From: Salipiger bermudensis
Lineage (GTDB): Bacteria > Pseudomonadota > Alphaproteobacteria > Rhodobacterales > Rhodobacteraceae
Reading direction: 5' to 3'
Length of the DNA: 64,000 nucleotides
Assembly (NCBI RefSeq): GCF_020171625.1
Contig: NZ_JAIUZY010000004.1
Coordinates: forward strand, 310,001-374,000
In this document: piece after piece, positions 1-64,000 of the stretch
Layout: each line of letters starts with the position of its first letter
Numbering within the stretch: position 1 is the stretch's first letter
Translations under genes and position numbers: made by a program
Notes under the pieces: generated by a model
Database searches by the model: none
What the model was told of the DNA's origin: nothing
What the model saw: only the letters and a program-made list of their open reading frames with translations

Positions 1-1
1 G

Positions 2-223
2 GTGGCAGGTCTGGCGCAGGCGCAAAGCACCGGACGGCTGTCGCTGTCGCTGATGGGCGCCAATGACGAGACCGTCGCCGACGTGATCGAGGTCGACCAG
101 CGCGTTCTGCTCGGCCTCGTCGAGCAAACGCCGCAGGCTGCGGCGCCGAAGATTCAGTCCTGCTCGACCCGGGTGCGGCGCGGCTCGGAGGTTGTCGACA
201 TCCCGATCCCCTGTACGAACTGA
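2..223 (+). CDS. cpaB: Flp pilus assembly protein CpaB (RcpC), C-terminal fragment
   Basis: Only the last 73 residues are in the window; the gene starts upstream. CpaB is a periplasmic partner of the Tad secretin with SAF/beta-clip folds. The visible tail matches the family end: a short LAQAQSTGRLSLSL stretch, typical of the region where CpaB stabilises the secretin, then a basic segment and a conserved-looking pair of cysteines (in QSCSTRV and at IPCTN). It precedes cpaC by 205 bp, the normal tad order. A strong hairpin at 245-264 follows the stop, so cpaC may also have its own transcription start. Confidence 0.85.
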   Translation: MAGLAQAQSTGRLSLSLMGANDETVADVIEVDQRVLLGLVEQTPQAAAPKIQSCSTRVRRGSEVVDIPIPCTN

Positions 224-244
224 GCCTTTTCAGTCGTTTGAGCC

Positions 245-268
245 GGGGCGCCAGTTGGCGCCCCTGTT
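245..268 (+). terminator. Hairpin after cpaB, terminator-like
   Basis: A perfect 8-bp stem (GGGGCGCC at 245-252, GGCGCCCC at 257-264) with a 4-base AGTT loop is followed by TGTTT. It lies 22 bases after the cpaB stop. The T tract is short, so it may terminate only partly and set the ratio of upstream pilin genes to downstream assembly genes. Confidence 0.5.
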
Positions 269-336
269 TGCATCGCGTCTCAAGACACACCGCGCTGTTG
301 CCCGCACCCCACATCATCACCGCGCCTGAAGCCGTT

Positions 337-353
337 GATTCTTGCAAAGAATC
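337..353. promoter_or_regulatory. Perfect 17-bp palindrome upstream of cpaC (possible operator)
   Basis: GATTCTT at 337-343 and AAGAATC at 347-353 are exact inverted arms around GCA. It sits 76 bp before the cpaC start and after the cpaB terminator-like hairpin. That is where an operator of a second pilus transcription unit would lie. Low GC makes it stand out from its surroundings. No regulator is identified. Confidence 0.35.
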
Positions 354-428
354 CTAAACTCCCCCAAAGTCGGCGGAAATGTGGGCAGAAAAGACCCGCG
401 TCCGAGGCGTGATCGAGAGGCAGGTCAC

Positions 429-1844
429 ATGACATTCGAAACGACCCTGAAGGCAGCCCTGCTCGGGCTGACCCTGGCCGCGAGTGCGGTGGCCCCGGCA
501 AGCTGGGCCGACAGTCTGCGCGTCGTGCGGACCGGCACCGAAAGCGTGCTCAGCGTTCCGATGAACCGCGCCGTGGTGGTCGAGAGCGACTCCCCCTTCG
601 CCGAGCTTTCCATCGCGAACCCCGCCATCGCCGACATCTCCTCGCTGTCCGACCGCACGATCTATGTGCTGGGCAAGACCCCCGGCACCACGACGCTGAC
701 CATCCTCGACGCAAACGGCCGCTTGATCACCAATGTCGACGTGCGCGTCGCCGCCGATGTCACCGAGTTCAAGGAACGTCTGCGCCAGATCCTGCCCAAC
801 GAGCCCATCGAAGTGCGCACCGCCAATGACGGCATCGTGCTGTCGGGCACGATCTCGAGCGCCCAGAAGCTGCAGCGCGCCCTCGACCTTGCCGAGCGCT
901 ACGCCCCCGAGCGGGTCTCGAACCTGATGAGCGTGGGTGGCGTGCAGCAGGTGATGCTGAAGGTGCGTTTCGCCGAGATGCAGCGCTCGGTCGCGAAGAA
1001 CCTGCGCTCGTCGCTGTCGGTGACCGGCACGCTGTTCGGCAACGACGAGACCTCGCTCGCGACCCAGACCGGCACCCTGCTCGGTCAGTCGGACGATTCC
1101 CGCATCAATGTGAGCGACAACACCGAAGGGGCCTTTCTGCTGGGCTTCAACAGTGGCGCGCTTCAGGTGGGCATCCTGCTCGAAGCGCTTGAATCCAAAG
1201 GCATTTCGCGCACCCTCGCCGAACCGAACCTGACGGCGCTGTCTGGTCAGGAAGCGCGCTTCCTCGCCGGCGGCGAATACCCGGTGCCGGTGTCGCAGGA
1301 GGATGGCACCACCACCGTCAGCTACAAGCCCTTCGGCGTCGAGCTGAACTTCGTGCCGCGCGTGATCGATGGCGACCTCATCAACCTCGAGCTCGAGGCG
1401 GCGGTCTCGTCGATCGACACGGCGAACGGCATCACCTCCGGCGACATCACCATCGACGCCTTCCGGCGCCGCGAAACCTCGACCACCGTGGAGATGCGCG
1501 ACGGCGAGAGCTTTGCCATCGCCGGCCTGCTGCAGGACGATTTCCGCGACCTCAATGGCCAGGTGCCTTGGCTCGGCGACATCCCGGTGCTGGGCGCCCT
1601 GTTCCGCAGCGCCGAATACGCGCGCCAGCAATCCGAACTGGTGATCATCGTCACCCCGCATCTCGTCACCCCGACCCGGGGCGAGGTGCTGGCGCTGCCC
1701 ACCGACCGCGTGCGCCCGCCGACCGAGAAGGACCTGTTCCTCTACGGTCGGACCGCCTCCGACAGCCGCAGGCCGCAATCCGGTGGTGCGGCGGAAGTCG
1801 CTAAGCAGGATTTCACCGGCTCCTACGGCTATGTGATGGACTGA
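429..1844 (+). CDS. cpaC: Tad/Flp pilus secretin CpaC (RcpA)
   Basis: Outer-membrane channel of the tight-adherence pilus, type II/III secretion secretin family. The 471-aa product starts with a Sec signal peptide (about residues 1-27, ending in ASWA). A pilus-secretin N domain follows (LRVVRTGTESVLSVP onward), then a BON-like segment, then the C-terminal secretin domain with the signature run around VPVSQEDGTTTVSYKPFGV and a final beta-barrel segment near VTPHLVTP. I chose ATG 429 because an AGAGG ribosome site lies just upstream and the signal peptide begins there; the frame is open further upstream (to an ATG at 342) but without a signal sequence. The OmpA-like gene begins within 20 bp. 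Confidence 0.93.
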   Translation: MTFETTLKAALLGLTLAASAVAPASWADSLRVVRTGTESVLSVPMNRAVVVESDSPFAELSIANPAIADISSLSDRTIYVLGKTPGTTTLTILDANGRLITNVDVRVAADVTEFKERLRQILPNEPIEVRTANDGIVLSGTISSAQKLQRALDLAERYAPERVSNLMSVGGVQQVMLKVRFAEMQRSVAKNLRSSLSVTGTLFGNDETSLATQTGTLLGQSDDSRINVSDNTEGAFLLGFNSGALQVGILLEALESKGISRTLAEPNLTALSGQEARFLAGGEYPVPVSQEDGTTTVSYKPFGVELNFVPRVIDGDLINLELEAAVSSIDTANGITSGDITIDAFRRRETSTTVEMRDGESFAIAGLLQDDFRDLNGQVPWLGDIPVLGALFRSAEYARQQSELVIIVTPHLVTPTRGEVLALPTDRVRPPTEKDLFLYGRTASDSRRPQSGGAAEVAKQDFTGSYGYVMD

Positions 1845-1860
1845 GATGAGGACGGCTGAG

Positions 1861-2526
1861 ATGACCGGGCGCAGCAAGATGATCAGGGTCGGCCTCGCGG
1901 GCCTTGGCCTCTCCCTCCTCACCGCCTGCGGTGCCTCGAGCCAGTGGGGCCAGGAAGCCGGGCGCGTGGTCGACAATGGCAGCTTCGGCAATGCCACGAT
2001 GAACAACACCCAGATCCAGAACGGCGACCGCCGCTACGTGGTCGACCTTGGCGAGCGGTTCGCCAGGGAAGTGCCGACCATGGTCACCTTCCCCTTCAAC
2101 AGCGCCCAGCTCGACAATGGCGCGCGCGCAACGCTGCGCGAACAGGCGAACTGGATCCGCCAGTTCCCCGAAGTGCGATTCCGCGTCTACGGCCACACCG
2201 ACCTCGTCGGATCGCCCGCCTACAACAAGCGCCTCGGCATGGCCCGGGCGCAGGCGGCGGTCGCATACCTTGCGGCGCAGGGCATCTCGCGCGCGCGGCT
2301 CGAGGCGGTGGTGTCGTTCGGCGAGACCCAGCCGCTGATCGCCACCGGCGAGCGCGAGCGCCGCAACCGGCGCACCGTGACCGAGGTTTCGGGCTTCGTC
2401 GGCTCGCATCCCACGGTGCTCGACGGCAAGTATGCCCAGGTGATCTACCGCGAGTACATCCGCAGCGCCGAGCCGGCCTCCGGCCTCAGCGGCATCACCG
2501 GCGCCGAGATGTCCACCGATAGCTGA
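1861..2526 (+). CDS. OmpA-family lipoprotein of the tad operon
   Basis: 221-aa lipoprotein with a peptidoglycan-binding OmpA domain. The signal ends in a lipobox LTAC (GLGLSLLTACGASS). The C-terminal half carries the OmpA_C pattern: TFPFNSAQLD, then GHTDLVGS, then NKRLGMARA and NRRTV. It probably anchors the pilus secretin to the cell wall. A start at 1846 is also in frame, but GAGG at 1848-1851 is well spaced for ATG 1861. It lies directly after cpaC and before a 207-bp gap to cpaE, which may hold a promoter but no recognisable gene. Confidence 0.85.
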   Translation: MTGRSKMIRVGLAGLGLSLLTACGASSQWGQEAGRVVDNGSFGNATMNNTQIQNGDRRYVVDLGERFAREVPTMVTFPFNSAQLDNGARATLREQANWIRQFPEVRFRVYGHTDLVGSPAYNKRLGMARAQAAVAYLAAQGISRARLEAVVSFGETQPLIATGERERRNRRTVTEVSGFVGSHPTVLDGKYAQVIYREYIRSAEPASGLSGITGAEMSTDS

Positions 2527-2733
2527 TCGGCGCGGCCTGCGCCGGATCGTCCAGCGATACCCTACAATTTCGGCTTTTCGGCCCCAATGTCGCCTACATT
2601 CTGGGTGAATTTACCGTCAATGGGAGCGCTGTGCCGACCGAGTCGGAGCAGCACCCCGGCCCCGGGAACAGGCATGTGTGCTGTCTGACCTGCTGCGCCG
2701 GGTGTTCCGGAGACGGCACAGGATGACTGGCGA

Positions 2734-3966
2734 ATGACGAGTATGACCGCTGTAAAGAGTAACCCGAGCCCGATCGTCGCCTGCACGATCAGCCGGAACG
2801 TGCAGAATTTCGACCTTCTCATCGAGGATATGGAAGCGCTGCTTGGCGAGGGCTGGGGCGATCTTGGCTTCGGCGAGGCGCTGGCCTTTCTCGGACAGCC
2901 CGACTCGCAGGATCTCGAGTTCTTCGCCATCGCGATCGACGGGGAGGACGAGGAAAACCTCGGCGTGCTCTCCGAGATCATCTGCGGCGCGAAGGCCTGC
3001 GGCATCCGGGTCGTGCTGATCGCCGAGGACGTGACACCGGCATCGCTGCACCAGCTTCTGCGCAGCGGCGCGGACGAGTTCGTGCCCTACCCGCTGCCGG
3101 AGCGCGAGCTGGCCTCGGCGATCGAGCGAATGCGCCGCGCGACGGAGGTGGCCACGGTCACTGAGCCGCGGGTGAAGCTCTCGGGCGACGGCGACGGTGT
3201 GCTGATCGCGGTGCAGGGCCTGTGCGGCGGCTGCGGCGCCACCACCCTTGCGGTCAATCTCGCGTGGGAGCTGGCCAACGTGGCCAAGGAGCGCGCGCCG
3301 CGGGTCTGCCTGCTCGATCTCGGCCTGCAGTTCGGCTCGGTTGCCACCTATCTCGACCTGCCCCGCCGCGAAGCGGTGCTCGAGATGCTGAGCGACGTTC
3401 ACGCCATGGACGGTGAGAGCTTCGGCCAGGCGCTGGTGAGCTTCGAGGACAAGCTTCAGGTCCTGACCTCTCCCGCCGACCTCGTTCCGCTCGACCTGAT
3501 CGGTCCGGACGAAGTGAAACGGGTCCTCGACGTGGCGCGCGAGCATTTCGACTACGTCGTCGTCGACATGCCGGGCGCGCTGGTGCAATGGACAGACACG
3601 GTGCTCACCGAGGCGCAGGTCTGTTTCGCGGTGATCGACCTCGACATGCGCTCGGCCCAGAACACCCTGCGGCTGAAGCGCGCCATGCAGGCCGAGGATC
3701 TGCCCTTCGACAAGCTGCGTTTCACCCTCAACCGGGCGCCGAAATTCACCGACCTTCAGGGCAAGAGCCGGGTGCGGCGCATGTCCGAAAGCCTCGGCAT
3801 CCGCGTCGACGTGCAACTGCCCGATGGCGGGCGCCTTGTCGGGCAGGCCAACGATCACGGGCTGACGCTGGCGCAGCACGCGCACAAGAACCCGCTGCGC
3901 AAGGATATCGCGAAGCTGGCCGCCGAGCTCTACAGCATCGGCCAGTCCGAAGCCGAAGCCGCCTGA
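2734..3966 (+). CDS. cpaE: Pilus assembly ATPase-like protein CpaE (TadZ)
   Basis: 410-aa ParA/MinD-superfamily protein that localises the Tad machine at the cell pole or membrane. Residues ~10-140 resemble a receiver-like N domain (AIAIDGEDEE..., VVLIAEDV, GADEFVPYPL). Residues ~150-400 form the ParA-like domain. The P-loop region reads GGCGATT (about 165-171): the usual Lys is Ala, and the deviant signature Lys is also absent, as reported for atypical TadZ proteins. YVVVDMPGAL is the Walker-B-like strand. A second in-frame ATG lies at 2743. cpaF follows 15 bp later. Confidence 0.9.
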   Translation: MTSMTAVKSNPSPIVACTISRNVQNFDLLIEDMEALLGEGWGDLGFGEALAFLGQPDSQDLEFFAIAIDGEDEENLGVLSEIICGAKACGIRVVLIAEDVTPASLHQLLRSGADEFVPYPLPERELASAIERMRRATEVATVTEPRVKLSGDGDGVLIAVQGLCGGCGATTLAVNLAWELANVAKERAPRVCLLDLGLQFGSVATYLDLPRREAVLEMLSDVHAMDGESFGQALVSFEDKLQVLTSPADLVPLDLIGPDEVKRVLDVAREHFDYVVVDMPGALVQWTDTVLTEAQVCFAVIDLDMRSAQNTLRLKRAMQAEDLPFDKLRFTLNRAPKFTDLQGKSRVRRMSESLGIRVDVQLPDGGRLVGQANDHGLTLAQHAHKNPLRKDIAKLAAELYSIGQSEAEAA

Positions 3967-3981
3967 GCAGGAATCTGACAC

Positions 3982-5445
3982 ATGTTCTCACGTTACAAGA
4001 GGCCCTCGGCGAAGGGCGCGGCGCCGGCTGTCGACGTGGCCGAGGCGCCCGCCGCCACCTCCCCTGCCCCACAGGCCGCCCGGACCAAGGCGCCGACGAC
4101 GCCGGCCACCCCGCCGCGCACGCCGCGCGTCCGGCCCGCCGAGGTCACCCCGCAGGACCGCGAGAAAAAGCGCAAGGAGCGTCTCGGCGACATCAAGCTC
4201 GAGATGCACCGGGTGCTGCTCGACAACCTCAACCTCGCGGCCATCGATCAGGCCAGCGAGAAGGAGCTGCGCGAGGAAATCAGCGCTATCGTCGCCGAGA
4301 CGCTGCAGGACAAGGGCCTCGTGCTCAACCGCGAGGACCGGCAGACCCTCAATCAGGAGCTTTATGACGAGGTCAAGGGCCTCGGCCCGCTGGAATCCCT
4401 GCTGAAGGACGAGACCGTCTCGGACATCCTCGTGAACGGCCCGCACCAGATCTTCGTCGAGCGCGACGGCAAGCTGCAGGTGTCGGATGTCGCCTTCAAG
4501 GACGAACGCCACCTGATGCGGATCATCGACAAGATCGTCTCGGCGGTGGGTCGCCGGGTCGACGAGTCGAACCCCTATGTCGACGCCCGCCTCCCCGACG
4601 GCTCGCGCTTCAACGCCATGGTGCCGCCGATCGCGGTGGACGGCTCGCTCGTCTCGATCCGGAAGTTCAAGAAGGACAAGCTGTCGATCGACGACCTGAT
4701 CCAGTACGGCGCCTTCACCGACGAGATGGCGGTCTACCTGCAGGCGGCGGTCGCGACCCGGCTCAACGTGATCGTTTCGGGCGGGACGGGCTCGGGCAAG
4801 ACCACCACCCTCAACGCGCTGTCCTCGTTCATCGACGACAGCGAGCGCATCCTGACCATCGAGGACACCGCGGAACTCCAGCTGCAGCAGAGCCACGTGG
4901 GCCGCATGGAAAGCCGCCCGCCCAACGTCGAGGGCAAGGGCGCGGTGACCCCGCGTGACTGTCTCAAGAACGCGCTGCGGATGCGTCCCGACCGCATCAT
5001 CGTGGGCGAGACCCGTGGCGAGGAGGTCATCGACATGCTGCAGGCGATGAACACCGGCCATGACGGCTCGATGACCACGATCCACGCCAACAACCCGCGC
5101 GACGGCATCTCGCGGATGGAGAACATGATCGCGATGTCCGGCGTCGAGATGCCGCTCAAGGCCATGCGGAGCCAGATTTCCTCGGCGGTCAACCTCATCG
5201 TGCAGGCCTCGCGCCTGCAGGACGGCTCGCGCCGGATGACCTCGATCACCGAGATCACCGGCATGGAAGGCGACGTGATCTCGATGCAGGAGATCTTCCG
5301 CTACCAGCGCGTCGGCCTGACCCCGGACAACAAGATCATCGGCCATTTCACCGCGACAGGCGTGCGCAGCCATTTCTCGGAACGCTTCAAGATGTGGGGC
5401 TACGACGTCCCGCCGTCGATCTACGAACCCTTCCGTCCGGAGTAA
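3982..5445 (+). CDS. cpaF: Tad pilus motor ATPase CpaF (TadA)
   Basis: 487-aa secretion ATPase of the type II/IV (GspE/VirB11) family, the bifunctional motor that extends and retracts Flp pili. The first ~65 residues are a Pro/Ala/Thr-rich linker. An N-terminal domain (~70-250) follows, then the RecA-like core: Walker A GGTGSGKTT at 267-275, Asp box TIEDTAEL, Walker B near RMRPDRIIVGE, and the His box TIHANNPRDG. The length is normal for the family. It sits between cpaE and tadB with 6-15 bp gaps, so it is one operon. Confidence 0.96.
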   Translation: MFSRYKRPSAKGAAPAVDVAEAPAATSPAPQAARTKAPTTPATPPRTPRVRPAEVTPQDREKKRKERLGDIKLEMHRVLLDNLNLAAIDQASEKELREEISAIVAETLQDKGLVLNREDRQTLNQELYDEVKGLGPLESLLKDETVSDILVNGPHQIFVERDGKLQVSDVAFKDERHLMRIIDKIVSAVGRRVDESNPYVDARLPDGSRFNAMVPPIAVDGSLVSIRKFKKDKLSIDDLIQYGAFTDEMAVYLQAAVATRLNVIVSGGTGSGKTTTLNALSSFIDDSERILTIEDTAELQLQQSHVGRMESRPPNVEGKGAVTPRDCLKNALRMRPDRIIVGETRGEEVIDMLQAMNTGHDGSMTTIHANNPRDGISRMENMIAMSGVEMPLKAMRSQISSAVNLIVQASRLQDGSRRMTSITEITGMEGDVISMQEIFRYQRVGLTPDNKIIGHFTATGVRSHFSERFKMWGYDVPPSIYEPFRPE

Positions 5446-5451
5446 CCTGTC

Positions 5452-6417
5452 ATGTTTTCGGCAGAACTGATCATCTATGGCCTGATCTTCGTCGGCGTGC
5501 TCGTGCTGGTCGAAGGCGTCTATCTCGTGGCCTTCGGCAAGTCGATCAGCCTCAACAGCAAGGTCAACCGCCGGCTCGAGATGCTCGACAAGCACAGCAA
5601 CCGCGAGGAGGTGCTCGCCAAGCTCCGCAAGGAGATGGACCAGCACATGAAGAGCAGCGGCCTGCCGCTCTACTCCCTGCTTGCGGATCGCGCCCAGAAG
5701 GCCGCGCTGGCCTTCACCCCGAACCAGCTCATCGCGATGATGGCCGGCGTGAGCGCCTTTGCCTTCGTCGCCCTCAGCATCGGCACCGAGGCCGGGCTCG
5801 GCGTGCGGGTGATGTTCGCGATCGGCATGGGCGTGGGCGGCGTGTTCATGTGGGTCAACGGCAAGGCCAAGAAACGCCTCGCCCTGATCGAGGAGCAGTT
5901 GCCCGACGCGGTGGAGCTGATGGTGCGCTCGCTGCGCGTGGGCCATCCGTTCAGCTCGGCCATCACGGTGGTCTCGAAGGAAATCAAGGACCCCTTGGCC
6001 ACCGAGTTCGGCGTGATCGCCGATGAGAACACCTATGGCCGCGACATCGGCGAAAGCCTCAAGCACATGGCCGAGCGCCTCGACATGCAGGATCTGCGCT
6101 TCCTCGCGGTGGCGGTGTCGATCCAACAGCAATCGGGCGGCAACCTCGCCGAGATCCTCGAAGGTCTCGCCAAGGTGATCCGCGCCCGCTTCCGGCTGTT
6201 CCGCAGGGTCAAGGCAATCACCGCCGAGGCGCAGTGGTCGGGCAAGTTCCTGTCGGGCTTCCCGGTCGGCGTGCTGCTGGTGATCCAGCTGACCGATCCG
6301 CATTACTACGACGAGGTTCTCGACCACCCGTGGTTCGTTCCGGCCTGCTTTGTCGTCGCGGTGTTTCTGGCGCTGAACCTGATGGTCATGCGTATGCTCG
6401 TGAACATCAAGGTCTGA
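5452..6417 (+). CDS. tadB: Tad pilus inner-membrane platform protein TadB (CpaG)
   Basis: 321-aa GspF-like inner-membrane protein that forms the pilus platform with TadC. It has an N-terminal membrane segment (~5-25), a membrane pair around 95-140, a cytoplasmic T2SSF domain (AVELMVRSLRVGHPFSSA to VKAITAEAQWSG), and a C-terminal hydrophobic pair ending in NLMVMRMLVNIKV. Spacing is 6 bp from cpaF and 13 bp to tadC. Confidence 0.93.
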   Translation: MFSAELIIYGLIFVGVLVLVEGVYLVAFGKSISLNSKVNRRLEMLDKHSNREEVLAKLRKEMDQHMKSSGLPLYSLLADRAQKAALAFTPNQLIAMMAGVSAFAFVALSIGTEAGLGVRVMFAIGMGVGGVFMWVNGKAKKRLALIEEQLPDAVELMVRSLRVGHPFSSAITVVSKEIKDPLATEFGVIADENTYGRDIGESLKHMAERLDMQDLRFLAVAVSIQQQSGGNLAEILEGLAKVIRARFRLFRRVKAITAEAQWSGKFLSGFPVGVLLVIQLTDPHYYDEVLDHPWFVPACFVVAVFLALNLMVMRMLVNIKV

Positions 6418-6430
6418 GAGGTCTGTCCCG

Positions 6431-7402
6431 ATGATCGAAACGCTCAGCATCATGATCACCGACATGCTCGGCCCGGCGGGTCCGCTCATGGTGGTGGCCG
6501 GCCTCGCCTTCCTGCTGATCGTCGCGGCGATCCCGCTGATGCTCGTGAGCAAGCCCGACCCGATGGACAGGCTCACCAAGTCCGGCCGCGACCGGGTCGA
6601 CGCCGAAACCCGGGCGATCCTGCGCGACAAGCGCAAGAACGCCAAGCTGAACAAATACGCCCAGTATCTCGAACCCAAGAGCGACAAGGAGCTTGGCGAG
6701 GTGCGCATGAAGCTGCTGCAGGCGGGTTACCGCAGCCGCGACGCCGTGCGAATCTACTACCTTGCGCAGATGGTGCTGGGGGTCGGGCTTCTGGTGGCTG
6801 GCCTGACCTACTACCTGATGGTCGTCGACGGCCCCGAGAGCACGATGCAGCAGAAGCTGATGTATATCATCCTGCCCGGTGCGCTCGGCTATCTCGCCCC
6901 GAAGTACTGGATCACCAAGCGAGTCGAGGAACGCAAGAAGCAGATCGAGGAAGGCTTTCCCGATGCACTCGACATGATGCTGGTCTGCGTCGAGGCCGGC
7001 CAGTCCCTCGACCAGTCGATCGTGCGGGTCTCGAAGGAGATGCGCGCCTCCTACGCGGCGCTGGCCGACGAGTTCGAGATCATCAGCCACGAGATGAAGG
7101 CCGGCAAGGACAAGGCCTCGGTGCTCAACGACATGGGCGAGCGCTGCGGCGTGGCCGACGTGTCGTCCTTCGTCACCGTGCTCAATCAGGCCTCGACCTT
7201 TGGCACCTCGATCGCCGACGCGCTGCGCATCTACGCCAGCGAGATGCGTGACAAAAGAGTCATGCGCGCCGAGGAAAAGGCCAACAAGCTGCCGACAAAA
7301 ATGACGCTCACGACTATGATGCTCACCGTGCCGCCGCTGCTGATCATTCTGGTCGGCCCGTCGATCGTGAACATCACCAAGCTCGGAAGCCTCGGCTTCT
7401 AG
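6431..7402 (+). CDS. tadC: Tad pilus inner-membrane platform protein TadC (CpaH)
   Basis: 323-aa T2SSF-domain membrane protein, the partner of TadB. It shows an N-terminal membrane helix (residues ~17-40), a central pair of helices (about 110-160) and the T2SSF core FPDALDMMLVCVEAGQSLDQ. The tail reads KANKLPTKMTLTTMMLTVPPLLIILVG, typical of TadC. It is co-directional, with 13 bp to the upstream gene and 20 bp to the downstream TPR gene. Confidence 0.93.
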   Translation: MIETLSIMITDMLGPAGPLMVVAGLAFLLIVAAIPLMLVSKPDPMDRLTKSGRDRVDAETRAILRDKRKNAKLNKYAQYLEPKSDKELGEVRMKLLQAGYRSRDAVRIYYLAQMVLGVGLLVAGLTYYLMVVDGPESTMQQKLMYIILPGALGYLAPKYWITKRVEERKKQIEEGFPDALDMMLVCVEAGQSLDQSIVRVSKEMRASYAALADEFEIISHEMKAGKDKASVLNDMGERCGVADVSSFVTVLNQASTFGTSIADALRIYASEMRDKRVMRAEEKANKLPTKMTLTTMMLTVPPLLIILVGPSIVNITKLGSLGF

Positions 7403-7422
7403 GACCGCGCAACGGGGACGCC

Positions 7423-7980
7423 ATGCGCCAAGGCCTGACCGCCTGCCTGACAGTTCTGATGCTGGCCGCCTGCGCGTCGGGTGACCGCGTCCTTCCCGAG
7501 GGCCAGATCTACGCCCCCACCCTCGACCCGCGTGGCGAGGCGGTGGACGGGCTGGTCGTCGGCCACCGGCTGATGCAGGCCGGGCAGTACGAGCTCGCGC
7601 TCGAGGCCTTCACCCGCGCCGCCGCCAGCCACGGACTGACCGCCGAGGTGCTGAGCTCGCTCGGCACCGCCAATCTCGGGCTCGGCCGGCTCAACCAGTC
7701 CGAGGCCCTGCTGCGGCAGGCTGTCGAGGAAGAGCCGGACTGGTCCGAGGCCTGGAACAACCTCGGCGTGGTCCTGATGGAGCGCGGCGAGACTGCCGAA
7801 GCGTCCGAGGTGTTCCGCCGCGCCTACGCGCTCGACAATGGCGAAAGTGACGCAATTCGGGACAATCTGCGCTTGGCGCTCGCAAAAATGGACGCCGCAA
7901 GCTATGGTGCGCCGAGGCAAGAAGACTACAAGTTGGTCCGCCGGGGCAGCGGCAGCTACCTCATCCGGTCGATCGACTGA
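7423..7980 (+). CDS. tadD: TPR lipoprotein TadD
   Basis: 185-aa tetratricopeptide-repeat protein with a lipoprotein signal (lipobox LAAC, Cys at residue 17). TPR units cover about residues 40-150 (AGQYELALEAFTRAA, LGRLNQSEALLRQA, RGETAEASEVFRRAY). TadD proteins act as pilotins or chaperones for the secretin in the tad system. The gene's position after tadC fits. Confidence 0.85.
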   Translation: MRQGLTACLTVLMLAACASGDRVLPEGQIYAPTLDPRGEAVDGLVVGHRLMQAGQYELALEAFTRAAASHGLTAEVLSSLGTANLGLGRLNQSEALLRQAVEEEPDWSEAWNNLGVVLMERGETAEASEVFRRAYALDNGESDAIRDNLRLALAKMDAASYGAPRQEDYKLVRRGSGSYLIRSID

Positions 7981-8010
7981 CGAGGCAAGAGCAGCAAAAA
8001 GGACGCAACA

Positions 8011-8871
8011 ATGCGCCACCCCATCCTTGCGACCCTCTGCGCAGCAGGGGTGTTCGGACTATCCGCATGTGAAAAGACCATCGACAAGGACGCCGTCGAC
8101 CGCGAGTTCACCGGCCTGAACGCCGTCGACGGGACCGGCCTCAACGATGTCATGCTCAAGGCCGCCGACCCGGCCGAGGCGGTGGTCTATTTCCAACGTG
8201 CCGAAAGCATGGACCCGGGCCGCATCGACCTGATGCGCGGCCTCGCCGCCTCGCTGGTGCGCGCCAAGCGCAATCAGGAAGCCACCATCGCCTGGGCCAA
8301 GGTCGTGGACCATGCGGACAGCACCAATGATGACCGGGTGGCGCTGGCCGACGCGCTGATCCGCAACAACGACTGGGACCGGGCCGAGCAGACCCTGAAC
8401 TCGATCCCGCCGACGCACGAGAGCTACAAGCGCTACCGGCTCGAGGCGATGATCGCGGACGCCAACCAGAACTGGGACAAGGCCGACAGCTTCTACGAGA
8501 CCGCGGTGGGCCTGACCACCAAGCCGGCCTCGGTGCTGAACAACTGGGGCTATTCCAAGCTGTCGCGCGGCGACTATTCCGGTGCCGAAAAGCTCTTCTA
8601 CGAGACCCTGCGCCACGATCCCACCTTGTTCACCGCCAAGAACAACCTCGTGCTGGCCCGCGGCGCCCAGGGCAACTACAGCCTGCCGGTCATGCAGATG
8701 ACCCAGGTCGAGCGCGCCGAGCTTCTGCACACGCTGGGTCTTTCGGCGATCAAGCGCGGCGACGTGCGCATCGGCAAGGGCCTGCTCGAGGACGCGATCG
8801 AGACTCATCCCCAGCATTTCGACGCCGCCGCCACGGCGCTCGCGGCGCTGGAACCGACGGTCACGAACTGA
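8011..8871 (+). CDS. Second TPR lipoprotein of the tad operon
   Basis: 286-aa predicted lipoprotein (lipobox LSAC, FGLSACEKT). TPR-like repeats run from about residue 50 to 200 (AEAVVYFQRAESMDPGRIDLMRG, NWDKADSFYETAVGL, DYSGAEKLFYETLRHDP). A 30-bp gap separates it from tadD. A longer TPR protein beside tadD is common in alphaproteobacterial tad operons. It probably helps assemble the periplasmic part of the pilus, but its exact role is not known. Confidence 0.8.
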   Translation: MRHPILATLCAAGVFGLSACEKTIDKDAVDREFTGLNAVDGTGLNDVMLKAADPAEAVVYFQRAESMDPGRIDLMRGLAASLVRAKRNQEATIAWAKVVDHADSTNDDRVALADALIRNNDWDRAEQTLNSIPPTHESYKRYRLEAMIADANQNWDKADSFYETAVGLTTKPASVLNNWGYSKLSRGDYSGAEKLFYETLRHDPTLFTAKNNLVLARGAQGNYSLPVMQMTQVERAELLHTLGLSAIKRGDVRIGKGLLEDAIETHPQHFDAAATALAALEPTVTN

Positions 8872-8875
8872 GCCG

Positions 8876-9373
8876 ATGCTGTCGATTTCCGCCGCCGCCG
8901 CGACATGGTTCGCGCCGTTCGTGCTGCCGATCTGTCTTTATGTCTGCTTCACCGACATGCGTGAGATGCGGATCACCAACCAGGCCAACCTGGCGCTGCT
9001 GCTGGTCTATGCCGTGGTGGGGCTCTTCGTGCTGCCCTTCGACGCCTATCTCTGGCGCTACGCGCATTTCGGCATTGCGCTGGTGGCGGGGGTCGCGCTC
9101 AACGCCGGCGGCGTCATGGGCGCGGGCGACGCCAAGTTCATCGCCGCGGCGGCGCCCTTCGTCCACGTGGGCGACCTGCGCTTTCTGCTGGCGCTCGGGG
9201 CGGCGGTGACGCTCGCCGCCTTCATCGCGCATCGCATCGCCAAGCTGACCCCGCTGCGCCGCCTCGCCCCTCATTGGGAGAGCTGGTCGAGCGGTAAGCG
9301 CTTCCCGATGGGCGTGGCGCTCGGCGGCACGTTGGCGATCTACCTGATCTTCGGCATACTCTACGGCAAGTAG
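8876..9373 (+). CDS. cpaA: Prepilin peptidase CpaA (TadV)
   Basis: 165-aa type IV prepilin peptidase (A24 aspartic protease family) without the methyltransferase domain, the usual form in tad systems. Catalytic aspartates are visible: Asp27 in FTDMREMRITN and Asp85 in GAGDAKF. The rest is hydrophobic with four or five membrane spans. It processes Flp pilin and TadE/F pseudopilins; no pilin gene lies inside this window. Only 4 bp separate it from the TPR gene. Confidence 0.9.
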   Translation: MLSISAAAATWFAPFVLPICLYVCFTDMREMRITNQANLALLLVYAVVGLFVLPFDAYLWRYAHFGIALVAGVALNAGGVMGAGDAKFIAAAAPFVHVGDLRFLLALGAAVTLAAFIAHRIAKLTPLRRLAPHWESWSSGKRFPMGVALGGTLAIYLIFGILYGK

Positions 9374-9417
9374 CGGGCGCCGGATCGGCTGGCGCTCCTT
9401 GCGCGAGATGCGACGCC

Positions 9418-10098
9418 ATGCCCCTTCGCCTCCTCTGCCTCGCCTTGCTCGCCGCCTGCGGCGAGCGCATCGCGCCCGGCAGCGATGCCCGCATCCTGAT
9501 GATGGGCGACTCGATGCTCGCCACCCATCGCGGCACCGGCCAGTCGGTGGGCGACGGGCTCGAGAGCCTGCTTGGCGAGGAGGTCATCGACCGCTCGGTG
9601 CCGGGCGCGCGGATGATCTATGTCTTCCCCCTCACCGGCAGCGCCGGGTTGCGCATCGCGGCGCAGTTCCGCGCCCGCCCGTGGGACTGGGTGGTGCTGA
9701 ACGGCGGCGGCAACGACCTGCTCTTCGGCTGCGCCTGCGCGCTTTGCGAGACCCGCCTCGAGCGGATGATCTCGGCAGATGGCCGCGGCGGCGTGATCCC
9801 CGAGCTTGTGGCCGCGCTGCGCGCGACCGGCGCGCGCGTGGTCTATCCCGGCTACCTGCGCAGCCCCGGCCGCTGGTCGCTGATCGACGGCTGCCGCGAC
9901 ATCGGCGACCGCTTCGAGCGCCGCCTCGCCCGGCTCGCCGATCTCGATCCCGGCGTCACCCATGTCTCGCTCGCCGATCTCGTGCCCGAGGGCGACCGCT
10001 CTTTTCACGGTCCCGACCTCATCCACCCCTCGCCCAAGGGTAGCCGCGCCATCGCCGAACGGATCGCCGCCGTGATCGAGGACGCCCCGCGCCCCTGA
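9418..10098 (+). CDS. SGNH/GDSL-hydrolase lipoprotein
   Basis: 226-aa secreted esterase-like protein with lipobox LAAC (Cys14). SGNH blocks are visible: I with GDS (Ser32), III with GGGND (Asn99), and V with DLIHPS (Asp200, His203). That gives a full Ser-Asp-His triad and oxyanion Asn. Family members are lipases, esterases or carbohydrate acetyl-esterases. It lies 44 bp behind cpaA on the same strand, which suggests periplasmic work linked to pilus passage through the cell wall or matrix; that is inference. The substrate is unknown. Confidence 0.75.
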   Translation: MPLRLLCLALLAACGERIAPGSDARILMMGDSMLATHRGTGQSVGDGLESLLGEEVIDRSVPGARMIYVFPLTGSAGLRIAAQFRARPWDWVVLNGGGNDLLFGCACALCETRLERMISADGRGGVIPELVAALRATGARVVYPGYLRSPGRWSLIDGCRDIGDRFERRLARLADLDPGVTHVSLADLVPEGDRSFHGPDLIHPSPKGSRAIAERIAAVIEDAPRP

Positions 10099-10219
10099 AC
10101 GACCGCACCGGCAATTGCGCCCTCCCGCGAGACGCCGCTGCAATTCCCAAGCCCGGCCAAGCTGTTGCCACAAAGCGGGCGCTTCTTCTCGGGCGACACT
10201 TCCGAGGGGGCCTTCGCAG

Positions 10220-11530
10220 ATGAACATGGAACCAAGCGCCGTTCTGGCACCGCCCGCGCGCAAGCGGCTGGACGAGATGAAGCTGCCCCAGATCTTCATG
10301 CGCGACATCGCGCTGAAGACCCTGTTCCGTAAGAACACCAACACCGTGAGCGCGCTTGCCAAGGCGCTCTGCCTGCCGATCGGCATCACGCAGGAGCTGA
10401 TCGACCTTGGCCGGTCGCAGAGCCTGATCGAGGCGATGGGCACACTCAGGTCGAGCAGGAACGGCAACGAGATGGGCTACCAGCTGACCGAGTCCGGCAA
10501 GGCCCGCGCGCTCGACGCGTTGTCGCAGTCGGAGTATTTCGGCGCCATGCCGGTCACGCTCGAGAGCTACCGGGAGCAGGTCAAGCGCCAGTCGATCCGC
10601 AACCTGCAGATCACCCGCGCCCAGCTGCTGAGCGCCATGGGCCATCTCGTGCTCCCCGAGGAGCTGATCTCGCATCTCGGCCCGGCGGTGAGCTCGGGGC
10701 GGTCGATCCTGATGTACGGCCCGCCCGGCAACGGCAAGTCGTCGATCTCGAACGGCATCCGCGACGCGCTGGGGGACAAGATCTATGTGCCCCGCGCCAT
10801 CGAGTATTCCGGTCAGGTCATCTCGGTCTACGATCCCATCGTGCACAGCGCCGCCGAGGTCGCAGAGGACGACCCCACCCAGCTGCGCCGCACCAGCCGC
10901 TTCGACAGCCGCTACGTGCTCTGCGACCGCCCAACGGTGATCACCGGCGGCGAGCTGTCGCTGAACATGCTCGACCTCGTCTACAACCCCACGGCCCGCA
11001 CCTATCAGGCGCCGCTGCAGCTCAAGTCGACCGGCGGCATCTTCATCGTCGACGACCTCGGGCGACAGGCAGAACCGCCGCAGGCCCTGGTCAACCGATG
11101 GATCGTGCCGCTCGAGGAATCCAAGGACATCCTTGCGCTGCAATCAGGCGAGAAGTTCGAGGTGCCGTTCGACACGCTGGTGATCTTTTCGACCAACTTC
11201 CATCCTAACGAGATCTTCGATCAGGCGGCGCTGCGCCGGATCTTCTTCAAGATCAAGATCGATGGCCCGAACCAGCAGGACTTCCTGAAGATCTTTGCAC
11301 TCGTCGCGCGCAAGAAACGGCTCGAGCTCGACGAGGGGGCTTTGGTCTACCTGCTGCAGTCCAAATATCCGACGATCAACAATGTCTATGCCAACTATCA
11401 TCCGGTGTTTCTCATCGATCAGATGATCGCGATCTGCAATTTCGAAGGCTGGCCCTACCGCATGACCAAGGAGCTGGTGGATCGTGCGTGGTCGAACATG
11501 TTCGTCAGGGACGAGGCCATCCTCAAGTGA
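10220..11530 (+). CDS. AAA ATPase at the end of the tad operon
   Basis: 436-aa cytoplasmic ATPase. The first ~100 residues look like a winged-helix module (LFRKNTNTVSALAKALCLP). A AAA core follows with Walker A GPPGNGKSS (167-175), Walker B IFIVDDLG and a sensor-1-like FSTNFHPNE. No membrane segment is present. I start at ATG 10220 behind CGAGGGGG, although the frame is open back to 10115. Similar ATPases are often found beside tad genes in this group, but their role is not established. A strong terminator follows. Confidence 0.8.
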   Translation: MNMEPSAVLAPPARKRLDEMKLPQIFMRDIALKTLFRKNTNTVSALAKALCLPIGITQELIDLGRSQSLIEAMGTLRSSRNGNEMGYQLTESGKARALDALSQSEYFGAMPVTLESYREQVKRQSIRNLQITRAQLLSAMGHLVLPEELISHLGPAVSSGRSILMYGPPGNGKSSISNGIRDALGDKIYVPRAIEYSGQVISVYDPIVHSAAEVAEDDPTQLRRTSRFDSRYVLCDRPTVITGGELSLNMLDLVYNPTARTYQAPLQLKSTGGIFIVDDLGRQAEPPQALVNRWIVPLEESKDILALQSGEKFEVPFDTLVIFSTNFHPNEIFDQAALRRIFFKIKIDGPNQQDFLKIFALVARKKRLELDEGALVYLLQSKYPTINNVYANYHPVFLIDQMIAICNFEGWPYRMTKELVDRAWSNMFVRDEAILK

Positions 11531-11571
11531 ACGCAGCCAGGCATTCTGGCGGCAGTGTCAGCCCCCACCGA

Positions 11572-11595
11572 CGCCGCCCTCGGGGTGGCGTTTTT
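11572..11595 (+). terminator. Rho-independent terminator of the tad operon
   Basis: 8-bp stem 11572-11579 / 11583-11590 (one G-T pair), TCG loop, then TTTTT. It lies 41 bp after the AAA ATPase stop. Confidence 0.8.
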
Positions 11596-11678
11596 CATCG
11601 CGCAAGGCTGGCGCAGGGAGCGGCCGCCGAGCCCGGGCAAACATTTTGCCGAACGACGAAAAAACCGCCTTTTTCCGC

Positions 11679-11707
11679 TTGACGAGTCAGCCCCCCTGTC
11701 ATACCCA
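11679..11707 (+). promoter_or_regulatory. Promoter of tRNA-Met
   Basis: TTGACG at 11679-11684, a 17-bp spacer, then TACCCA at 11702-11707, 14 bp before the tRNA. The -35 is close to consensus and the -10 is weak. The rpsM promoter at 40661 has the same TTGAC - N17 - TACCCA layout. Confidence 0.6.
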
Positions 11708-11721
11708 CCGCTCCACGGTTT

Positions 11722-11798
11722 GGCGGAGTAGCTCAGTTGGTTAGAGCAGCGGAATCATAATCCGCGTGTCGGGGGTTCAAGTCCCTCCTCCGCTACCA
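11722..11798 (+). tRNA. tRNA-Met (CAT), elongator type
   Basis: 77-nt cloverleaf including encoded CCA. The acceptor is GGCGGAG paired with CTCCGCT (G1-U72 wobble). The D arm is GCTCAGTTGGTTAGAGC, the anticodon stem GCGGA/TCCGC with loop ATCATAA (anticodon CAT), and the T loop GTTCAAGTC. The pairable 1-72 end argues against initiator tRNA. An Ile tRNA with lysidine-modified CAT cannot be excluded by eye. Confidence 0.92.
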
Positions 11799-11961
11799 AA
11801 TCCCCCTCGCTTCAAAACAGCCCTTCAACGCCCTCCGGACGCGTCTCACAAAGCGCGATCATTGGGGCTGCCCTCGCCGGTCTTGCCGCCCGGTGCAGGA
11901 GAAGCATGTTGACTCCTCCGGGCGTCCGCGCACCTTCACGCCATCGCCTCAAAGAGCGCCC

Positions 11962-12576
11962 ATGACCGACCTTCATCTCTACGGACATCCCGACAGCGGC
12001 CATGCCTGCAAGGTCGCTCTGGCCCTCTCGCTGGCCGGTCTTGCACATCGCACGACGCGCATCGACATCTGGGCCGCGCCCGAGACCCGCCCGGCCGCGT
12101 TTCTCGCCGTGAGCCCCCTCGCCGAGGTGCCGGTTCTGGTGATCGACGGCACGCCGGTGTTCCAGTCAGGCGCGATCCTCATGGAGCTGGCGCAGCGCTA
12201 CGCGGTGCTGGGCGGCGACACTTCCGAAGGCCTGCGCCGTGGCCGCGAGATCCTGATGTGGGAGGCCAACCGCATCGGCCTTTGCCTGCCGCAACTCAAG
12301 GAGGCGAGGCGCCCCGGCAGCGGCGGCCTTCCCGCCGATGTGATCGCGTGGCTCACCGCGCGGTTCGAGGTCGACCGGGCCAATTTCGACCGGCTTCTGG
12401 GCGAGGCCCGCTTCCTGCACGGTGAGGCTCCGGGCATCGGGGATTGCGCCGTCTGGGGCTACGTGCAGTGGCTCGACGAGGCCGGCGTTGCCCCCTCCGC
12501 CAAGATGCGGCGCTGGAGCGAGGCGATGCGCGCGCTGCCGGGCATGAAGTCGCCGGAGGCCTTCTTCCCCTCCTGA
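11962..12576 (+). CDS. Glutathione S-transferase family protein
   Basis: 204-aa soluble protein. The N-terminal thioredoxin-like domain (LHLYGHPDSGHACKVALAL) is followed by the cis-Pro and glutathione-binding region (AEVPVLVIDGTPVFQSGAIL). The C-terminal helical domain is about 90-200 (WLTARFEVDRANFDRLL). The Ser in DSGHACK may be the catalytic hydroxyl. ATG 11962 begins where homology-like sequence begins. It converges with the TRAP genes across a hairpin at 12638-12669. Substrate unknown. Confidence 0.85.
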   Translation: MTDLHLYGHPDSGHACKVALALSLAGLAHRTTRIDIWAAPETRPAAFLAVSPLAEVPVLVIDGTPVFQSGAILMELAQRYAVLGGDTSEGLRRGREILMWEANRIGLCLPQLKEARRPGSGGLPADVIAWLTARFEVDRANFDRLLGEARFLHGEAPGIGDCAVWGYVQWLDEAGVAPSAKMRRWSEAMRALPGMKSPEAFFPS

Positions 12577-12637
12577 GTGCGCAGACGCCCCGCGGGCCGT
12601 ACCCACGCGGTCCGCCGAAGCCTCTTTCAGAACGAAA

Positions 12638-12669
12638 CCGCCCGGCGGGTCTGCGGACCGGCCGGGCGG
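12638..12669. terminator. Hairpin between convergent GST and dctM
   Basis: 14-bp stem with one mismatch (12638-12651 / 12656-12669) and a TGCG loop, lying between two convergent genes. There is no long T tract. It probably serves as a bidirectional block. Confidence 0.5.
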
Positions 12670-12693
12670 GTCTTGCGCGTGAGAATGGCCGTT

Positions 12694-14004
12694 TCAGAGC
12701 CCCGGCAGCCAGAGCGCCAGCCCGGGGAAGGCCACGAGGATCAGCACCAGAAGCAGCGAGCAGCCGATGAAGGGCAGCGCCGACATGTAGATCTGGTGCA
12801 TCGTGGTGCCCGGAGGCGCCACGCCCTTCATCACGAAGAGCAGCAGACCGAAGGGCGGCGTGGTGAAGCTGATCTCGAGTCCGAGCAGCATGATCAGGCC
12901 GAACCAGATCGGATCGAACCCCATCTGCGCCGCGAGCGGGAAGAAGATCGGCACGGTGAGCAGCATCATCGAGATCTGCTCCATGAACATCCCCAGGATC
13001 AGTAGCACGCCGAACATCACCGCCAGCATCGCAAGCGGCGCCAGCTCGAAGCCGGTGGCCCAGTTGATCAGCCCGCGCGAGCCGCCCGAGAACGCCAGAA
13101 GCTGGCTGAACGTGGCCGAGCCGAAGACGATGAGATAGGCCATCAGCGTCACCCGCAGCGCGCCTTTCACCGACTTGACCATCGCGTCGAAGCTCAGGCA
13201 GCGGAAGATCACCGCAAGGATCAGCACCCCCAGCGCACCGAAGGCGGCGGCCTCGGAGGGGGTGAAGACCCCGGCCACCATGCCCCAGACGGTGAACACC
13301 ATTACCGACATCATCGGCAGGATGTCCTTGGCGATCAGCTTGAGCTTCTCGCGACCCGCGAGCGGCGCGACGTCATAGGCCGGCGCGGCCTCGGGGTCGA
13401 TCCTCGTCTGGGCCCAGATCAGCACGATGTAGAGCCCCGCCAGCAGCACGCCCGGGATCACGCCGGCGAGCAGCAGCTGGCCCACGTCGATCTGCGCCAG
13501 CGTCGCCAGCAGCACCGCCAGTGCCGAGGGCGGGATGATGATCGCCAAGCCGCCGGTGCCGAGGATCGGACCGATGGACATGTGCTTCTTGTAGCCGCGC
13601 TTGCTCATCTCGGGCACCATCAGGCTGCCCAGCAGCGCGGTCGAGCCCATCGACGAGCCCGACAGCGTCGAGAAACCGGTGCCCCCGATCACGGTGACGT
13701 AGGACAGCCGCCCCGGCACCCGGCCGAGCAGGCGGTCGATGGCATTGAACATGCGCTCGCCCAGCCCGGTATAGAAGAAGATCTCGCCCATCAGCAGAAA
13801 CAGCGGGATCGGCACCAGCGAGAACCGCGTCAGCGCGCCGAAGCCGTTGTCGAGCAGCTGGCTGATGCCGTTCATGCCGCCCATGAACACGTAGGCCCCG
13901 ACGATGTTGGAGGCGAGGAACGCCAGCGCCACGGGCATCCCGAGGGCCATGAGACCCATGATCGTGCCCAGCAGAAGGGCCATGGCCCAGTACCATTCCA
14001 TCAT
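12694..14004 (-). CDS. dctM: TRAP transporter large permease DctM
   Basis: 436-aa membrane protein of the DctM/UctM family, the ion-coupled channel subunit of TRAP uptake systems for organic acids. It is hydrophobic throughout, about 12 segments. Family landmarks are visible: GMPVALAFLASNIVGAYVF, a middle SGSSMGSTALLGSLMVPEM, and IIIPPSALAVLLATLAQ. The chosen start MMEWYW overlaps the dctQ stop by 4 bp (ATGA). It is the last gene of the minus-strand arm of the catabolic island. Confidence 0.93.
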   Translation of the reverse strand: MMEWYWAMALLLGTIMGLMALGMPVALAFLASNIVGAYVFMGGMNGISQLLDNGFGALTRFSLVPIPLFLLMGEIFFYTGLGERMFNAIDRLLGRVPGRLSYVTVIGGTGFSTLSGSSMGSTALLGSLMVPEMSKRGYKKHMSIGPILGTGGLAIIIPPSALAVLLATLAQIDVGQLLLAGVIPGVLLAGLYIVLIWAQTRIDPEAAPAYDVAPLAGREKLKLIAKDILPMMSVMVFTVWGMVAGVFTPSEAAAFGALGVLILAVIFRCLSFDAMVKSVKGALRVTLMAYLIVFGSATFSQLLAFSGGSRGLINWATGFELAPLAMLAVMFGVLLILGMFMEQISMMLLTVPIFFPLAAQMGFDPIWFGLIMLLGLEISFTTPPFGLLLFVMKGVAPPGTTMHQIYMSALPFIGCSLLLVLILVAFPGLALWLPGL

Positions 14005-14507
14005 TCGTGGATCCCCGCCTCGCCCGAAAGCAGCATCCGGGGCCCGAAGGTGAACCGGGCAAACTCGATCGCCATGAAGCCGAAGCTGATCGGGAAGGCC
14101 AGCGTCAGGATCCATTTCGGCGTGTAGTAGGCGCGCACGTCGTAATCGTTGCGCGAGAGGTTCTTGGCCACGAGCTCGACGCCCTTCCATGCCAGCACCG
14201 CGCAGACCAGCACGCAGAGCACCGCGACCAGACGGCTCACGAAGCGCTGCCCCGCGGGCGACAGCCCGGCGGTGAAGAGCTCGATATGCACATGGCCCTT
14301 CTCGCGCACCAGCCACGGCGCACCCAGCATGGTCATGTAGAGCAGGCCATATTCAAGCGAGGTGAACAGCCACGCGAAGGGCTGCAGCCCGAGGTTGCGC
14401 ATGGTCACCGAGACGATGATCGAGACCATCATCCAAAGCAGCAGCAGACCGGAGAGGATCGCCATGCCGGTCAGCACGTTGTCATAGGCCCGTGTCAGGG
14501 ACTGCAT
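14001..14507 (-). CDS. dctQ: TRAP transporter small permease DctQ
   Basis: 168-aa inner-membrane protein with four predicted helices and the DctQ signature near FAWLFTSLEYGLLYMTMLGAPWLVREKGHV. It couples the binding protein to DctM. It lies 61 bp after dctP and overlaps dctM, so all three TRAP parts are present in one unit. Confidence 0.9.
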   Translation of the reverse strand: MQSLTRAYDNVLTGMAILSGLLLLWMMVSIIVSVTMRNLGLQPFAWLFTSLEYGLLYMTMLGAPWLVREKGHVHIELFTAGLSPAGQRFVSRLVAVLCVLVCAVLAWKGVELVAKNLSRNDYDVRAYYTPKWILTLAFPISFGFMAIEFARFTFGPRMLLSGEAGIHE

Positions 14508-14568
14508 GAGTCTTGCCTTTCAGGAAAGAAGGCGGCGCGGCCCGCAGCGGGGCCGCACCGGGGAGGCG

Positions 14569-15570
14569 TCACTCGCCGTCGTCGTAGAACAGGTCGACCA
14601 GAGCGTCGTAGTTGCCGGCGCCCGAGGGATGCGCGCTCATCAGCTCCTGCATACGCTCGAGCGTCTCGCCGCGCGCGGCGGCAAGGTAATCCTCGGCCGC
14701 CTTGCCCTCGAGGGTGACGACCTCCATGCCCTGCTCTTCCAGCGCGGCGAAATCCTCGTCGCGCTTTTCGCCCAGGGCTGCGGCAGACTCGGCCTCGTGC
14801 GCGATGGCGACCTCGGTGAGGATCTGGCGCGACTCGTCCGAGAGGCTCTCCCACTTGTCGAGGTTCACGATCACGCCGAGGTCGGTCGAGAAGAAGCACG
14901 GCTCGATGCGGTAGTTGAGGAACTCGTTCCACTTCAGGTCGATGAGGCCGATCTGGGTCCAGCCGGTGGCATCCACCACCCCGCGTTCGAGGCCGGAATA
15001 GACATCGGTGGTCGGCAGGTCGATCACCTGCGCGCCAAGATAGTCGCTGAAAAAGGCGTTGTAGACCGCGTTGCCGCGCAGCTTCAGCCCCGAGACGTCG
15101 AGGTTGCCCTCGGCGTCGAGCTTCGGCTCGTCGCGGGTCCAGAGATTGTAGCACACACCGCTGTCGAACCAGCCGAGGTACTTCACGCCCATCTTCTCCT
15201 GATGGATCTCGTCGATCAGGTCGAGGCCGCCATTCTCGCGCGCCACCGGGGCGGCGATGTTGGCGGTGACCAGCGCGTCCTTCTCGGGCACGGTGCCAGC
15301 GTAGAAAGAACCGGGGGTGTAGACCATGTCGACCACGCCGTTGCGCACCGCGTCGGGCTGCTGGAACATGCCGATGGCCTCGGGGCCGCCGCGCACGTCG
15401 ATCTGCACCACGCCCTCGCCGGCCTCGTTGACCTTGTCGACGAAGCTCAGGAAGCTCTGCGTGTAGATCAGCGTCTCGGGGAAGGCGTGAACGGCGGAAA
15501 GCCGGTCTTCGGCCAGCGCCGTTGTCGCCAGCAGCATCGCGGCTGCACTGGCGAAGAAGGTCGTCTTCAT
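14569..15570 (-). CDS. dctP: TRAP transporter solute-binding protein DctP
   Basis: 333-aa periplasmic binding protein with a Sec signal (MKTTFFASAAAMLLATTALAE). The DctP fold is recognisable by FPETLIYTQSFLSFVDKVNEAGEG, ARGVVDATGWTQIG-like helix 9 sequence (LERGVVDATGWTQIGLID) and LSDESRQILTEVA. The ligand-contact Arg and Asn are not assigned. GGGAGAG is a good ribosome site before ATG 15570. Its place behind leuD suggests the ligand is an organic acid, or amide of one, used by the island's enzymes. Confidence 0.92.
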   Translation of the reverse strand: MKTTFFASAAAMLLATTALAEDRLSAVHAFPETLIYTQSFLSFVDKVNEAGEGVVQIDVRGGPEAIGMFQQPDAVRNGVVDMVYTPGSFYAGTVPEKDALVTANIAAPVARENGGLDLIDEIHQEKMGVKYLGWFDSGVCYNLWTRDEPKLDAEGNLDVSGLKLRGNAVYNAFFSDYLGAQVIDLPTTDVYSGLERGVVDATGWTQIGLIDLKWNEFLNYRIEPCFFSTDLGVIVNLDKWESLSDESRQILTEVAIAHEAESAAALGEKRDEDFAALEEQGMEVVTLEGKAAEDYLAAARGETLERMQELMSAHPSGAGNYDALVDLFYDDGE

Positions 15571-15625
15571 GAGAATCTCTCCCTGTAAGGTGCCGGTCGC
15601 CCGGCATTTGAAAGCGGACCCGGCG

Positions 15626-16210
15626 TCAGGCTGACGGCCAGGCCCAGGCGTGATCGGTCTTCCGTCTGTCGCGGAAGTTCCGGATATCCCCCGCATGGGC
15701 ACGGGTGAGGTCGACGTCGTCCCATCCATTGATCAGCTTGGCCTGCGCCGTCTCGGACAGCGCAAAGCCCAGCTCCTGCCCCGCCACGTTGAGACGGCGG
15801 GTGGCAAGATCGACGCGGGCGGGCGCTGCACCCCGCCCGATGGCCGCGCGCAGCGCCGCCGCCTCGGGTGTGGCGATCGGCAGCAGCCCGTTGTTCACCG
15901 CGTTGCCGGCGAAGATGTCGGCAAAGCTCTCGGCCACGACAACGCGGATGCCGGCATCGACAAGCGCATAGACCGCCGCTTCGCGCGACGAGCCGCAGCC
16001 GAAATTCGGCCCCGCGATCAGCACGCTCGCCCCGGGATGGCGGTCGAGCGGGAAGTCCGCGTCGCCCTCTCGCAGATCGTGCAGCAGGAAACGGCCGTAG
16101 CCCTCGGACCGGCTGGCGGACATGAACCGCGCCGGAATCAGCTGATCGGTGTCGACATCGCGGCGGTCGAGCACCACCGCCTCGCCCTCGTGTGTGGTCC
16201 AGCCAGCCAT
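15626..16210 (-). CDS. leuD: LeuD-type dehydratase small subunit (isopropylmalate isomerase family)
   Basis: 194-aa swivel domain of the aconitase superfamily. The hallmark GPNFGCGSSREAAVYAL is present, as is DRRDVDTDQLIPARF near the N terminus. It starts at ATG 16210, overlapping the leuC stop as TGATG. Its company (GntR, TRAP transporter, hydrolases; no leuB or leuA) suggests catabolic use on another hydroxy-diacid, for example of the dimethylmalate dehydratase type, rather than leucine synthesis. The paralogue question needs the rest of the genome. Confidence 0.88.
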   Translation of the reverse strand: MAGWTTHEGEAVVLDRRDVDTDQLIPARFMSASRSEGYGRFLLHDLREGDADFPLDRHPGASVLIAGPNFGCGSSREAAVYALVDAGIRVVVAESFADIFAGNAVNNGLLPIATPEAAALRAAIGRGAAPARVDLATRRLNVAGQELGFALSETAQAKLINGWDDVDLTRAHAGDIRNFRDRRKTDHAWAWPSA

Positions 16211-17601
16211 CAGCCGCGTCCCTCCAGCAAGGGCCGCACGTCGGTGAGTGTGCCGGTGACGGCGGCAGCCGCGACCATGGCCGGGCTCATCAGGTGGGTG
16301 CGCGCGCCCTTGCCCTGCCGGCCACGGAAGTTGCGGTTGGTCGACGAGGCGCAGCGCTTGCCGGGGGCGACGAGATCGCCGTTCATGCCGACGCACATCG
16401 AGCAGCCGGAGCCGGTCCATTCCAGCCCCGCCTCGATGAAGACCTTGTCGAGCCTCTCCTGTTCGGCCTGCTGCTTGACCAGCATCGAGCCCGGCGAGAC
16501 CAGCCCGGGCACCTTGGCCTTGCGCCCACGCAGCACCGCGGCGGCGGCACGCAGGTCGTCGATGCGGCCGTTGGTGCAGGATCCGAGAAAGACCTGATCC
16601 ACCGGCGTGCCCTCGAGCGGACGGCCCGGCGTCAGCCCCATGTAGTCCATCGCGTCCCGCGCAGCCTCGGCCTGCGTGGCGTCAAGGCGCGCCGGATCGG
16701 GCAGGCTTGCGCCGATGGGCAGGGCCTGATCCGGCGTCGTGCCCCACGTCACCGTCGGGGCGACCTCTGCCATGTCGAAGCTCACGTCGCGATCGAAGCT
16801 GGCATCGGCATCGCTGTGCAGCGTCTGCCAATCGACCTCGGCGGCGTCCCAGTCGGCACCCGAAGGCGCCATCGGGCGGCCTTTCACATAGGCCAGCGTC
16901 ACCGCGTCAGGGGCCACCATACCGAAGCGCGCACCGCCCTCAATCGAGAGGTTGCACAGCGTCATGCGGCCTTCCATCGACAGCGCCCGCACCGCCGACC
17001 CGGCATACTCCACCGCGTGCCCCGCGGCCCCGCCGGTGCCGAGTTGCGAGACCCAGTGCAGCGCCATGTCCTTTGCGGTCACGGCAAGGCCCGCCTCCCC
17101 CTCAAAGCGGATGCGCATGGCGCGGGGCTTGGCCTGCCAGACGGTCTGGGTGGCCAGCACATGTGCCACCTGCGTCGCGCCGATGCCGAATCCCAGCGCG
17201 CCGAAGGCACCATGGGTCGACGTGTGGCTGTCGCCACAATTGATCAGCAGCCCCGGCAGGGTCAGCCCCTGCTCCGGCCCGATGACATGCACGATGCCCT
17301 GCCGCGGATCGCGCAGCCCGAAGAGCCGGATGCCGTGGCGGCTGCAATTGGCCTCGAGCCGCTCAAGCATCACCGCGACCTGCGGGTCCTCGATGCGGTC
17401 GCGGTTGCGCGTCGGCGCGTAGTGATCGGCGACGCCGAAGGTCAGCCCCGGCTCGGACACCTCGAGCCCGCGCTCGGCGAGCTTGGCAAAGGCGTGGTGC
17501 GAGCCCTCGTGAACCAGATGCCGGTCGACCCAGAGCAGCGACTGGCCGTGCTCGGCCTTGATCTCGTGCGCCGACCAGAGCTTGTCGAGAAGCGTCGCCA
17601 T
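16210..17601 (-). CDS. leuC: LeuC-type dehydratase large subunit (isopropylmalate isomerase family)
   Basis: 463-aa [4Fe-4S] hydro-lyase subunit. Motifs: CGDSHTSTHGAFGALGFGIG, cluster ligand Cys in FLGSCTNGRIDD and the pair in GSGCSMCVGMN, and substrate loop near SSTNRNFRGRQG. Length matches bacterial LeuC. It overlaps both neighbours by one base (TGATG). With leuD it forms a complete heterodimer that adds or removes water on a dicarboxylate. The neighbourhood suggests a substrate other than isopropylmalate. Confidence 0.92.
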   Translation of the reverse strand: MATLLDKLWSAHEIKAEHGQSLLWVDRHLVHEGSHHAFAKLAERGLEVSEPGLTFGVADHYAPTRNRDRIEDPQVAVMLERLEANCSRHGIRLFGLRDPRQGIVHVIGPEQGLTLPGLLINCGDSHTSTHGAFGALGFGIGATQVAHVLATQTVWQAKPRAMRIRFEGEAGLAVTAKDMALHWVSQLGTGGAAGHAVEYAGSAVRALSMEGRMTLCNLSIEGGARFGMVAPDAVTLAYVKGRPMAPSGADWDAAEVDWQTLHSDADASFDRDVSFDMAEVAPTVTWGTTPDQALPIGASLPDPARLDATQAEAARDAMDYMGLTPGRPLEGTPVDQVFLGSCTNGRIDDLRAAAAVLRGRKAKVPGLVSPGSMLVKQQAEQERLDKVFIEAGLEWTGSGCSMCVGMNGDLVAPGKRCASSTNRNFRGRQGKGARTHLMSPAMVAAAAVTGTLTDVRPLLEGRG

Positions 17602-18407
17602 CAGGGCTGCCCCTCCGTGTCGCCCGACGGCAGATCGACCACCGGCTCCCAGTGGCGCGTGGCGCTTTCGCCGACCCGCGAGAGCGACATTTCCAGCTCG
17701 AAGCGATCGGGCCGATACAGCGCCGCGAGGTATTCCACCGCGCGGCCTTCGCCATCGCGGACCACCCGGCGCAGCGACAACAGCGCCGCGCCCACCGAGA
17801 CGCCCAGCGCCTCGGCCACGTCCGGCCCGGCCAGCGTCGCCCCGACCCGCTGCGAGGCCGACGACACCCGCACGCCCGAGCGCTCGAGCAGCTGGTAGAG
17901 CGGCACGTTGGCGAGATCGGCTTCGGAGTAGTTCACCGCGATGTCCTCAGGCACGAACGTGGTCAAATGCGAGAACGGCGCCTCGCCTGCCAGTCGCACA
18001 CGCACGGCGCGCTGCACCCGGTGGCCGGCCCCCAGCCCCATCGCCTCGGCCACGTGATCCGGCGCAGCGCCGTAGGAGAACGACAGCAGCCGGGCGCTGT
18101 GCTGGCCCATCTTGACGATCTGCGGGATCAGCGTCGCCATGTCCGCCGACATGGTCTTGGGCTGCACGGCTTCGCGGACCCGCGTGCCGCTGCCGGCGCG
18201 GCGCTCGATCAGGCCGTCCTCGTCGAGTGCGTCGAGCGCCCGTCGAATCGTCACCCGGCTGACCCCGTGCATCTCGGCAAGCTTCTGCTCCCCCGCGAGA
18301 ACCGCGCCTGCGCCATGCACGCCCGAAAGGATATCGTCGCGCAGGAGGAGATAGACCCTGCGGGCCTTGCCCCCTTCCGGCAATGTCTGGCGGTGCTGAT
18401 CAGTCAT
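17601..18407 (-). CDS. GntR/HutC-family transcriptional regulator with UTRA domain
   Basis: 268 aa. An N-terminal winged helix-turn-helix (about 15-85; LAEMHGVSRVTIRRALDALDEDGLIERRAGSGTRV in two overlapping motifs) is followed by a UTRA effector domain (about 100-250). AGGAG precedes the ATG. It is the first gene of the leuC-leuD-dctPQM unit and faces the tautomerase-hyu genes across an AT-rich 117-bp gap. It is therefore the likely local switch for both arms, probably relieved by a pathway metabolite. Confidence 0.9.
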   Translation of the reverse strand: MTDQHRQTLPEGGKARRVYLLLRDDILSGVHGAGAVLAGEQKLAEMHGVSRVTIRRALDALDEDGLIERRAGSGTRVREAVQPKTMSADMATLIPQIVKMGQHSARLLSFSYGAAPDHVAEAMGLGAGHRVQRAVRVRLAGEAPFSHLTTFVPEDIAVNYSEADLANVPLYQLLERSGVRVSSASQRVGATLAGPDVAEALGVSVGAALLSLRRVVRDGEGRAVEYLAALYRPDRFELEMSLSRVGESATRHWEPVVDLPSGDTEGQP

Positions 18408-18524
18408 TTTCTACTCCTGAAGGCCCGAGCCTACGCAATGATTTTACAAAATCAATAAATTTGTCTTTTCTGATCGTCAAAATCTGTCTTATAAAAAATA
18501 CAGGTCAAACAGGAGGCACTTCTT
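18408..18524. promoter_or_regulatory. Divergent promoter region of the catabolic island
   Basis: 117-bp AT-rich gap between divergent gntR and the tautomerase gene. It holds an inverted repeat GATTTT-AC-AAAATC at 18440-18453, a plausible GntR operator, and TATAAAAAAT at about 18490-18499, which could serve as part of a plus-strand -10 element. AGGAGG lies 8 bases before the plus-strand ATG. Confidence 0.5.
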
Positions 18525-19082
18525 ATGCCGATCGTGCAGATGCATCTCATCGAAGGCTATGACGGTGACACCAAGCGCCGTCTTGGCGAAGCCGTCACCG
18601 ACGCGATCAGCTCGGTGATCGCCGCACCAGCCGACGCGGTCACGGTGATGATCTCGGAGCATTCGGGCGAGGATTACATGCGCGGACGGGTCCGCCGCAG
18701 CCCGGCCCCCGCCCTGCCCGATCCCTGCGCCATCGTGCGCGGCTACCTTGCCGAGATGGAAGACGGCGCGCTCGACGCCGCGCGCGCCCGGCTTGGCGAG
18801 GGCTTCACCATGCGCTTCCCAAGTGCCGCCCCGATGACCACGCTGGATGCGCTGATCGACTGGTCGCGCCCGCGCTACCGCTTCGTCAGGAAGACCATCG
18901 AAAGCGTCGAGCTCGCCGCCGCGTCCGGACGCTCGGCCGTTTACGTCGCAGGCACGCTCCAAGGCGAATGGCCCGACGGTACGCCGTTCGAGGGCATCCG
19001 GTTCATCGACCGCTTCGAGCTGACCGACGGCCTCATCACCAGACAGGACGTCTGGAACGACATCGCAGAGGAGCGCCCCTGA
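18525..19082 (+). CDS. Tautomerase / NTF2-like (SnoaL) fusion protein
   Basis: 185 aa with two parts. Residues 1-62 align without gaps to 4-oxalocrotonate tautomerase: after Met removal Pro1 is the catalytic base (MPIVQMHLIEG). The two substrate arginines of the classic enzyme are changed, Arg11 to Tyr and Arg39 to Thr, so a different substrate is expected. Residues ~68-180 look like an NTF2/SnoaL cone (AIVRGYLAEMEDGALDAA, FEGIRFIDRFEL, ITRQDVW). Strong AGGAGG site. Overlaps hyuB as TGATG. Confidence 0.7.
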   Translation: MPIVQMHLIEGYDGDTKRRLGEAVTDAISSVIAAPADAVTVMISEHSGEDYMRGRVRRSPAPALPDPCAIVRGYLAEMEDGALDAARARLGEGFTMRFPSAAPMTTLDALIDWSRPRYRFVRKTIESVELAAASGRSAVYVAGTLQGEWPDGTPFEGIRFIDRFELTDGLITRQDVWNDIAEERP

Positions 19083-20776
19083 TGCCCGGCCCCGAAATCG
19101 ACCCGATCACGCTGGCGGTTCTCTCCGGCCGCATGGAGCAGATCGCCGACGAGATGGACGCGACGCTGTTCCGCTCGGCTTTCAACCCGATCATCGCCGA
19201 GGCCCATGACGCCAGCCACGGCATCTACCACGCCACCACCGGCGACACGCTGGTGCAGGGCAAGTCGGGCCTGCCCATCTTTGTCGGCGTGATGTCCTTC
19301 GCGGTGAAGGCGGTGATCGACAAGTTCGGCGACAGCGCCGAGGACGGCGACATCTTCATCTTCAACGACGCCCATCTCGGTGGCACCCATCTCAATGACA
19401 TGCGGGTGATCCGGCCCTATTACCACGACGGCAAGCTGTTCTGCTGGCTGGCGTCGGTCGGGCACTGGCACGACCTCGGCGGCGGCGCACCGGGCAACTA
19501 CAACCCCGCTGCCAAGGATGCCTTTCAGGAGGCCTTCGTGCTGCCCCCCGTGCGGCTGGCCCGCAAGGGTGAGATCAATCAGGACGTCATCGACATCCTG
19601 ATGCGCAACACCCGCCTGCCGCAATCCGCCGAGGGCGATCTCAACGGCCAGCTCGGCGCGCTGGACCTTGGCGTCAGGCGCATGGGCGAGCTGCTGGGCG
19701 AGTATGGCGGCGGCACCGTCGCGGCGGCGCTCACGGCGCTGTCGGACCGGGCCGAGACCCTGATGCGGGCCGAGCTCGCCACCCTGCCCGACGGGCGCTG
19801 GGAAGCCGAGGATTTCCTCGACAACGACGGCATCACCGACGAAGCGCTGCCGATCAGGGTGGCGCTGGAGATCAAGGGCGAACAAATGGTGCTCGATTTC
19901 ACCGGCACCGCCCCGCGCTGTCAGGGCCCGGTCAACATCGCCCTGCCCACAGCCGTGGCGACCGCCTATGTGGCGATCAAGCACATCTTCCCGGACGTGC
20001 CCGCCAATGCCGGCGTCATGCGCCCGATCGACGTGCGCATTCCCGAGGGCTCGCTGCTGGCGGCCGAATTTCCCGCGCCCGTGGGTGGCTACACCGAGAC
20101 CATCATGCGGATGATCGACGTGATCTTCTCTGCCGCCGCGCAGGCCGCGCCCGAGCGGGTGGTCGCCAATGCCTACGGCACGATCAACGCGCTCGCCATC
20201 GCCGGGCGGCGCTCGAACGGCAGCCCGTGGGTGATGTTCTCGTTCTATGGCGGCGGCCATGGCGGCTCGCCCGAGTCGGACGGGCTGAACCACGGCAACG
20301 CGCCGATCTCGACCGCGACGATCCCGCCGATGGAAATCCTCGAGGCCGCCTATCCGGTGATGTTCCGGCAATGGGCGCTGCGCCCCGACAGCGCCGGCCC
20401 AGGCCAGCATCGCGGCGGGCTCGGCGCTGTCTACGAGATCGAGGTGCTGGAAGAGAACGGCGCCGAGGTGTTCCTCTTCGGCGAACGCGGCCGCTTCGCG
20501 CCCAAGGGCGTCTCGGGCGGCGGAGAGGCGGCGTTGAACCATTTCGAGTACCAGACCGACGCGGGCTGGGACAGCCCGCCGCTGGCCTCCAAGATGCGCG
20601 GCATCCAGCTGACGCAGGGCCAGTCCGTACGGCTCGAGACGCCGGGCGGCGGCGGCTACGGCGCCCCCGAAGACCGCGCCCCCGAGAAGGTGGCAGGCGA
20701 CGTGGCCAAGGGCTTCCTCAGCGCGGCCGAGGCGGACAGGATTTACGGACCCAAGTGGAAGGAGGTGCGGGCATGA
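19082..20776 (+). CDS. hyuB: Hydantoinase B / oxoprolinase family protein (HyuB)
   Basis: 564-aa beta subunit of ATP-dependent cyclic amide hydrolases (N-methylhydantoinase, 5-oxoprolinase, caprolactamase) and acetone carboxylase relatives. N-terminal pattern: DPITLAVLSGRMEQIADEMDATLFRSAFNPIIAEAHDASHGIY. HDLGGGAPGN and a C-terminal GGGGYGAPEDR are also typical. Start 19082 fits a TGATG overlap with the tautomerase gene. It works with HyuA, whose ATG overlaps the hyuB stop. Confidence 0.9.
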   Translation: MPGPEIDPITLAVLSGRMEQIADEMDATLFRSAFNPIIAEAHDASHGIYHATTGDTLVQGKSGLPIFVGVMSFAVKAVIDKFGDSAEDGDIFIFNDAHLGGTHLNDMRVIRPYYHDGKLFCWLASVGHWHDLGGGAPGNYNPAAKDAFQEAFVLPPVRLARKGEINQDVIDILMRNTRLPQSAEGDLNGQLGALDLGVRRMGELLGEYGGGTVAAALTALSDRAETLMRAELATLPDGRWEAEDFLDNDGITDEALPIRVALEIKGEQMVLDFTGTAPRCQGPVNIALPTAVATAYVAIKHIFPDVPANAGVMRPIDVRIPEGSLLAAEFPAPVGGYTETIMRMIDVIFSAAAQAAPERVVANAYGTINALAIAGRRSNGSPWVMFSFYGGGHGGSPESDGLNHGNAPISTATIPPMEILEAAYPVMFRQWALRPDSAGPGQHRGGLGAVYEIEVLEENGAEVFLFGERGRFAPKGVSGGGEAALNHFEYQTDAGWDSPPLASKMRGIQLTQGQSVRLETPGGGGYGAPEDRAPEKVAGDVAKGFLSAAEADRIYGPKWKEVRA

Positions 20777-22833
20777 CGGACCGGTCTCAGGTCATCGGCG
20801 TCGACGTGGGCGGCACCTTCACGGATGTCTTCGTGGTCGATGAGGCGGCGGGCACCGCCCGCGTCGCCAAGGTGCCGACCACGCGACCCGATCAGTCGGG
20901 CGGCTTTCTCGACGGCATTGGCCGGCAGGTCGCCGACCTCTCGACCGTGCAGGCGGTGATCCACGGCACCACCGCCGGCACCAACGCCCTGCTCGAGCGC
21001 AAGGGCGCGCGCATCGGCGTCATCACCACCGAGGGCCTGCGCGACGTGCTCGAGATGCGCCGCCGCGACCGGCCCCGCACCTGGGGCCTGCGCGGCGAGT
21101 TCGAGCCCGTGGTGCCGCGCGAGCTGCGCCTCGAGGTGCCCGAGCGCACGCTGGCCGACGGCAGCATCCGCACCGAGGTCGATCTCGACGCGGTGCGCGC
21201 GGCGGGACGGCAGCTCATCGAGGCCGGCGCGCAGGCGGTGGCGGTGCTGTTTGCCAACAGCTACGCCAACCCCGGCAACGAGGCCAAGGCGGTCGCCGCG
21301 CTGCGCGAGATCTGGCCCAACGCGCATGTCTCGGCCTCGTCCGAGATCCTGCCCGAGATCCGCGAATACGAGCGTTTCTCGACCACAGCGCTCAACGCCT
21401 ACCTCCAGCCCGAGGTGTCGGGCTATCTCGATCGGCTCGACACTGCCCTTCGCAACGGCGGCTTCGGCTCCGAGTTCCTCATCGTGCAGTCGAACGGCGG
21501 CGTGATGGATGTCGACACCGCCTGTCGCCTGCCGGTGCGCACCGCGCTGTCGGGTCCGGCGGCGGGGGTGATCGCGGCGGCCCATATCGCTACCGAAGCC
21601 GGCTTTCCCGACATCATCACCGGCGACATGGGCGGCACCTCCTTCGACGTGTCACTGATCGCCGGCGGCCAGTCGATGCTGGCGCCCGAGACCTCCGTCG
21701 ATTTCGGCATGACGGTGCGCGCCCCGATGATCGAGATCACCACCATCGGCGCCGGCGGCGGCTCGATTGCCTGGGTCGACAAGGGCGGGCTGCTCAACAT
21801 CGGGCCGGAAAGCGCCGGCTCCACCCCCGGCCCGGTGGCGTATGGGCAGGGCAACACCCGCCCCACGGTGACCGACGCCAACGTGGTGCTGGGCCGCATC
21901 GATCCCGAAAATCCGATCGGCGGCAAGCTCGAGCGGCTCGATGTGGAGGCCGCCGCCCGCGCCATCGACGCGCATGTGGGCACACCGCTCGGCCTGTCAA
22001 GCACCGAGGCCGCCGAGGCGATCCTGACGGTCGCCAACTCGCGCATGGCCGGTGCGATCCGCCTCGTCTCCATCGAGCGTGGCTTCGACCCGAAGCGCTT
22101 TGCCTTCATGCCCTTCGGCGGCGGCGGCGCGCTCCACACCGGCGCGATGCTCGCCGATGTCGGGCTCGGCAGTGCCATCGTGCCGCGCTACCCGGGCGTG
22201 ACCTCGGCCATGGGCTGCGTCATCGCCGACATGCGCCACGATTTCGTGCAGACCATCAACGCCACCGTCTCGACCCTCGACCGCGAGGCGCTCGGGCACT
22301 TCATGCAGGACCACGCCGACAAGGGCAGCGCCATGCTCGACGCCGCCGCCACCCGCTTCGAGGCCCGCGAGCTGCGCTTCGAGCTCGACATGGCCTATCT
22401 CGGGCAGACGCACACCGTGCCGGTGGCGCTTGATGTGCGTGTCGAGGATGGCGCCGTCACCCCGCCCACCGCCGCGCAGGTCGCCGAGGCCTTCGAGGCG
22501 GCGTATCGTTCCGCCTATGGCCGCACGCTGCCCGGTGGCGTGCAGCGGGTGATCAACCTGCGCAGTGCGGTGATCGGCAAGCGACCGAAATTCGACCTCG
22601 CCACGCTGGCGCCGCAGGGCGGCAGCACCGAGGCGGCGCGCAAGGGCACGCGGCAGGTGCATTTCGGCACCGCCTGGCACGAGACCACGATCTACGACCG
22701 GCTCGCACTGCCGGTCGGCGCCGTGATCGAGGGCCCGGCGATCCTCGAGCAGGCCGACACCACCGTGCTGCTCGATCCGGGCCTGACGGGCCGGGTCGAC
22801 GCCTATGGCAACACCATCATCACGAGGACCTGA
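20773..22833 (+). CDS. hyuA: Hydantoinase A / oxoprolinase family protein (HyuA)
   Basis: 686-aa ATP-binding alpha subunit. The N-terminal VIGVDVGGTFTDVFVVD is the ASKHA phosphate-binding motif of HyuA. Further family marks: HGTTAGTNALLERKGARIG, SGPAAGVIAA, TGDMGGTSFDVSLI and FGGGGALHTGAML. It phosphorylates a cyclic amide/imide carbonyl to drive ring opening, or in acetone carboxylase relatives activates a ketone. Overlap with hyuB is ATGA. The position favours a ring- or amide-opening step in the island's pathway. Confidence 0.92.
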   Translation: MTDRSQVIGVDVGGTFTDVFVVDEAAGTARVAKVPTTRPDQSGGFLDGIGRQVADLSTVQAVIHGTTAGTNALLERKGARIGVITTEGLRDVLEMRRRDRPRTWGLRGEFEPVVPRELRLEVPERTLADGSIRTEVDLDAVRAAGRQLIEAGAQAVAVLFANSYANPGNEAKAVAALREIWPNAHVSASSEILPEIREYERFSTTALNAYLQPEVSGYLDRLDTALRNGGFGSEFLIVQSNGGVMDVDTACRLPVRTALSGPAAGVIAAAHIATEAGFPDIITGDMGGTSFDVSLIAGGQSMLAPETSVDFGMTVRAPMIEITTIGAGGGSIAWVDKGGLLNIGPESAGSTPGPVAYGQGNTRPTVTDANVVLGRIDPENPIGGKLERLDVEAAARAIDAHVGTPLGLSSTEAAEAILTVANSRMAGAIRLVSIERGFDPKRFAFMPFGGGGALHTGAMLADVGLGSAIVPRYPGVTSAMGCVIADMRHDFVQTINATVSTLDREALGHFMQDHADKGSAMLDAAATRFEARELRFELDMAYLGQTHTVPVALDVRVEDGAVTPPTAAQVAEAFEAAYRSAYGRTLPGGVQRVINLRSAVIGKRPKFDLATLAPQGGSTEAARKGTRQVHFGTAWHETTIYDRLALPVGAVIEGPAILEQADTTVLLDPGLTGRVDAYGNTIITRT

Positions 22834-22836
22834 CCC

Positions 22837-23454
22837 ATGGCTCACGGACCGATCGACCCGACACGCACCGCTCTGCTGACCATCGACCTGCAGAACGACT
22901 TCCTCCACCCCGAGGGCGCCTATGGCCGCGCTGGCCAGTCCGCAAAGCCCATCGCCGCCCTGCCCGAGCGCATCGCGCCGCTGCGCGACGCGCTTCGCGC
23001 AAGGGGCGGCACCTATATCAGCGCCCAGTTCACGCTGGTCCCTGGCCCCGGGGACGAGCCGCTGATCGCGCCGCATCTCAAGGAACTGCGCCCGTTCCTC
23101 GGCAAGGGCGATTTCGCGCCCGGCAAGTTCGGTCACCAGCTGGTCGAGACGCTGGCCCCCGCCGACTACACCGTCGAAAAGGTGGCCTATTCCGCCTTCT
23201 ACCAGAGCCGGCTGGAATACATCCTGCGGGCACTGGGGATCGATACGCTGATCATCGGCGGGATCGTCACCAATGGCGGCGTCGCCTCGACGTTGCGCGA
23301 CGCGCATCTGCGCAATGTCGACACGATCCTGCTGACCGATGGCTGTGCCGCGTTCCGCTCCGAGGTGCATGACGCCACTCTGGTCTCGCTTGGCTCGCTC
23401 GGCACCCAGAAGAGCTGCGCCGAGGTCATCGCCGAGCTGGAGGCGCTGTCATGA
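22837..23454 (+). CDS. Isochorismatase-fold hydrolase lacking the catalytic Cys
   Basis: 205-aa protein of the isochorismatase/cysteine-hydrolase superfamily. Asp17 (LTIDLQNDF) and Lys115 (VEKVAYSAF) of the triad are present. The nucleophile position is Gly148 (GIVTNGGVAST where amidases have TNVCV). Gly at this site is the state seen in true isochorismatases such as PhzD and EntB, so it may split an ether/enol bond or act without a thioester rather than as an ordinary amidase. It is 3 bp after hyuA and overlaps the lyase gene by 4 bp. Confidence 0.82.
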   Translation: MAHGPIDPTRTALLTIDLQNDFLHPEGAYGRAGQSAKPIAALPERIAPLRDALRARGGTYISAQFTLVPGPGDEPLIAPHLKELRPFLGKGDFAPGKFGHQLVETLAPADYTVEKVAYSAFYQSRLEYILRALGIDTLIIGGIVTNGGVASTLRDAHLRNVDTILLTDGCAAFRSEVHDATLVSLGSLGTQKSCAEVIAELEALS

Positions 23455-24317
23455 GCCTGCGCGCGCGGCTCAACGCCCCCGAGATCCTCGTCGCCCCCGG
23501 CGTCTATGACGGGCTCACCGCCGCGCTGGCGCAGCAGGCCGGGTTCGAGGCGGTCTACCTCTCCGGCGCCGCGGTCGCCTATACCCGGCTCGGCAGGCCC
23601 GATATCGGGCTGACCACCGCCAGCGAGATGGCCGACACGATGGCTCTGATCGCCGACCGCATCGATGTGCCGGTAATCATCGACGCCGACACCGGATTCG
23701 GGAACGCGCTCAACGCCCAGCGTACCCTACGCGCCTATGAGCGCGCCGGCGCCGCCGCGCTGCAGGTCGAGGACCAGACCTATCCCAAGCGCTGCGGCCA
23801 CCTGAAGGACAAGTCGCTGATCCCCTCGGCCGAGATGGCCGGAAAGATCGCCGCCATGGCCGATGCCCGCGCCAGCGACGAGACGCTGATCATCGCCCGC
23901 ACCGACGCCATCGCGGTGGAGGGCATCGACGCCGCCATGGCCCGGGCCGAGGCCTATATCGAGGCCGGCGCCGACGCGCTCTTCATCGAGGCACCGCGCT
24001 CGGGCGAGGAGCTGAAGCTGGTCGGCGAGACCTTCGGCAAGCGCATTCCGCTGCTCGCCAACATGGTCGAGGGAGGCTTCACGCCGATCTCGAACGCCCG
24101 CGATCTCGAGGCGATGGGCTTTTCCATCGTGATCTTTCCCGGCGGCATCGTGCGGGCGCTGGCGCGCACCGCGCAGGACTACTACGCCAGCCTGCACGCC
24201 AACGGCTCGAACCGGCCTTTCGGCGCGCGGATGTTTGATTTCGACGGGCTGAACGAGGTCATCGGCACGCCCGAGATGCTGGCCTCGGGACAGAAGTGGG
24301 AACCCCGCGATGGCTGA
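23451..24317 (+). CDS. Isocitrate lyase / PEP mutase family C-C lyase
   Basis: 288-aa TIM-barrel protein of the family with 2-methylisocitrate lyase, oxaloacetate hydrolase and 2,3-dimethylmalate lyase. Metal ligands appear in IIDADTGFGN (Asp78, Asp80) and Glu107 (LQVEDQ). The flexible catalytic loop KRCGH is at 113-117 with Cys115, as in lyases and unlike PEP mutase. The likely reaction is cleavage of a 2-hydroxy/2-methyl dicarboxylate into pyruvate plus a short acid. Pairing with a LeuCD-type dehydratase recalls dimethylmalate catabolism. It overlaps both neighbours. Confidence 0.87.
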   Translation: MSLRARLNAPEILVAPGVYDGLTAALAQQAGFEAVYLSGAAVAYTRLGRPDIGLTTASEMADTMALIADRIDVPVIIDADTGFGNALNAQRTLRAYERAGAAALQVEDQTYPKRCGHLKDKSLIPSAEMAGKIAAMADARASDETLIIARTDAIAVEGIDAAMARAEAYIEAGADALFIEAPRSGEELKLVGETFGKRIPLLANMVEGGFTPISNARDLEAMGFSIVIFPGGIVRALARTAQDYYASLHANGSNRPFGARMFDFDGLNEVIGTPEMLASGQKWEPRDG

Positions 24318-25680
24318 GGTCGCCCCCACTCCCGATGCCTTCGACATCGAGGTCGAAACACTGATCGTCGGCGCCGGGGCCTGCGGCCTGATCGCGGCGC
24401 TGGCGGCCCACGAAGCCGGGCAGGAGGTGCTCGTGATCGAGGCCGACCCGGTGCCGAAGGGCTCAACGGCGCTTTCGGCCGGGCTGATCCCTGCGGCCGG
24501 CACCGCGCTGCAGGCCGAGGCCGGGATCGCCGATGACGCGGCGCGCTTCGCCGCCGACATCCAGGCCAAGGCCAAGGCCAAGGGCGAGAACGATCCCGCG
24601 CTGGTCGCGGCGCTGGCGGAGGGCTCAGCGGGGGTGATCGACTGGCTGGCACAGCGCTACGGCCTGCCCTTTTCGGTGGTGAGCGATTTCGACTATCCCG
24701 GCCATTCACGGCGACGGATGCACGGCCTGCCGAGCCGCTCGGGCGCCGAACTGGTCGACCGGCTGTGCGCCACCGTCGAGGCGCAGGGCATCGACCTGCT
24801 CTGCGGACGCCGGGCCGAGATTCTCTATCATGAGGGCCACACCGTCACCGGCGCCGGGCTGCGGGCGCCGGACGGCACGCTCGAGACCGTAGGCTGCACC
24901 AAGCTGGTGCTGGCCTGCAACGGCTTCGGCGGGAGCCGCGACAAGGTCGCCGCCCACATGCCCGCGATTTCGGACGCGCTGTGGTTCGGCCACGAGGGCA
25001 ACCGCGGCGAGGCTCTCGACTGGGGCGCGACACTCGGAGCCGGTACGCGGCATCTTGGCGCCTATCAAGGCCACGGCAACGTGGCGCATCCGCATGGTAT
25101 CCTGATCACATGGGCCACCATCACCGAGGGCGGCATTCAGGTGAATCGCAACGGAAAGCGCTTCTGGAACGAGGCACAGGGTTACTCCGAGGCGGCGCGC
25201 GTGGTGCTGGCCCAGCCCGGTCGCGAGGCGGTGACGATCTTCGACGCCCGCATCGCCGGCATCGCGCGCCAATTCGAGGATTTCCGCAATGCCGAGGCGC
25301 AGGGCGCGGTGCGCAGTGCCGATACGCTCGAAGACCTAGCAGCACAGCTCGATCTGCCCCCCGACGCCTTGCACGCAGAGATGAGCGCGATCACGCCCGG
25401 CGGAACCGACCGCTTCGGCCGGCTCTGGGGCGAAACCCGGCTGACGCCGCCCTATTGCGCGGTCCGCGTCACCGGGGCGCTGTTTCACACCCAGGGCGGG
25501 CTCGTGACCGATGGCAGCGGACGGGTCATGGCGACAGATGGCGCCCCCTTCCCCAACCTCTTCGCCGCCGGCGGCGCTGCCTGCGGCGTCTCGGGCGCAG
25601 GGGACAGCGGCTACCTTTCCGGCAACGGATTGCTCGCAGCGGCGGTGCTGGGCCGCGCGGCGGGGGCGGCTGCGCTCTGA
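24310..25680 (+). CDS. FAD-dependent oxidoreductase, fumarate reductase/ketosteroid dehydrogenase family
   Basis: 456-aa flavoprotein of the FAD-binding-2 family. Rossmann motif VGAGACGLIAALAA near the N terminus; C-terminal FAD contact LFAAGGAACGVSGAGDSGYLS. GALFHTQGGL and DRFGRLWGE offer the His and Arg expected in the reductase/dehydrogenase active site. It would interconvert a C-C single and double bond alpha-beta to a carbonyl. Its start overlaps the lyase by 8 bp. A 92-bp gap then precedes the LysR gene. Confidence 0.86.
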   Translation: MAEVAPTPDAFDIEVETLIVGAGACGLIAALAAHEAGQEVLVIEADPVPKGSTALSAGLIPAAGTALQAEAGIADDAARFAADIQAKAKAKGENDPALVAALAEGSAGVIDWLAQRYGLPFSVVSDFDYPGHSRRRMHGLPSRSGAELVDRLCATVEAQGIDLLCGRRAEILYHEGHTVTGAGLRAPDGTLETVGCTKLVLACNGFGGSRDKVAAHMPAISDALWFGHEGNRGEALDWGATLGAGTRHLGAYQGHGNVAHPHGILITWATITEGGIQVNRNGKRFWNEAQGYSEAARVVLAQPGREAVTIFDARIAGIARQFEDFRNAEAQGAVRSADTLEDLAAQLDLPPDALHAEMSAITPGGTDRFGRLWGETRLTPPYCAVRVTGALFHTQGGLVTDGSGRVMATDGAPFPNLFAAGGAACGVSGAGDSGYLSGNGLLAAAVLGRAAGAAAL

Positions 25681-25772
25681 GCCCCGACATCAGGCAGGCG
25701 TCCGACGAGGCCGGCCCCCAGCGCCGCGCTTTCGGCTTGCCCTGCCCCGGCGTCCGGGAAAGACTCGCTGGC

Positions 25773-26717
25773 ATGAGATACACGCTGCGCCAGATCGAAT
25801 ATTTCGTCGCCACCGCCGAAGCCGGGTCGATCACGCTTGCGGCGGAGCGCATCCATGTCTCGCCGCCCTCGATCTCCGCGGCGATCTCGCAGCTCGAGGC
25901 CGAGCTTGGCGCGCAGCTTTTCCTGCGCCGGCACGCGCAGGGGCTGTCGCTGACCCGCGTGGGGCGCGCGCTGCTGGTCGATGCCAAGCAGCTGCTCGAT
26001 CAGGCGCAGAAGCTCTACCAGACCGCCTCCGAAGCATCCGAGACGGTGGCCGGGACGCTGTCGCTCGGCTGCCTGCTGACCTTCGCGCCAATGGTGCTTC
26101 CGGCCATCGCGCATAGCTTCAGCACCGCCTTTCCCGGCGCGCAGGTGCTGCCCGATGTCGCCGATCACGAACGCCTGCTGCACCGGCTGGAGCGCGCCGA
26201 GCTCGACCTCGCGCTGAGCTATGACCTGCACCTGCCCGACGGCTTCAGCTTCACGCCGCTGGCCCGGCTGGCGCCGTTTGCCATGCTGGCCGAGACCGAT
26301 CCTCTGGCACAGGCGCCCGAGGTGACGCTGGACGAGCTGGCCGCACGCGACCTGATCCTGCTCGACCTGCCGCTCTCGCGCGACTATTTCCTCTCGCTCT
26401 TCGCGCGGGCGGGGCTGACGCCACGGGTTTCGGCGCGGCTGCAGCAGATGGATGTGATCCGCACCATGGTCGCGAACGGCTTCGGCTACACCATCGCGAA
26501 TATCCGTCCGAAATCTCGCCACGCGCTTGACGGGCGGGCGGTGGTGCGGGTGCCCATCGCCGGCGACCAGCAGCCGCTGCGGCTGGGTCTCGTCCACGTC
26601 GCCCGACAGGAGCCGACCCGGCTTTTGCGCAGTTTCATGGAACATTGCGCGCGGGAGATCTCGGACAGCCGCATCCCGGGCATGGACGCGCCGCCCGCCG
26701 GGACCGACCCGAGCTGA
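25773..26717 (+). CDS. LysR-family transcriptional regulator
   Basis: 314 aa. The N-terminal helix-turn-helix starts MRYTLRQIEYFVATAEAGSI and includes SPPSISAAISQLEAELG; the substrate-binding domain spans about 90-300 (LSLGCLLTFAPMVLPAI onward). Start ATG 25773. It reads in the same direction as the hyu arm, so it may be its last gene and a second regulator, though a separate promoter in the 92-bp gap is possible. Confidence 0.9.
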   Translation: MRYTLRQIEYFVATAEAGSITLAAERIHVSPPSISAAISQLEAELGAQLFLRRHAQGLSLTRVGRALLVDAKQLLDQAQKLYQTASEASETVAGTLSLGCLLTFAPMVLPAIAHSFSTAFPGAQVLPDVADHERLLHRLERAELDLALSYDLHLPDGFSFTPLARLAPFAMLAETDPLAQAPEVTLDELAARDLILLDLPLSRDYFLSLFARAGLTPRVSARLQQMDVIRTMVANGFGYTIANIRPKSRHALDGRAVVRVPIAGDQQPLRLGLVHVARQEPTRLLRSFMEHCAREISDSRIPGMDAPPAGTDPS

Positions 26718-26723
26718 GCGCCC

Positions 26724-28010
26724 TCAGCCCGCCTTCGCGACCGGACGCGCGCCGTCGCGTGCGGCCTCGTCATAGACGGTGTAGCTCGCCTGTATCGCGA
26801 TCTGATCGGCGACGTGGCGGGCGTCGTGCCAGACGCCCCAGATAAAGCTCGATCCCCGGCGCGACTGCCACGGCAACCCGAGGAAGTAGATCCCCGGCTC
26901 CTCCGAGACCCCGCGCTGATGCCGCGGCACGCCCCGTTCGTCGAACGTGTCGACCTCGAGCCAGCCGTAATCCACGGCATAGCCGGTGGCCCAGATCACC
27001 GAGGTGATGCCAGCCTCGTCCAGATCCAGCGCGGTGACCGGGTTGGTCAGGCAGTCGGGCTCGGGTCCGAAGTCCCGCGCCTCCGGCTCCTCCGGCAGGT
27101 CAAGCCCGTTGCGCGCGACATAGGCATCGGCCTCGTCGAGCAGGGAGAGGTAATTCTCGTCACCGCGCTGCACCTGCAGCGCCACGTCGTCGGCAAAGCG
27201 CAGCGTGCCGCCCTCCTCAGACAAGGTGCGACCGAGCAGCGTGATGCCCTGCGCCGCGAGCCTGCGGAAATCCACCGTCTCGCCCCCGCGCGCACCGCTC
27301 ACCGCGATGGTGACATGCTCGCGGCCCGGCTCTTGCGCGGCGAGGTCCCATTTGCCGAGCACTCCCAGCCACCAGACGAAGTCGCGTCCGCGGTAGCGGC
27401 GCGGCGGGCGGTCGTGCGGCCCGACCGAGAGGAAGACCTTGCGGCCCGCACGCGACAGCTCGTCGGCGATCTGGACGCCGGACGAGCCCGCCCCCACCAC
27501 CAGAACCGCGCCGTCGGGCAACTGCGCGGGATTGCGGTAGCTGTTGGAATGGATCTGCAGCAGGCCGTCGCGCGGGGCGATCACCTCCGGCATCACCGGG
27601 CGCTGGAACGGCCCGGTCGCGGCGACCACGTTTCGCGCCTCGATCGGCCCCTCGGAGGTCTCGACCCGGAAGCCCCGCTGGCCCTCGAGACGCCGCACCG
27701 ACGTAACCTCGACCCCGCAGCGCAGCGGGGCGCCGATCTGCTCGGCATATTGCACGAAGTAGTCGGCGACCTGCTCCTTCGCGACAAAGGCCTCGCCATC
27801 GCCACCGGGGAAATCGAGGCCGGGAAAGCGGTCATGCCATGCCGGACCGTTGGCGACGAGGCTGTCCCAGCGCTCCGAGCGCCAGCGCTCGGCGATGCGG
27901 GCGCGCTCGAGCACCAGATGCGGGATGCCGGCGCGGCCCAGATGCTCGCTCATTGCGATCCCGGCCTGCCCGCCCCCGACCACAAGGGTGTCGATCGTCT
28001 CGAGTGTCAT
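26724..28010 (-). CDS. Flavin-containing monooxygenase-like NAD(P)/FAD oxidoreductase
   Basis: 428-aa protein with two dinucleotide folds: FAD motif VGGGQAGIAMSEHL near residue 11 and NADPH motif VVGAGSSGVQIADEL near 170. A Baeyer-Villiger/FMO-like FATGY-type segment is present as VIWATGYAVDYGW. Substrate unknown; similar proteins oxidise amines, ketones or sulfides. It converges with the LysR gene with only 6 bp between the stops. Confidence 0.85.
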   Translation of the reverse strand: MTLETIDTLVVGGGQAGIAMSEHLGRAGIPHLVLERARIAERWRSERWDSLVANGPAWHDRFPGLDFPGGDGEAFVAKEQVADYFVQYAEQIGAPLRCGVEVTSVRRLEGQRGFRVETSEGPIEARNVVAATGPFQRPVMPEVIAPRDGLLQIHSNSYRNPAQLPDGAVLVVGAGSSGVQIADELSRAGRKVFLSVGPHDRPPRRYRGRDFVWWLGVLGKWDLAAQEPGREHVTIAVSGARGGETVDFRRLAAQGITLLGRTLSEEGGTLRFADDVALQVQRGDENYLSLLDEADAYVARNGLDLPEEPEARDFGPEPDCLTNPVTALDLDEAGITSVIWATGYAVDYGWLEVDTFDERGVPRHQRGVSEEPGIYFLGLPWQSRRGSSFIWGVWHDARHVADQIAIQASYTVYDEAARDGARPVAKAG

Positions 28011-28160
28011 CCGCGCGTCCTCCGTGCCGGGGCGCTGCTGCGCCCGAATATCTCGGCTTCCGTGATACGGAGAGGGGTGGCTTCGGAAAATGACAATCTG
28101 CCGCAGCTCTGCTTCGGCAAAACCTATTCAAGGAACGCCGCCCAGTAGGAGGGCGGCAGG

Positions 28161-28478
28161 TCAGCGCCGGAGGAGAAGCCGCAGATCGGTCTTCTTCTGG
28201 GCGTCGCTGTAATCGCCGTGGATGATGGCGCGCACCCGCCCCCATTTCTCCGGCGGGATGGTGGTGGGGTCGGTGCCCGGAAGCAGGAAGACCACTTCCT
28301 GCTGCTCACCGGTAGTGAGCGCGTTGGGCCGCCCCATGCTCATCGCGAGCCGCTCCGTCGACGTGCCGGAGGCCCGTTCGGCAACCGGGGTCTGGTCGAT
28401 GCGGCCATGGTTGCGCGCGGCCTGCGCCGCACCGGCCACCGTCACCGCGGCGGCAAGAAGAAAGATGAGACGTTTCAT
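28161..28478 (-). CDS. Small secreted protein of unknown function
   Basis: 105 aa. Signal peptide MKRLIFLLAAAVTVAGAAQA, mature part basic and hydrophilic (PPEKWGRVRAIIHGDYSDAQKKTDLRLLLRR). No family recognised. AAAGGCAG lies upstream of the ATG. It stands alone between the monooxygenase and the ATP-sulfurylase terminator. The 150-bp gap on its downstream side (28011-28160) shows only a GC-rich stretch without a clear feature. Confidence 0.6.
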   Translation of the reverse strand: MKRLIFLLAAAVTVAGAAQAARNHGRIDQTPVAERASGTSTERLAMSMGRPNALTTGEQQEVVFLLPGTDPTTIPPEKWGRVRAIIHGDYSDAQKKTDLRLLLRR

Positions 28479-28582
28479 GGCCGGCTGCCTTTTTGTCGTT
28501 TGCCACGAGGATAGCCCATCGCGCGCGACGAACAAGCCGGGCCTCTCGCGCCATCGGCGCCGCCCCGCTGGCGACCACACGC

Positions 28583-28615
28583 AAAAAGGGCCACGCGCGG
28601 TGTCGCGCGTGGCCC
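28583..28615 (-). terminator. Terminator of the sat/cysC gene
   Basis: Perfect 12-bp stem (28588-28599 / 28604-28615), 4-base loop and, on the minus strand, TTTTT at 28587-28583. It lies 25 bp after the sat stop. Confidence 0.85.
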
Positions 28616-28639
28616 CTGCACTTTCGGCGTGTCGCTGGC

Positions 28640-30352
28640 TCAGTGGCCGGCGATCAGGCCCATGCTCTCGAGCTTCAGGATCACCTGATGCGCGCAGTTG
28701 TCGACATCGGTGCCCTCGGTCTCGACCCGCAGCTCCGGGTTGGCCGGAACGTCGTAGGGGTCGGAGATGCCGGTGAACTCCTTGATCTTGCCTTCGCGCG
28801 CCAGCTTGTAGAGGCCCTTGCGGTCGCGGCGCTCGCATTCCTCGATCGTGGTCGCCACGTGCACCTCGATGAAGGCACCGAACTGCTCGACGTCCTCGCG
28901 CACCGCGCGGCGGGTGGCCGCGTAGGGAGCGATGGGCGCGCAGATCGCGATGCCGCCGTTCTTGGTGATCTCGGAAGCCACATAGCCGATGCGGCGGATG
29001 TTGAGGTCGCGGTGCTCCTTCGAGAAGCCCAGCTCGGAGCTGAGGTTCTTGCGCACGATGTCACCGTCGAGGAGGGTCACCGGACGGCCGCCCATCTCCA
29101 TCAGCTTGGTCATCAGAGCGTTGGCGATGGTCGACTTGCCCGAGCCCGAGAAGCCGGTGAAGAACACCGTGAAGCCCTGCTTCGAGCGCGGCGGCTTGGT
29201 GCGGCGCAGCTCGGCGACCACCTCGGGGAACGAGAACCACTCGGGGATCTCGAGGCCTTCCTGAAGACGACGGCGCAGCTCGGTGCCCGAGATGTTCAGG
29301 ATGTTGACGCTGTCCTTGTCGGCGATCTCGTCGGCGGGCTCATACTGGGCGCGCTCTTCGACGTAGACCATGTGTTTGAACGGCACCATCTCGATGCCCA
29401 TTTCCTCTTCGTGCTGCTTGAAGAGCTCCTGCGCGTCATAGGGGCCGTAGAAGTCTTCGCCGGCGGAGTTCTTGCCCGGGCCCGCGTGGTCGCGACCGAC
29501 GATGAAGTGGGTCACACCGAAGTTCTTGCGGATCAGGCCGTGCCAGACCGCCTCGCGCGGGCCTGCCATGCGCATGGCGAGCGGCAGCAGCGACATCGAG
29601 GTGGTCGAGGCCGGGTACTTGTCGAGCACCGCCTCGTAGCACCGCACGCGGGTGAAGTGATCGACGTCGCCGGGCTTGGTCATGCCGACGACCGGGTGGA
29701 TCAGCAGGTTGGCCTGCGATTCACGCGCGGCGCGGAAGGTCAGCTCCTGGTGGGCGCGGTGCAGGGGGTTGCGGGTCTGGAACGCCACCACCTTGCGCCA
29801 GCCGAGCTTGCGGAAATAGGCGCGCAGCTCGTTGGGCGTGTCGCGGCGGGCGCGGAAGTCGTAGTGCACCGGCTGCTGGATGCCGGTGACCGGGCCGCCC
29901 AGATAGATCTTGCCGGCGGTGTTGTGCAGGTAGTTGACCGCCGGGTGCGCATCGTCATCGGCGCCGAAGACCTTCTCGGCTTCCTTGGACTTGTTCGGCT
30001 CCCACTTGTCGGTCACGGTCATGGTGGCGAGGATCACGCCTTCCTGATCGCGCAGGGCGATGTCCTGACCGATCTCGATGGTGTCGGCGAAGTCTTCCTT
30101 CACGTCGAGGGTGATCGGCATCGGCCACAGCGTGCCGTCGGCCAGACGCATGTCGTCGACCACGCCGTTGTAGTCCTCTTCACCGAGGAAGCCCTTCAGC
30201 GGGTAGAAGCCGCCATTCATCAGCAGCTCGAGGTCGCAGATCTGGCGCGGGGTCAGATCGTGCGAGGTCAGCTCGCCGGCTTCGACCTTGAGCTTCTGGG
30301 CGCTGTCGTACGAGACGAACAGCTCGGGAATGGGGGCGAGATTGTTCTGCAT
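28640..30352 (-). CDS. sat/cysC: Bifunctional sulfate adenylyltransferase / adenylylsulfate kinase
   Basis: 570-aa enzyme making PAPS from sulfate and ATP in two steps. ATP-sulfurylase part ~1-385: QTRNPLHRAHQ (active-site QxRN and HxxH), GRDHAGPG. APS-kinase part ~390-570: P-loop FTGFSGSGKST, LLDGDIVRKNLSSELGFS. I place the start at ATG 30352, which has AGGA 8 bases upstream and where family homology starts. The same frame stays open through a 122-residue MarR-like domain, so a 692-aa fusion is also possible. PAPS may feed cysteine synthesis or sulfated polysaccharide. Confidence 0.92.
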   Translation of the reverse strand: MQNNLAPIPELFVSYDSAQKLKVEAGELTSHDLTPRQICDLELLMNGGFYPLKGFLGEEDYNGVVDDMRLADGTLWPMPITLDVKEDFADTIEIGQDIALRDQEGVILATMTVTDKWEPNKSKEAEKVFGADDDAHPAVNYLHNTAGKIYLGGPVTGIQQPVHYDFRARRDTPNELRAYFRKLGWRKVVAFQTRNPLHRAHQELTFRAARESQANLLIHPVVGMTKPGDVDHFTRVRCYEAVLDKYPASTTSMSLLPLAMRMAGPREAVWHGLIRKNFGVTHFIVGRDHAGPGKNSAGEDFYGPYDAQELFKQHEEEMGIEMVPFKHMVYVEERAQYEPADEIADKDSVNILNISGTELRRRLQEGLEIPEWFSFPEVVAELRRTKPPRSKQGFTVFFTGFSGSGKSTIANALMTKLMEMGGRPVTLLDGDIVRKNLSSELGFSKEHRDLNIRRIGYVASEITKNGGIAICAPIAPYAATRRAVREDVEQFGAFIEVHVATTIEECERRDRKGLYKLAREGKIKEFTGISDPYDVPANPELRVETEGTDVDNCAHQVILKLESMGLIAGH

Positions 30353-30718
30353 GAATCTGGTCCTGTTAGTGGAGGGGACGTAGCTGCTGGCGGTCCCGGT
30401 CAGTTCGGCGTGAAGTGCCTGATACTCGAGGAACTTCCGCGCCAGAAAACGGTCCGTGAGCCGGGCCTTCTCAGCCGCACCGCGCGAAGTCAGGGAATAG
30501 GCGAAGCGCTGGCGCCGGTCCGGCCCCGAGCGTTCGCTGATGGTGATGAACCCGGCTTCGGCTGCGGCCCGAAGCTGCGCATTGAGACTGCCCAGAGACA
30601 CGCCGATGGCCGAGGAGATTTCCCGCTGCGATGCGTGCGGTGCGACGTCGACGTGACGCAACAGCCGGAACAGCGGGCCTTCCTCATCGGTAATCGGTTT
30701 TGCACCCGGGGTGGACAT
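30353..30718 (-). CDS. MarR-like (EPS-associated type) DNA-binding domain, in frame with sat/cysC
   Basis: 122-residue segment from ATG 30718 that runs into sat/cysC without a stop. Winged-helix pattern: FRLLRHVDVAPHASQREIS, then GVSLGSLNAQLRAA (recognition helix), wing near RRQRFAYSLTSRG, and tail FLARKFLEYQALH. It resembles the short 'EPS-associated MarR' regulators, normally free ~110-aa proteins. So it is either the N-terminal part of a true regulator-enzyme fusion or a gene that lost its stop. A palindrome at 30738-30751 upstream could be its own operator. The ribosome site of this start is weak. Confidence 0.7.
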
Positions 30719-30737
30719 AATAGACGACTCAAAGTGT

Positions 30738-30751
30738 GTTCACGGGTGAAC
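30738..30751. promoter_or_regulatory. Palindrome before the MarR-like start, candidate operator
   Basis: GTTCAC-GG-GTGAAC has two exact 6-bp inverted arms. It lies 20 bp upstream of the MarR-like ATG, a usual place for an autoregulatory MarR site. Role inferred from position. Confidence 0.45.
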
Positions 30752-30903
30752 GCATTGCACAGACCGCGACACCAGAAAAGGGAAAATTGCTGCAGTCGCA
30801 CAATTCCGCCACCCGCGGCGCTTGCCGTTGCCCGGATGTATTGCAACCCCACTTCAACCGGCGATTGTCGCTTCTGCGAGAACAGCGCGCACGGGGCAAA
30901 ACG

Positions 30904-30929
30904 AAAAAGGGCGCGCCAGCGGCACGCCC
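30904..30929 (-). terminator. Terminator of trxB
   Basis: 9-bp stem (30909-30917 / 30921-30929, one G-T pair), 3-base loop and a T run on the minus strand (30908-30904), 26 bp after the trxB stop. Confidence 0.8.
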
Positions 30930-30954
30930 CTTTATCACTCAAGGTCTTTCCAGT

Positions 30955-31959
30955 TCAGCCGGCGACCGGGTTCACCGCGCCGTAGCCCAGCGGCTCGGAG
31001 ACGTCCTTGCCCTCGTCCATGCCCTGCTCGGCCAGCCAGCGCTCGGCCTCGAGCGCCGCCATGCAGCCCATGCCGGCGCTGGTGACCGCCTGCCGGTACT
31101 TGTGGTCGGTCAGGTCGCCGGCAGCGAAGACGCCGGGGATCGAGGTCGCGGTGCTGTCGGGCTGGGTCTTCACGTAGCCGCCCATATGGGTCTCGAGCAC
31201 GTCCTTCACCAGTTCGTTTGCCGGCGCGTGGCCGATGGCGATGAAGACGCCCTTGCAGGGGATCTCAGTGATCTCGCCGGTCTGCACGTTCTTGGCGCGG
31301 ACAGCGGTGACACCCTTGGGGCTGCCCTCCCCCACCACTTCCTCGAGCGCATGATGCCAGAGCGGCACGATCTTCTCGTGCTTGAGCAGGCGGTCCTGCA
31401 GGATCTTCTCGGCGCGCAGCTCGTCGCGGCGGTGGATGAGGGTCACCTTGCTGGCGAAGTTGGTCAGGAACAGCGCCTCTTCCACGGCGGTGTTGCCGCC
31501 GCCGACCACCACGATCTCCTGACCGCGATAGAAGAAGCCGTCGCAGGTGGCACAGGCCGAGACGCCGAAGCCCTTGTAGGCTTCCTCGGACTCGAGCCCC
31601 AGCCACTTGGCGCGGGCGCCGGTGGCGAGAATCACGGCGTCGGCGGTGTAGGTGGTGCCGCTGTCGCCATGCGCCACGAAGGGCCGCACGTCGAGGTCGA
31701 GCTTGGTGATGATGTCCCCGATGATCTCGGTGCCCATGGCGCGGGCGTGGGCCTCCATGTTGACCATCAACTCGGGGCCCTGCACCTCGGTATGGCCGGG
31801 CCAGTTCTCGACCTCGGTGGTGGTGGTGAGCTGACCGCCCGGCTCGAGCCCCTGCACGAGGATCGGCTCGAGCATGGCGCGCGAGGCATAGACCCCGGCG
31901 GTGTAGCCGGCCGGGCCGGAGCCGATGATCAGGACCTTGGTGTGGCGGGTATCGGACAT
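30955..31959 (-). CDS. trxB: Thioredoxin-disulfide reductase
   Basis: 334-aa flavoprotein that reduces thioredoxin with NADPH in the cytoplasm. FAD motif [12 protein letters not shown] at 11-22; redox pair Cys136-Ala-Thr-Cys139 (SACATCDG); NADPH motif [14 protein letters not shown]-terminal FAD contact [10 protein letters not shown]. The start at 31959 has GAGG nine bases upstream; an ATG at 31977 is in frame but poorly placed. It is divergent from an Lrp-type gene, an arrangement often seen in this family. Confidence 0.95.
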
Positions 31960-32268
31960 GGGGCAATCCTCGGTCAAAGCGTTTCGCGCTCATATAGTCG
32001 GCTTGCCGCGGCAGCGAAAGCCCCGCCCCGAAGCGCTTGCCGTTTGCGCCGCAGCGCGGCATAAGGCGCGCGAACCGCCCCGCCGTCGCGGCCGAACCGA
32101 TGTTCGCGCCAACAGCCGCCACGGCGCGCGCCTCAACCTGACAGTGTGCCGATGGAATTTTCAGCGCTTTAACGCATGAGAACTTAATATTCTTTCGCAA
32201 AAGTGAAACTTTATTGCGCCACGCAGCCGGGATGGTATAACAATCGCGAAATGAAAAGAGGTATGACG
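31960..32268. promoter_or_regulatory. Divergent trxB / lrp-type intergenic region
   Basis: 309 bp without a gene. The part near the Lrp-type gene (about 32175-32215) is unusually AT-rich, the kind of site Lrp proteins bind. GAGGTATGACG before ATG 32269 is the likely ribosome site. TATATGAGCG-like sequence on the minus strand near 31990-32000 may be part of the trxB promoter. No RNA gene is evident. Confidence 0.35.
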
Positions 32269-32769
32269 ATGCCCGGACACCGGCTCGATCCGATCGATCG
32301 CAAGATTTTGGCGGAGCTTCAGGCCGATGGCCGCATGACCAATGTCGAGCTTGCCAAACGCGTCGGAATTTCTGCCCCGCCCTGCCTGCGCCGGGTGCGC
32401 ACGCTCGAGGAGCAGGGCTTCATCCGAGGCTACCACGCCGAAGTCGATCCGCGCGAGCTGGGCTTCGAGGTTCAGGTCTTTGCCTCGGTCGGGCTGCAGA
32501 GCCAGGCCGAAAGCGACCTGCGCGCCTTCGAGGAACGCTGCCGCAACTGGCCGCTCGTGCGCGAGTGCCACATGCTCAACGGCGAGGTCGACTTCATCCT
32601 GAAATGCGTGGCGCCCGATCTGTCGACCTTCCAGAGCTTCCTGACCGGAGAGCTGCTCACCGCCGAGAATGTCGGCAGTGTGAAGACCTCGCTGGTGATC
32701 CGGGGCGCCAAGGACGAGCCGGGTGTGCCGTTCGACGTGCTCGAGGAACGGCTGAGCCGCTCCGCCTGA
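32269..32769 (+). CDS. Lrp/AsnC-family transcriptional regulator
   Basis: 166 aa. AsnC-type helix-turn-helix at about 5-60 (LDPIDRKILAELQADGRMTNVELAKRVGIS split over two helices, then PPCLRRVRTLEEQGFI) and RAM effector domain at about 70-150. Three in-frame ATGs lie at 32251, 32263 and 32269; the last is best spaced from AGAGG. It probably controls amino-acid metabolism and itself, and may control trxB. Confidence 0.9.
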   Translation: MPGHRLDPIDRKILAELQADGRMTNVELAKRVGISAPPCLRRVRTLEEQGFIRGYHAEVDPRELGFEVQVFASVGLQSQAESDLRAFEERCRNWPLVRECHMLNGEVDFILKCVAPDLSTFQSFLTGELLTAENVGSVKTSLVIRGAKDEPGVPFDVLEERLSRSA

Positions 32770-32784
32770 GCCGCCCCTAGCGGA

Positions 32785-33579
32785 TTATCGAGACTGACGT
32801 CCGTCAATCGCCTTGCGCGTTGTGCGCGCGAGGCAGAGCGCGCCGAAATCCTCGGCCTGGCCGATATTCGGGAACAGCGACAGGAACAGCGCCGTACCGC
32901 TCTCGCCCATGGCGTGGGCGAGCGTCCGGCCCGGATGGTAGCTCTCCATCTCGATGCCGCCGATGCGGATGGTGGCGTGCCGCCCCAGCATCAGGTGATA
33001 AAGCTGGACCGAGCTTGCCGGGGCCACGTCGACGATGCGCGCGCCGTCGGCGAAATCCGCCACCGGCACCAACACCCTCTCGTGCGCGGTCCGCGATGTC
33101 AGCCGCTCGGAGCGCATCACCATGCGCGCCGCCGGTCCGACGACCACGTCAGCCATCGGGCACCCCGGGCCAAAGCCCTCGGCGGTGATGCGCGACAGCG
33201 ACGTCTGCATCCTGGCATCATCCGACGCTGCAGGCTCATAGGTGGTCGAGCCGATCCAGGTGACCGGCTGCACGCCGGCACTGCTCTCGACCTCGTCGCC
33301 GGGCAGCAGATCCTCGATGGCGACCGGGCCGCTCACGGTAGGGATCAGCGTGCCACGCGGGAACGCCGTGAAGGCCTCTTCGAAAATCGGCTCGGCGGGG
33401 GCCATCTGGCTTCTGAAGGAAATCGTGAGATCGGGCATCAGCGCCGCGGTCTCGTAGGTGCGCATCGGAACCGAACTTCGTCTGGGGCGCGGCTCGGCAC
33501 GGAGCGGAACGGACCTGCGGGAGGTTTCAAAAGAGGCCGAAAACGGCGCGGCCTTGGAGGACTGGTTAACACGAGACAC
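32785..33579 (-). CDS. Hint-domain protein with degenerate catalytic Cys
   Basis: 264 aa. A Hedgehog/intein-type (Hint) domain spans about 85-230: FPRGTLIPTVSGPVAIEDLLPGDEVES, then VQPVTWIGS, and late LYHLMLGRHATIRIGGIEMESYHPG. In active Hint domains a Cys precedes the FxxGT motif; here it is Ala (TAFPRGTLI), so self-cleavage is doubtful. Such short Hint proteins are frequent in Rhodobacteraceae and their role is unknown. I start at GTG 33579, preceded by AAAGGTG; ATG 33465 is an alternative. Confidence 0.72.
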   Translation of the reverse strand: MSRVNQSSKAAPFSASFETSRRSVPLRAEPRPRRSSVPMRTYETAALMPDLTISFRSQMAPAEPIFEEAFTAFPRGTLIPTVSGPVAIEDLLPGDEVESSAGVQPVTWIGSTTYEPAASDDARMQTSLSRITAEGFGPGCPMADVVVGPAARMVMRSERLTSRTAHERVLVPVADFADGARIVDVAPASSVQLYHLMLGRHATIRIGGIEMESYHPGRTLAHAMGESGTALFLSLFPNIGQAEDFGALCLARTTRKAIDGRQSR

Positions 33580-33605
33580 GTCAGCACCTTTAAAGAACCG
33601 GTCAC

Positions 33606-33623
33606 GTCGGTGTTGGCACCGAC
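33606..33623 (-). promoter_or_regulatory. Hairpin in the leader of the Hint gene
   Basis: Perfect 7-bp stem GTCGGTG / CACCGAC with a TTGG loop, between the proposed promoter and the ribosome site. It may affect translation or mRNA stability. Confidence 0.4.
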
Positions 33624-33656
33624 AACAATAAATGAACCGATGTAAACGAACGAAAT

Positions 33657-33687
33657 GAAATAGGCCCCAAAACCCGGGGCATGTCAA
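33657..33687 (-). promoter_or_regulatory. Promoter of the Hint-domain gene
   Basis: On the minus strand, TTGACA (33687-33682) and TATTTC (33662-33657) or CTATTT one base earlier, spacer 18-19 bp. It stands in an AT-rich part of the 480-bp gap 33580-34059. The rest of that gap holds an inverted repeat (ATGCCAGC 33846-33853, GCTGGCAT 33874-33881) and no supported gene. Confidence 0.45.
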
Positions 33688-34059
33688 AGAATAAACGGTT
33701 GTGCGCGAACAAACGCCAGCAATCAAATTAAAAGACAGCGAGTGTTTCGCTCTCAACATCATCGCACCGAACCTTGGCAAAACTGAGGCGAATCGAGCCG
33801 CAGATCGGGCTATTGCAGGATCGGGGCCTACCTGCGGGGCACGCGATGCCAGCTTGGCTTAGCCTCCGCCCTGGCTGGCATGCCGGTTGCGGCGTCCGAG
33901 TTGACGAAACGGTCCATGCCATGGCGATTGCGCGTGGTTCTCAAGCTCTTAGCAGCACCATTCCGCGTGCGGGGTATTCCGGTGCATGGCCGGAGACTCG
34001 CCGTTCAGAAGAGGCGCCGAACTTTCGGCAGCGCCCGGGCTCTGCGTCCGGAACCGGGA

Positions 34060-34815
34060 CTAAAGCCGGATGGCCGAGATCAGGCGTCCGTAATCCGCTT
34101 CGCGCTCGTGCACCGAGCGGCGGAAGGAATAAAAGCGCTGCGGATCGGAATAGGTGCAGTGGCGCGTCCATTCCGCCTCGACCCCGGCCTCGCGCAGCTT
34201 GTGCAGGCCAAAGCCCGGCAGGTCAAAATGCATCCGATCGCCCTCCCCGCCTGCGAAGAAGCGGCCATGCGCGGGATCGGCACTCATGAAGGTCTCGAAG
34301 AACTCGGGTCCGACCTCGTAGGCGCGCTGACTGATGCTCGGGCCGATCACGGCCCGGATGCGCTCGCGCACCGCACCCAGCCCGACCATGGCGGTCACGG
34401 TTTCGTCGAGGATGTCGTCGATGGCACCGCGCCAACCGGCGTGGGCGGCTCCGACCACGCCCGCCTCGGCATCGGCGAACAGCACCGGCTGACAGTCGGC
34501 GGTGAGCACCGCGATCGCCAGCCCCGGCGTTGCGGTGACCAGCGCGTCAGCCTCGGGCACGGGGCCCTCATGCGGCCCGTCGACCACAAGCACCTTCGAG
34601 GAATGGGTCTGGTGAACATTGAGCAGACGCCCGACCGGGACCTCCATCGCCTCGGCGACGCGCGCACGGTTGATGGCCACGATCTCGGACTGGTCCGACG
34701 AGCCGTTGCCGCAGTTCAGCCCCGCGAACACCCCGGACGAGGCGCCGCCCTTGCGGGTGAAGAAACCGTGCCTCAGGGGAACGAGGCTTTGCGCGGTGAT
34801 GATCTCGAGCGTCAT
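34060..34815 (-). CDS. pgeF: Peptidoglycan editing factor / purine nucleoside phosphorylase (YfiH, PgeF family)
   Basis: 251-aa protein of the multicopper polyphenol oxidase (laccase) fold group, shown in other bacteria to act on purine nucleosides and to edit peptidoglycan precursors. Zn ligands and core motifs: NVHQTHSSKVLVVD, LTADCQPVLFAD, GAAHAGWRGAIDDIL, IGPSISQRAYEV. ATG 34815 overlaps the methyltransferase stop (ATGA). It is the last gene of lgt-midA-pgeF. Confidence 0.9.
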   Translation of the reverse strand: MTLEIITAQSLVPLRHGFFTRKGGASSGVFAGLNCGNGSSDQSEIVAINRARVAEAMEVPVGRLLNVHQTHSSKVLVVDGPHEGPVPEADALVTATPGLAIAVLTADCQPVLFADAEAGVVGAAHAGWRGAIDDILDETVTAMVGLGAVRERIRAVIGPSISQRAYEVGPEFFETFMSADPAHGRFFAGGEGDRMHFDLPGFGLHKLREAGVEAEWTRHCTYSDPQRFYSFRRSVHEREADYGRLISAIRL

Positions 34816-35876
34816 GTGTCCTGCAGTCCGGGCGGTGGGGCCGCGCCTTCCGGAAAGGCCCCGAGTGTCTTGAACAGCGAACCCATTTCCTCGGGGTGCG
34901 TCAACCGGCGATGTGCAGAGACGTGGCTGTCGAGCTCCGCGCCGCTCAGCCGGGCCGCAAGCGCACGGGCGCGCTCGGTGATGCCCAGCCGTTCGAGGAA
35001 GACCCCCTGCGGCGTGAGCGCGGTCGTGGCGCAGGGCATCGCCGCGGCCAGCGCACCGAAATCCACATGCGCGGTGAGGTCGGCCCCGCCCGGCGCGTCG
35101 AGGGGCGAGACCTTCTCGTGCCTGCGCACCGCCTGGAACGTGTCGCCAAGGCTGCGCGCGCTGCCGTAGTCCACCATCAGCGCGGCGCCGCCATGCGCGG
35201 CGATGCGACGGCCGATCTCTTCTGCGATGCCGGTGGCCGGGGCGCAGGTCTCGACAAGATCGCCCTCCTCCGTGTCTGCCAGCCGATGCTCGAGCTCGCC
35301 GCGTGGCGCGGGCTCGGTCAGCCCGAAGGCGAGCCGGCCGTCGACGACGCCGACCACGCGCTCGCACCAGCCCTCGCCCGAGCGCAGGAACTGCCGAATC
35401 GGCAGCGCGTCGAAGAACTCGTTCGCGAGCAGGTAGAGCGGCGCTTCGGGCAGGTTGGCGATGCTGTCGTGCCAGACCGGCATCAGAGGCGCCAGCCTTC
35501 GATGCTGCTCGTCGCGCAGTCGTGGCGAGGTCTCGACCAGGTGCAGACGCGCCGCCTCGAGCATCCCCGGGACGCCGCGCATGGCGCGTGTGGCGTCGGA
35601 CATCAGCGTGCCGCGCCCCGGCCCCAGCTCGGCCAGCACGAAGGACGATGGCCGCCCCTGCTCAATCCAGCACTGCGCGAGGCACAGGCCAAGCAGTTCG
35701 CCGAACATCTGGCTGATCTCGGGCGCGGTGGTGAAATCCCCGGCCACGCCCAGCGGGTCGCGGGTGGTGTAGTAGCCGTGTTGCGGATGGCTCAGGCAGA
35801 TCGCCATGTATTCGGCGATGGTCATCGGCCCTTCGGCCGCGATGCGCCGGTGCAGGATCTCCTCGAGCGGCGTCAT
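34812..35876 (-). CDS. SAM-dependent methyltransferase, MidA/NDUFAF7 family
   Basis: 354-aa relative of mitochondrial NDUFAF7, an arginine methyltransferase of complex I assembly. Motifs: [30 protein letters not shown] (split over two conserved boxes), SAM-binding [10 protein letters not shown] and [12 protein letters not shown]. In bacteria the target is not established. It overlaps lgt and pgeF by 4 bp each. Confidence 0.88.
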
Positions 35877-36760
35877 GCCCGCCGCCTCGCCCGGATCAGC
35901 AGCGCCACACCGATGAGGATCATCGGGAGCGACAGGATCTGCCCCATGGTGAGACCGTAGCCGCCGACCTGAAAGGCGAGCCCCAGCGGGTTGCCCGGCG
36001 AGACGAACTGCGCATCGGGCTGGCGGGCGAACTCGACGAGGAACCGCGCGAGGCCATAGCCCGCAAAGAACGTGCCGGCGACGGTGCCGGGGCGCTTGAG
36101 CGCTCCGCGCGCGAAGGCCAGCCAGATCAGCACCGCGCCGAGGATCAGCCCCTCGAGCCCGGCCTCGTAGAGCTGGGACGGGTGGCGGGCGCAAAGCTCT
36201 CCCGCGGCCTGTCCGCAGGCCTGTGCCGCCTCGCCGGGGAAGATCACCCCCCAGGGCAGGTCGGTGGGTCGGCCCCAGAGCTCGGCATTGACGAAATTCG
36301 CCACCCGCCCGAGCAGCAGCCCCGGCGGCACCGCCAGCGCCATAAGGTCGGCGGTGGGCATCAGGCGGATGCGATGCTTGGCACAGAAGCCGAGCACCGC
36401 CAGAATCACCCCCAGCAGCCCGCCATGGAACGACATGCCGCCATGCCAGATCATCAGGATCTCGCCGGGATTGGAGAGGTAATAGGCCGGCTGGTAGAAC
36501 AGCACGAAGCCCAGCCGCCCGCCGAGGATGATGCCGAGGATCACCCAGGTCAGCAGCTGCTCGAGCTGCTCGGTGCTCATCGGCGGACTGTCGTCGTGCC
36601 AGAGGCGGGCGCGGCGCAGCGCCGCGGCGGCGAGCTGCCAGCCCAGCAGGATGCCGACGATATAGGCCAGCGCGTACCAGCGCAGGGCGAACTCGAAACT
36701 GCCGATCGAGATCGAGAACAGTTCGGGCGAGAGCGAGGGGAATTGCAGCGCAGCTTTCAT
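35873..36760 (-). CDS. lgt: Prolipoprotein diacylglyceryl transferase
   Basis: 295-aa inner-membrane enzyme that adds diacylglycerol to the lipobox Cys of prolipoproteins, such as the tad lipoproteins of this window. About seven membrane helices; signature [21 protein letters not shown] and [11 protein letters not shown] with the essential His. First gene of the unit, divergent from ubiK across 95 bp. Confidence 0.95.
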
Positions 36761-36855
36761 GGCGGCATGAGTGCCGTCGCTTTGCCGGCGAAGTCAACCT
36801 TGAGGCCGGCGGCCCGAGGGCCCATATTGAGGGTAGCATCGTATCAGGAGCACCC

Positions 36856-37101
36856 ATGCAGACCCGCAACAAGGTATTCGACGACATCTCGCAGCTGATG
36901 ACCAACGCCATGGGCGTGGCACAGGGCGCGAGGGACGAGGCCGAGACGGCGATGAAGTCGATGATCGACCGCTGGCTGGCCGAGCGCGATTTCGTCACCC
37001 GCGAGGAGTTCGACGCCGTGCGCGCCATGGCCCAGAAGGCCCGCGAGGAGAACGAGGCGCTGAAGGCCCGTCTCGACGCTCTGGAAAAGGGCGCGGAGTA
37101 A
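36856..37101 (+). CDS. ubiK: Ubiquinone biosynthesis accessory factor UbiK (BMFP domain)
   Basis: 81-aa small protein that helps the Ubi complex. N-terminal amphipathic helix (NKVFDDISQLMTNAMGVAQG) and C-terminal coiled coil (REEFDAVRAMAQKAREENEALKARL, read in two heptad blocks). Length and pattern fit the family. AGGAGC precedes the ATG. A hairpin at 37170-37192 follows. Confidence 0.88.
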   Translation: MQTRNKVFDDISQLMTNAMGVAQGARDEAETAMKSMIDRWLAERDFVTREEFDAVRAMAQKAREENEALKARLDALEKGAE

Positions 37102-37169
37102 TCGCCCCGAAGGCGACATGAGAGATGTCCGCGCGCCCTGTCTCACCCGACGTGCGCCTTTAAGAACGA

Positions 37170-37192
37170 AAGAGGGGGCGCTGCCCCCTCTT
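37170..37192 (+). terminator. Hairpin after ubiK
   Basis: Perfect 10-bp stem (37170-37179 / 37183-37192) with GCT loop. It is also the outer end of the dispersed element at 37174-37293. No T tract follows. Confidence 0.5.
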
Positions 37193-37293
37193 GGCGCCGT
37201 GCGCCAATTCACCCCCGAGGTATTTTTGAACCAAAGAAGCCAGGAGCGCCGCGCCCCTGGCTTCTCTTCGTCAAAAATACTCCCGCCGGAGGC
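37174..37293. repeat. Dispersed hairpin-rich element, copy 1
   Basis: About 120 bp in the 386-bp gap between ubiK and rplO. Order: palindrome GGGGGCGCTGCCCCC, spacer, then a long imperfect inverted repeat built from CCCCCGAGGTATTTTTG and its near-complement ending GCCGGAGGC. The last 33 bases (37261-37293) are identical, reversed, to 45637-45669 in copy 2. It may act as terminator or transcript-end stabiliser. The rest of the gap (37294-37487) holds the presumed rplO leader and nothing else recognised. Confidence 0.8.
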
Positions 37294-37487
37294 AGGCCGT
37301 CGCGCGATGCAGCGATGCTTTAGGATTAGGGCAGATCCCGAGCCACCGAGCCACGCCCGCACCCTTGCTTTGGCCGGGGCTCTGCGGTACAGGCCCCCGG
37401 TGGCTTAAGGCCACTGATTCAGAAAACCAAGAAACGCCGTGGTTGGCCCGTTCGCTTCGGGGCCACATCCGGCAATGGAGAAGCGAC

Positions 37488-37958
37488 ATGAAACTGAATG
37501 AACTCCGCGACAATCCTGGCGCCGTCCAGTCGAAAAAGCGCGTTGGCCGTGGCCCGGGTTCGGGCAAGGGCAAGATGGGTGGCCGTGGTATCAAGGGCCA
37601 GAAATCGCGTTCGGGTGTGGCCATCAACGGCTACGAAGGCGGCCAGATGCCGCTCTACCAGCGCCTGCCCAAGCGCGGCTTCAACAAGCCGAACCGCAAG
37701 AGCTATGCCGTCGTCAACCTCGGCCTGATCCAGAAGTTCGTCGATGCAGGCAAGCTCGACGCCGCATCGATCACCGAGGACAGCCTGGTGGCATCGGGCC
37801 TCGTGCGCCGCAAGCTCGACGGCATCCGCGTGCTCGCCAAGGGTGACGTCACCACCGCCCTGACCATCGAGACCACTGGCGCGTCGAAATCGGCCGTCGA
37901 GGCGGTCGAGAAAGCCGGCGGCGCTCTCAAGGTCACGACCGCGGCGGCCGCAGAATAA
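37488..37958 (+). CDS. rplO: 50S ribosomal protein L15
   Basis: 156 aa. Start [12 protein letters not shown]; conserved core [24 protein letters not shown] in the family's basic loop and [18 protein letters not shown]-like sequence (here [18 protein letters not shown]). Last gene before secY, as in the spc operon. Confidence 0.97.
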
Positions 37959-38010
37959 GCGGGTTGTGAGCGGTGAAACTGCCGCTTACATAGGACCCCA
38001 CGTTTTCCAC

Positions 38011-38049
38011 GAACGCCGCCGGAGCCGGAAAGCGCTTCCGGCGGCGTTC
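38011..38049 (+). promoter_or_regulatory. Strong hairpin between rplO and secY
   Basis: 12-bp perfect stem (38011-38022 / 38038-38049) with a 15-base loop, 20 bp before the secY ATG. No T tract, so it is more likely an mRNA processing or attenuation element than a full terminator. Confidence 0.5.
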
Positions 38050-38068
38050 TGCCTTCGAGAGGACCCGC

Positions 38069-39429
<1,361 letters not shown>

Positions 39430-39433
<4 letters not shown>

Positions 39434-40008
39434 ACATTATTCTTCTTGGACCGCCGGGCGCCGGCAAGGGCACACAGGCCGGGTTTCTCGTCGAAGAGCG
39501 TGGCATGGTGCAGCTCTCGACCGGAGACATGCTGCGCGAGGCCAAGGCCTCGGGCAGCGAGATGGGCAAGCGTGTCGCCGCGATCATGGATGCAGGGGAA
39601 CTGGTCACCGACGAGATCGTCATCGGCCTGATCCGCGAAAAGCTGCAGACCACGAAGGCATCGGGCGTCATCTTCGACGGCTTCCCCCGCACGCTGAAGC
39701 AGGCCGACGCGCTGGGTGAGCTGCTGACCGAGATGGGCCAGAGCCTCGACAAGGTGATCGAGCTGCGCGTCGACGACGTGGCGCTGGTCGACCGCATCGT
39801 GGGGCGCGCCGAGGCCGCCATCGCCGCCGGTGAGAAACCGCGTGCCGATGACAATGCCGAGAGCTTCAAGACGCGTCTGATGGAATACTACAAGCAGACC
39901 TCGCCGCTGATCGGGTACTACTACGCCAAGGGGCTGTACTCGCGCATCGACGGCATGGCCTCGATGGACGAGGTCAAGGCATCGCTTGCGGAACGGCTCG
40001 ACAGCTGA
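39430..40008 (+). CDS. adk: Adenylate kinase
   Basis: 192-aa enzyme balancing ATP, ADP and AMP. P-loop [13 protein letters not shown]-binding [10 protein letters not shown] and [13 protein letters not shown]. The LID is the short type ([18 protein letters not shown]), without the Cys zinc site. Translationally coupled to secY; a terminator follows at once. Confidence 0.96.
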
Positions 40009-40034
40009 GCGCTGCTGTTCGCGAAGAGATCAGA

Positions 40035-40059
40035 GGCGGGCCCGAGGGTCCGCCTTTTT
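40035..40059 (+). terminator. Terminator after adk
   Basis: 8-bp stem (40035-40042 / 40047-40054, one G-T pair), CGAG loop, TTTTTCTTT. It separates secY-adk from rpsM, which therefore needs its own promoter. Confidence 0.85.
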
Positions 40060-40168
40060 CTTTGCGGCGCAGCCGTGTCAGACCGTCACCGGCCTCGCTG
40101 GACGAAAGCGCACCGCCGCCCGCTCCGCCGACTGCACACTCGGGCACCCCGCCCTGCCCTGGCGCTGG

Positions 40169-40615
40169 TCATCCAGCGACACTGGCAATACGACTGACTC
40201 GGTTGAAGGCCAACAGAATACCCTTCGGTGGCCCGGCAAAACTCCGCGCGAGAATGGCGCTGTCTTCAGCCGACAGGCTTCCGTAGCCCATCGACCAGCC
40301 GAGAAAGCCGCGCTCGCGCACCGTGCGCTTCATCCGCAGGACAATCTGGTGGTGGCGCGGGTCGCGATGAATTCGGTCGTAAAGCGCGTCCAGAACGCCC
40401 TGCGCTCCTTCGAGCAGCTGACAAAACCGGTCGGTATCGCGCAGGAGATAGCCCGTCACGCCCGCGGAGCGATTGTTTTGCATCGCGTGCTCAAGAATGT
40501 CATAATCCGATGAATGACCTCGCGGATGCCGCGACAGACTTGTATAAAGCATCTGTGTGATCATGTCGGGATCAGATCCCGTGCTCGGGCGGGGGATATG
40601 GTGAACGGTTGTCAT
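40169..40615 (-). CDS. BLUF-domain blue-light sensor, short
   Basis: 148-aa FAD photoreceptor. All key BLUF residues are present with the spacing of AppA: Tyr24, Asn48, Gln66, Trp107 and Met109 (AppA 21, 45, 63, 104, 106). There is no output domain after the BLUF fold (ends ~40 residues later), so it must signal through a partner. Start 40615 is tentative; ATG 40564 leaves the domain intact. It lies antisense between adk and rpsM, an unusual place. Confidence 0.85.
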   Translation of the reverse strand: MTTVHHIPRPSTGSDPDMITQMLYTSLSRHPRGHSSDYDILEHAMQNNRSAGVTGYLLRDTDRFCQLLEGAQGVLDALYDRIHRDPRHHQIVLRMKRTVRERGFLGWSMGYGSLSAEDSAILARSFAGPPKGILLAFNRVSRIASVAG

Positions 40616-40660
40616 ACCGTGAGAAACGCGCCATTGCGGCGCGAGGTTCCGACATAGGGC

Positions 40661-40689
40661 TTGACCCCTGCTTCGAATCCTCATACCCA
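40661..40689 (+). promoter_or_regulatory. Promoter of the rpsM operon
   Basis: TTGACC 40661-40666, 17-bp spacer, TACCCA 40684-40689, the same layout as the tRNA-Met promoter. A leader of about 150 nt follows. Confidence 0.55.
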
Positions 40690-40764
40690 CCCGCATCTCT
40701 ATCTGAGAATCAATGTTTGCGGGGCGGGTCGCTCCCCTACCGCAGATCACCTCATCAGCGGACA

Positions 40765-40789
40765 GCCCGACGGCGATTTCGCCTCGGGC
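40765..40789 (+). promoter_or_regulatory. Leader hairpin of rpsM
   Basis: GCCCGA-C-GGCGA / TCGCC-TCGGGC stem with a single bulged C, 57 bases before the rpsM start. It may be an autoregulatory ribosomal-protein site; the classic S4 gene is not in this operon. Confidence 0.4.
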
Positions 40790-40846
40790 TCATGTTGTGA
40801 AAAAAGGTTCTGGCGCTACGGAACCGCAACGAAAAGGAACAGAGAT

Positions 40847-41215
40847 TTGGCACGTATTGCCGGCGTCAACATCCCGACCAACAAACGGGTGCCGATCGCC
40901 CTCACCTACATCACCGGTATCGGTCACACCTCGGCTGAGCAGATCTGCGAAGCCGTGAACATCGACGCGACCCGTCGCGTCAACGAGCTGTCCGACTCCG
41001 AAGTCCTCGCCATCCGCGAGCACATCGACGCGAACTACACCGTCGAGGGTGACCTGCGCCGTGAAGTTCAGATGAACGTCAAGCGCCTGATGGACCTCGG
41101 CTGCTACCGTGGCCTGCGTCACCGCCGCAACCTCCCCGTCCGCGGTCAGCGGACCCACACCAACGCGCGTACCCGCAAGGGCCCCGCGAAGCCGATCGCC
41201 GGCAAGAAGAAGTAA
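40847..41215 (+). CDS. rpsM: 30S ribosomal protein S13
   Basis: 122 aa, [21 protein letters not shown]... to [15 protein letters not shown]. The homologous N terminus begins at a TTG codon (40847), with AAGGA eight bases upstream; no ATG is suitably placed, so TTG is the start. First gene of rpsM-rpsK-rpoA-rplQ. Confidence 0.96.
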
Positions 41216-41230
41216 GGGAGGCTACTCGAT

Positions 41231-41623
41231 ATGGCACGTGATACCCGTCGCGGAGGCAAGAAGAAGGTCTCCAAGAACATCGCCGCAGGCGTGGCGCATG
41301 TGAACTCTTCGTTCAACAACACCAAGATCCTGATCTCGGACGTGCAAGGCAATGCGATCTCCTGGTCGTCCGCCGGCACCATGGGCTTCAAGGGCTCGCG
41401 GAAATCGACTCCCTACGCTGCTCAGCTGGCCGCAGAAGACGCCGGCAAGAAAGCGCAGGAACACGGCGTGAAGACGCTGGAAGTCGAAGTCCAAGGCCCC
41501 GGCTCGGGCCGTGAATCGGCCCTGCGCGCGCTGGCCGCCGCAGGCTTCAACATCACGTCGATCCGCGACGTGACGCCGATCGCACACAACGGCTGCCGCC
41601 CGCCGAAGCGCCGCCGCGTCTGA
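41231..41623 (+). CDS. rpsK: 30S ribosomal protein S11
   Basis: 130 aa. Family pattern: [41 protein letters not shown] and the C-terminal [18 protein letters not shown] site upstream. 15 bp after rpsM. Confidence 0.97.
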
Positions 41624-41738
41624 TCTATCGCTACAACAAGGTGGGGCCCTGCCGTCGAGCGGGGCCCCGCCTTACGTCATTTCAACCTCGGGCGTCTGAG
41701 CCTTTGGACATGGGGCACGGACAGGAATGGAGGGACGC

Positions 41739-42755
41739 ATGATCCACAAGAACTGGGCTGAACTGATCAAGCCAACCCAGCTGGAGGTTCGCCCCGGCGC
41801 CGACCCGAGCCGCGTGGCCACCGTCGTCGCCGAGCCGCTCGAGCGCGGCTTCGGTCTGACCCTTGGCAACGCGCTGCGCCGGGTGCTGCTGTCGAGCCTT
41901 CAGGGTGCGGCCATCACGAGCGTGCAGATCGACAATGTTCTGCACGAATTCTCGTCTGTCGCGGGCGTCCGTGAAGATGTCACCGACATCGTCCTGAACC
42001 TCAAGGGCGTCTCGCTGCGCATGGAAGTCGAAGGCCCCAAGCGGCTCTCGATCAACGCCACCGGCCCGGGCGCCGTCACCGCCGGTGACATCGCCGAGAC
42101 CGCCGGCATCGAGGTGCTCAACAAGGATCACGTGATCTGCCACCTCGACGATGGCGCCGATCTCTATGTCGAGCTCACGGTGAACACCGGCAAGGGCTAC
42201 GTGTCTGCCGACAAGAACAAGCCGGAAGACGCGCCCATCGGCCTGATCCCGATCGATGCGATCTACTCGCCGGTCAAGCGCGTCGCTTACGAGGTGCAGC
42301 CGACCCGTGAGGGCCAGGTTCTCGACTACGACAAGCTGACCATGAAGGTCGAGACCGACGGCTCGGTCACGCCCGAGGACGCGATCGCCTTTGCGGCCCG
42401 CATCCTGCAGGACCAGCTGTCGATCTTCGTCAACTTCGACGAGCCCGAAGCGGCTGGCCGTCAGGACGAGGACGATGGTCTCGAGTTCAACCCGCTCCTT
42501 CTCAAGAAGGTCGACGAGCTCGAACTGTCGGTGCGTTCGGCGAACTGCCTGAAGAACGACAACATCGTCTATATCGGCGACCTGATCCAGAAGACCGAAG
42601 CCGAGATGCTCCGCACCCCGAACTTCGGCCGCAAGTCGCTGAACGAGATCAAGGAAGTGCTGTCCTCCATGGGTCTGCACCTCGGCATGGATGTCGAGGA
42701 CTGGCCGCCGGACAACATCGAAGATCTCGCCAAGAAGCTCGAAGACCAGTTCTAA
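41739..42755 (+). CDS. rpoA: DNA-directed RNA polymerase alpha subunit
   Basis: 338 aa. N-terminal assembly domain ([19 protein letters not shown]) and C-terminal DNA/activator-binding domain ([34 protein letters not shown]). I use ATG 41739 after GGAGGGACGC, not the in-frame ATG at 41727. There is no rpsD between rpsK and rpoA, as usual in alphaproteobacteria. Confidence 0.97.
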
Positions 42756-42774
42756 GAGCCTCTTAAAGATACGG

Positions 42775-42804
42775 GACGGGGCGCGGTGAGAGGGCGCCCC
42801 GTTT
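42775..42804 (+). terminator. Hairpin after rpoA
   Basis: 9-bp stem (42775-42783 / 42793-42801) with a 9-base loop and TTT. Perhaps a partial terminator, since rplQ follows 113 bp later. Confidence 0.5.
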
Positions 42805-42914
42805 CCGCCCCCGCAAGGGGATCCGGGCATCTGCCCCAAGGTGAGCGGTCCGCAACGCATGGGCCGCCTGACAAAGCAAAACCGCCCGTAGAGGGCATAT
42901 CGGAGTAAAGAGAC

Positions 42915-43334
42915 ATGCGTCACGCAAAAGGCTACCGCCGCCTCAACCGCACCCACGAGCACCGCAAGGCACTGTGGGCAAACATGGCCGGCTCGCTGAT
43001 CGAGCACGAACAGATCAAGACCACCCTGCCCAAGGCCAAGGAACTCAAGCGCGTCATCGACAAGCTGATCACCCTCGGCAAGCGCGGCGACGTGCACGCC
43101 CGCCGTCAGGCCGCTGCCCAGCTGAAGCAGGACAAGGACGTCGCGAAGCTGTTCGAAGTGCTCGGCCCGCGCTACGCCGAGCGTTCGGGCGGCTACTGCC
43201 GCGTGCTGAAGGCCGGCTTCCGTTACGGTGACATGGCGCCGATGGCGATCATCGAGCTGGTCGACCGCGACGTCGACGCCAAGGGCGCAGCCGACAAGGC
43301 CCGCCTCGCAGAGCTCGAGGCCGCTGAGGAGTAA
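42915..43334 (+). CDS. rplQ: 50S ribosomal protein L17
   Basis: 139 aa, [20 protein letters not shown] start, then [21 protein letters not shown] and [20 protein letters not shown]. Final gene of the cluster. Confidence 0.96.
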
Positions 43335-43360
43335 TCCTCGCGACACGCGACCAAAAGAAA

Positions 43361-43390
43361 GGCGCCGCAGATCCCTGCGGCGCCTTTTTT
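43361..43390. terminator. Terminator between rplQ and the host-attachment-like gene
   Basis: 10-bp stem GGCGCCGCAG / CTGCGGCGCC, ATCC loop, TTTTTT. AAA on the other side may let it serve the convergent minus-strand gene too. Confidence 0.88.
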
Positions 43391-43409
43391 CTTGTGTGCT
43401 GTCGCGCGC

Positions 43410-43865
43410 TCAGGCGGCGTCGAGCTCTTTTTTGACCAGCGCCTCGATCTTGTCGACCGGGTGATTGGTCAGGGTCTTCGGCACTTCGGCGACGACCTTG
43501 TCGGCGACTTCCTTGTGCAGCTCCCGGCGCAGATCGCCCAGCACCTGCGGCGAGGCGACCAGCACCAGCTCGTCGAACGCGCCCTTGTGCGCCTCCTTGT
43601 AGAGGTGATCGGCCAGATCAGCGGCGAAGCGCTCTTTCTGCAGCTGGTGCCAGTCGGTGTCGTCCATCGACGAGCGCTGCCCGACGCCGGTGTCGGGCAT
43701 GCGGCCCGGCTTGTTCGCCCCCTGCTCGCGGTCGGAGGGGTTCTCCTGCTCCTCCTCGTCGAACACGTTCAGATTGGGATCGTCGTGATCGGTGAGGTTG
43801 CGCAGGAAGAGCGCCTTCTCACTGTCGGTCACCACCACCCAAGTGCCCTTTTTCAGTGTGGTCAT
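43410..43865 (-). CDS. Host-attachment / baeRF-family protein
   Basis: 151-aa soluble protein of the 'host attachment' family, related to the eRF1-like baeRF group. N-terminal WVVVTDSEKALFLRN matches the start of the family; FAADLADHLYKEAHKGAFDELVLVASPQVLGDLR gives the core (two strands and helix). GAGGAG site before ATG 43865. Function poorly known; a ribosome- or stress-linked role is suspected. It is probably co-transcribed with the 66-aa gene upstream. Confidence 0.8.
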   Translation of the reverse strand: MTTLKKGTWVVVTDSEKALFLRNLTDHDDPNLNVFDEEEQENPSDREQGANKPGRMPDTGVGQRSSMDDTDWHQLQKERFAADLADHLYKEAHKGAFDELVLVASPQVLGDLRRELHKEVADKVVAEVPKTLTNHPVDKIEALVKKELDAA

Positions 43866-43875
43866 CGTCGTCTCC

Positions 43876-44076
43876 TCAGTCGCTCTGTTTCTCTTCCGAC
43901 TTGCGCACGCGCGTCGCACCGGGGCGGTCCTGTTCGGCCCGCTTGAGCAGGTCGCGGGTCCCGACCTGCCGCTCGGTCGTGCCGCCGGCGCGGCCCTGCT
44001 GGTCAGGGGTCTCGGTGCTGTCGGTGTACTCCTCGGTCTCGCGGCGACCGTCCTCGGATCTGTGGCGCTCGGGCAT
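43876..44076 (-). CDS. Small hydrophilic protein, unknown
   Basis: 66 aa, very polar and probably disordered (MPERHRSEDGRRETEEYTD start, ending KSEEKQSD). AAAGGAG seven bases before the ATG supports translation. 10 bp before the host-attachment-like gene and divergent from the protease gene. No family recognised. Confidence 0.6.
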   Translation of the reverse strand: MPERHRSEDGRRETEEYTDSTETPDQQGRAGGTTERQVGTRDLLKRAEQDRPGATRVRKSEEKQSD

Positions 44077-44197
44077 GAGAGGCTCCTTTCCTTGGTTGTG
44101 CTCTGACAACGCGGATAGCGCTTTCCGCGTTCCGTCGCCCCGGCTTGAAACCGACCGCCGGGGCGGGCATATCGAACACGCACAGAAGGATCGTCCC

Positions 44198-45586
<1,389 letters not shown>

Positions 45587-45636
45587 CCCGGAGGCCCGCC
45601 CCTCCCCCAGGGCTGGCGCGGACGTCACGGTCAGAC

Positions 45637-45752
45637 GCCTCCGGCGGGAGTATTTTTGACGAAGAGAAGATAGGGGCGCCGCGCCCTGCCCTTCTCTGGT
45701 TTTCAAATACCTCGGGGGAGTCGCGGCTTGCCGCGGCGGGGGCAGCGCCCCC
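45637..45752. repeat. Dispersed hairpin-rich element, copy 2 (inverted)
   Basis: About 116 bp between convergent degQ and the aminotransferase gene, in reverse orientation to copy 1. 45637-45669 is identical to the complement of 37261-37293; the inner stem loop and the palindrome GGGGGCAGCGCCCCC (45738-45752) also correspond, with substitutions. Placed between two gene ends, it may stop transcription from both sides. Confidence 0.8.
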
Positions 45753-45775
45753 ACTGCAAGCGTGAGGCTCAGTGT

Positions 45776-47026
45776 TTAGTCGAGGATCCGCTTGACCGCG
45801 GACAGGAAGGCCGCGACCTCGGCCTCGGTGTTGTAATGCGCCAGCGACACGCGCACGCAATCGGACTGGCCGAGCGGCGTGAGGATGTTGCCCGAGTAGT
45901 GATCCGCCTTGCGGGTATGGGTGCGGATGCCGTGCTCCGACAGCGCCGAGACCAGCTCAGGCGACGCACGCCCTGCGACGTAGAAGCTCACCAGCCCCTC
46001 GCGGGCGGGGTTGTCGGCGCCGCCGACGATGCGCACGCCCTCCATCTCCGCCAGCCCCGGCAGGTTTCCGGTGCCGTGCAGCATGGCGTTGGTGAGCGCC
46101 GCCTCGTGGTCATGGATCGCGCGGCCCGCCGCCTTGATCCGCGCGCGCGGGTCGGTGGCGTCGGACACCCGGCTGCCCAGCCATTCGAAATACTCGACCA
46201 CGTCCGAGAAGGTGGCGTAGGCGCCGGTGTCGCGGGTGCCGAGCTCCCAGTTGCCCTCGGGGCCGCCCACGAGCGCGTCGTGCTGCAGCGCGCTGAGCCG
46301 GTCGGAGGCCCAGGCCACGCCGTAGCCGTGGCGCGAGAACACCTTGTAGGGCGACACCACGTAGCCGTCGATGTCATAGGAGGCGATGTCGATGCCGCCG
46401 TGGCAGGCGTGCTGGATGCCATCGACGATGATCAACGCCTCGGGCGCCTTGGCGCGGATCGCCCCGGCGATGCCGGCCACGTCCATGCCCATGCCGGTGA
46501 CCGGCGAGGTGTGCAGGATGGTGGCGACGCGGGTGTCGGCGGTCACGGCCTCGGCATAGGCCTCGGGCGTCACGACGCCGGTGGCGTCGTCATGGGCGAC
46601 CAGCACGTGGCGCTTGCCTGCCACCTCGGCCCAGCGGGCGCAGGCGCTGCGCGAGGCCGGGTGTTCGACAGTGGAGCCCAGCACGATGCCCTCGGGCGTG
46701 CCGAGGCAGGCATCCGCGATCAGCCGGAACAGCAGCTCAGTGCCGCTTTCGCCGACGAAGACCTTGCCACCGGGCGCATTGAAGAAGGTCGCCGCGTCTT
46801 CCCGGGCCTTAGCGATGATCTCACCGAGCGCGGCGGAGGCCGCGTTGTCGCGGCCCTGGTTGTCGGGGATCGCGGCGAAACGGGCCGAGGTCTCGACCAC
46901 GGAGTTCAGCGTCAGCGCGCCGCCGGCGTTCTCGAAGAACACCCGCGGGCCGGTGAAGGGGCAGGCCTCCACATGGGCGAATTTCGACCGGATCTCGGTG
47001 AGCAGCTCGGGGGTGATGGTGGTCAA
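45776..47026 (-). CDS. Class V aminotransferase / cysteine desulfurase-like protein
   Basis: 416-aa PLP enzyme. FFENAGGALTLNSVVE near the N terminus, a PLP-Asp region IIVDGIQHACHG, and the Schiff-base Lys in VVSPYKVFSRHGYG. Homology begins at a TTG codon (47026), which overlaps the yacG stop as TTGA; GAGG lies upstream inside yacG. It resembles cysteine desulfurase-like proteins but the sulfur-accepting Cys loop is not evident, so the reaction is open. Confidence 0.85.
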   Translation of the reverse strand: MTTITPELLTEIRSKFAHVEACPFTGPRVFFENAGGALTLNSVVETSARFAAIPDNQGRDNAASAALGEIIAKAREDAATFFNAPGGKVFVGESGTELLFRLIADACLGTPEGIVLGSTVEHPASRSACARWAEVAGKRHVLVAHDDATGVVTPEAYAEAVTADTRVATILHTSPVTGMGMDVAGIAGAIRAKAPEALIIVDGIQHACHGGIDIASYDIDGYVVSPYKVFSRHGYGVAWASDRLSALQHDALVGGPEGNWELGTRDTGAYATFSDVVEYFEWLGSRVSDATDPRARIKAAGRAIHDHEAALTNAMLHGTGNLPGLAEMEGVRIVGGADNPAREGLVSFYVAGRASPELVSALSEHGIRTHTRKADHYSGNILTPLGQSDCVRVSLAHYNTEAEVAAFLSAVKRILD

Positions 47027-47211
47027 TGCTTGGTTTCCTCTTGCCGGGCCTTCTCGGCGGCCTCGATGGCCCCCTCGATATCCTCGGGATCGGTGGACGG
47101 GATGGCGTAGCTGCCCGAGACCCATTTGGCGAGGTCGATATCGGCGCAGCGTTTCGAGCAGAACGGGCGGTAGGCCGCCTCGGTCGGCTTGCCGCAGATC
47201 GGACAGCTCAT
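47023..47211 (-). CDS. yacG: DNA gyrase inhibitor YacG
   Basis: 62-aa zinc protein with four Cys ligands (Cys3, Cys6, Cys18, Cys22; CPICGKP and FCSKRCADIDL). The tail is acidic. It overlaps rng by 4 bp and the aminotransferase by 4 bp. The run maf-rng-yacG is usual in alphaproteobacteria. Confidence 0.93.
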   Translation of the reverse strand: MSCPICGKPTEAAYRPFCSKRCADIDLAKWVSGSYAIPSTDPEDIEGAIEAAEKARQEETKH

Positions 47212-48224
47212 GTCAGCACCTCGCGCAGCGGCATCCGCTCGCGCTTGCGCTGCAGCTCCATCAGGCCAAGCTGGGTCCAGCCGGCGAGAATGGTCTCGGT
47301 GGCGTCCTGCTTGAGCGCGGCGCGCAGCACCTGCTCCATCTGGCGGCGGTCCTTCTTGGGGGCCGGGGCCGGATCGACGAGGATCTGGCCGCCCAGCCCG
47401 CGCAGACGAAGCTGCCGCGGCAGTTCGCGCAGCGCCGCCATGTTGGCCTTGAGCCCGGCGGCGGGCGAGGTGTCGTTGCCGGTGTTGATGTCGATGGCGA
47501 CCAGCGCGCGGGTGGGCTCGATGCACATCGACCCGCCTCCCGGGAGCGCCACCATCGGCGAGCGCAGATCCTCAAGCGCGTCGAGCACGTTGTGGCGCTC
47601 GAAGCTGCCGGGCGTGCCGTCGACCTCGTCGCTCTCCCACTCGCGCCAGGCCAGCGCGTGCGGTCCGTCGCCCTCGACCAGCGTCTCGGGCTCGCCGCTG
47701 GTGTCGGCCAGAACCTGCGCCGCGAGCTGGATCATGGCGGCGATGTCCTCGGCGATGTCGTCGGGATCGCCGGCGGCGCAGGAGGAGCGCAGGATCAGCC
47801 CGTGATCGCCTTCCATCACCTCGTGCGCGATGCCGAGCAGCGTGTCGCGCAAGTCGTCATCCTTGATCTGGCGCGAGACGTTGATGCCCGGCGCGCCCGG
47901 GGTAACGATGGCGTAGCGCGACTTGAACAGAAGACGGCTGGTCACCGGAATGGCCTTGCCGGGTTCGGCGAAGCCGGTGACCTGCACCAGAAGCGCGTCG
48001 CCGGGGGCGAGCCCCTTGACCTGCCGCAGGAAGGCGTTGCCGTCCGGAGTGCGCAGGAACATGCCGCCCTGCCCTTTCACCGGGCGCAGGGCCACGGCGC
48101 GATAGATCGTGCCCGGACGCGGATGGTCGCTGTCGATGAGCAGATCGTGGAGCTGGCCGTCGACGATCAGCGCTGCCGCTTCCGTCCCGTCGAGCTCGTC
48201 CAATGCGATGGTTCGTCCCTTCAT
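47208..48224 (-). CDS. rng: Ribonuclease E/G family protein (short form)
   Basis: 338-aa RNase G-like endonuclease. It lacks the long C-terminal scaffold of RNase E and is shorter than E. coli RNase G (489 aa). The catalytic core is visible as [20 protein letters not shown] with the metal-binding Asp pair and [15 protein letters not shown] overlaps with maf (upstream) and yacG (downstream). Confidence 0.88.
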
Positions 48225-48799
48225 GGGGCCGACTTGTAGAGCGGGAACCCGGCGGCTTGAAGCAGATTCGCGGTCTCTGCGAGCGGCAGGCCGACGACGG
48301 CGGTGAAGCTGCCGCCGATCCACGGGATAAAGGCGCCCGCCATGCCCTGGATGCCGTAGCCCCCGGCCTTGCCGCGCCAGTCACCGCTTTGCAGATAGGC
48401 GTTGAGCTCCTCGTTCGAGAGGCTCTTCATCTTGACCTGCGTGACGACGTCGCGTTCCCAGACCTTGTCGCCACGGCGCACCGCGACGGCGGTGATCACC
48501 CGGTGGCGGCGCCCGGAGAGCGCGGTGAGGAATTCCGCCGCCTGCTTCTCGTCCTCGGGCTTGCCCAAGATTCGCCGGCCCAACGCCACGGTGGTGTCGG
48601 CAGAGAGCACGACCTCGTCGGCAGCGGCGGGAATGGCCTCGGCCTTCTCGCGCGCAAGCCGCACGCAATAGGGCCGCGGCAGTTCACCGCGACGGGGATC
48701 CTCATCGATGTCGGGGGGGCGGATGTCGGCAGGGACCACGCCCAGATGCGCGAGCAATTCGCGCCGGCGCGGGCTGCCGGATCCCAGAACGAGCTTCAT
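48221..48799 (-). CDS. maf: Maf-family nucleotide pyrophosphatase
   Basis: 192-aa enzyme that hydrolyses non-canonical nucleoside triphosphates. [15 protein letters not shown] at the N terminus, [12 protein letters not shown], and [20 protein letters not shown]. Overlaps rng by 4 bp. 66 bp after infA. Confidence 0.94.
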
Positions 48800-48865
48800 G
48801 CGCGGACCCGAGCGGACGCTGCCCGCGTTACGGGTTTCGCCAATACCGTCAGGCCCATGCAAGGC

Positions 48866-49084
48866 TTACTTGAAGCGGTAGTTGATCCGACCCTTGGTCA
48901 GATCGTAGGGGGTCATTTCCACCTGGACGCGGTCGCCTGCCAGAACCCGGATGCGGTTCTTGCGCATCTTGCCTGCCGTGTGCGCGATGATCTCATGGCC
49001 GTTCTCGAGCTCGACCCGGAATGTCGCGTTGGGCAGGAGTTCCTTCACGACGCCGGGGAATTCGAGAATGTCTTCCTTGGCCAT
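48866..49084 (-). CDS. infA: Translation initiation factor IF-1
   Basis: 72-aa S1-fold protein, [19 protein letters not shown], ending [13 protein letters not shown]. The frame is open to 49132, but the family start is ATG 49084. Confidence 0.97.
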
Positions 49085-49180
49085 GGTCACTCCTGTGATT
49101 GCAGTTCCGCCAAACGCTGCGGAACGGATCACGATATGCGCTCAATTCGCGCATAATTCAAGGGCGCATTGCAGCAGGGA

Positions 49181-50065
49181 TCAGGAAAGGCTCCGCAAGA
49201 TGGCGGGGCTGTCACGCCCGACCTGCTCTGCCCAGTGGGCGCGGTTGAGCACGACACCATCCTTGCGGACCCGGCGGACGGCGTCAAGATCGAGCGTGGC
49301 ATAGGTCCAGCCGGGCCTGTTCATCTCGCCCTGCGCCAGCACGCCATCGGCGGGGAAGCCGGTGTCGGGCGGGCCGAAGATGCCGCCCATGCCGCAATTG
49401 GTGTCGACCGCCTCGGACCAGTCGCACTCGCCCACGGTCGAGGCCATCACCGTCACGCATTGCTGCTCGAGCGCGCGCGCCATGGCGCCGATGCGCACGC
49501 GATGGTAGCCATGCGCCGCCTCGGTGCAGGAGGGAACGAGAATCAGGTCCGCCTCCATCATGGCTCGGGCGAGCAACGGGTATTCGCTGTCATAGCAGAT
49601 CAGGATGCCGATCTTGCCAAGCGCGGTGTCGAAGAGATGCAGCGGCCCGCCGCCCACCACGCCCCAATCCTCGCGCTCGAAGCGGGTCATGATCTGCTTG
49701 TCCTGATGGCCCATGGCGCCGGAGGGCGCGAAGAAGCGGGCGCGGTTGACCGGGCGGGGGCCGATCGCGGGGTCGAAGACCGGGGCGGAGGCGGCGAGAA
49801 TATGGACGCCGTGCGCCTGCGCCAGCTCGGAATGCAGCGCGTCGACCTGCGGCATCACGTCGGAGACCGCGTGCAGCGAGGCCTCGAGATCGCCCGCCAC
49901 CTCGAGGCCCGCCAGGGTCGCCAGTTCCATGGCGCCGTATTCCGGGAACACCAGCAGGTCGGCGCCCTGCCCGGCGGCGTCCTCGACCCACGCGGTGAGC
50001 TTGGCGGCATAAGCCTCCCAGCTGTCGAGGACATCCATCTTGTAGGCGGCGGTGGCGAGTTTCAT
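49181..50065 (-). CDS. Carbon-nitrogen (nitrilase-family) hydrolase
   Basis: 294-aa enzyme with the nitrilase triad: Glu42 (FPEYGAME), Lys123 (HQDKQIMTRFE) and Cys157 (LICYDSEYP). It would hydrolyse an amide or nitrile; the substrate is unknown. Start ATG 50065. It stands between infA and a GNAT gene, interrupting an otherwise conserved housekeeping block. Confidence 0.9.
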   Translation of the reverse strand: MKLATAAYKMDVLDSWEAYAAKLTAWVEDAAGQGADLLVFPEYGAMELATLAGLEVAGDLEASLHAVSDVMPQVDALHSELAQAHGVHILAASAPVFDPAIGPRPVNRARFFAPSGAMGHQDKQIMTRFEREDWGVVGGGPLHLFDTALGKIGILICYDSEYPLLARAMMEADLILVPSCTEAAHGYHRVRIGAMARALEQQCVTVMASTVGECDWSEAVDTNCGMGGIFGPPDTGFPADGVLAQGEMNRPGWTYATLDLDAVRRVRKDGVVLNRAHWAEQVGRDSPAILRSLS

Positions 50066-50092
50066 GGCGCGGATCCTTTTGCGGGCGTCGGA

Positions 50093-50146
50093 CCGGGGTT
50101 CCACCCCGGACCCCGGGATATTTTCGGCCAGAAGAAGACCGGGGCG
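50093..50146. repeat. Short hairpin element related to the dispersed repeat
   Basis: CCGGGG-TTCCA-CCCCGG hairpin (50093-50109), then CCCGGGATATTTTCGG and AGAAGAAG. It resembles half of the elements at 37.2 and 45.7 kb but is diverged. It fills the gap between the nitrilase and GNAT genes. Confidence 0.4.
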
Positions 50147-50161
50147 TGGTCTACTGGCGGC

Positions 50162-50746
50162 TCAGGTCAGGGCCTTGATCCAGACCTGCAGGGGGTGGTC
50201 GGTCTCAGCGGGTTGGTCGAGGTCTTTCCATCGGAAATGCGCGCGGGCGCCCTCGAGTGTCTCGTAGCCGCGCTTGCGCCAGAACGGGTCGAGCGGGGCG
50301 TAGCCGACGGGGCGCAGCGGGTGATCGGCGGGGCGCTCGACGGCGCAGAAGGCCGAGCGGGTGCGCCCCATGGCGCGGGCATGGGCCTCGCGCAGGTCGA
50401 AGAACCGGTGACCGACGCCGCGACCGCGATAGCCGGGCAGCAGCACTGATTCGGCACAGTAGAAGATCGTGTCGAGATCGAGCGCGGTGCCGGCGAAGGC
50501 GGCGGCGAAGTCGTCGGCGTGGTCCTCCATCGGGGTGCCGGTGGCGGCGCCGACGAGCCGGTCGCCGTCGAAGGCGCCGACCAGCACCGCGCCGGGGCTG
50601 TCGCGGTAGGTCTGCAGGTAGGCGCGCTCGTAGTCGAAATCGCCGTCATAGAGATAGGGCCAGTCGCGAAACACCGCGATGCGCAGCCGCGCCACCTCGT
50701 CGAGCGCGGCCTCGAGCGCCGCGCCGGTCAGCACCTCGACCCGCAT
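50162..50746 (-). CDS. GNAT-family N-acetyltransferase
   Basis: 194 aa. Acetyl-CoA binding motif VLLPGYRGRGVGHRFF (Q/RxxGxG/A type) with GAFDGDRLVGAATG before it. Substrate unknown. Overlaps the NTF2-like gene by one base (TGATG). Confidence 0.85.
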   Translation of the reverse strand: MRVEVLTGAALEAALDEVARLRIAVFRDWPYLYDGDFDYERAYLQTYRDSPGAVLVGAFDGDRLVGAATGTPMEDHADDFAAAFAGTALDLDTIFYCAESVLLPGYRGRGVGHRFFDLREAHARAMGRTRSAFCAVERPADHPLRPVGYAPLDPFWRKRGYETLEGARAHFRWKDLDQPAETDHPLQVWIKALT

Positions 50747-51144
50747 CAGCCGACCTGCCGGATCCAGTCCGCGAGGTTGTAATAGGTGACCACGCGGGTG
50801 ATCTTGTCGTCCTTCAGTGTGAAGAACGAGCCGGCCGGCAGGCGGTAGGTCTGGCCGTTGGCCTCGGGAAGGCCCTCATCAGTGGCGAGGTAGGTGCCGT
50901 TGACGGTGTACTCGGCGGCGGCGCGGGTGCCGCCTTCGGCCTCGAACACCACCATGTCGGTGAGATGCTCGTCATAGCAGTGGGACATGTGGGCGCAGAA
51001 CTCGGCGAACTTGGTCTTGCCGGTGCGCACCTGCCCCTCGTTGACGTGATGCGCCACCTCGGCATCGAGGCAGGCCAGCATGGCCTCGGTGTCGTTGGCG
51101 TTGAAGGCGTCGAAATAGCGCCGGATGGTGTCGGTTGCGCTCAT
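50746..51144 (-). CDS. NTF2/SnoaL-like polyketide-cyclase-fold protein
   Basis: 132-aa cone-shaped NTF2 fold: IRRYFDAFNANDTEAMLACL, then FEAEGGTRAAAEYTVNGTY, then FFTLKDDKITRVVTYYN. Function unknown; this fold often binds small hydrophobic ligands. Start 51144 overlaps the phosphatase stop (ATGA); an ATG at 51156 is possible. Confidence 0.82.
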   Translation of the reverse strand: MSATDTIRRYFDAFNANDTEAMLACLDAEVAHHVNEGQVRTGKTKFAEFCAHMSHCYDEHLTDMVVFEAEGGTRAAAEYTVNGTYLATDEGLPEANGQTYRLPAGSFFTLKDDKITRVVTYYNLADWIRQVG

Positions 51145-51587
51145 GTGGCTCCCCATCTGCTCTTCAGCTTGTCTGTGATCTGGTCGCGGGTCTGGCGATA
51201 GGCGTTGAGCTTCATCTCGCGGCTCTCGCCAAGGCCGGTCGGGTCCATGACGGGCCAGTATTCGACCGTCAGGTGGTAATAGCGTGTGAGGTCGAGCGCG
51301 GCGCGCTGCGAGGCCGGCGACATGGCGACGATGAGGTCGAAGCCCGACAGCGCCTCGCCCATCTCCTCGAGCTCCTCGAAGCTGCGCGAGCGGTGCTTGT
51401 CGAGCTCGACGCCGATCTCGCGGCAGACCGCGATGGCGAAGCCGTCGATGTCGAGATCGTTCACCACCCCCACCGACTGCACGTAGGTGTCGAAGCCGTA
51501 GAGCTTCTTCATGATCCCTTCGGCCATGGGCGAGCGCACTGCGTTGTGATCGCAGCAGAACAGCACCGATTGCGGCAGACCGGCCAA
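51141..51587 (-). CDS. Low-molecular-weight phosphatase family protein
   Basis: 148 aa with the CX5R loop Cys12-DHNAV-Arg18-Ser (VLFCCDHNAVRSP) and the general-acid Asp in PVMDPTG. Either a protein-tyrosine phosphatase or an arsenate-reductase relative. It sits next to UPF0262 and hisD, a conserved linkage in this family of bacteria. Confidence 0.88.
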   Translation of the reverse strand: MAGLPQSVLFCCDHNAVRSPMAEGIMKKLYGFDTYVQSVGVVNDLDIDGFAIAVCREIGVELDKHRSRSFEELEEMGEALSGFDLIVAMSPASQRAALDLTRYYHLTVEYWPVMDPTGLGESREMKLNAYRQTRDQITDKLKSRWGAT

Positions 51588-51590
51588 GCC

Positions 51591-52070
51591 TCAGCCCCCG
51601 AAATGCAGCACGCAGATGAGGGTGAAGAGCCGGCGCGCGGTGTCGTCATCGACCTCGGCCTTGCCCTCGAGCCGCTCCTGCAGGATGCGCGCGCCCTCGT
51701 TGTGGATGCCGCGGCGGGCCATGTCGATGGTCTCGATCTGGCTCGGCGCCGCGGTCTTGACCGCGTCGAAGTAGCTTTTGCAGATCTGGAAGTAGTCCTT
51801 CACCACCTGCCGGAAGGGCGACAGCGAGAGGTGGAACTCCGCCGCCTTCTCGCCCGCCTCGGTGGCGACGTCGAAGACCAGCCGCTTTTCGCGGATCGCC
51901 AGCCCCAGCTTGTAGGGGCCGGCAGGCACCTCGCGGCCGTCGCGATCGGGGAGCGCGAAGGAGTTCTCCTCCATCAGGTCGAACATGGCGACACGGCGTT
52001 CCTGCTCGATCTCGGGCGTGGGCGGCGGCAGGTTGCCGTCGTCAAGATCGATCTGCGAGATGTGGCTCAT
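51591..52070 (-). CDS. UPF0262 family protein
   Basis: 159-aa uncharacterised alphaproteobacterial protein. Landmarks: SHISQIDLDD start, FHLSLSPFRQVVKDYFQICKSYFDAV-like centre, IDMARRGIHNEGARIL. ATG 52070 is used; an ATG six bases upstream is possible. It is linked to hisD and the phosphatase gene, 3 bp from the latter. Confidence 0.88.
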   Translation of the reverse strand: MSHISQIDLDDGNLPPPTPEIEQERRVAMFDLMEENSFALPDRDGREVPAGPYKLGLAIREKRLVFDVATEAGEKAAEFHLSLSPFRQVVKDYFQICKSYFDAVKTAAPSQIETIDMARRGIHNEGARILQERLEGKAEVDDDTARRLFTLICVLHFGG

Positions 52071-52162
52071 GAGCACAGTCCTTCCCCGGGCCCGAAAGGC
52101 TTAGCGCGCCCGGGATCACACTGCAATGCGCCTGACCCGCAACCGCGGCACAGGCGGCAGGC

Positions 52163-53464
52163 TCACTCGTTCATCTTGCGCAGGCGCGCGGTTACGCTGA
52201 GGCCGTGCGCCTGCAGGCTTTCGGACGTGGCGAGGACCTCGGCGGCGGGGCCGATGGCGCGCAGCGCCTGCGGCGACATCTGCGCGAGCGTCGTGCGCTT
52301 GAGGAAATCGAGGGTCGAGAGACCGGAGGAGAACCGCGCCGAGCGCGCCGTGGGCAGCACGTGATTGGGGCCGCCGACATAATCGCCGATGGCCTCGGGC
52401 GTCCACTGGCCGAGGAAGATCGCACCGGCATGGCGGATCTTCTCGGACAGCGCCAGCGGGTCGGCGACGCAGAGCTCGAGGTGCTCGGGCGCCACCCGGT
52501 CCGACAGCGCCGCCGCCTCGTCGAGATCGCGCGCCACGATGATGGCGCCGAAATCGCGCCAGCTCGCACCCGCGATGGCGCCGCGCTCGAGCACCTCGAT
52601 CTGGCGCTCGACCTCGGCTGCGACCGCCTGCCCGAAGGCGGCATCGGTGGTGACGAGGATCGACTGGGCGCTCTCGTCGTGCTCGGCCTGGCTCATCAGG
52701 TCGAGGGCGATGAACTCGGGATCGTTCTCGGCATCGGCGATGACGAGGATCTCGGAGGGGCCGGCAATCATGTCGATGCCCACCTTGCCGAAGACCCGGC
52801 GCTTGGCGGCGGCGACGAAGGCGTTGCCGGGGCCGGTAATCTTGTCGACCGGCGCCACGGTCTCGGTGCCATAGGCGAGGGCTGCGATGGCCTGCGCGCC
52901 GCCGAGGCGGTAGATCTCGTCGACGCCGGCAATGCGCGCCGCCAGGAGCACCAGCGGGTTCACCACGCCGTCGGGCGTCGGCACGGTGATGCAGAGCCGC
53001 TCGACCCCGGCCACCTTGGCGGGAATGGCGTTCATCAGCACCGAGGACGGGTAGCTCGCCAGCCCGCCCGGCACGTAGAGACCGGCAGCCGCGACCGGGG
53101 TCCAGCGCCAGCCGAGGGTGGCGCCGTCCGGGTCCGTCCAGAGCGCATCTTCCGGCACTTGGCGCACGTGATAGGCACGGATGCGTTCGGCGGCCTTCTC
53201 CAGCGCGGCGCGCTCATCGGCGGGCACACGGGTGCATTCCGCCTCGATCTCCTCCGGCGTGAAGGCCAGCCGGTCGGGCGTCAGTTCGAGCCGGTCGAAT
53301 TTTGCGGTATAGTCGACCAGTGCCGCGTCGCCACGCGCCCGCACGTCGGCGATGATCGCCGCGACCGTGTCGTCGACATCGGGGCTATCCTCGCGCTTGG
53401 CCGTCAGCAGGCGGGAGAACGCGATCTCGAAATCGGGATCGGTGGTGTCGAGGAAAACGGGCAT
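52163..53464 (-). CDS. hisD: Histidinol dehydrogenase
   Basis: 433-aa zinc enzyme for the last two steps of histidine synthesis. Signature GIDMIAGPSEILVIADAEN, with GPGNAFVAAAKR before it and the zinc-binding Gln/His in SQAEHDESAQ; catalytic Glu-His in RVAPEHLELC. Length is normal. A 92-bp gap follows and a 273-bp gap (53465-53737) precedes; the latter holds GC-rich sequence with no gene seen. Confidence 0.96.
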   Translation of the reverse strand: MPVFLDTTDPDFEIAFSRLLTAKREDSPDVDDTVAAIIADVRARGDAALVDYTAKFDRLELTPDRLAFTPEEIEAECTRVPADERAALEKAAERIRAYHVRQVPEDALWTDPDGATLGWRWTPVAAAGLYVPGGLASYPSSVLMNAIPAKVAGVERLCITVPTPDGVVNPLVLLAARIAGVDEIYRLGGAQAIAALAYGTETVAPVDKITGPGNAFVAAAKRRVFGKVGIDMIAGPSEILVIADAENDPEFIALDLMSQAEHDESAQSILVTTDAAFGQAVAAEVERQIEVLERGAIAGASWRDFGAIIVARDLDEAAALSDRVAPEHLELCVADPLALSEKIRHAGAIFLGQWTPEAIGDYVGGPNHVLPTARSARFSSGLSTLDFLKRTTLAQMSPQALRAIGPAAEVLATSESLQAHGLSVTARLRKMNE

Positions 53465-53737
53465 GGCGCGGTCCTTTTCGCTGTCCCGCGCCTCTTACCC
53501 CCTGCCCGCCCCCGCCTCAAGCGTCTGGGACCGCGATCCCGGTGACGGGTCGGCTGGGCTGGCCGGGATGACGGGCGAAAGACAGAATCGGCGCCAGATC
53601 CGGCGGGGAGAGCCATGCGGCAGACACCGGAGCGCCGGCGCGAGATCGGCCCTGTGTCGGCGGAATCAGGTCGCGCGACAACAACCCTTCGCCGGCCCCC
53701 TCCCCTCGCGTATGGGAGGAAGGGGCTGGGCGCCGAT

Positions 53738-54198
53738 TTACAGCTCGTGATCCGGAGTCTTGCCGGACACCGCCTGATAGGGCCGCGTCACGTCCTTCAA
53801 GCGAAGCTCCAGCGCCTCGACCTGGGCGCGCAGCGCACCATCGCCGGCGAGGGTGAAGACCACGTGGCCCGCGCCCTCCTCGGTCGGCTCGAAGCTTACC
53901 GCGAGGATCGACAGCACCAGTTCGGGGTCATCGCGCGAGATGCCCTGGCTCGACACGCCGATCACGTTCTCGACCGCGAGCAGCGCCCGCACCCGCTCGG
54001 GCGGCGAGACGTGCACGCCATCCTCGCGGCGCAGTCGGTTGACCAGAAGGGTCAGGCGCTGGTGGCGTTTCTGCCAGGCGACATCGGCCACGGTCAGCAC
54101 CGCGTCCTGCAGCAATGCCGAGAGCACCTGCAGGTCGTCGGGGTCCATGGCGCCGAGGTTCAGCGGCGCGCCGGCGGCGTCTTCAAAGCGTGCGTCGG

Positions 54199-54202
<4 letters not shown>
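53738..54202 (-). CDS. DUF2948 family protein
   Basis: 154-aa uncharacterised protein found beside murA and hisD in alphaproteobacteria. [23 protein letters not shown] and [14 protein letters not shown] are typical. Overlaps murA by 4 bp, so co-translated with it. Confidence 0.87.
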
Positions 54203-55470
<1,268 letters not shown>

Positions 55471-55473
55471 GTC

Positions 55474-55632
55474 CTATTTGTCCTTTTCACTGCTCTGATC
55501 GCGCACGGTGCTCTCCGCGCTGCGGGCCTTGGCCTGCTGTTTTCGACGGGCGAGATTCGCCTTGAGCGCCGCTTTCAGCCGCGCATCACGCTCTTCTGCC
55601 TTGGTTTTAGTGCTGCCTGTCTTGCGCTCCAT
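55474..55632 (-). CDS. Small basic protein upstream of murA
   Basis: 52 aa, charged and helical (MERKTGSTKTKAEERDARLK..., then ANLARRKQQAKARSAES). The stop is 3 bp before the murA ATG, which suggests coupling. I recall similar ~50-aa proteins at this place in related bacteria, but this needs a search. A DNA/RNA-binding or unstructured role is possible. Confidence 0.55.
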   Translation of the reverse strand: MERKTGSTKTKAEERDARLKAALKANLARRKQQAKARSAESTVRDQSSEKDK

Positions 55633-55675
55633 GACACTTCTTTAAAGCAGGGGCAAAAAAGGGTCCAGATTGCGC

Positions 55676-55704
55676 TTGCGCCCGTCTGAAATTGCCTTTA
55701 GAGA
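55676..55704 (+). promoter_or_regulatory. Putative promoter of tRNA-Thr
   Basis: TTGCGC 55676-55681, 17-bp spacer, TAGAGA 55699-55704, 28 bp before the tRNA. Confidence 0.4.
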
Positions 55705-55732
55705 CGCCGCCACGCCACCAAGGCGCACCGGC

Positions 55733-55807
<75 letters not shown>

Positions 55808-56349
55808 CAACTTTCCAAAGCGATATCAGTCACTTGGATGCACAGCGCCGCTGCGCCTGTGCGGGGCGCCACACGTGCGCTCGCGCTCGATCCCGCGCCC
55901 GACAAAGCAACGCCGCAGACCGTTTTGGGATGGTCTGGCGCAGCTTGATGCGCGGCGCTTGCGGCTCTTCTCAATCAACAGTTTCAGCGCAGCGCCCCGG
56001 GCGCACGCTCGCCGCGCCCGTCACCCGATCGTCGTCGACACCGACGAACCGCCACACGCTCTGACGTTTGATGCGTTCGTGTGAGGCTGGCGGCAAGCCG
56101 ATCTGCCGGGGAATGCCCGAGACCTCCGCCCGCGAAAAGCGCGTGGCCTTCCGCGAGCTGCGATGATTCCTCCGCGACTCACGGGGGCGGGCGGGCCTCC
56201 CGATGCCGGGTCACGAGAGGGCGATGCTGCGCCGACGCTGATCGCCGAACGCCATATCGGCTACCAAGTCCCATATCCCGGCCCCGGGCGGGCAGGTCTG
56301 GCCTCGCAGCCAGACCGTCTCCGTTCAAAACCGAGCGTCAAACCACCGG
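55808..56349. other. 542-bp gene-free stretch after tRNA-Thr
   Basis: No supported gene in six frames; short open frames have no recognisable domain. A hairpin (GGTCTGGC / GCCAGACC, 56295-56316) lies 34 bp after the TPP-enzyme stop on the minus strand. No integrase or attachment repeat was found next to the tRNA. Confidence 0.5.
56295..56316 (-). terminator. Hairpin after the TPP-enzyme gene
   Basis: Perfect 8-bp stem with CTCGCA loop; no T tract on the minus strand, so termination is uncertain. Confidence 0.4.
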
Positions 56350-58005
56350 TCAGCTGCCATTCCGGATCTGGCTCAGCGTCCGGTAGGGGGTCAGCGCCTC
56401 CTTGTCGACGATCAGCTCCAGAAGCGCGCCGGTGGGCGACGCGAGCGCCCGCTCGAACGCCTCGGCGAACCCGGCGGTCTCGGAGACCACCTCGCCGTAC
56501 AACCCGCAGGACTGCGCCAGCGCGGCGAAATCCGGGTTCACCAGCTCGGTGCCCGAGACCCGGGCCGGAAACTCGCGCTCCTGATGCGCGCGGATGGTGC
56601 CGTAGGTGCCGTTGTTCACCACCATCACGATCACCGCCGCACCGGCCTGACGGGCGGTGGCGAGCTCCTGCATGGTCATCTGGATGTCGCCATCGCCGGC
56701 GAAGCAGATCACCGTCGCATCGGGGCGTTCGATCTTGGCCGCCACTGCGGCCGGCAGGCCGTAGCCCATAGCCCCCGATTGCGGCCCGAGCAGCCGCATC
56801 CCCGGGCGGAACCGGAAGAAGCGGGTGGGCCAGACGGTGAAGTTGCCCGCGCCGTTGGTCAGGACCAGCTCCTGCTCCTCGAGGCGCTCGCGCAGATGTG
56901 CGCAGACCGCCACCATGTCGACCGGCCCGGGCTGCGCCGGGGCGTTGTCGATGAAGCCGAGATAGGCCTCGCGCGCCTTGCGCCGCCAGTCGGCCCAGCC
57001 CCCCTGCACCGCCTCGCCGAGCGCCAGCGCAAAGCGCTGCGGGCAGGCATGGATGCCCAGCGCCGGGCGGTAGACCTTGCCGATCTCGCGGTCCGAGGCC
57101 ATCACGTGGACGATCTTCTGCACCGGATCGGGCACCTGCAGCAGCGTGTAGCCGTCGGTCATGTTCTCGCCGAAGCGGGTGCCCAGCGCGAGGATGACGT
57201 CCGCCTGCCCGAGCAGCGCCTTGGTCGCGGCGCTCATGCCCACGCCCGCGTCGCCGCAGAAGCACTCCGAGCCGTTGTCGAACTGGTCCTGATAGCGGAA
57301 CGAGCTGATCACCGGGATATCCGAGCCTTCGGCAAAGCGCTTGAGCGCGTCCTGCGCCTCGCGGTCCCACGGCGCGCCGCCGAGCACGATCAGCGGCCGC
57401 TCGGCGCCCTGCAGCATCTCCATCGCCTCGGCCATCGCCGCCGGCGCGGGCTCGGGCGGGAAGACCGGCACCGGGCCGGAGACGGGCGCCGCCTCGGTCT
57501 CGGCCATCAGCATGTCTTCTGGCAGTGCGATGACCACCGGGCCGGGACGGCCGGTGGTCGCTGTGGTCCAGGCCCGCGACAGGATCTCGGGCACCCGGGC
57601 GACATCGTCGATCTCGGTCACCCACTTGGCCATGGTGCCGAAGACGGCGCGGTAGTTGACCTCCTGAAAGGCCTCGCGCTCGCGCATCTCGGTTCCGATC
57701 TGGCCGACGAGGAGAATCATCGGCGCGCTGTCCTGCATCGCGGTGTGCACGCCGATCGACGCGTTGGTCGCGCCGGGGCCGCGGGTCACCATACAGATGC
57801 CGGGCTGGCCGGTCAGCTTGCCGTGCGCCGCCGCCATGAAGGCGGCCCCGCCCTCCTGCCGGCAGTTGACGAAATCGAGCTTGCCGCCGGTGTCGTGCAT
57901 CGCGTCAAGCACCGCAAGGTAGCTCTCTCCCGGAACGCCAAACGCCCTGCGGGCCCCAAGGGCCACAAGGCAGTCCACCACCAGCTGTCCACCATTGCGC
58001 GCCAT
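56350..58005 (-). CDS. Thiamine-pyrophosphate enzyme, acetolactate synthase large-subunit-like
   Basis: 551-aa TPP enzyme. Catalytic Glu in VNCRQEGGAAFMAAA; central FAD/nucleotide-like domain ALGTRFGENMTDGY; TPP motif GDGDIQMTMQELATARQ...VNNGTYG. There is no ilvH regulatory subunit beside it, and the length is short for IlvB, so it may be a paralogue acting on another 2-oxoacid (for example a sulfoacetaldehyde acetyltransferase or glyoxylate carboligase type). ATG 58005 has GGGAGAG upstream. It is divergent from the chemotaxis operon. Confidence 0.87.
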   Translation of the reverse strand: MARNGGQLVVDCLVALGARRAFGVPGESYLAVLDAMHDTGGKLDFVNCRQEGGAAFMAAAHGKLTGQPGICMVTRGPGATNASIGVHTAMQDSAPMILLVGQIGTEMREREAFQEVNYRAVFGTMAKWVTEIDDVARVPEILSRAWTTATTGRPGPVVIALPEDMLMAETEAAPVSGPVPVFPPEPAPAAMAEAMEMLQGAERPLIVLGGAPWDREAQDALKRFAEGSDIPVISSFRYQDQFDNGSECFCGDAGVGMSAATKALLGQADVILALGTRFGENMTDGYTLLQVPDPVQKIVHVMASDREIGKVYRPALGIHACPQRFALALGEAVQGGWADWRRKAREAYLGFIDNAPAQPGPVDMVAVCAHLRERLEEQELVLTNGAGNFTVWPTRFFRFRPGMRLLGPQSGAMGYGLPAAVAAKIERPDATVICFAGDGDIQMTMQELATARQAGAAVIVMVVNNGTYGTIRAHQEREFPARVSGTELVNPDFAALAQSCGLYGEVVSETAGFAEAFERALASPTGALLELIVDKEALTPYRTLSQIRNGS

Positions 58006-58194
58006 CGACACTCTCCCTTTGCTCTGACGTCTTACTTGTAGGCGATGCCCGCGCGTCTGCAAGCAGACTGCGAAAAGCGGCACTCCAGAACGCTTTGTTA
58101 AGACACCGACCGTATGTCTCATGTCTGACCCTGGGCGGCATGGCCGCGGCGCGGGTCACCCGACCCAGAGGCTGGCAAAGGCACCGAGCACACG

Positions 58195-58479
58195 ATGTCC
58201 GACTCCCATATTCACGTTCTCGAACCCACGCGAAACCGCAACGGCGAAGACGCGCTGGTTCCGTTCCTGCTGGGGGCGCGCCACGCCCCGGTGACGATCT
58301 CGGTCAGCGATGTCGGACGGCTCGATGCCCACCGGCTCCAGATCCTGCTCGTGGCCCAGAAGCAGTGGGCCCGCGAAGAACTTCCGTTCCGCCTGACCGA
58401 TGCGAATGACAGTTTCCGCGCCGGCCTCGAACGGCTCGGCCTCGCCCCCGATCATTTCGACAAGGACCAGACCTCATGA
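58195..58479 (+). CDS. STAS-domain protein heading the chemotaxis operon
   Basis: 94 aa resembling anti-sigma-factor antagonists (STAS fold): VTISVSDVGRLDAHRLQILLVAQ. In phospho-switch STAS proteins this place reads Asp-Ser-Ser-Gly; here it is Asp-Ala-His-Arg, so it cannot be phosphorylated on the usual Ser. Overlaps cheY by 4 bp, implying stoichiometric production with chemotaxis proteins. Role unknown. Confidence 0.65.
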   Translation: MSDSHIHVLEPTRNRNGEDALVPFLLGARHAPVTISVSDVGRLDAHRLQILLVAQKQWAREELPFRLTDANDSFRAGLERLGLAPDHFDKDQTS

Positions 58480-58850
58480 CCACCAAAGTCCTCGCGATCG
58501 ACGATTCCCGCACCATCCGAAACCTGCTGCGCGTTTCGCTCGAAGGCGCGGGATTCGAATACCATTCGGCGTGCGACGGCGTCGAAGGTGTGGAGCAGTT
58601 CGCCGAAGTCGAGCCCGACGTGGTGATCACCGACATCAACATGCCCAACATGGATGGTTTCGGTGTGATCGATAACCTGCGCAGCGGCCCCAACCGAACC
58701 ACTGTGCCGATCATCGTGCTGACCACCGAAAGCGGCCCGGACCTCAAGGCCCGCGCCCGCGAGGCCGGAGCGACGGGCTGGATCGTGAAACCCTTCGACG
58801 ATGCGTCGTTGGTCTCGGTTCTGCGCCGGCTGACCGGACACGTGGTGTAA
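58476..58850 (+). CDS. cheY: CheY-type response regulator
   Basis: 124-aa single receiver domain. Acidic pair Asp9-Asp10 (AIDDS), phospho-acceptor Asp53 (VITDINMPNMDG), Thr in VLTTES and Lys in IVKPFDD. It overlaps the STAS gene and lies 3 bp before cheA, so it is likely the direct CheA partner. Confidence 0.93.
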   Translation: MTTKVLAIDDSRTIRNLLRVSLEGAGFEYHSACDGVEGVEQFAEVEPDVVITDINMPNMDGFGVIDNLRSGPNRTTVPIIVLTTESGPDLKARAREAGATGWIVKPFDDASLVSVLRRLTGHVV

Positions 58851-58853
58851 GCC

Positions 58854-60998
58854 ATGTCCAACAGCTCGATCCGCGATACCTTTTTCGAAGAATGCGAAGA
58901 GCTTCTCGAGGCGCTCGTCGAAGGACTCGCCGCCATGGAAGAGAACGCCTCCGACATGGAGGTGGTCAACGCGGTGTTTCGTGCCGTGCACTCGATCAAG
59001 GGCGGCGCCGGGGCATTCGCCCTCGACCGGCTGGTGAACTTCGCCCACACCTTCGAGACGGTGATGGACAAGGTCCGCTCGAAACAGCTTGCCGTAAACG
59101 AGGAGCTGATGCTGCTCTTTCACCGGTCCGGCGATCAGTTGGCCGACCTCGTGGAGGCGGCGCGCGACGAGCGCGAGCCCAACGCCGAATCCGAGGCCGC
59201 GATCCTCAAGGAGCTGAGCGCCTATCTCGGGGATGTCGAAAGCGAGGAAGAGATCGCTTTCGACGCCGCCCCGCTCGCCTTCGACGCAGCCCCCCTGGCG
59301 CTCGACATTGGCGAGCATGATCCGCCCACCGGGACCGAGCTGCGGCGCTTCGATATCCGGTTCTGCCCGACCCCGGCCCTCTACGCCAACGGTCACGAGC
59401 CGCTCTTGCTGTTCGACGCCCTGGCCGAACTCGGACCGCTCTCGGTGACCGCCGACCTATCCCGCCTGCCCGAGTTCGACCGCTTCGATCCCGAGGACGC
59501 GGTGATAAACTGGCGCCTCACGCTGCTGACCTCCGAGGACGAGACCGTGCTCCACGAGGTGTTCGAGTTCGTCGATGCCCTCTGTGATCTGGAGATCGCG
59601 GTCTCTGACGAACCGGTCGTGGCCGTGGATGAGCCCCCGCTCGACAGCCGCGCCTCTCAAGGCCTTCCGGCCCCTACCGACAGGGCGGCTTTGGCCGAGC
59701 CGAAAGCACAGGAGGACACCACGCCGCCGCCCAGCGCCAAGACCGCCACGGCCAGCGCCCCGCGCGACGAGCCACGCGGCCCGCGCCCGACCCTCCGCGT
59801 CGACCTCGACCGTGTGGATCGGCTGATCAACACGGTGGGCGAGCTGATCATCAATCAGGCCATGATCTCGCAGCGGATCGAAGAGCTCGAGCTGCCGGCG
59901 GTCGCACATCTCACCAACGAGCTTGAAGCCTACAAGCTGTTGGCGCGCGACATTCAGGAGGGGGTGATGGCGATCCGGGCACAACCGGTGAAGCCTCTGT
60001 TTCAGCGCATGTCCCGCATCGTGCGCGAGGCCGCCGAAGTCACCGGGAAAAAGGTCAAGTTGGTGACCGTGGGCGACTCGACAGAGGTCGACAAGACCGT
60101 GATTGAACGCCTCGCCGACCCGCTCACGCACATGGTGCGCAATGCTGTCGACCACGGGCTTGAGCGGCCGGAAAAGCGCGCCGAGCTTGGTAAGGACACG
60201 ACCGGCGCGATTCGCTTGTCCGCCTCGCACCGCTCCGGCAGCGTCTTCATCGAGATCGCCGATGACGGGGCGGGCCTCAACCGGGCCAGGATCCTTGAAA
60301 AGGCGATCGAGAAGGGCCTCGTCTCTCCCGAGGCGGAGCTTTCCGAACAAGAGGTCGACAACCTCCTGTTCCTGCCAGGCTTTTCCACCGCCGCCGAGGT
60401 CTCGAACCTGTCCGGCCGCGGCGTCGGCATGGATGTGGTCAAGAACGCCGTGGCGGCGCTCGGCGGACGTGTGTCCATCACCTCAAGCCCCGGAGCAGGC
60501 ACCACCTTCACCATCGTCCTGCCACTGACCCTGGCCGTGATGGACGGTTTCGTCATCTCGATCGCCGATCAGACGATGGTGATCCCGATCGCCTCGATCA
60601 TCGAAACCATACGACCAAACCCGCGCGACCTGCATTGTATCGGAACCGACGGCGAGGTGATCTCGGTGCGTGGCGCCTATGTCCCAATCGTCGATGTGGC
60701 CCGCAATCTCGGGCTCTCCAGCGAGCGTGCAGACAGCAGCGGCGTCCTGCTTCTGGTGAGCACGGAAGGACAAGGCCTCACCGCGCTGCGTGTCGGCGCG
60801 ATCCACGATCAGCGCCAGGTGGTGATCAAGAGCCTCGAAAGCAATTACGGGGCCATCGCCGGCGTCTCGGCGGCAACCATCCTCGGCGACGGGAAGATTG
60901 CCCTGATTCTCGACCCCGACGAACTTGTCAAACTCACCCCGGCGGCAATTTTCCTGCCGCCCGCCTCCCCCCCCAGACCGGAGCTGCGCCATGCTTGA
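58854..60998 (+). CDS. cheA: Chemotaxis histidine kinase CheA
   Basis: 714 aa. Hpt domain with phospho-His46 (AVHSIKGGAGAF); a long middle region (~110-310) rich in Asp, Pro and Ala in place of a clear P2; dimerisation helix pair (RVDRLINTVGELIINQAM); ATPase boxes HMVRNAVDHGLE, DDGAGLNRARI and GRGVGMDVV; C-terminal CheW-like domain. Overlaps cheW by 8 bp. Confidence 0.96.
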   Translation: MSNSSIRDTFFEECEELLEALVEGLAAMEENASDMEVVNAVFRAVHSIKGGAGAFALDRLVNFAHTFETVMDKVRSKQLAVNEELMLLFHRSGDQLADLVEAARDEREPNAESEAAILKELSAYLGDVESEEEIAFDAAPLAFDAAPLALDIGEHDPPTGTELRRFDIRFCPTPALYANGHEPLLLFDALAELGPLSVTADLSRLPEFDRFDPEDAVINWRLTLLTSEDETVLHEVFEFVDALCDLEIAVSDEPVVAVDEPPLDSRASQGLPAPTDRAALAEPKAQEDTTPPPSAKTATASAPRDEPRGPRPTLRVDLDRVDRLINTVGELIINQAMISQRIEELELPAVAHLTNELEAYKLLARDIQEGVMAIRAQPVKPLFQRMSRIVREAAEVTGKKVKLVTVGDSTEVDKTVIERLADPLTHMVRNAVDHGLERPEKRAELGKDTTGAIRLSASHRSGSVFIEIADDGAGLNRARILEKAIEKGLVSPEAELSEQEVDNLLFLPGFSTAAEVSNLSGRGVGMDVVKNAVAALGGRVSITSSPGAGTTFTIVLPLTLAVMDGFVISIADQTMVIPIASIIETIRPNPRDLHCIGTDGEVISVRGAYVPIVDVARNLGLSSERADSSGVLLLVSTEGQGLTALRVGAIHDQRQVVIKSLESNYGAIAGVSAATILGDGKIALILDPDELVKLTPAAIFLPPASPPRPELRHA

Positions 60999-61455
60999 CG
61001 TTTCCGAGGCCCCCACCGAGGCCCAGTTCGAATTCATTACTTTCTCCGCCGGGGACCAGAGTTTCTGCCTCGAGATCACCCAGATCCGGGAGATTCGACG
61101 CTGGACGCCCGTCACCAAGCTGCCGCACACGCCCGACGATGTCCTCGGCGTCATGAACCTTCGCGGCGCGGTGATCCCGATCTTCGATCTCTCGGCCCGG
61201 TTTGGTCTCGGTGAGACCATCGACAATGAGCGCAACGTCGTCATCGTCGCCGCTGCCGGCGGAACAACAATCGGTCTACTCGTCGAGTCGGTTTCAGAGA
61301 TCCTTTCGGTCGCGAAGTCCGCGATCCAGGAAACACCGGACATTAAGTCCGAAGCCGCACGCCAAGCGATCCTCGGCGTGATTTCGGTCGGGGAAAGCAT
61401 GGTCCGGGTGGTCAACCTCGACGCCGTACTCGACAACGAGGGGGGCACCGTATGA
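60991..61455 (+). CDS. cheW: Chemotaxis coupling protein CheW
   Basis: 154 aa: FSAGDQSFCLEITQIREIRR and VLGVMNLRGAVIPIFDLSARFG. It links receptors to CheA. Start 60991 is where the family pattern begins; overlaps cheA (8 bp) and cheR (4 bp). Confidence 0.95.
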   Translation: MLDVSEAPTEAQFEFITFSAGDQSFCLEITQIREIRRWTPVTKLPHTPDDVLGVMNLRGAVIPIFDLSARFGLGETIDNERNVVIVAAAGGTTIGLLVESVSEILSVAKSAIQETPDIKSEAARQAILGVISVGESMVRVVNLDAVLDNEGGTV

Positions 61456-62333
61456 TCACCACCGCCCCGGTGAGCGGATCGGGCGACGTCCGCTTTACCG
61501 ACGATGACTTCCGCGCTCTGGCGCAGCTTGCGCACGCCGAATTCGGTCTGGCGCTGGCAGAGAGCAAGAAGCCGTTGGTGTACTCCCGCATCGCGCGGCG
61601 CCTGCGCGCCCGCAAGATTAACGATTTCTCAAGTTACATGGCCCTGCTCAAAAGCCCGGAAGAAGCCGAGGAGCGTCTCGAGCTGATCTCCGCACTGACC
61701 ACCAACGTCACCAGCTTCTTCCGCGAGAAGCACCATTTCGACACCTTGCAGAAAGACCTGATCCCGCAGCTCGAAAAGCAGCAAAGGGTCCGCATCTGGT
61801 CGGCGGGATGCTCTTCGGGACAAGAGGCTTTCTCCATCGCGATGACCCTGACCGACGCGCTATCGGAGGCCAGCCTGCGCAATGCTCGCATCCTCGCCAC
61901 GGACATTGATCCTGCGATGATCCGCAAAGCTTCCGCGGCGCGCTATGCGCTCGAGGATCTCGCCACGATCCCTGCGAAGATGCAGCAGAGCGCCACGCGG
62001 CCCTGCGCCGAAGAACCGGCCAGTTTCGAAATAACCGCCCCGGTGCAGCGCATGGTGTCCTTCGGTGCACTCAATCTGATGGAGCCGTGGCCCTTCAAAG
62101 GCCCCTTTGACGCAATCTTCTGTCGCAATGTCGCGATCTACTTCGACCATCAAACGCAGCATCGCCTGTGGTCCCGGTTTACCGCTTTGCTGCGCGAGGG
62201 CGGCTTTCTGTTCATCGGGCACTCCGAACGTGTTGCAGGACCTGCGCTGGACAGTCTGCAGTCCGCCGGTGTCACCACCTACCGCAAAGCCGTCGCCCCC
62301 GCCCCGACCACGCCTGATAGGAGACAAGAATGA
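61452..62333 (+). CDS. cheR: Chemoreceptor methyltransferase CheR
   Basis: 293-aa SAM enzyme that methylates receptor glutamates. N-terminal helical domain, then TNVTSFFREKHHFDTL, SAM motif IWSAGCSSGQEAFSIAM and FDAIFCRNVAIYFDHQTQ. No receptor gene is in the window. Overlaps the next cheY by 4 bp. Confidence 0.95.
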   Translation: MITTAPVSGSGDVRFTDDDFRALAQLAHAEFGLALAESKKPLVYSRIARRLRARKINDFSSYMALLKSPEEAEERLELISALTTNVTSFFREKHHFDTLQKDLIPQLEKQQRVRIWSAGCSSGQEAFSIAMTLTDALSEASLRNARILATDIDPAMIRKASAARYALEDLATIPAKMQQSATRPCAEEPASFEITAPVQRMVSFGALNLMEPWPFKGPFDAIFCRNVAIYFDHQTQHRLWSRFTALLREGGFLFIGHSERVAGPALDSLQSAGVTTYRKAVAPAPTTPDRRQE

Positions 62334-62716
62334 GCCTGAAGGACTCCCTGCGCATCATGGTCGTCGATGACATGGCGACAAGCCGTGGCCTTATCACACA
62401 AGCGCTCGATGAGATCGGCATCAAGAACTACCTGACCGAAAATGATGGCCAGCAGGCCCTCGCGCGCATCTCGGCAAACCCCGTGCACCTGGTGCTGTCG
62501 GATTTCAACATGCCCAATATGGACGGTCTCGGCCTTTTGCAGGCGGTGCGGCAAAACAAGGCCACGCAGCGCATGGGCTTTATCCTGGTGACCGGCAAAC
62601 CGACGCCGGACATGGTCTCGACGGCCAAGAAATGGGGTCTCAACAACATGATCAAGAAGCCATTCACTTCCTTGGCAATGAAACAGTGCATCGAAAGCGT
62701 CGTGGGAAAGCTCTGA
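62330..62716 (+). CDS. cheY: Second CheY-type response regulator
   Basis: 128-aa receiver: Asp13-Asp14 (VVDDMATS), phospho-acceptor Asp58 (VLSDFNMPNMDG), Thr in LVTGKP and Lys in KKPFTS. Two cheY genes in one operon may divide motor output and phosphate-sink roles. Confidence 0.93.
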   Translation: MSLKDSLRIMVVDDMATSRGLITQALDEIGIKNYLTENDGQQALARISANPVHLVLSDFNMPNMDGLGLLQAVRQNKATQRMGFILVTGKPTPDMVSTAKKWGLNNMIKKPFTSLAMKQCIESVVGKL

Positions 62717-62717
62717 T

Positions 62718-63074
62718 ATGACCAAGGGTGAAATCCGGCTTTCTCCGAGCGAGGCGATGCGGATGCTGTCGGACGAAATCCGCCATCTTCACCATCGCCT
62801 TGCCCGGCTCGAGCATGGGATCGAACATGTCTATGCGTCGGGAGGGGAGAGGCTCGGCTCTGTCGCCGTGACGGCATTGCAGGAGCTTGATGTACTGGCG
62901 CAGTCCACGGATGCGCTTGCGTCCTATTCAGAGAAGCTCTCACAACGGCTTGAGGACAGCGCCGAACTAGACCTGACCCGCGAGCTCTCTGCGATACCGC
63001 TTCGTGCGCTCGGACGCCGGTTAAGCGGGATCAGCCATGACGACTTGGCCGCAAACGCGCCCGAACTGTTTTGA
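62718..63074 (+). CDS. Helical protein between cheY and cheB, unknown
   Basis: 118 aa, no signal or membrane segment; heptad-like helices (MRMLSDEIRHLHHRLARLEHGIEH, LAQSTDALASYSEKLSQRLED). It is the only gene of the operon not assigned to a chemotaxis family. It starts 1 bp after cheY and probably belongs to the pathway; phosphatase-like or scaffold roles are possible but unproven. Confidence 0.7.
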   Translation: MTKGEIRLSPSEAMRMLSDEIRHLHHRLARLEHGIEHVYASGGERLGSVAVTALQELDVLAQSTDALASYSEKLSQRLEDSAELDLTRELSAIPLRALGRRLSGISHDDLAANAPELF

Positions 63075-63138
63075 TACCGTGAGGACCGCGCTCCGTTGGC
63101 GGCGCTTCGCTTTTGGTAGGCCCTCACGCTTCTTCGAC

Positions 63139-63155
63139 AGGCCCCTAAGGGGCCT
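63139..63155. promoter_or_regulatory. Palindrome in the gap before cheB
   Basis: AGGCCCC-TAA-GGGGCCT, 7-bp perfect arms, in the 134-bp gap before cheB, the only sizeable gap of the operon. It may be a weak terminator or an mRNA processing point that lowers cheB output. Confidence 0.4.
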
Positions 63156-63208
63156 CGCCTGCGGCCGTCCGCTATCGGCAGCAGCACCACCGACTGAAAG
63201 GGGCTTCG

Positions 63209-64000
63209 ATGGATCCGATTTCGCTGATCATTGCCATACCGGACCGAACGCGCCGCCGGCGGGTTGTGCAAAGTATCGAATCGTCACCGCAGATTCGGAT
63301 CATCGCCGAAACGGCTGACCTGATGGCCACGTTTTCCGAGGTCGAAGAGCAACAGCCGATGGCGGTGCTTATCGATGGCGGCTTGGCGCGCGCACCGGAA
63401 TTCGAAGTGATGCGCGCGCTTTTCGCCGCTCTGGATGTTCGGTGGATCGTCATCTCCGATGAGCCCGACACAGGCAGCCGTGTCTCCGCGTCGCCCTGGG
63501 GCCGAACCTCGGACCTGTTCGCTGTGCCAGCCGATATTGCCGCAGAGCCTCTGATCGGCCAACTGCGCAGCGTCACGCGCACGGCCCGGCGGATCGGCAC
63601 GGCGGCACCGGCCAAGACGACCGTGGGTCCGAAAGCGGATCCGGGGAATGACAGTCGGCGCAGCAATCGTTTTATTCTGATTGGCGCTTCCACCGGCGGA
63701 GTCGACGCCCTGCTCACCGTGCTATCCGCCTTCCCGGCCGACTGCCCTCCCACCTTCATCGTGCAGCACACCGGCGGGGGCTTCGGAGAGAGCCTGACCC
63801 GCCTGCTTGACAGGCAATGCGAAGCACGCGTGCGCCCCGCCCGAGATGGCGAACGTGTCACCCATGGCGAGGTGGTGGTGGCCGCTGGGAGCCGGGCTCA
63901 CATGCGCCTTGCGGGCGGCAAGCCGATGCGCATAACGCTCGCGTCCGACGGACCGATTTCCGGCCACATGCCGTCGGTCGACGCGATGTTCCACTCCGCG
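63209..64000 (+). CDS. cheB: Chemotaxis methylesterase CheB, 3'-truncated by the window end
   Basis: 264 residues from ATG 63209 to the edge, no stop. C-terminal methylesterase: catalytic Ser in LIGASTGGVDALL, His in FIVQHTGGGFGESL and Asp in MPSVDAMF at the very end. The N-terminal receiver is degenerate: the usual acidic pair is replaced (LIIAIPDRTRRRR), although an Asp stands near the phospho site (AVLIDGGLA). It demethylates receptors, the counterpart of CheR. Confidence 0.88.
   Translation, partial: MDPISLIIAIPDRTRRRRVVQSIESSPQIRIIAETADLMATFSEVEEQQPMAVLIDGGLARAPEFEVMRALFAALDVRWIVISDEPDTGSRVSASPWGRTSDLFAVPADIAAEPLIGQLRSVTRTARRIGTAAPAKTTVGPKADPGNDSRRSNRFILIGASTGGVDALLTVLSAFPADCPPTFIVQHTGGGFGESLTRLLDRQCEARVRPARDGERVTHGEVVVAAGSRAHMRLAGGKPMRITLASDGPISGHMPSVDAMFHSA

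Follow-up and report, generated by a model that had tools for sequence, protein, structure and literature searches.

The gene island at positions 12,694 to 26,717 of the window (the whole stretch of 64,000 nucleotides of Salipiger bermudensis DNA that was analysed) is tentatively assigned here (probability about 0.4) as an operon for the catabolism of a cyclic imide with a substituted five-membered ring, hematinic acid or its dihydro form being the likeliest. Hematinic acid, 3-methyl-4-(2-carboxyethyl)maleimide, arises as an end product when chlorophyll, heme and bilins are oxidised, and chlorophyll and heme are synthesized and destroyed on a global scale. In the pathway that we infer, a TRAP system would import the imide through its carboxylate, a group that TRAP substrates usually carry; a tautomerase/SnoaL fusion and a flavoprotein would bring double-bond isomers, and saturated and unsaturated forms, to one species; HyuAB with ATP would open the ring to a half-amide; an isochorismatase-fold protein would free ammonia to give 2-methyl-3-(2-carboxyethyl)maleate; LeuCD would add water to form a malate derivative; the KRCGH lyase would cleave this to pyruvate and glutarate; and glutarate would pass through glutaryl-CoA into central metabolism. 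The broader proposal, that bacteria possess a dedicated and widespread route of hematinic acid mineralisation by ATP-dependent imide opening, cysteine-less deamidation, LeuCD hydration and cleavage to pyruvate and glutarate, is put forward with still more reserve, as a possibility.

Gene content and conservation of the island

The island consists of two divergent arms, GntR-LeuC-LeuD-DctPQM on the minus strand and tautomerase/SnoaL fusion-HyuB-HyuA-isochorismatase fold-KRCGH lyase-flavoprotein on the plus strand, and domain profiles confirmed on both arms all the families and coordinates given in the original prediction. Its description of the genes as nearly all overlapping agrees with overlaps of 1-8 bases at 7 of the 10 same-strand junctions (with the chosen start codons). 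The features are as follows.

12694..14004, minus strand: DctM, TRAP large permease (PF06808 1.4e-75; TIGR00786 above cut-off)
14001..14507, minus strand: DctQ, TRAP small permease (PF04290 3.3e-23)
14569..15570, minus strand: DctP, TRAP solute-binding protein (PF03480; best PDB sequence 4mnc/4mni, 2e-48)
15626..16210, minus strand: LeuD-type small subunit of a dehydratase, catabolic paralogue (Aconitase_C; PRK01641 183.8 bits, cut-off 167)
16210..17601, minus strand: LeuC-type large subunit, catabolic paralogue (Aconitase; PRK12466 706.7 bits, cut-off 531)
17601..18407, minus strand: GntR/UTRA regulator (PF07702 and PF00392)
18525..19082, plus strand: 4-oxalocrotonate tautomerase/SnoaL fusion (PF01361 and PF12680, SnoaL_2; PDB 9mua/9mup 2.1e-59)
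19082..20776, plus strand: HyuB, subunit of an ATP-dependent cyclic amide/imide hydrolase (PF02538, Hydantoinase_B, 2e-170)
20773..22833, plus strand: HyuA, partner subunit of HyuB (PF05378, PF01968, PF19278)
22837..23454, plus strand: isochorismatase-fold hydrolase with Gly148 replacing the catalytic Cys (PF00857; TNGGVAST motif)
23451..24317, plus strand: ICL/PEP-mutase family lyase with KRCGH, predicted alkylmalate lyase (PF13714; alignments)
24310..25680, plus strand: FAD_binding_2 flavoprotein of the fumarate/urocanate reductase superfamily, predicted C=C redox enzyme (PF00890; profile match to flavocytochrome c fumarate reductase)
25773..26717, plus strand: LysR regulator at the island's edge, of doubtful membership (PF00126 and PF03466)

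The gene set is a conserved unit, far above chance: a check for co-occurrence of the families across genomes, as proposed in the original prediction, found HyuA, HyuB, the isochorismatase, the lyase, LeuC and LeuD together in 53 of 61 named loci, all of them 15 kb or longer and retrieved with the flavoprotein. The layout is repeated on plasmid pDSM110277_b of Sulfitobacter pontiacus. GntR matches above 60 bits were present in 52 of the 80 named loci; LysR matches were found in only 3 of the 80, at 27-35% identity and none adjoining the flavoprotein, and by these matches the LysR ORF ending at 26717, which was absent from the earlier gene list, is a doubtful member of the island. Old-yellow-enzyme family proteins are present in two tested clusters, several relatives carry a PrpD-family gene, and no firm role in the proposed pathway can be given to the members of the PrpD and Asp/Glu racemase families seen in other clusters. 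The region upstream of locus L185, fetched as L197, had no match to any query protein.

The enzyme families and their replacements

The LeuCD of the window exceeds the cut-offs of PRK12466, TIGR00170, PRK01641 and TIGR00171. Elsewhere the genome has one other LeuC and two aconitase-type places; this LeuC is adjoined by LeuD and LeuB (leuC-leuD-leuB, contig C15), and with such a separate set in the genome the window's LeuCD is therefore a paralogue, with 52.6% (LeuC) and 34% (LeuD) identity to the other copy. The finding favours the earlier placing of the genes in a catabolic island rather than in leucine synthesis, a role rejected on genomic context, namely the separate leuCDB and the catabolic setting. 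In some loci bacterial LeuCD is replaced by archaeal-type LeuCD while the other genes are kept.

The window's HyuAB contains the Hydantoinase_A and Hydantoinase_B domains (PF05378, PF01968, PF02538), and no characterised subtype fits it: HyuA and HyuB score 521 and 313 bits against the caprolactamase models (cut-offs 1000) and also fall below the equivalog cut-offs for acetophenone carboxylase. In a census of 121 loci (L200 and L201, fetched afterwards, are outside this number), scored at 90 bits and 40% identity with the amidohydrolase scored on bits alone, the ring opener was HyuAB in 94, a PuuE-like deacetylase pair in 10 and a D-hydantoinase-like amidohydrolase in 2, with none in view in 15, several of which are truncated where the contig or the fetched region stops and some of which, fetched with the fusion protein alone, may lie outside the system. 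Loci L177 and L178 carry the PuuE-like pair, yet their TRAP (64-73%), GntR, LeuCD, lyase and flavoprotein are of the window's kind; at L040 an additional, more distant HyuAB lies approximately 10 kb from the pair. Judged by its scores of 142 and 128 bits against the PuuE allantoinase model TIGR03212 (cut-off 424.6), the pair is a member of the PuuE superfamily and not PuuE itself, and HxnM, a fungal imidase, is described in a passage of PMC9304392 as related to the PuuE group. The substitution of two unrelated ring openers for HyuAB is a new observation, the interchangeable families include known hydantoin and imide openers, and these swaps support the earlier suggestion that a small cyclic imide or amide is opened. 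The three families would, however, open hydantoins as well, which counts against an imide-specific reading.

The lyase (PF13714, 147.9 bits) belongs to a set of 72 sequences in which the catalytic loop is KRCGH in 67 and KKCGH in 5. The motif NMVEGG, found in 70 of the 72, resembles NMIEGG, the version in the alkylmalate lyase known as petal death protein, and is unlike the NITEFG of PrpB; the window enzyme is a predicted alkylmalate lyase. A cluster-specific Arg46 of the lyase is a candidate for binding a third carboxylate. A place in the 2-methylcitrate cycle was rejected, since the score against the PrpB equivalog TIGR02317 is 288.9 bits, below 354.4, and VEGG stands instead of TEFG. No second match to the lyase was found in the window's genome. 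At four loci (L040, L042, L201 and L185/L198) CoA-transferase and HMG-CoA-lyase-like genes stand in its place, and the ring-opener and lyase swaps together constrain the chemistry of the island.

The isochorismatase-fold protein does not have the Asp-Lys-Cys triad of isochorismatase-type cysteine amidohydrolases (NicF, RutB, BiuH): Asp17 and Lys115 are present in all 92 sequences of its type, and Gly148 replaces the Cys in 91 of them, the window's included, the sole exception being a PuuE-like-pair locus (L078). Because the catalytic Cys is missing, the textbook mechanism is impossible for the ammonia-release step, and a textbook half-amidase role was dropped; under the hematinic acid reading, the neighbouring carboxylate of the dialkylmaleamate would make the attack. 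A structure model of middling confidence (pLDDT 79), used for fold neighbours only, places the protein near triuret, biuret and ureidoacrylate hydrolases.

In the flavoprotein, with residue roles that we assign by comparison with fumarate reductase, the His and acid-Arg positions are kept, the second carboxylate-binding Arg is missing and Trp replaces the substrate-side Glu, so that its substrate may be the ring and not the diacid. Its score against the TcuA model is 143.5 bits (cut-off 369). Hematinic acid needs no desaturation, which counts against the hematinic acid reading, and the PDB structure nearest to DctP, 4mnc/4mni, which we take to be a benzoylformate-binding protein, counts against the imide reading.

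Glutarate linkage and alternative substrates

In 8 of 73 loci (7 of the 80 named loci, with less than 1.3 kb after the flavoprotein, are omitted) the gene immediately downstream of the flavoprotein encodes a glutaryl-CoA dehydrogenase, with a gap of 50-113 bp, and a glutarate CoA-transferase-like gene comes next in 6 loci. On the flavoprotein tree the linkage takes at least 5 changes, which by parsimony are state changes and not proven independent gains. Among the 22 loci with a same-strand next gene within 150 bp, in a count that omits the 12 of 80 named loci for which simple ORF calling yielded nothing in the flavoprotein cluster, only glutaryl-CoA dehydrogenase (6) and leuC (6) exceed two; L083 and L091, both outside this count, do carry the dehydrogenase. 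The copy of Burkholderia plantarii (L041) is predicted to be a glutaryl-CoA dehydrogenase by its close match to solved enzymes (735 bits to PDB 3gnc and 574 to 1sir), and the best model for its neighbour is the succinate-glutarate CoA-transferase NF052585, at 542 bits below the cut-off of 750. The window's own island has no adjoining glutaryl-CoA dehydrogenase, which, like the small share of loci with the linkage, counts against the glutarate reading; a 69% homologue lies elsewhere in the genome.

This linkage points to hematinic acid, a carboxyethyl-methyl maleimide, and not to maleimides with methyl and ethyl groups only. Maleimides of tetrapyrrole breakdown, as first suggested, are retained as candidates, with the methyl- and ethyl-only forms less favoured. 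The analogy with nicotinate fermentation is supported as far as a hydratase plus an ICL-family lyase on a substituted diacid are concerned; its propionate end found no support, and pyruvate plus propionate were set aside as end products after the linkage was found.

Another imide with the same chemistry is an unlikely substrate: a branched maleate (citraconate, dimethylmaleate or methyl-ethylmaleate) would yield pyruvate or glyoxylate plus acetate, propionate or butyrate, with glutaryl-CoA dehydrogenase present in some strains only. The resemblance of the lyase motif to that of petal death protein and the 65 of 73 loci where glutaryl-CoA dehydrogenase is not the next gene fit this explanation; that dehydrogenase, however, is the only recurrent non-core downstream enzyme, and alkyl-only imides lack the carboxylate usual for TRAP substrates. 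Glutarate would also be accounted for if the imide of butane-1,2,4-tricarboxylate were opened, converted by the flavoprotein to cis-homoaconitate and by LeuCD to homoisocitrate, and split to glyoxylate and glutarate, a scheme that gives the flavoprotein a role like that of tricarballylate dehydrogenase (the sub-threshold TcuA match). We know of no common natural source of this imide, and the CoA-transferase and HMG-CoA-lyase-like substitutes better suit a pyruvate-yielding tertiary alcohol, making the seven-carbon scheme quite improbable.

A hydantoin or ureide route, in which HyuAB opens a hydantoin, the isochorismatase-fold protein removes the carbamoyl group and the remaining carbon skeleton passes afterwards to LeuCD and the lyase, is improbable. 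Hydantoin or allantoin hydrolases occur in all three ring-opener families, and the fold neighbours named above also favour this route; those carbamoyl hydrolases, however, use the Cys that is missing here, and the product would be an amino acid, yet no aminotransferase or ammonia-lyase is found in the island or recurs in eight annotated relatives. Use of a lactam (2-piperidone or caprolactam type), with HyuAB leading to 5-aminovalerate and glutarate, would agree with the caprolactamase matches and with glutarate as a product, but it leaves LeuCD and the lyase as a separate pathway nearby by chance. It is very improbable indeed: the two stay beside the ring opener despite the replacement of each part, and neither an aminotransferase nor a semialdehyde dehydrogenase turns up repeatedly among the eight annotated relatives.

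Relation to the literature and to known systems

No paper describing the pathway or gene combination, and none joining hematinic acid with glutarate-type terms, was found in the literature searched; nor, among the matches listed, was any on bacterial use of hematinic acid or small maleimides. The hematinic acid papers found concern heme, leaf or fossil pigments and the transformation of shale porphyrins (PMC8669743), and one maleimide query returned, among the matches listed, titles on bioconjugation, materials and drug delivery. Hematinic acid and small maleimides are reported in a portion of PMC7318184 as end products in leaves and (lake) sediments. The sections of PMC8669743 that deal with the bacterial conversion of shale porphyrins name no enzymes by which maleimides would be used, and one title among its references concerns a bacterial protein that releases hematinic acid from heme.

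If the hematinic acid reading is true, tetrapyrrole nitrogen would be recycled by one operon of marine and soil bacteria, and the cycling of tetrapyrrole carbon and nitrogen would come full circle in sea and soil; LeuCD and ICL-family lyases would gain a new substrate, the cysteine-less isochorismatase-fold enzyme would be mechanistically unusual, and the genes would serve as a marker for tetrapyrrole turnover.

Nicotinate fermentation in Eubacterium barkeri ends with the DmdAB dehydratase and 2,3-dimethylmalate lyase, and the likeness lies in pairing a LeuCD-type hydro-lyase with a subsequent ICL-family lyase that turns a substituted malate into pyruvate and an acid. The island differs in its front, a predicted ATP-dependent ring opening of an imported compound, and in the predicted acid, glutarate instead of propionate. 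In the eight annotated relatives, the annotation shows neither a B12-dependent mutase nor a methylitaconate isomerase. The 2-methylcitrate cycle ends with PrpD, AcnD/AcnB and PrpB, and shares with the island an aconitase-superfamily hydratase and a KRCGH lyase, as well as the PrpD-family gene of several relatives, whereas the island has LeuCD in place of aconitase, VEGG in place of TEFG, an imide-opening module and, in some relatives, glutarate-handling genes. The tautomerase/SnoaL fusion has the same two-domain architecture as the 4OT-SnoaL fusion of P. atlanticus (PDB 9mua, 9mup), with 52-53% identity. In the HxnM/HxnN route of Aspergillus nidulans, as presented in a passage of PMC9304392, opening of a cyclic imide yields a half-amide, which is then deaminated to the diacid, and the variant loci of the island use the same PuuE/imidase superfamily; the window, in contrast, uses HyuAB and a Cys-less isochorismatase-fold protein, and the diacid would go on through LeuCD and the lyase.

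Composition and inheritance of the island

Domain searches bore out the two-armed gene set of the original prediction, with both arms present and complete:

Minus-strand arm (-): GntR/UTRA, LeuC, LeuD, DctP, DctQ, DctM
Plus-strand arm (+): tautomerase/SnoaL fusion, HyuB, HyuA, isochorismatase-fold protein, KRCGH lyase, FAD_binding_2 flavoprotein, then LysR

With the start codons chosen in this analysis, same-strand neighbors overlap at 7 of 10 junctions, and the tautomerase/SnoaL architecture is already known from PDB 9mua. Relatives were collected as named loci, i.e. the best 80 of 563 matches to the flavoprotein profile. Sixty-one of these 80 are at least 15 kb long, and 53 of the 61 also carry HyuA, HyuB, the isochorismatase-fold protein, lyase, LeuC and LeuD; the remaining eight are without some of these parts, and L097 and L102 are without any of the six. 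The terminal LysR gene is not co-inherited with the island (LysR match in 3/80 named loci, 27-35% identity). The flavoprotein was found in 45 of 295 family genomes (E 1e-100 or better) and 13 of 398 phylum genomes (1e-70), the own genome being counted in both, and its nearest relative in the flavoprotein tree is that of Roseivivax marinus (77%), by which the host probably belongs to the Roseobacter group. Fusion protein matches occur in 21/240 class genomes, several spanning just one of the two domains. The island's layout recurs on Sulfitobacter pontiacus plasmid pDSM110277_b. A haloarchaeal plasmid (L042, 5893-15275) carries a relative with a D-hydantoinase-like opener, LeuCD, an HMG-CoA-lyase-like protein, a CoA-transferase and a SnoaL protein, which suggests transfer between domains.

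The genome has four Aconitase-family places, one of which, on contig C15, encodes a LeuC with 52.6% identity to the island LeuC, adjoined by LeuD (34% to the island LeuD) and LeuB (473 bits). Because a separate leuC, leuD and leuB lie together there, leucine synthesis was rejected on gene context for the island LeuCD, which is a second, divergent copy. A genome search with the island lyase gave no second match.

Several genes around the island were also recorded. A glutathione S-transferase family gene (window 11962-12573) lies immediately outside it, and a flavin monooxygenase-like protein (Pyr_redox_3; 26724-28010, minus strand) adjoins it. A 421-aa ORF (10265-11527) with a Walker-like GPPGNGKSS motif, without Pfam match at E 0.001, is probably an uncurated ATPase. 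The bifunctional ATP-sulfurylase/APS kinase (28640-30718) has an additional N-terminal winged-helix match (HTH_24/MarR_2), an odd fusion for such an enzyme.

Natural replacement of enzymes

In a census of 121 loci (80 named, 11 plasmid and 30 further), the ring opener is HyuAB in 94, a PuuE-like deacetylase pair in 10 (including L027, where the stretch ends after the first pair member) and a D-hydantoinase-like amidohydrolase in two, with none in view in 15. HyuAB and the deacetylase pair co-occur in no locus at the census thresholds; relaxing them reveals a remoter HyuAB in L040, some 10 kb away from the deacetylase pair of that locus. In L177 and L178 the TRAP importer (64-73%), GntR, bacterial LeuCD, lyase and flavoprotein are all of the window's kind, and HyuAB is replaced by a deacetylase pair that brings an isochorismatase-fold protein of its own (of the two loci, only L178 shows the fusion protein). 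By Pfam, the three opener families have no relation to one another, and all include openers of hydantoin, allantoin or imide rings; a passage in PMC9304392 describes the fungal imidase HxnM as a PuuE-group relative. Several loci have archaeal-type LeuCD in place of the bacterial type. CoA-transferase and HMG-CoA-lyase-like genes replace the lyase in Acidiphilium (L040), Haloferax (L042), Sphingobium (L201) and L185/L198, the two genes being about 20 kb apart in the last of these, with a weak ICL-family match (37%) nearby. Since the same seat has repeatedly been filled by non-homologous enzymes, the swapped seats are probably reaction steps: ring opening, hydration and carbon-carbon cleavage.

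PrpD and racemase-family genes are present in other loci. Old-yellow-enzyme family proteins, a family suited to maleimide reduction, occur in the Tistrella and Neorhizobium clusters. Two proteins annotated as tRNA-dihydrouridine synthase (L038, 12745-13722) and nitronate monooxygenase (L039, 14766-15737) have Oxidored_FMN (old yellow enzyme family) as best Pfam match.

Glutarate and the proposed cleavage

Downstream of the operon on a Burkholderia plantarii plasmid lie genes for a porin, two ETF subunits, a glutaryl-CoA dehydrogenase (735 bits against 3gnc, 574 against 1sir) and a CoA-transferase, for which the top-scoring model is succinate-glutarate CoA-transferase (542 bits, below the cut-off of 750; next best 318). 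Among the 73 named loci with at least 1.3 kb beyond the flavoprotein, glutaryl-CoA dehydrogenase (match >400 bits) is the next gene in eight, on the same strand after a gap of 50-113 bp, and a CoA-transferase follows in six of the eight. Its presence changes state at least five times on the flavoprotein tree, gains or losses being alike possible. Where a close same-strand next gene exists (22 loci), only the dehydrogenase (6) and leuC (6) families were seen more than twice. The window island is without such a neighbor; a 69% homologue is elsewhere in its genome, as are CoA-transferase candidates of 55% and 52%, the latter with an internal stop.

Release of glutarate by the lyase would mean that the molecule cleaved is a malate bearing a 2-carboxyethyl side chain, and that the compound before hydration is the corresponding maleate. 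Were the other carbon methylated, this maleate would be hematinic acid with its ring opened, and pyruvate would be the other product. The lyase motif NMVEGG (70/72 sequences; NMIEGG in petal death protein, NITEFG in PrpB) agrees with a substituted-malate role. Tyr-Thr-Arg (44-46) directly precedes the conserved Pro-Asp in 67/72 lyases and in 0/4 solved lyases compared; our guess is that Arg46 holds a third carboxylate. The HMG-CoA-lyase-like substitutes would cut the CoA ester of the same compound into pyruvate and glutaryl-CoA, for which citramalyl-CoA lyase chemistry is the model, and by this analogy they would fit the glutarate scheme.

Catalytic residues and relation to known systems

By our reading of its match to fumarate reductase, the flavoprotein retains that enzyme's His and acid-Arg positions, lacks a carboxylate-binding Arg and has Trp in place of a Glu; it may act on the ring.

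The isochorismatase-fold protein reads TNGGVAST at the amidases' catalytic-Cys site, a position identified from solved entries titled C162S and C169S. Gly occupies it in 91 of 92 window-type sequences, the sole exception being L078, a locus with the PuuE-like pair, and Asp17 and Lys115 are kept in all 92. In a second type, drawn from deacetylase-pair loci, 8/8 sequences have Cys. Each of the two imide-opening modules thus compared has a different isochorismatase-fold protein: Cys-less (window) and Cys-bearing (L177, L178). Among fold neighbors of the window's protein, triuret, biuret and ureidoacrylate hydrolases come first and maleamate amidases rank lower. The Gly does not fit easily with the proposed scheme. 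Because maleamic acids hydrolyse via attack by their own carboxylate, according to PMC3913492, we speculate that a dialkylmaleamate need not have an enzyme nucleophile.

In a search mostly of literature outside subscription, we found no published report of hematinic acid together with glutar- terms, no published description of the island's gene combinations and, among the matches listed, no bacterial maleimide pathway. The enzyme families are known; their assembly and the substrate are probably new.
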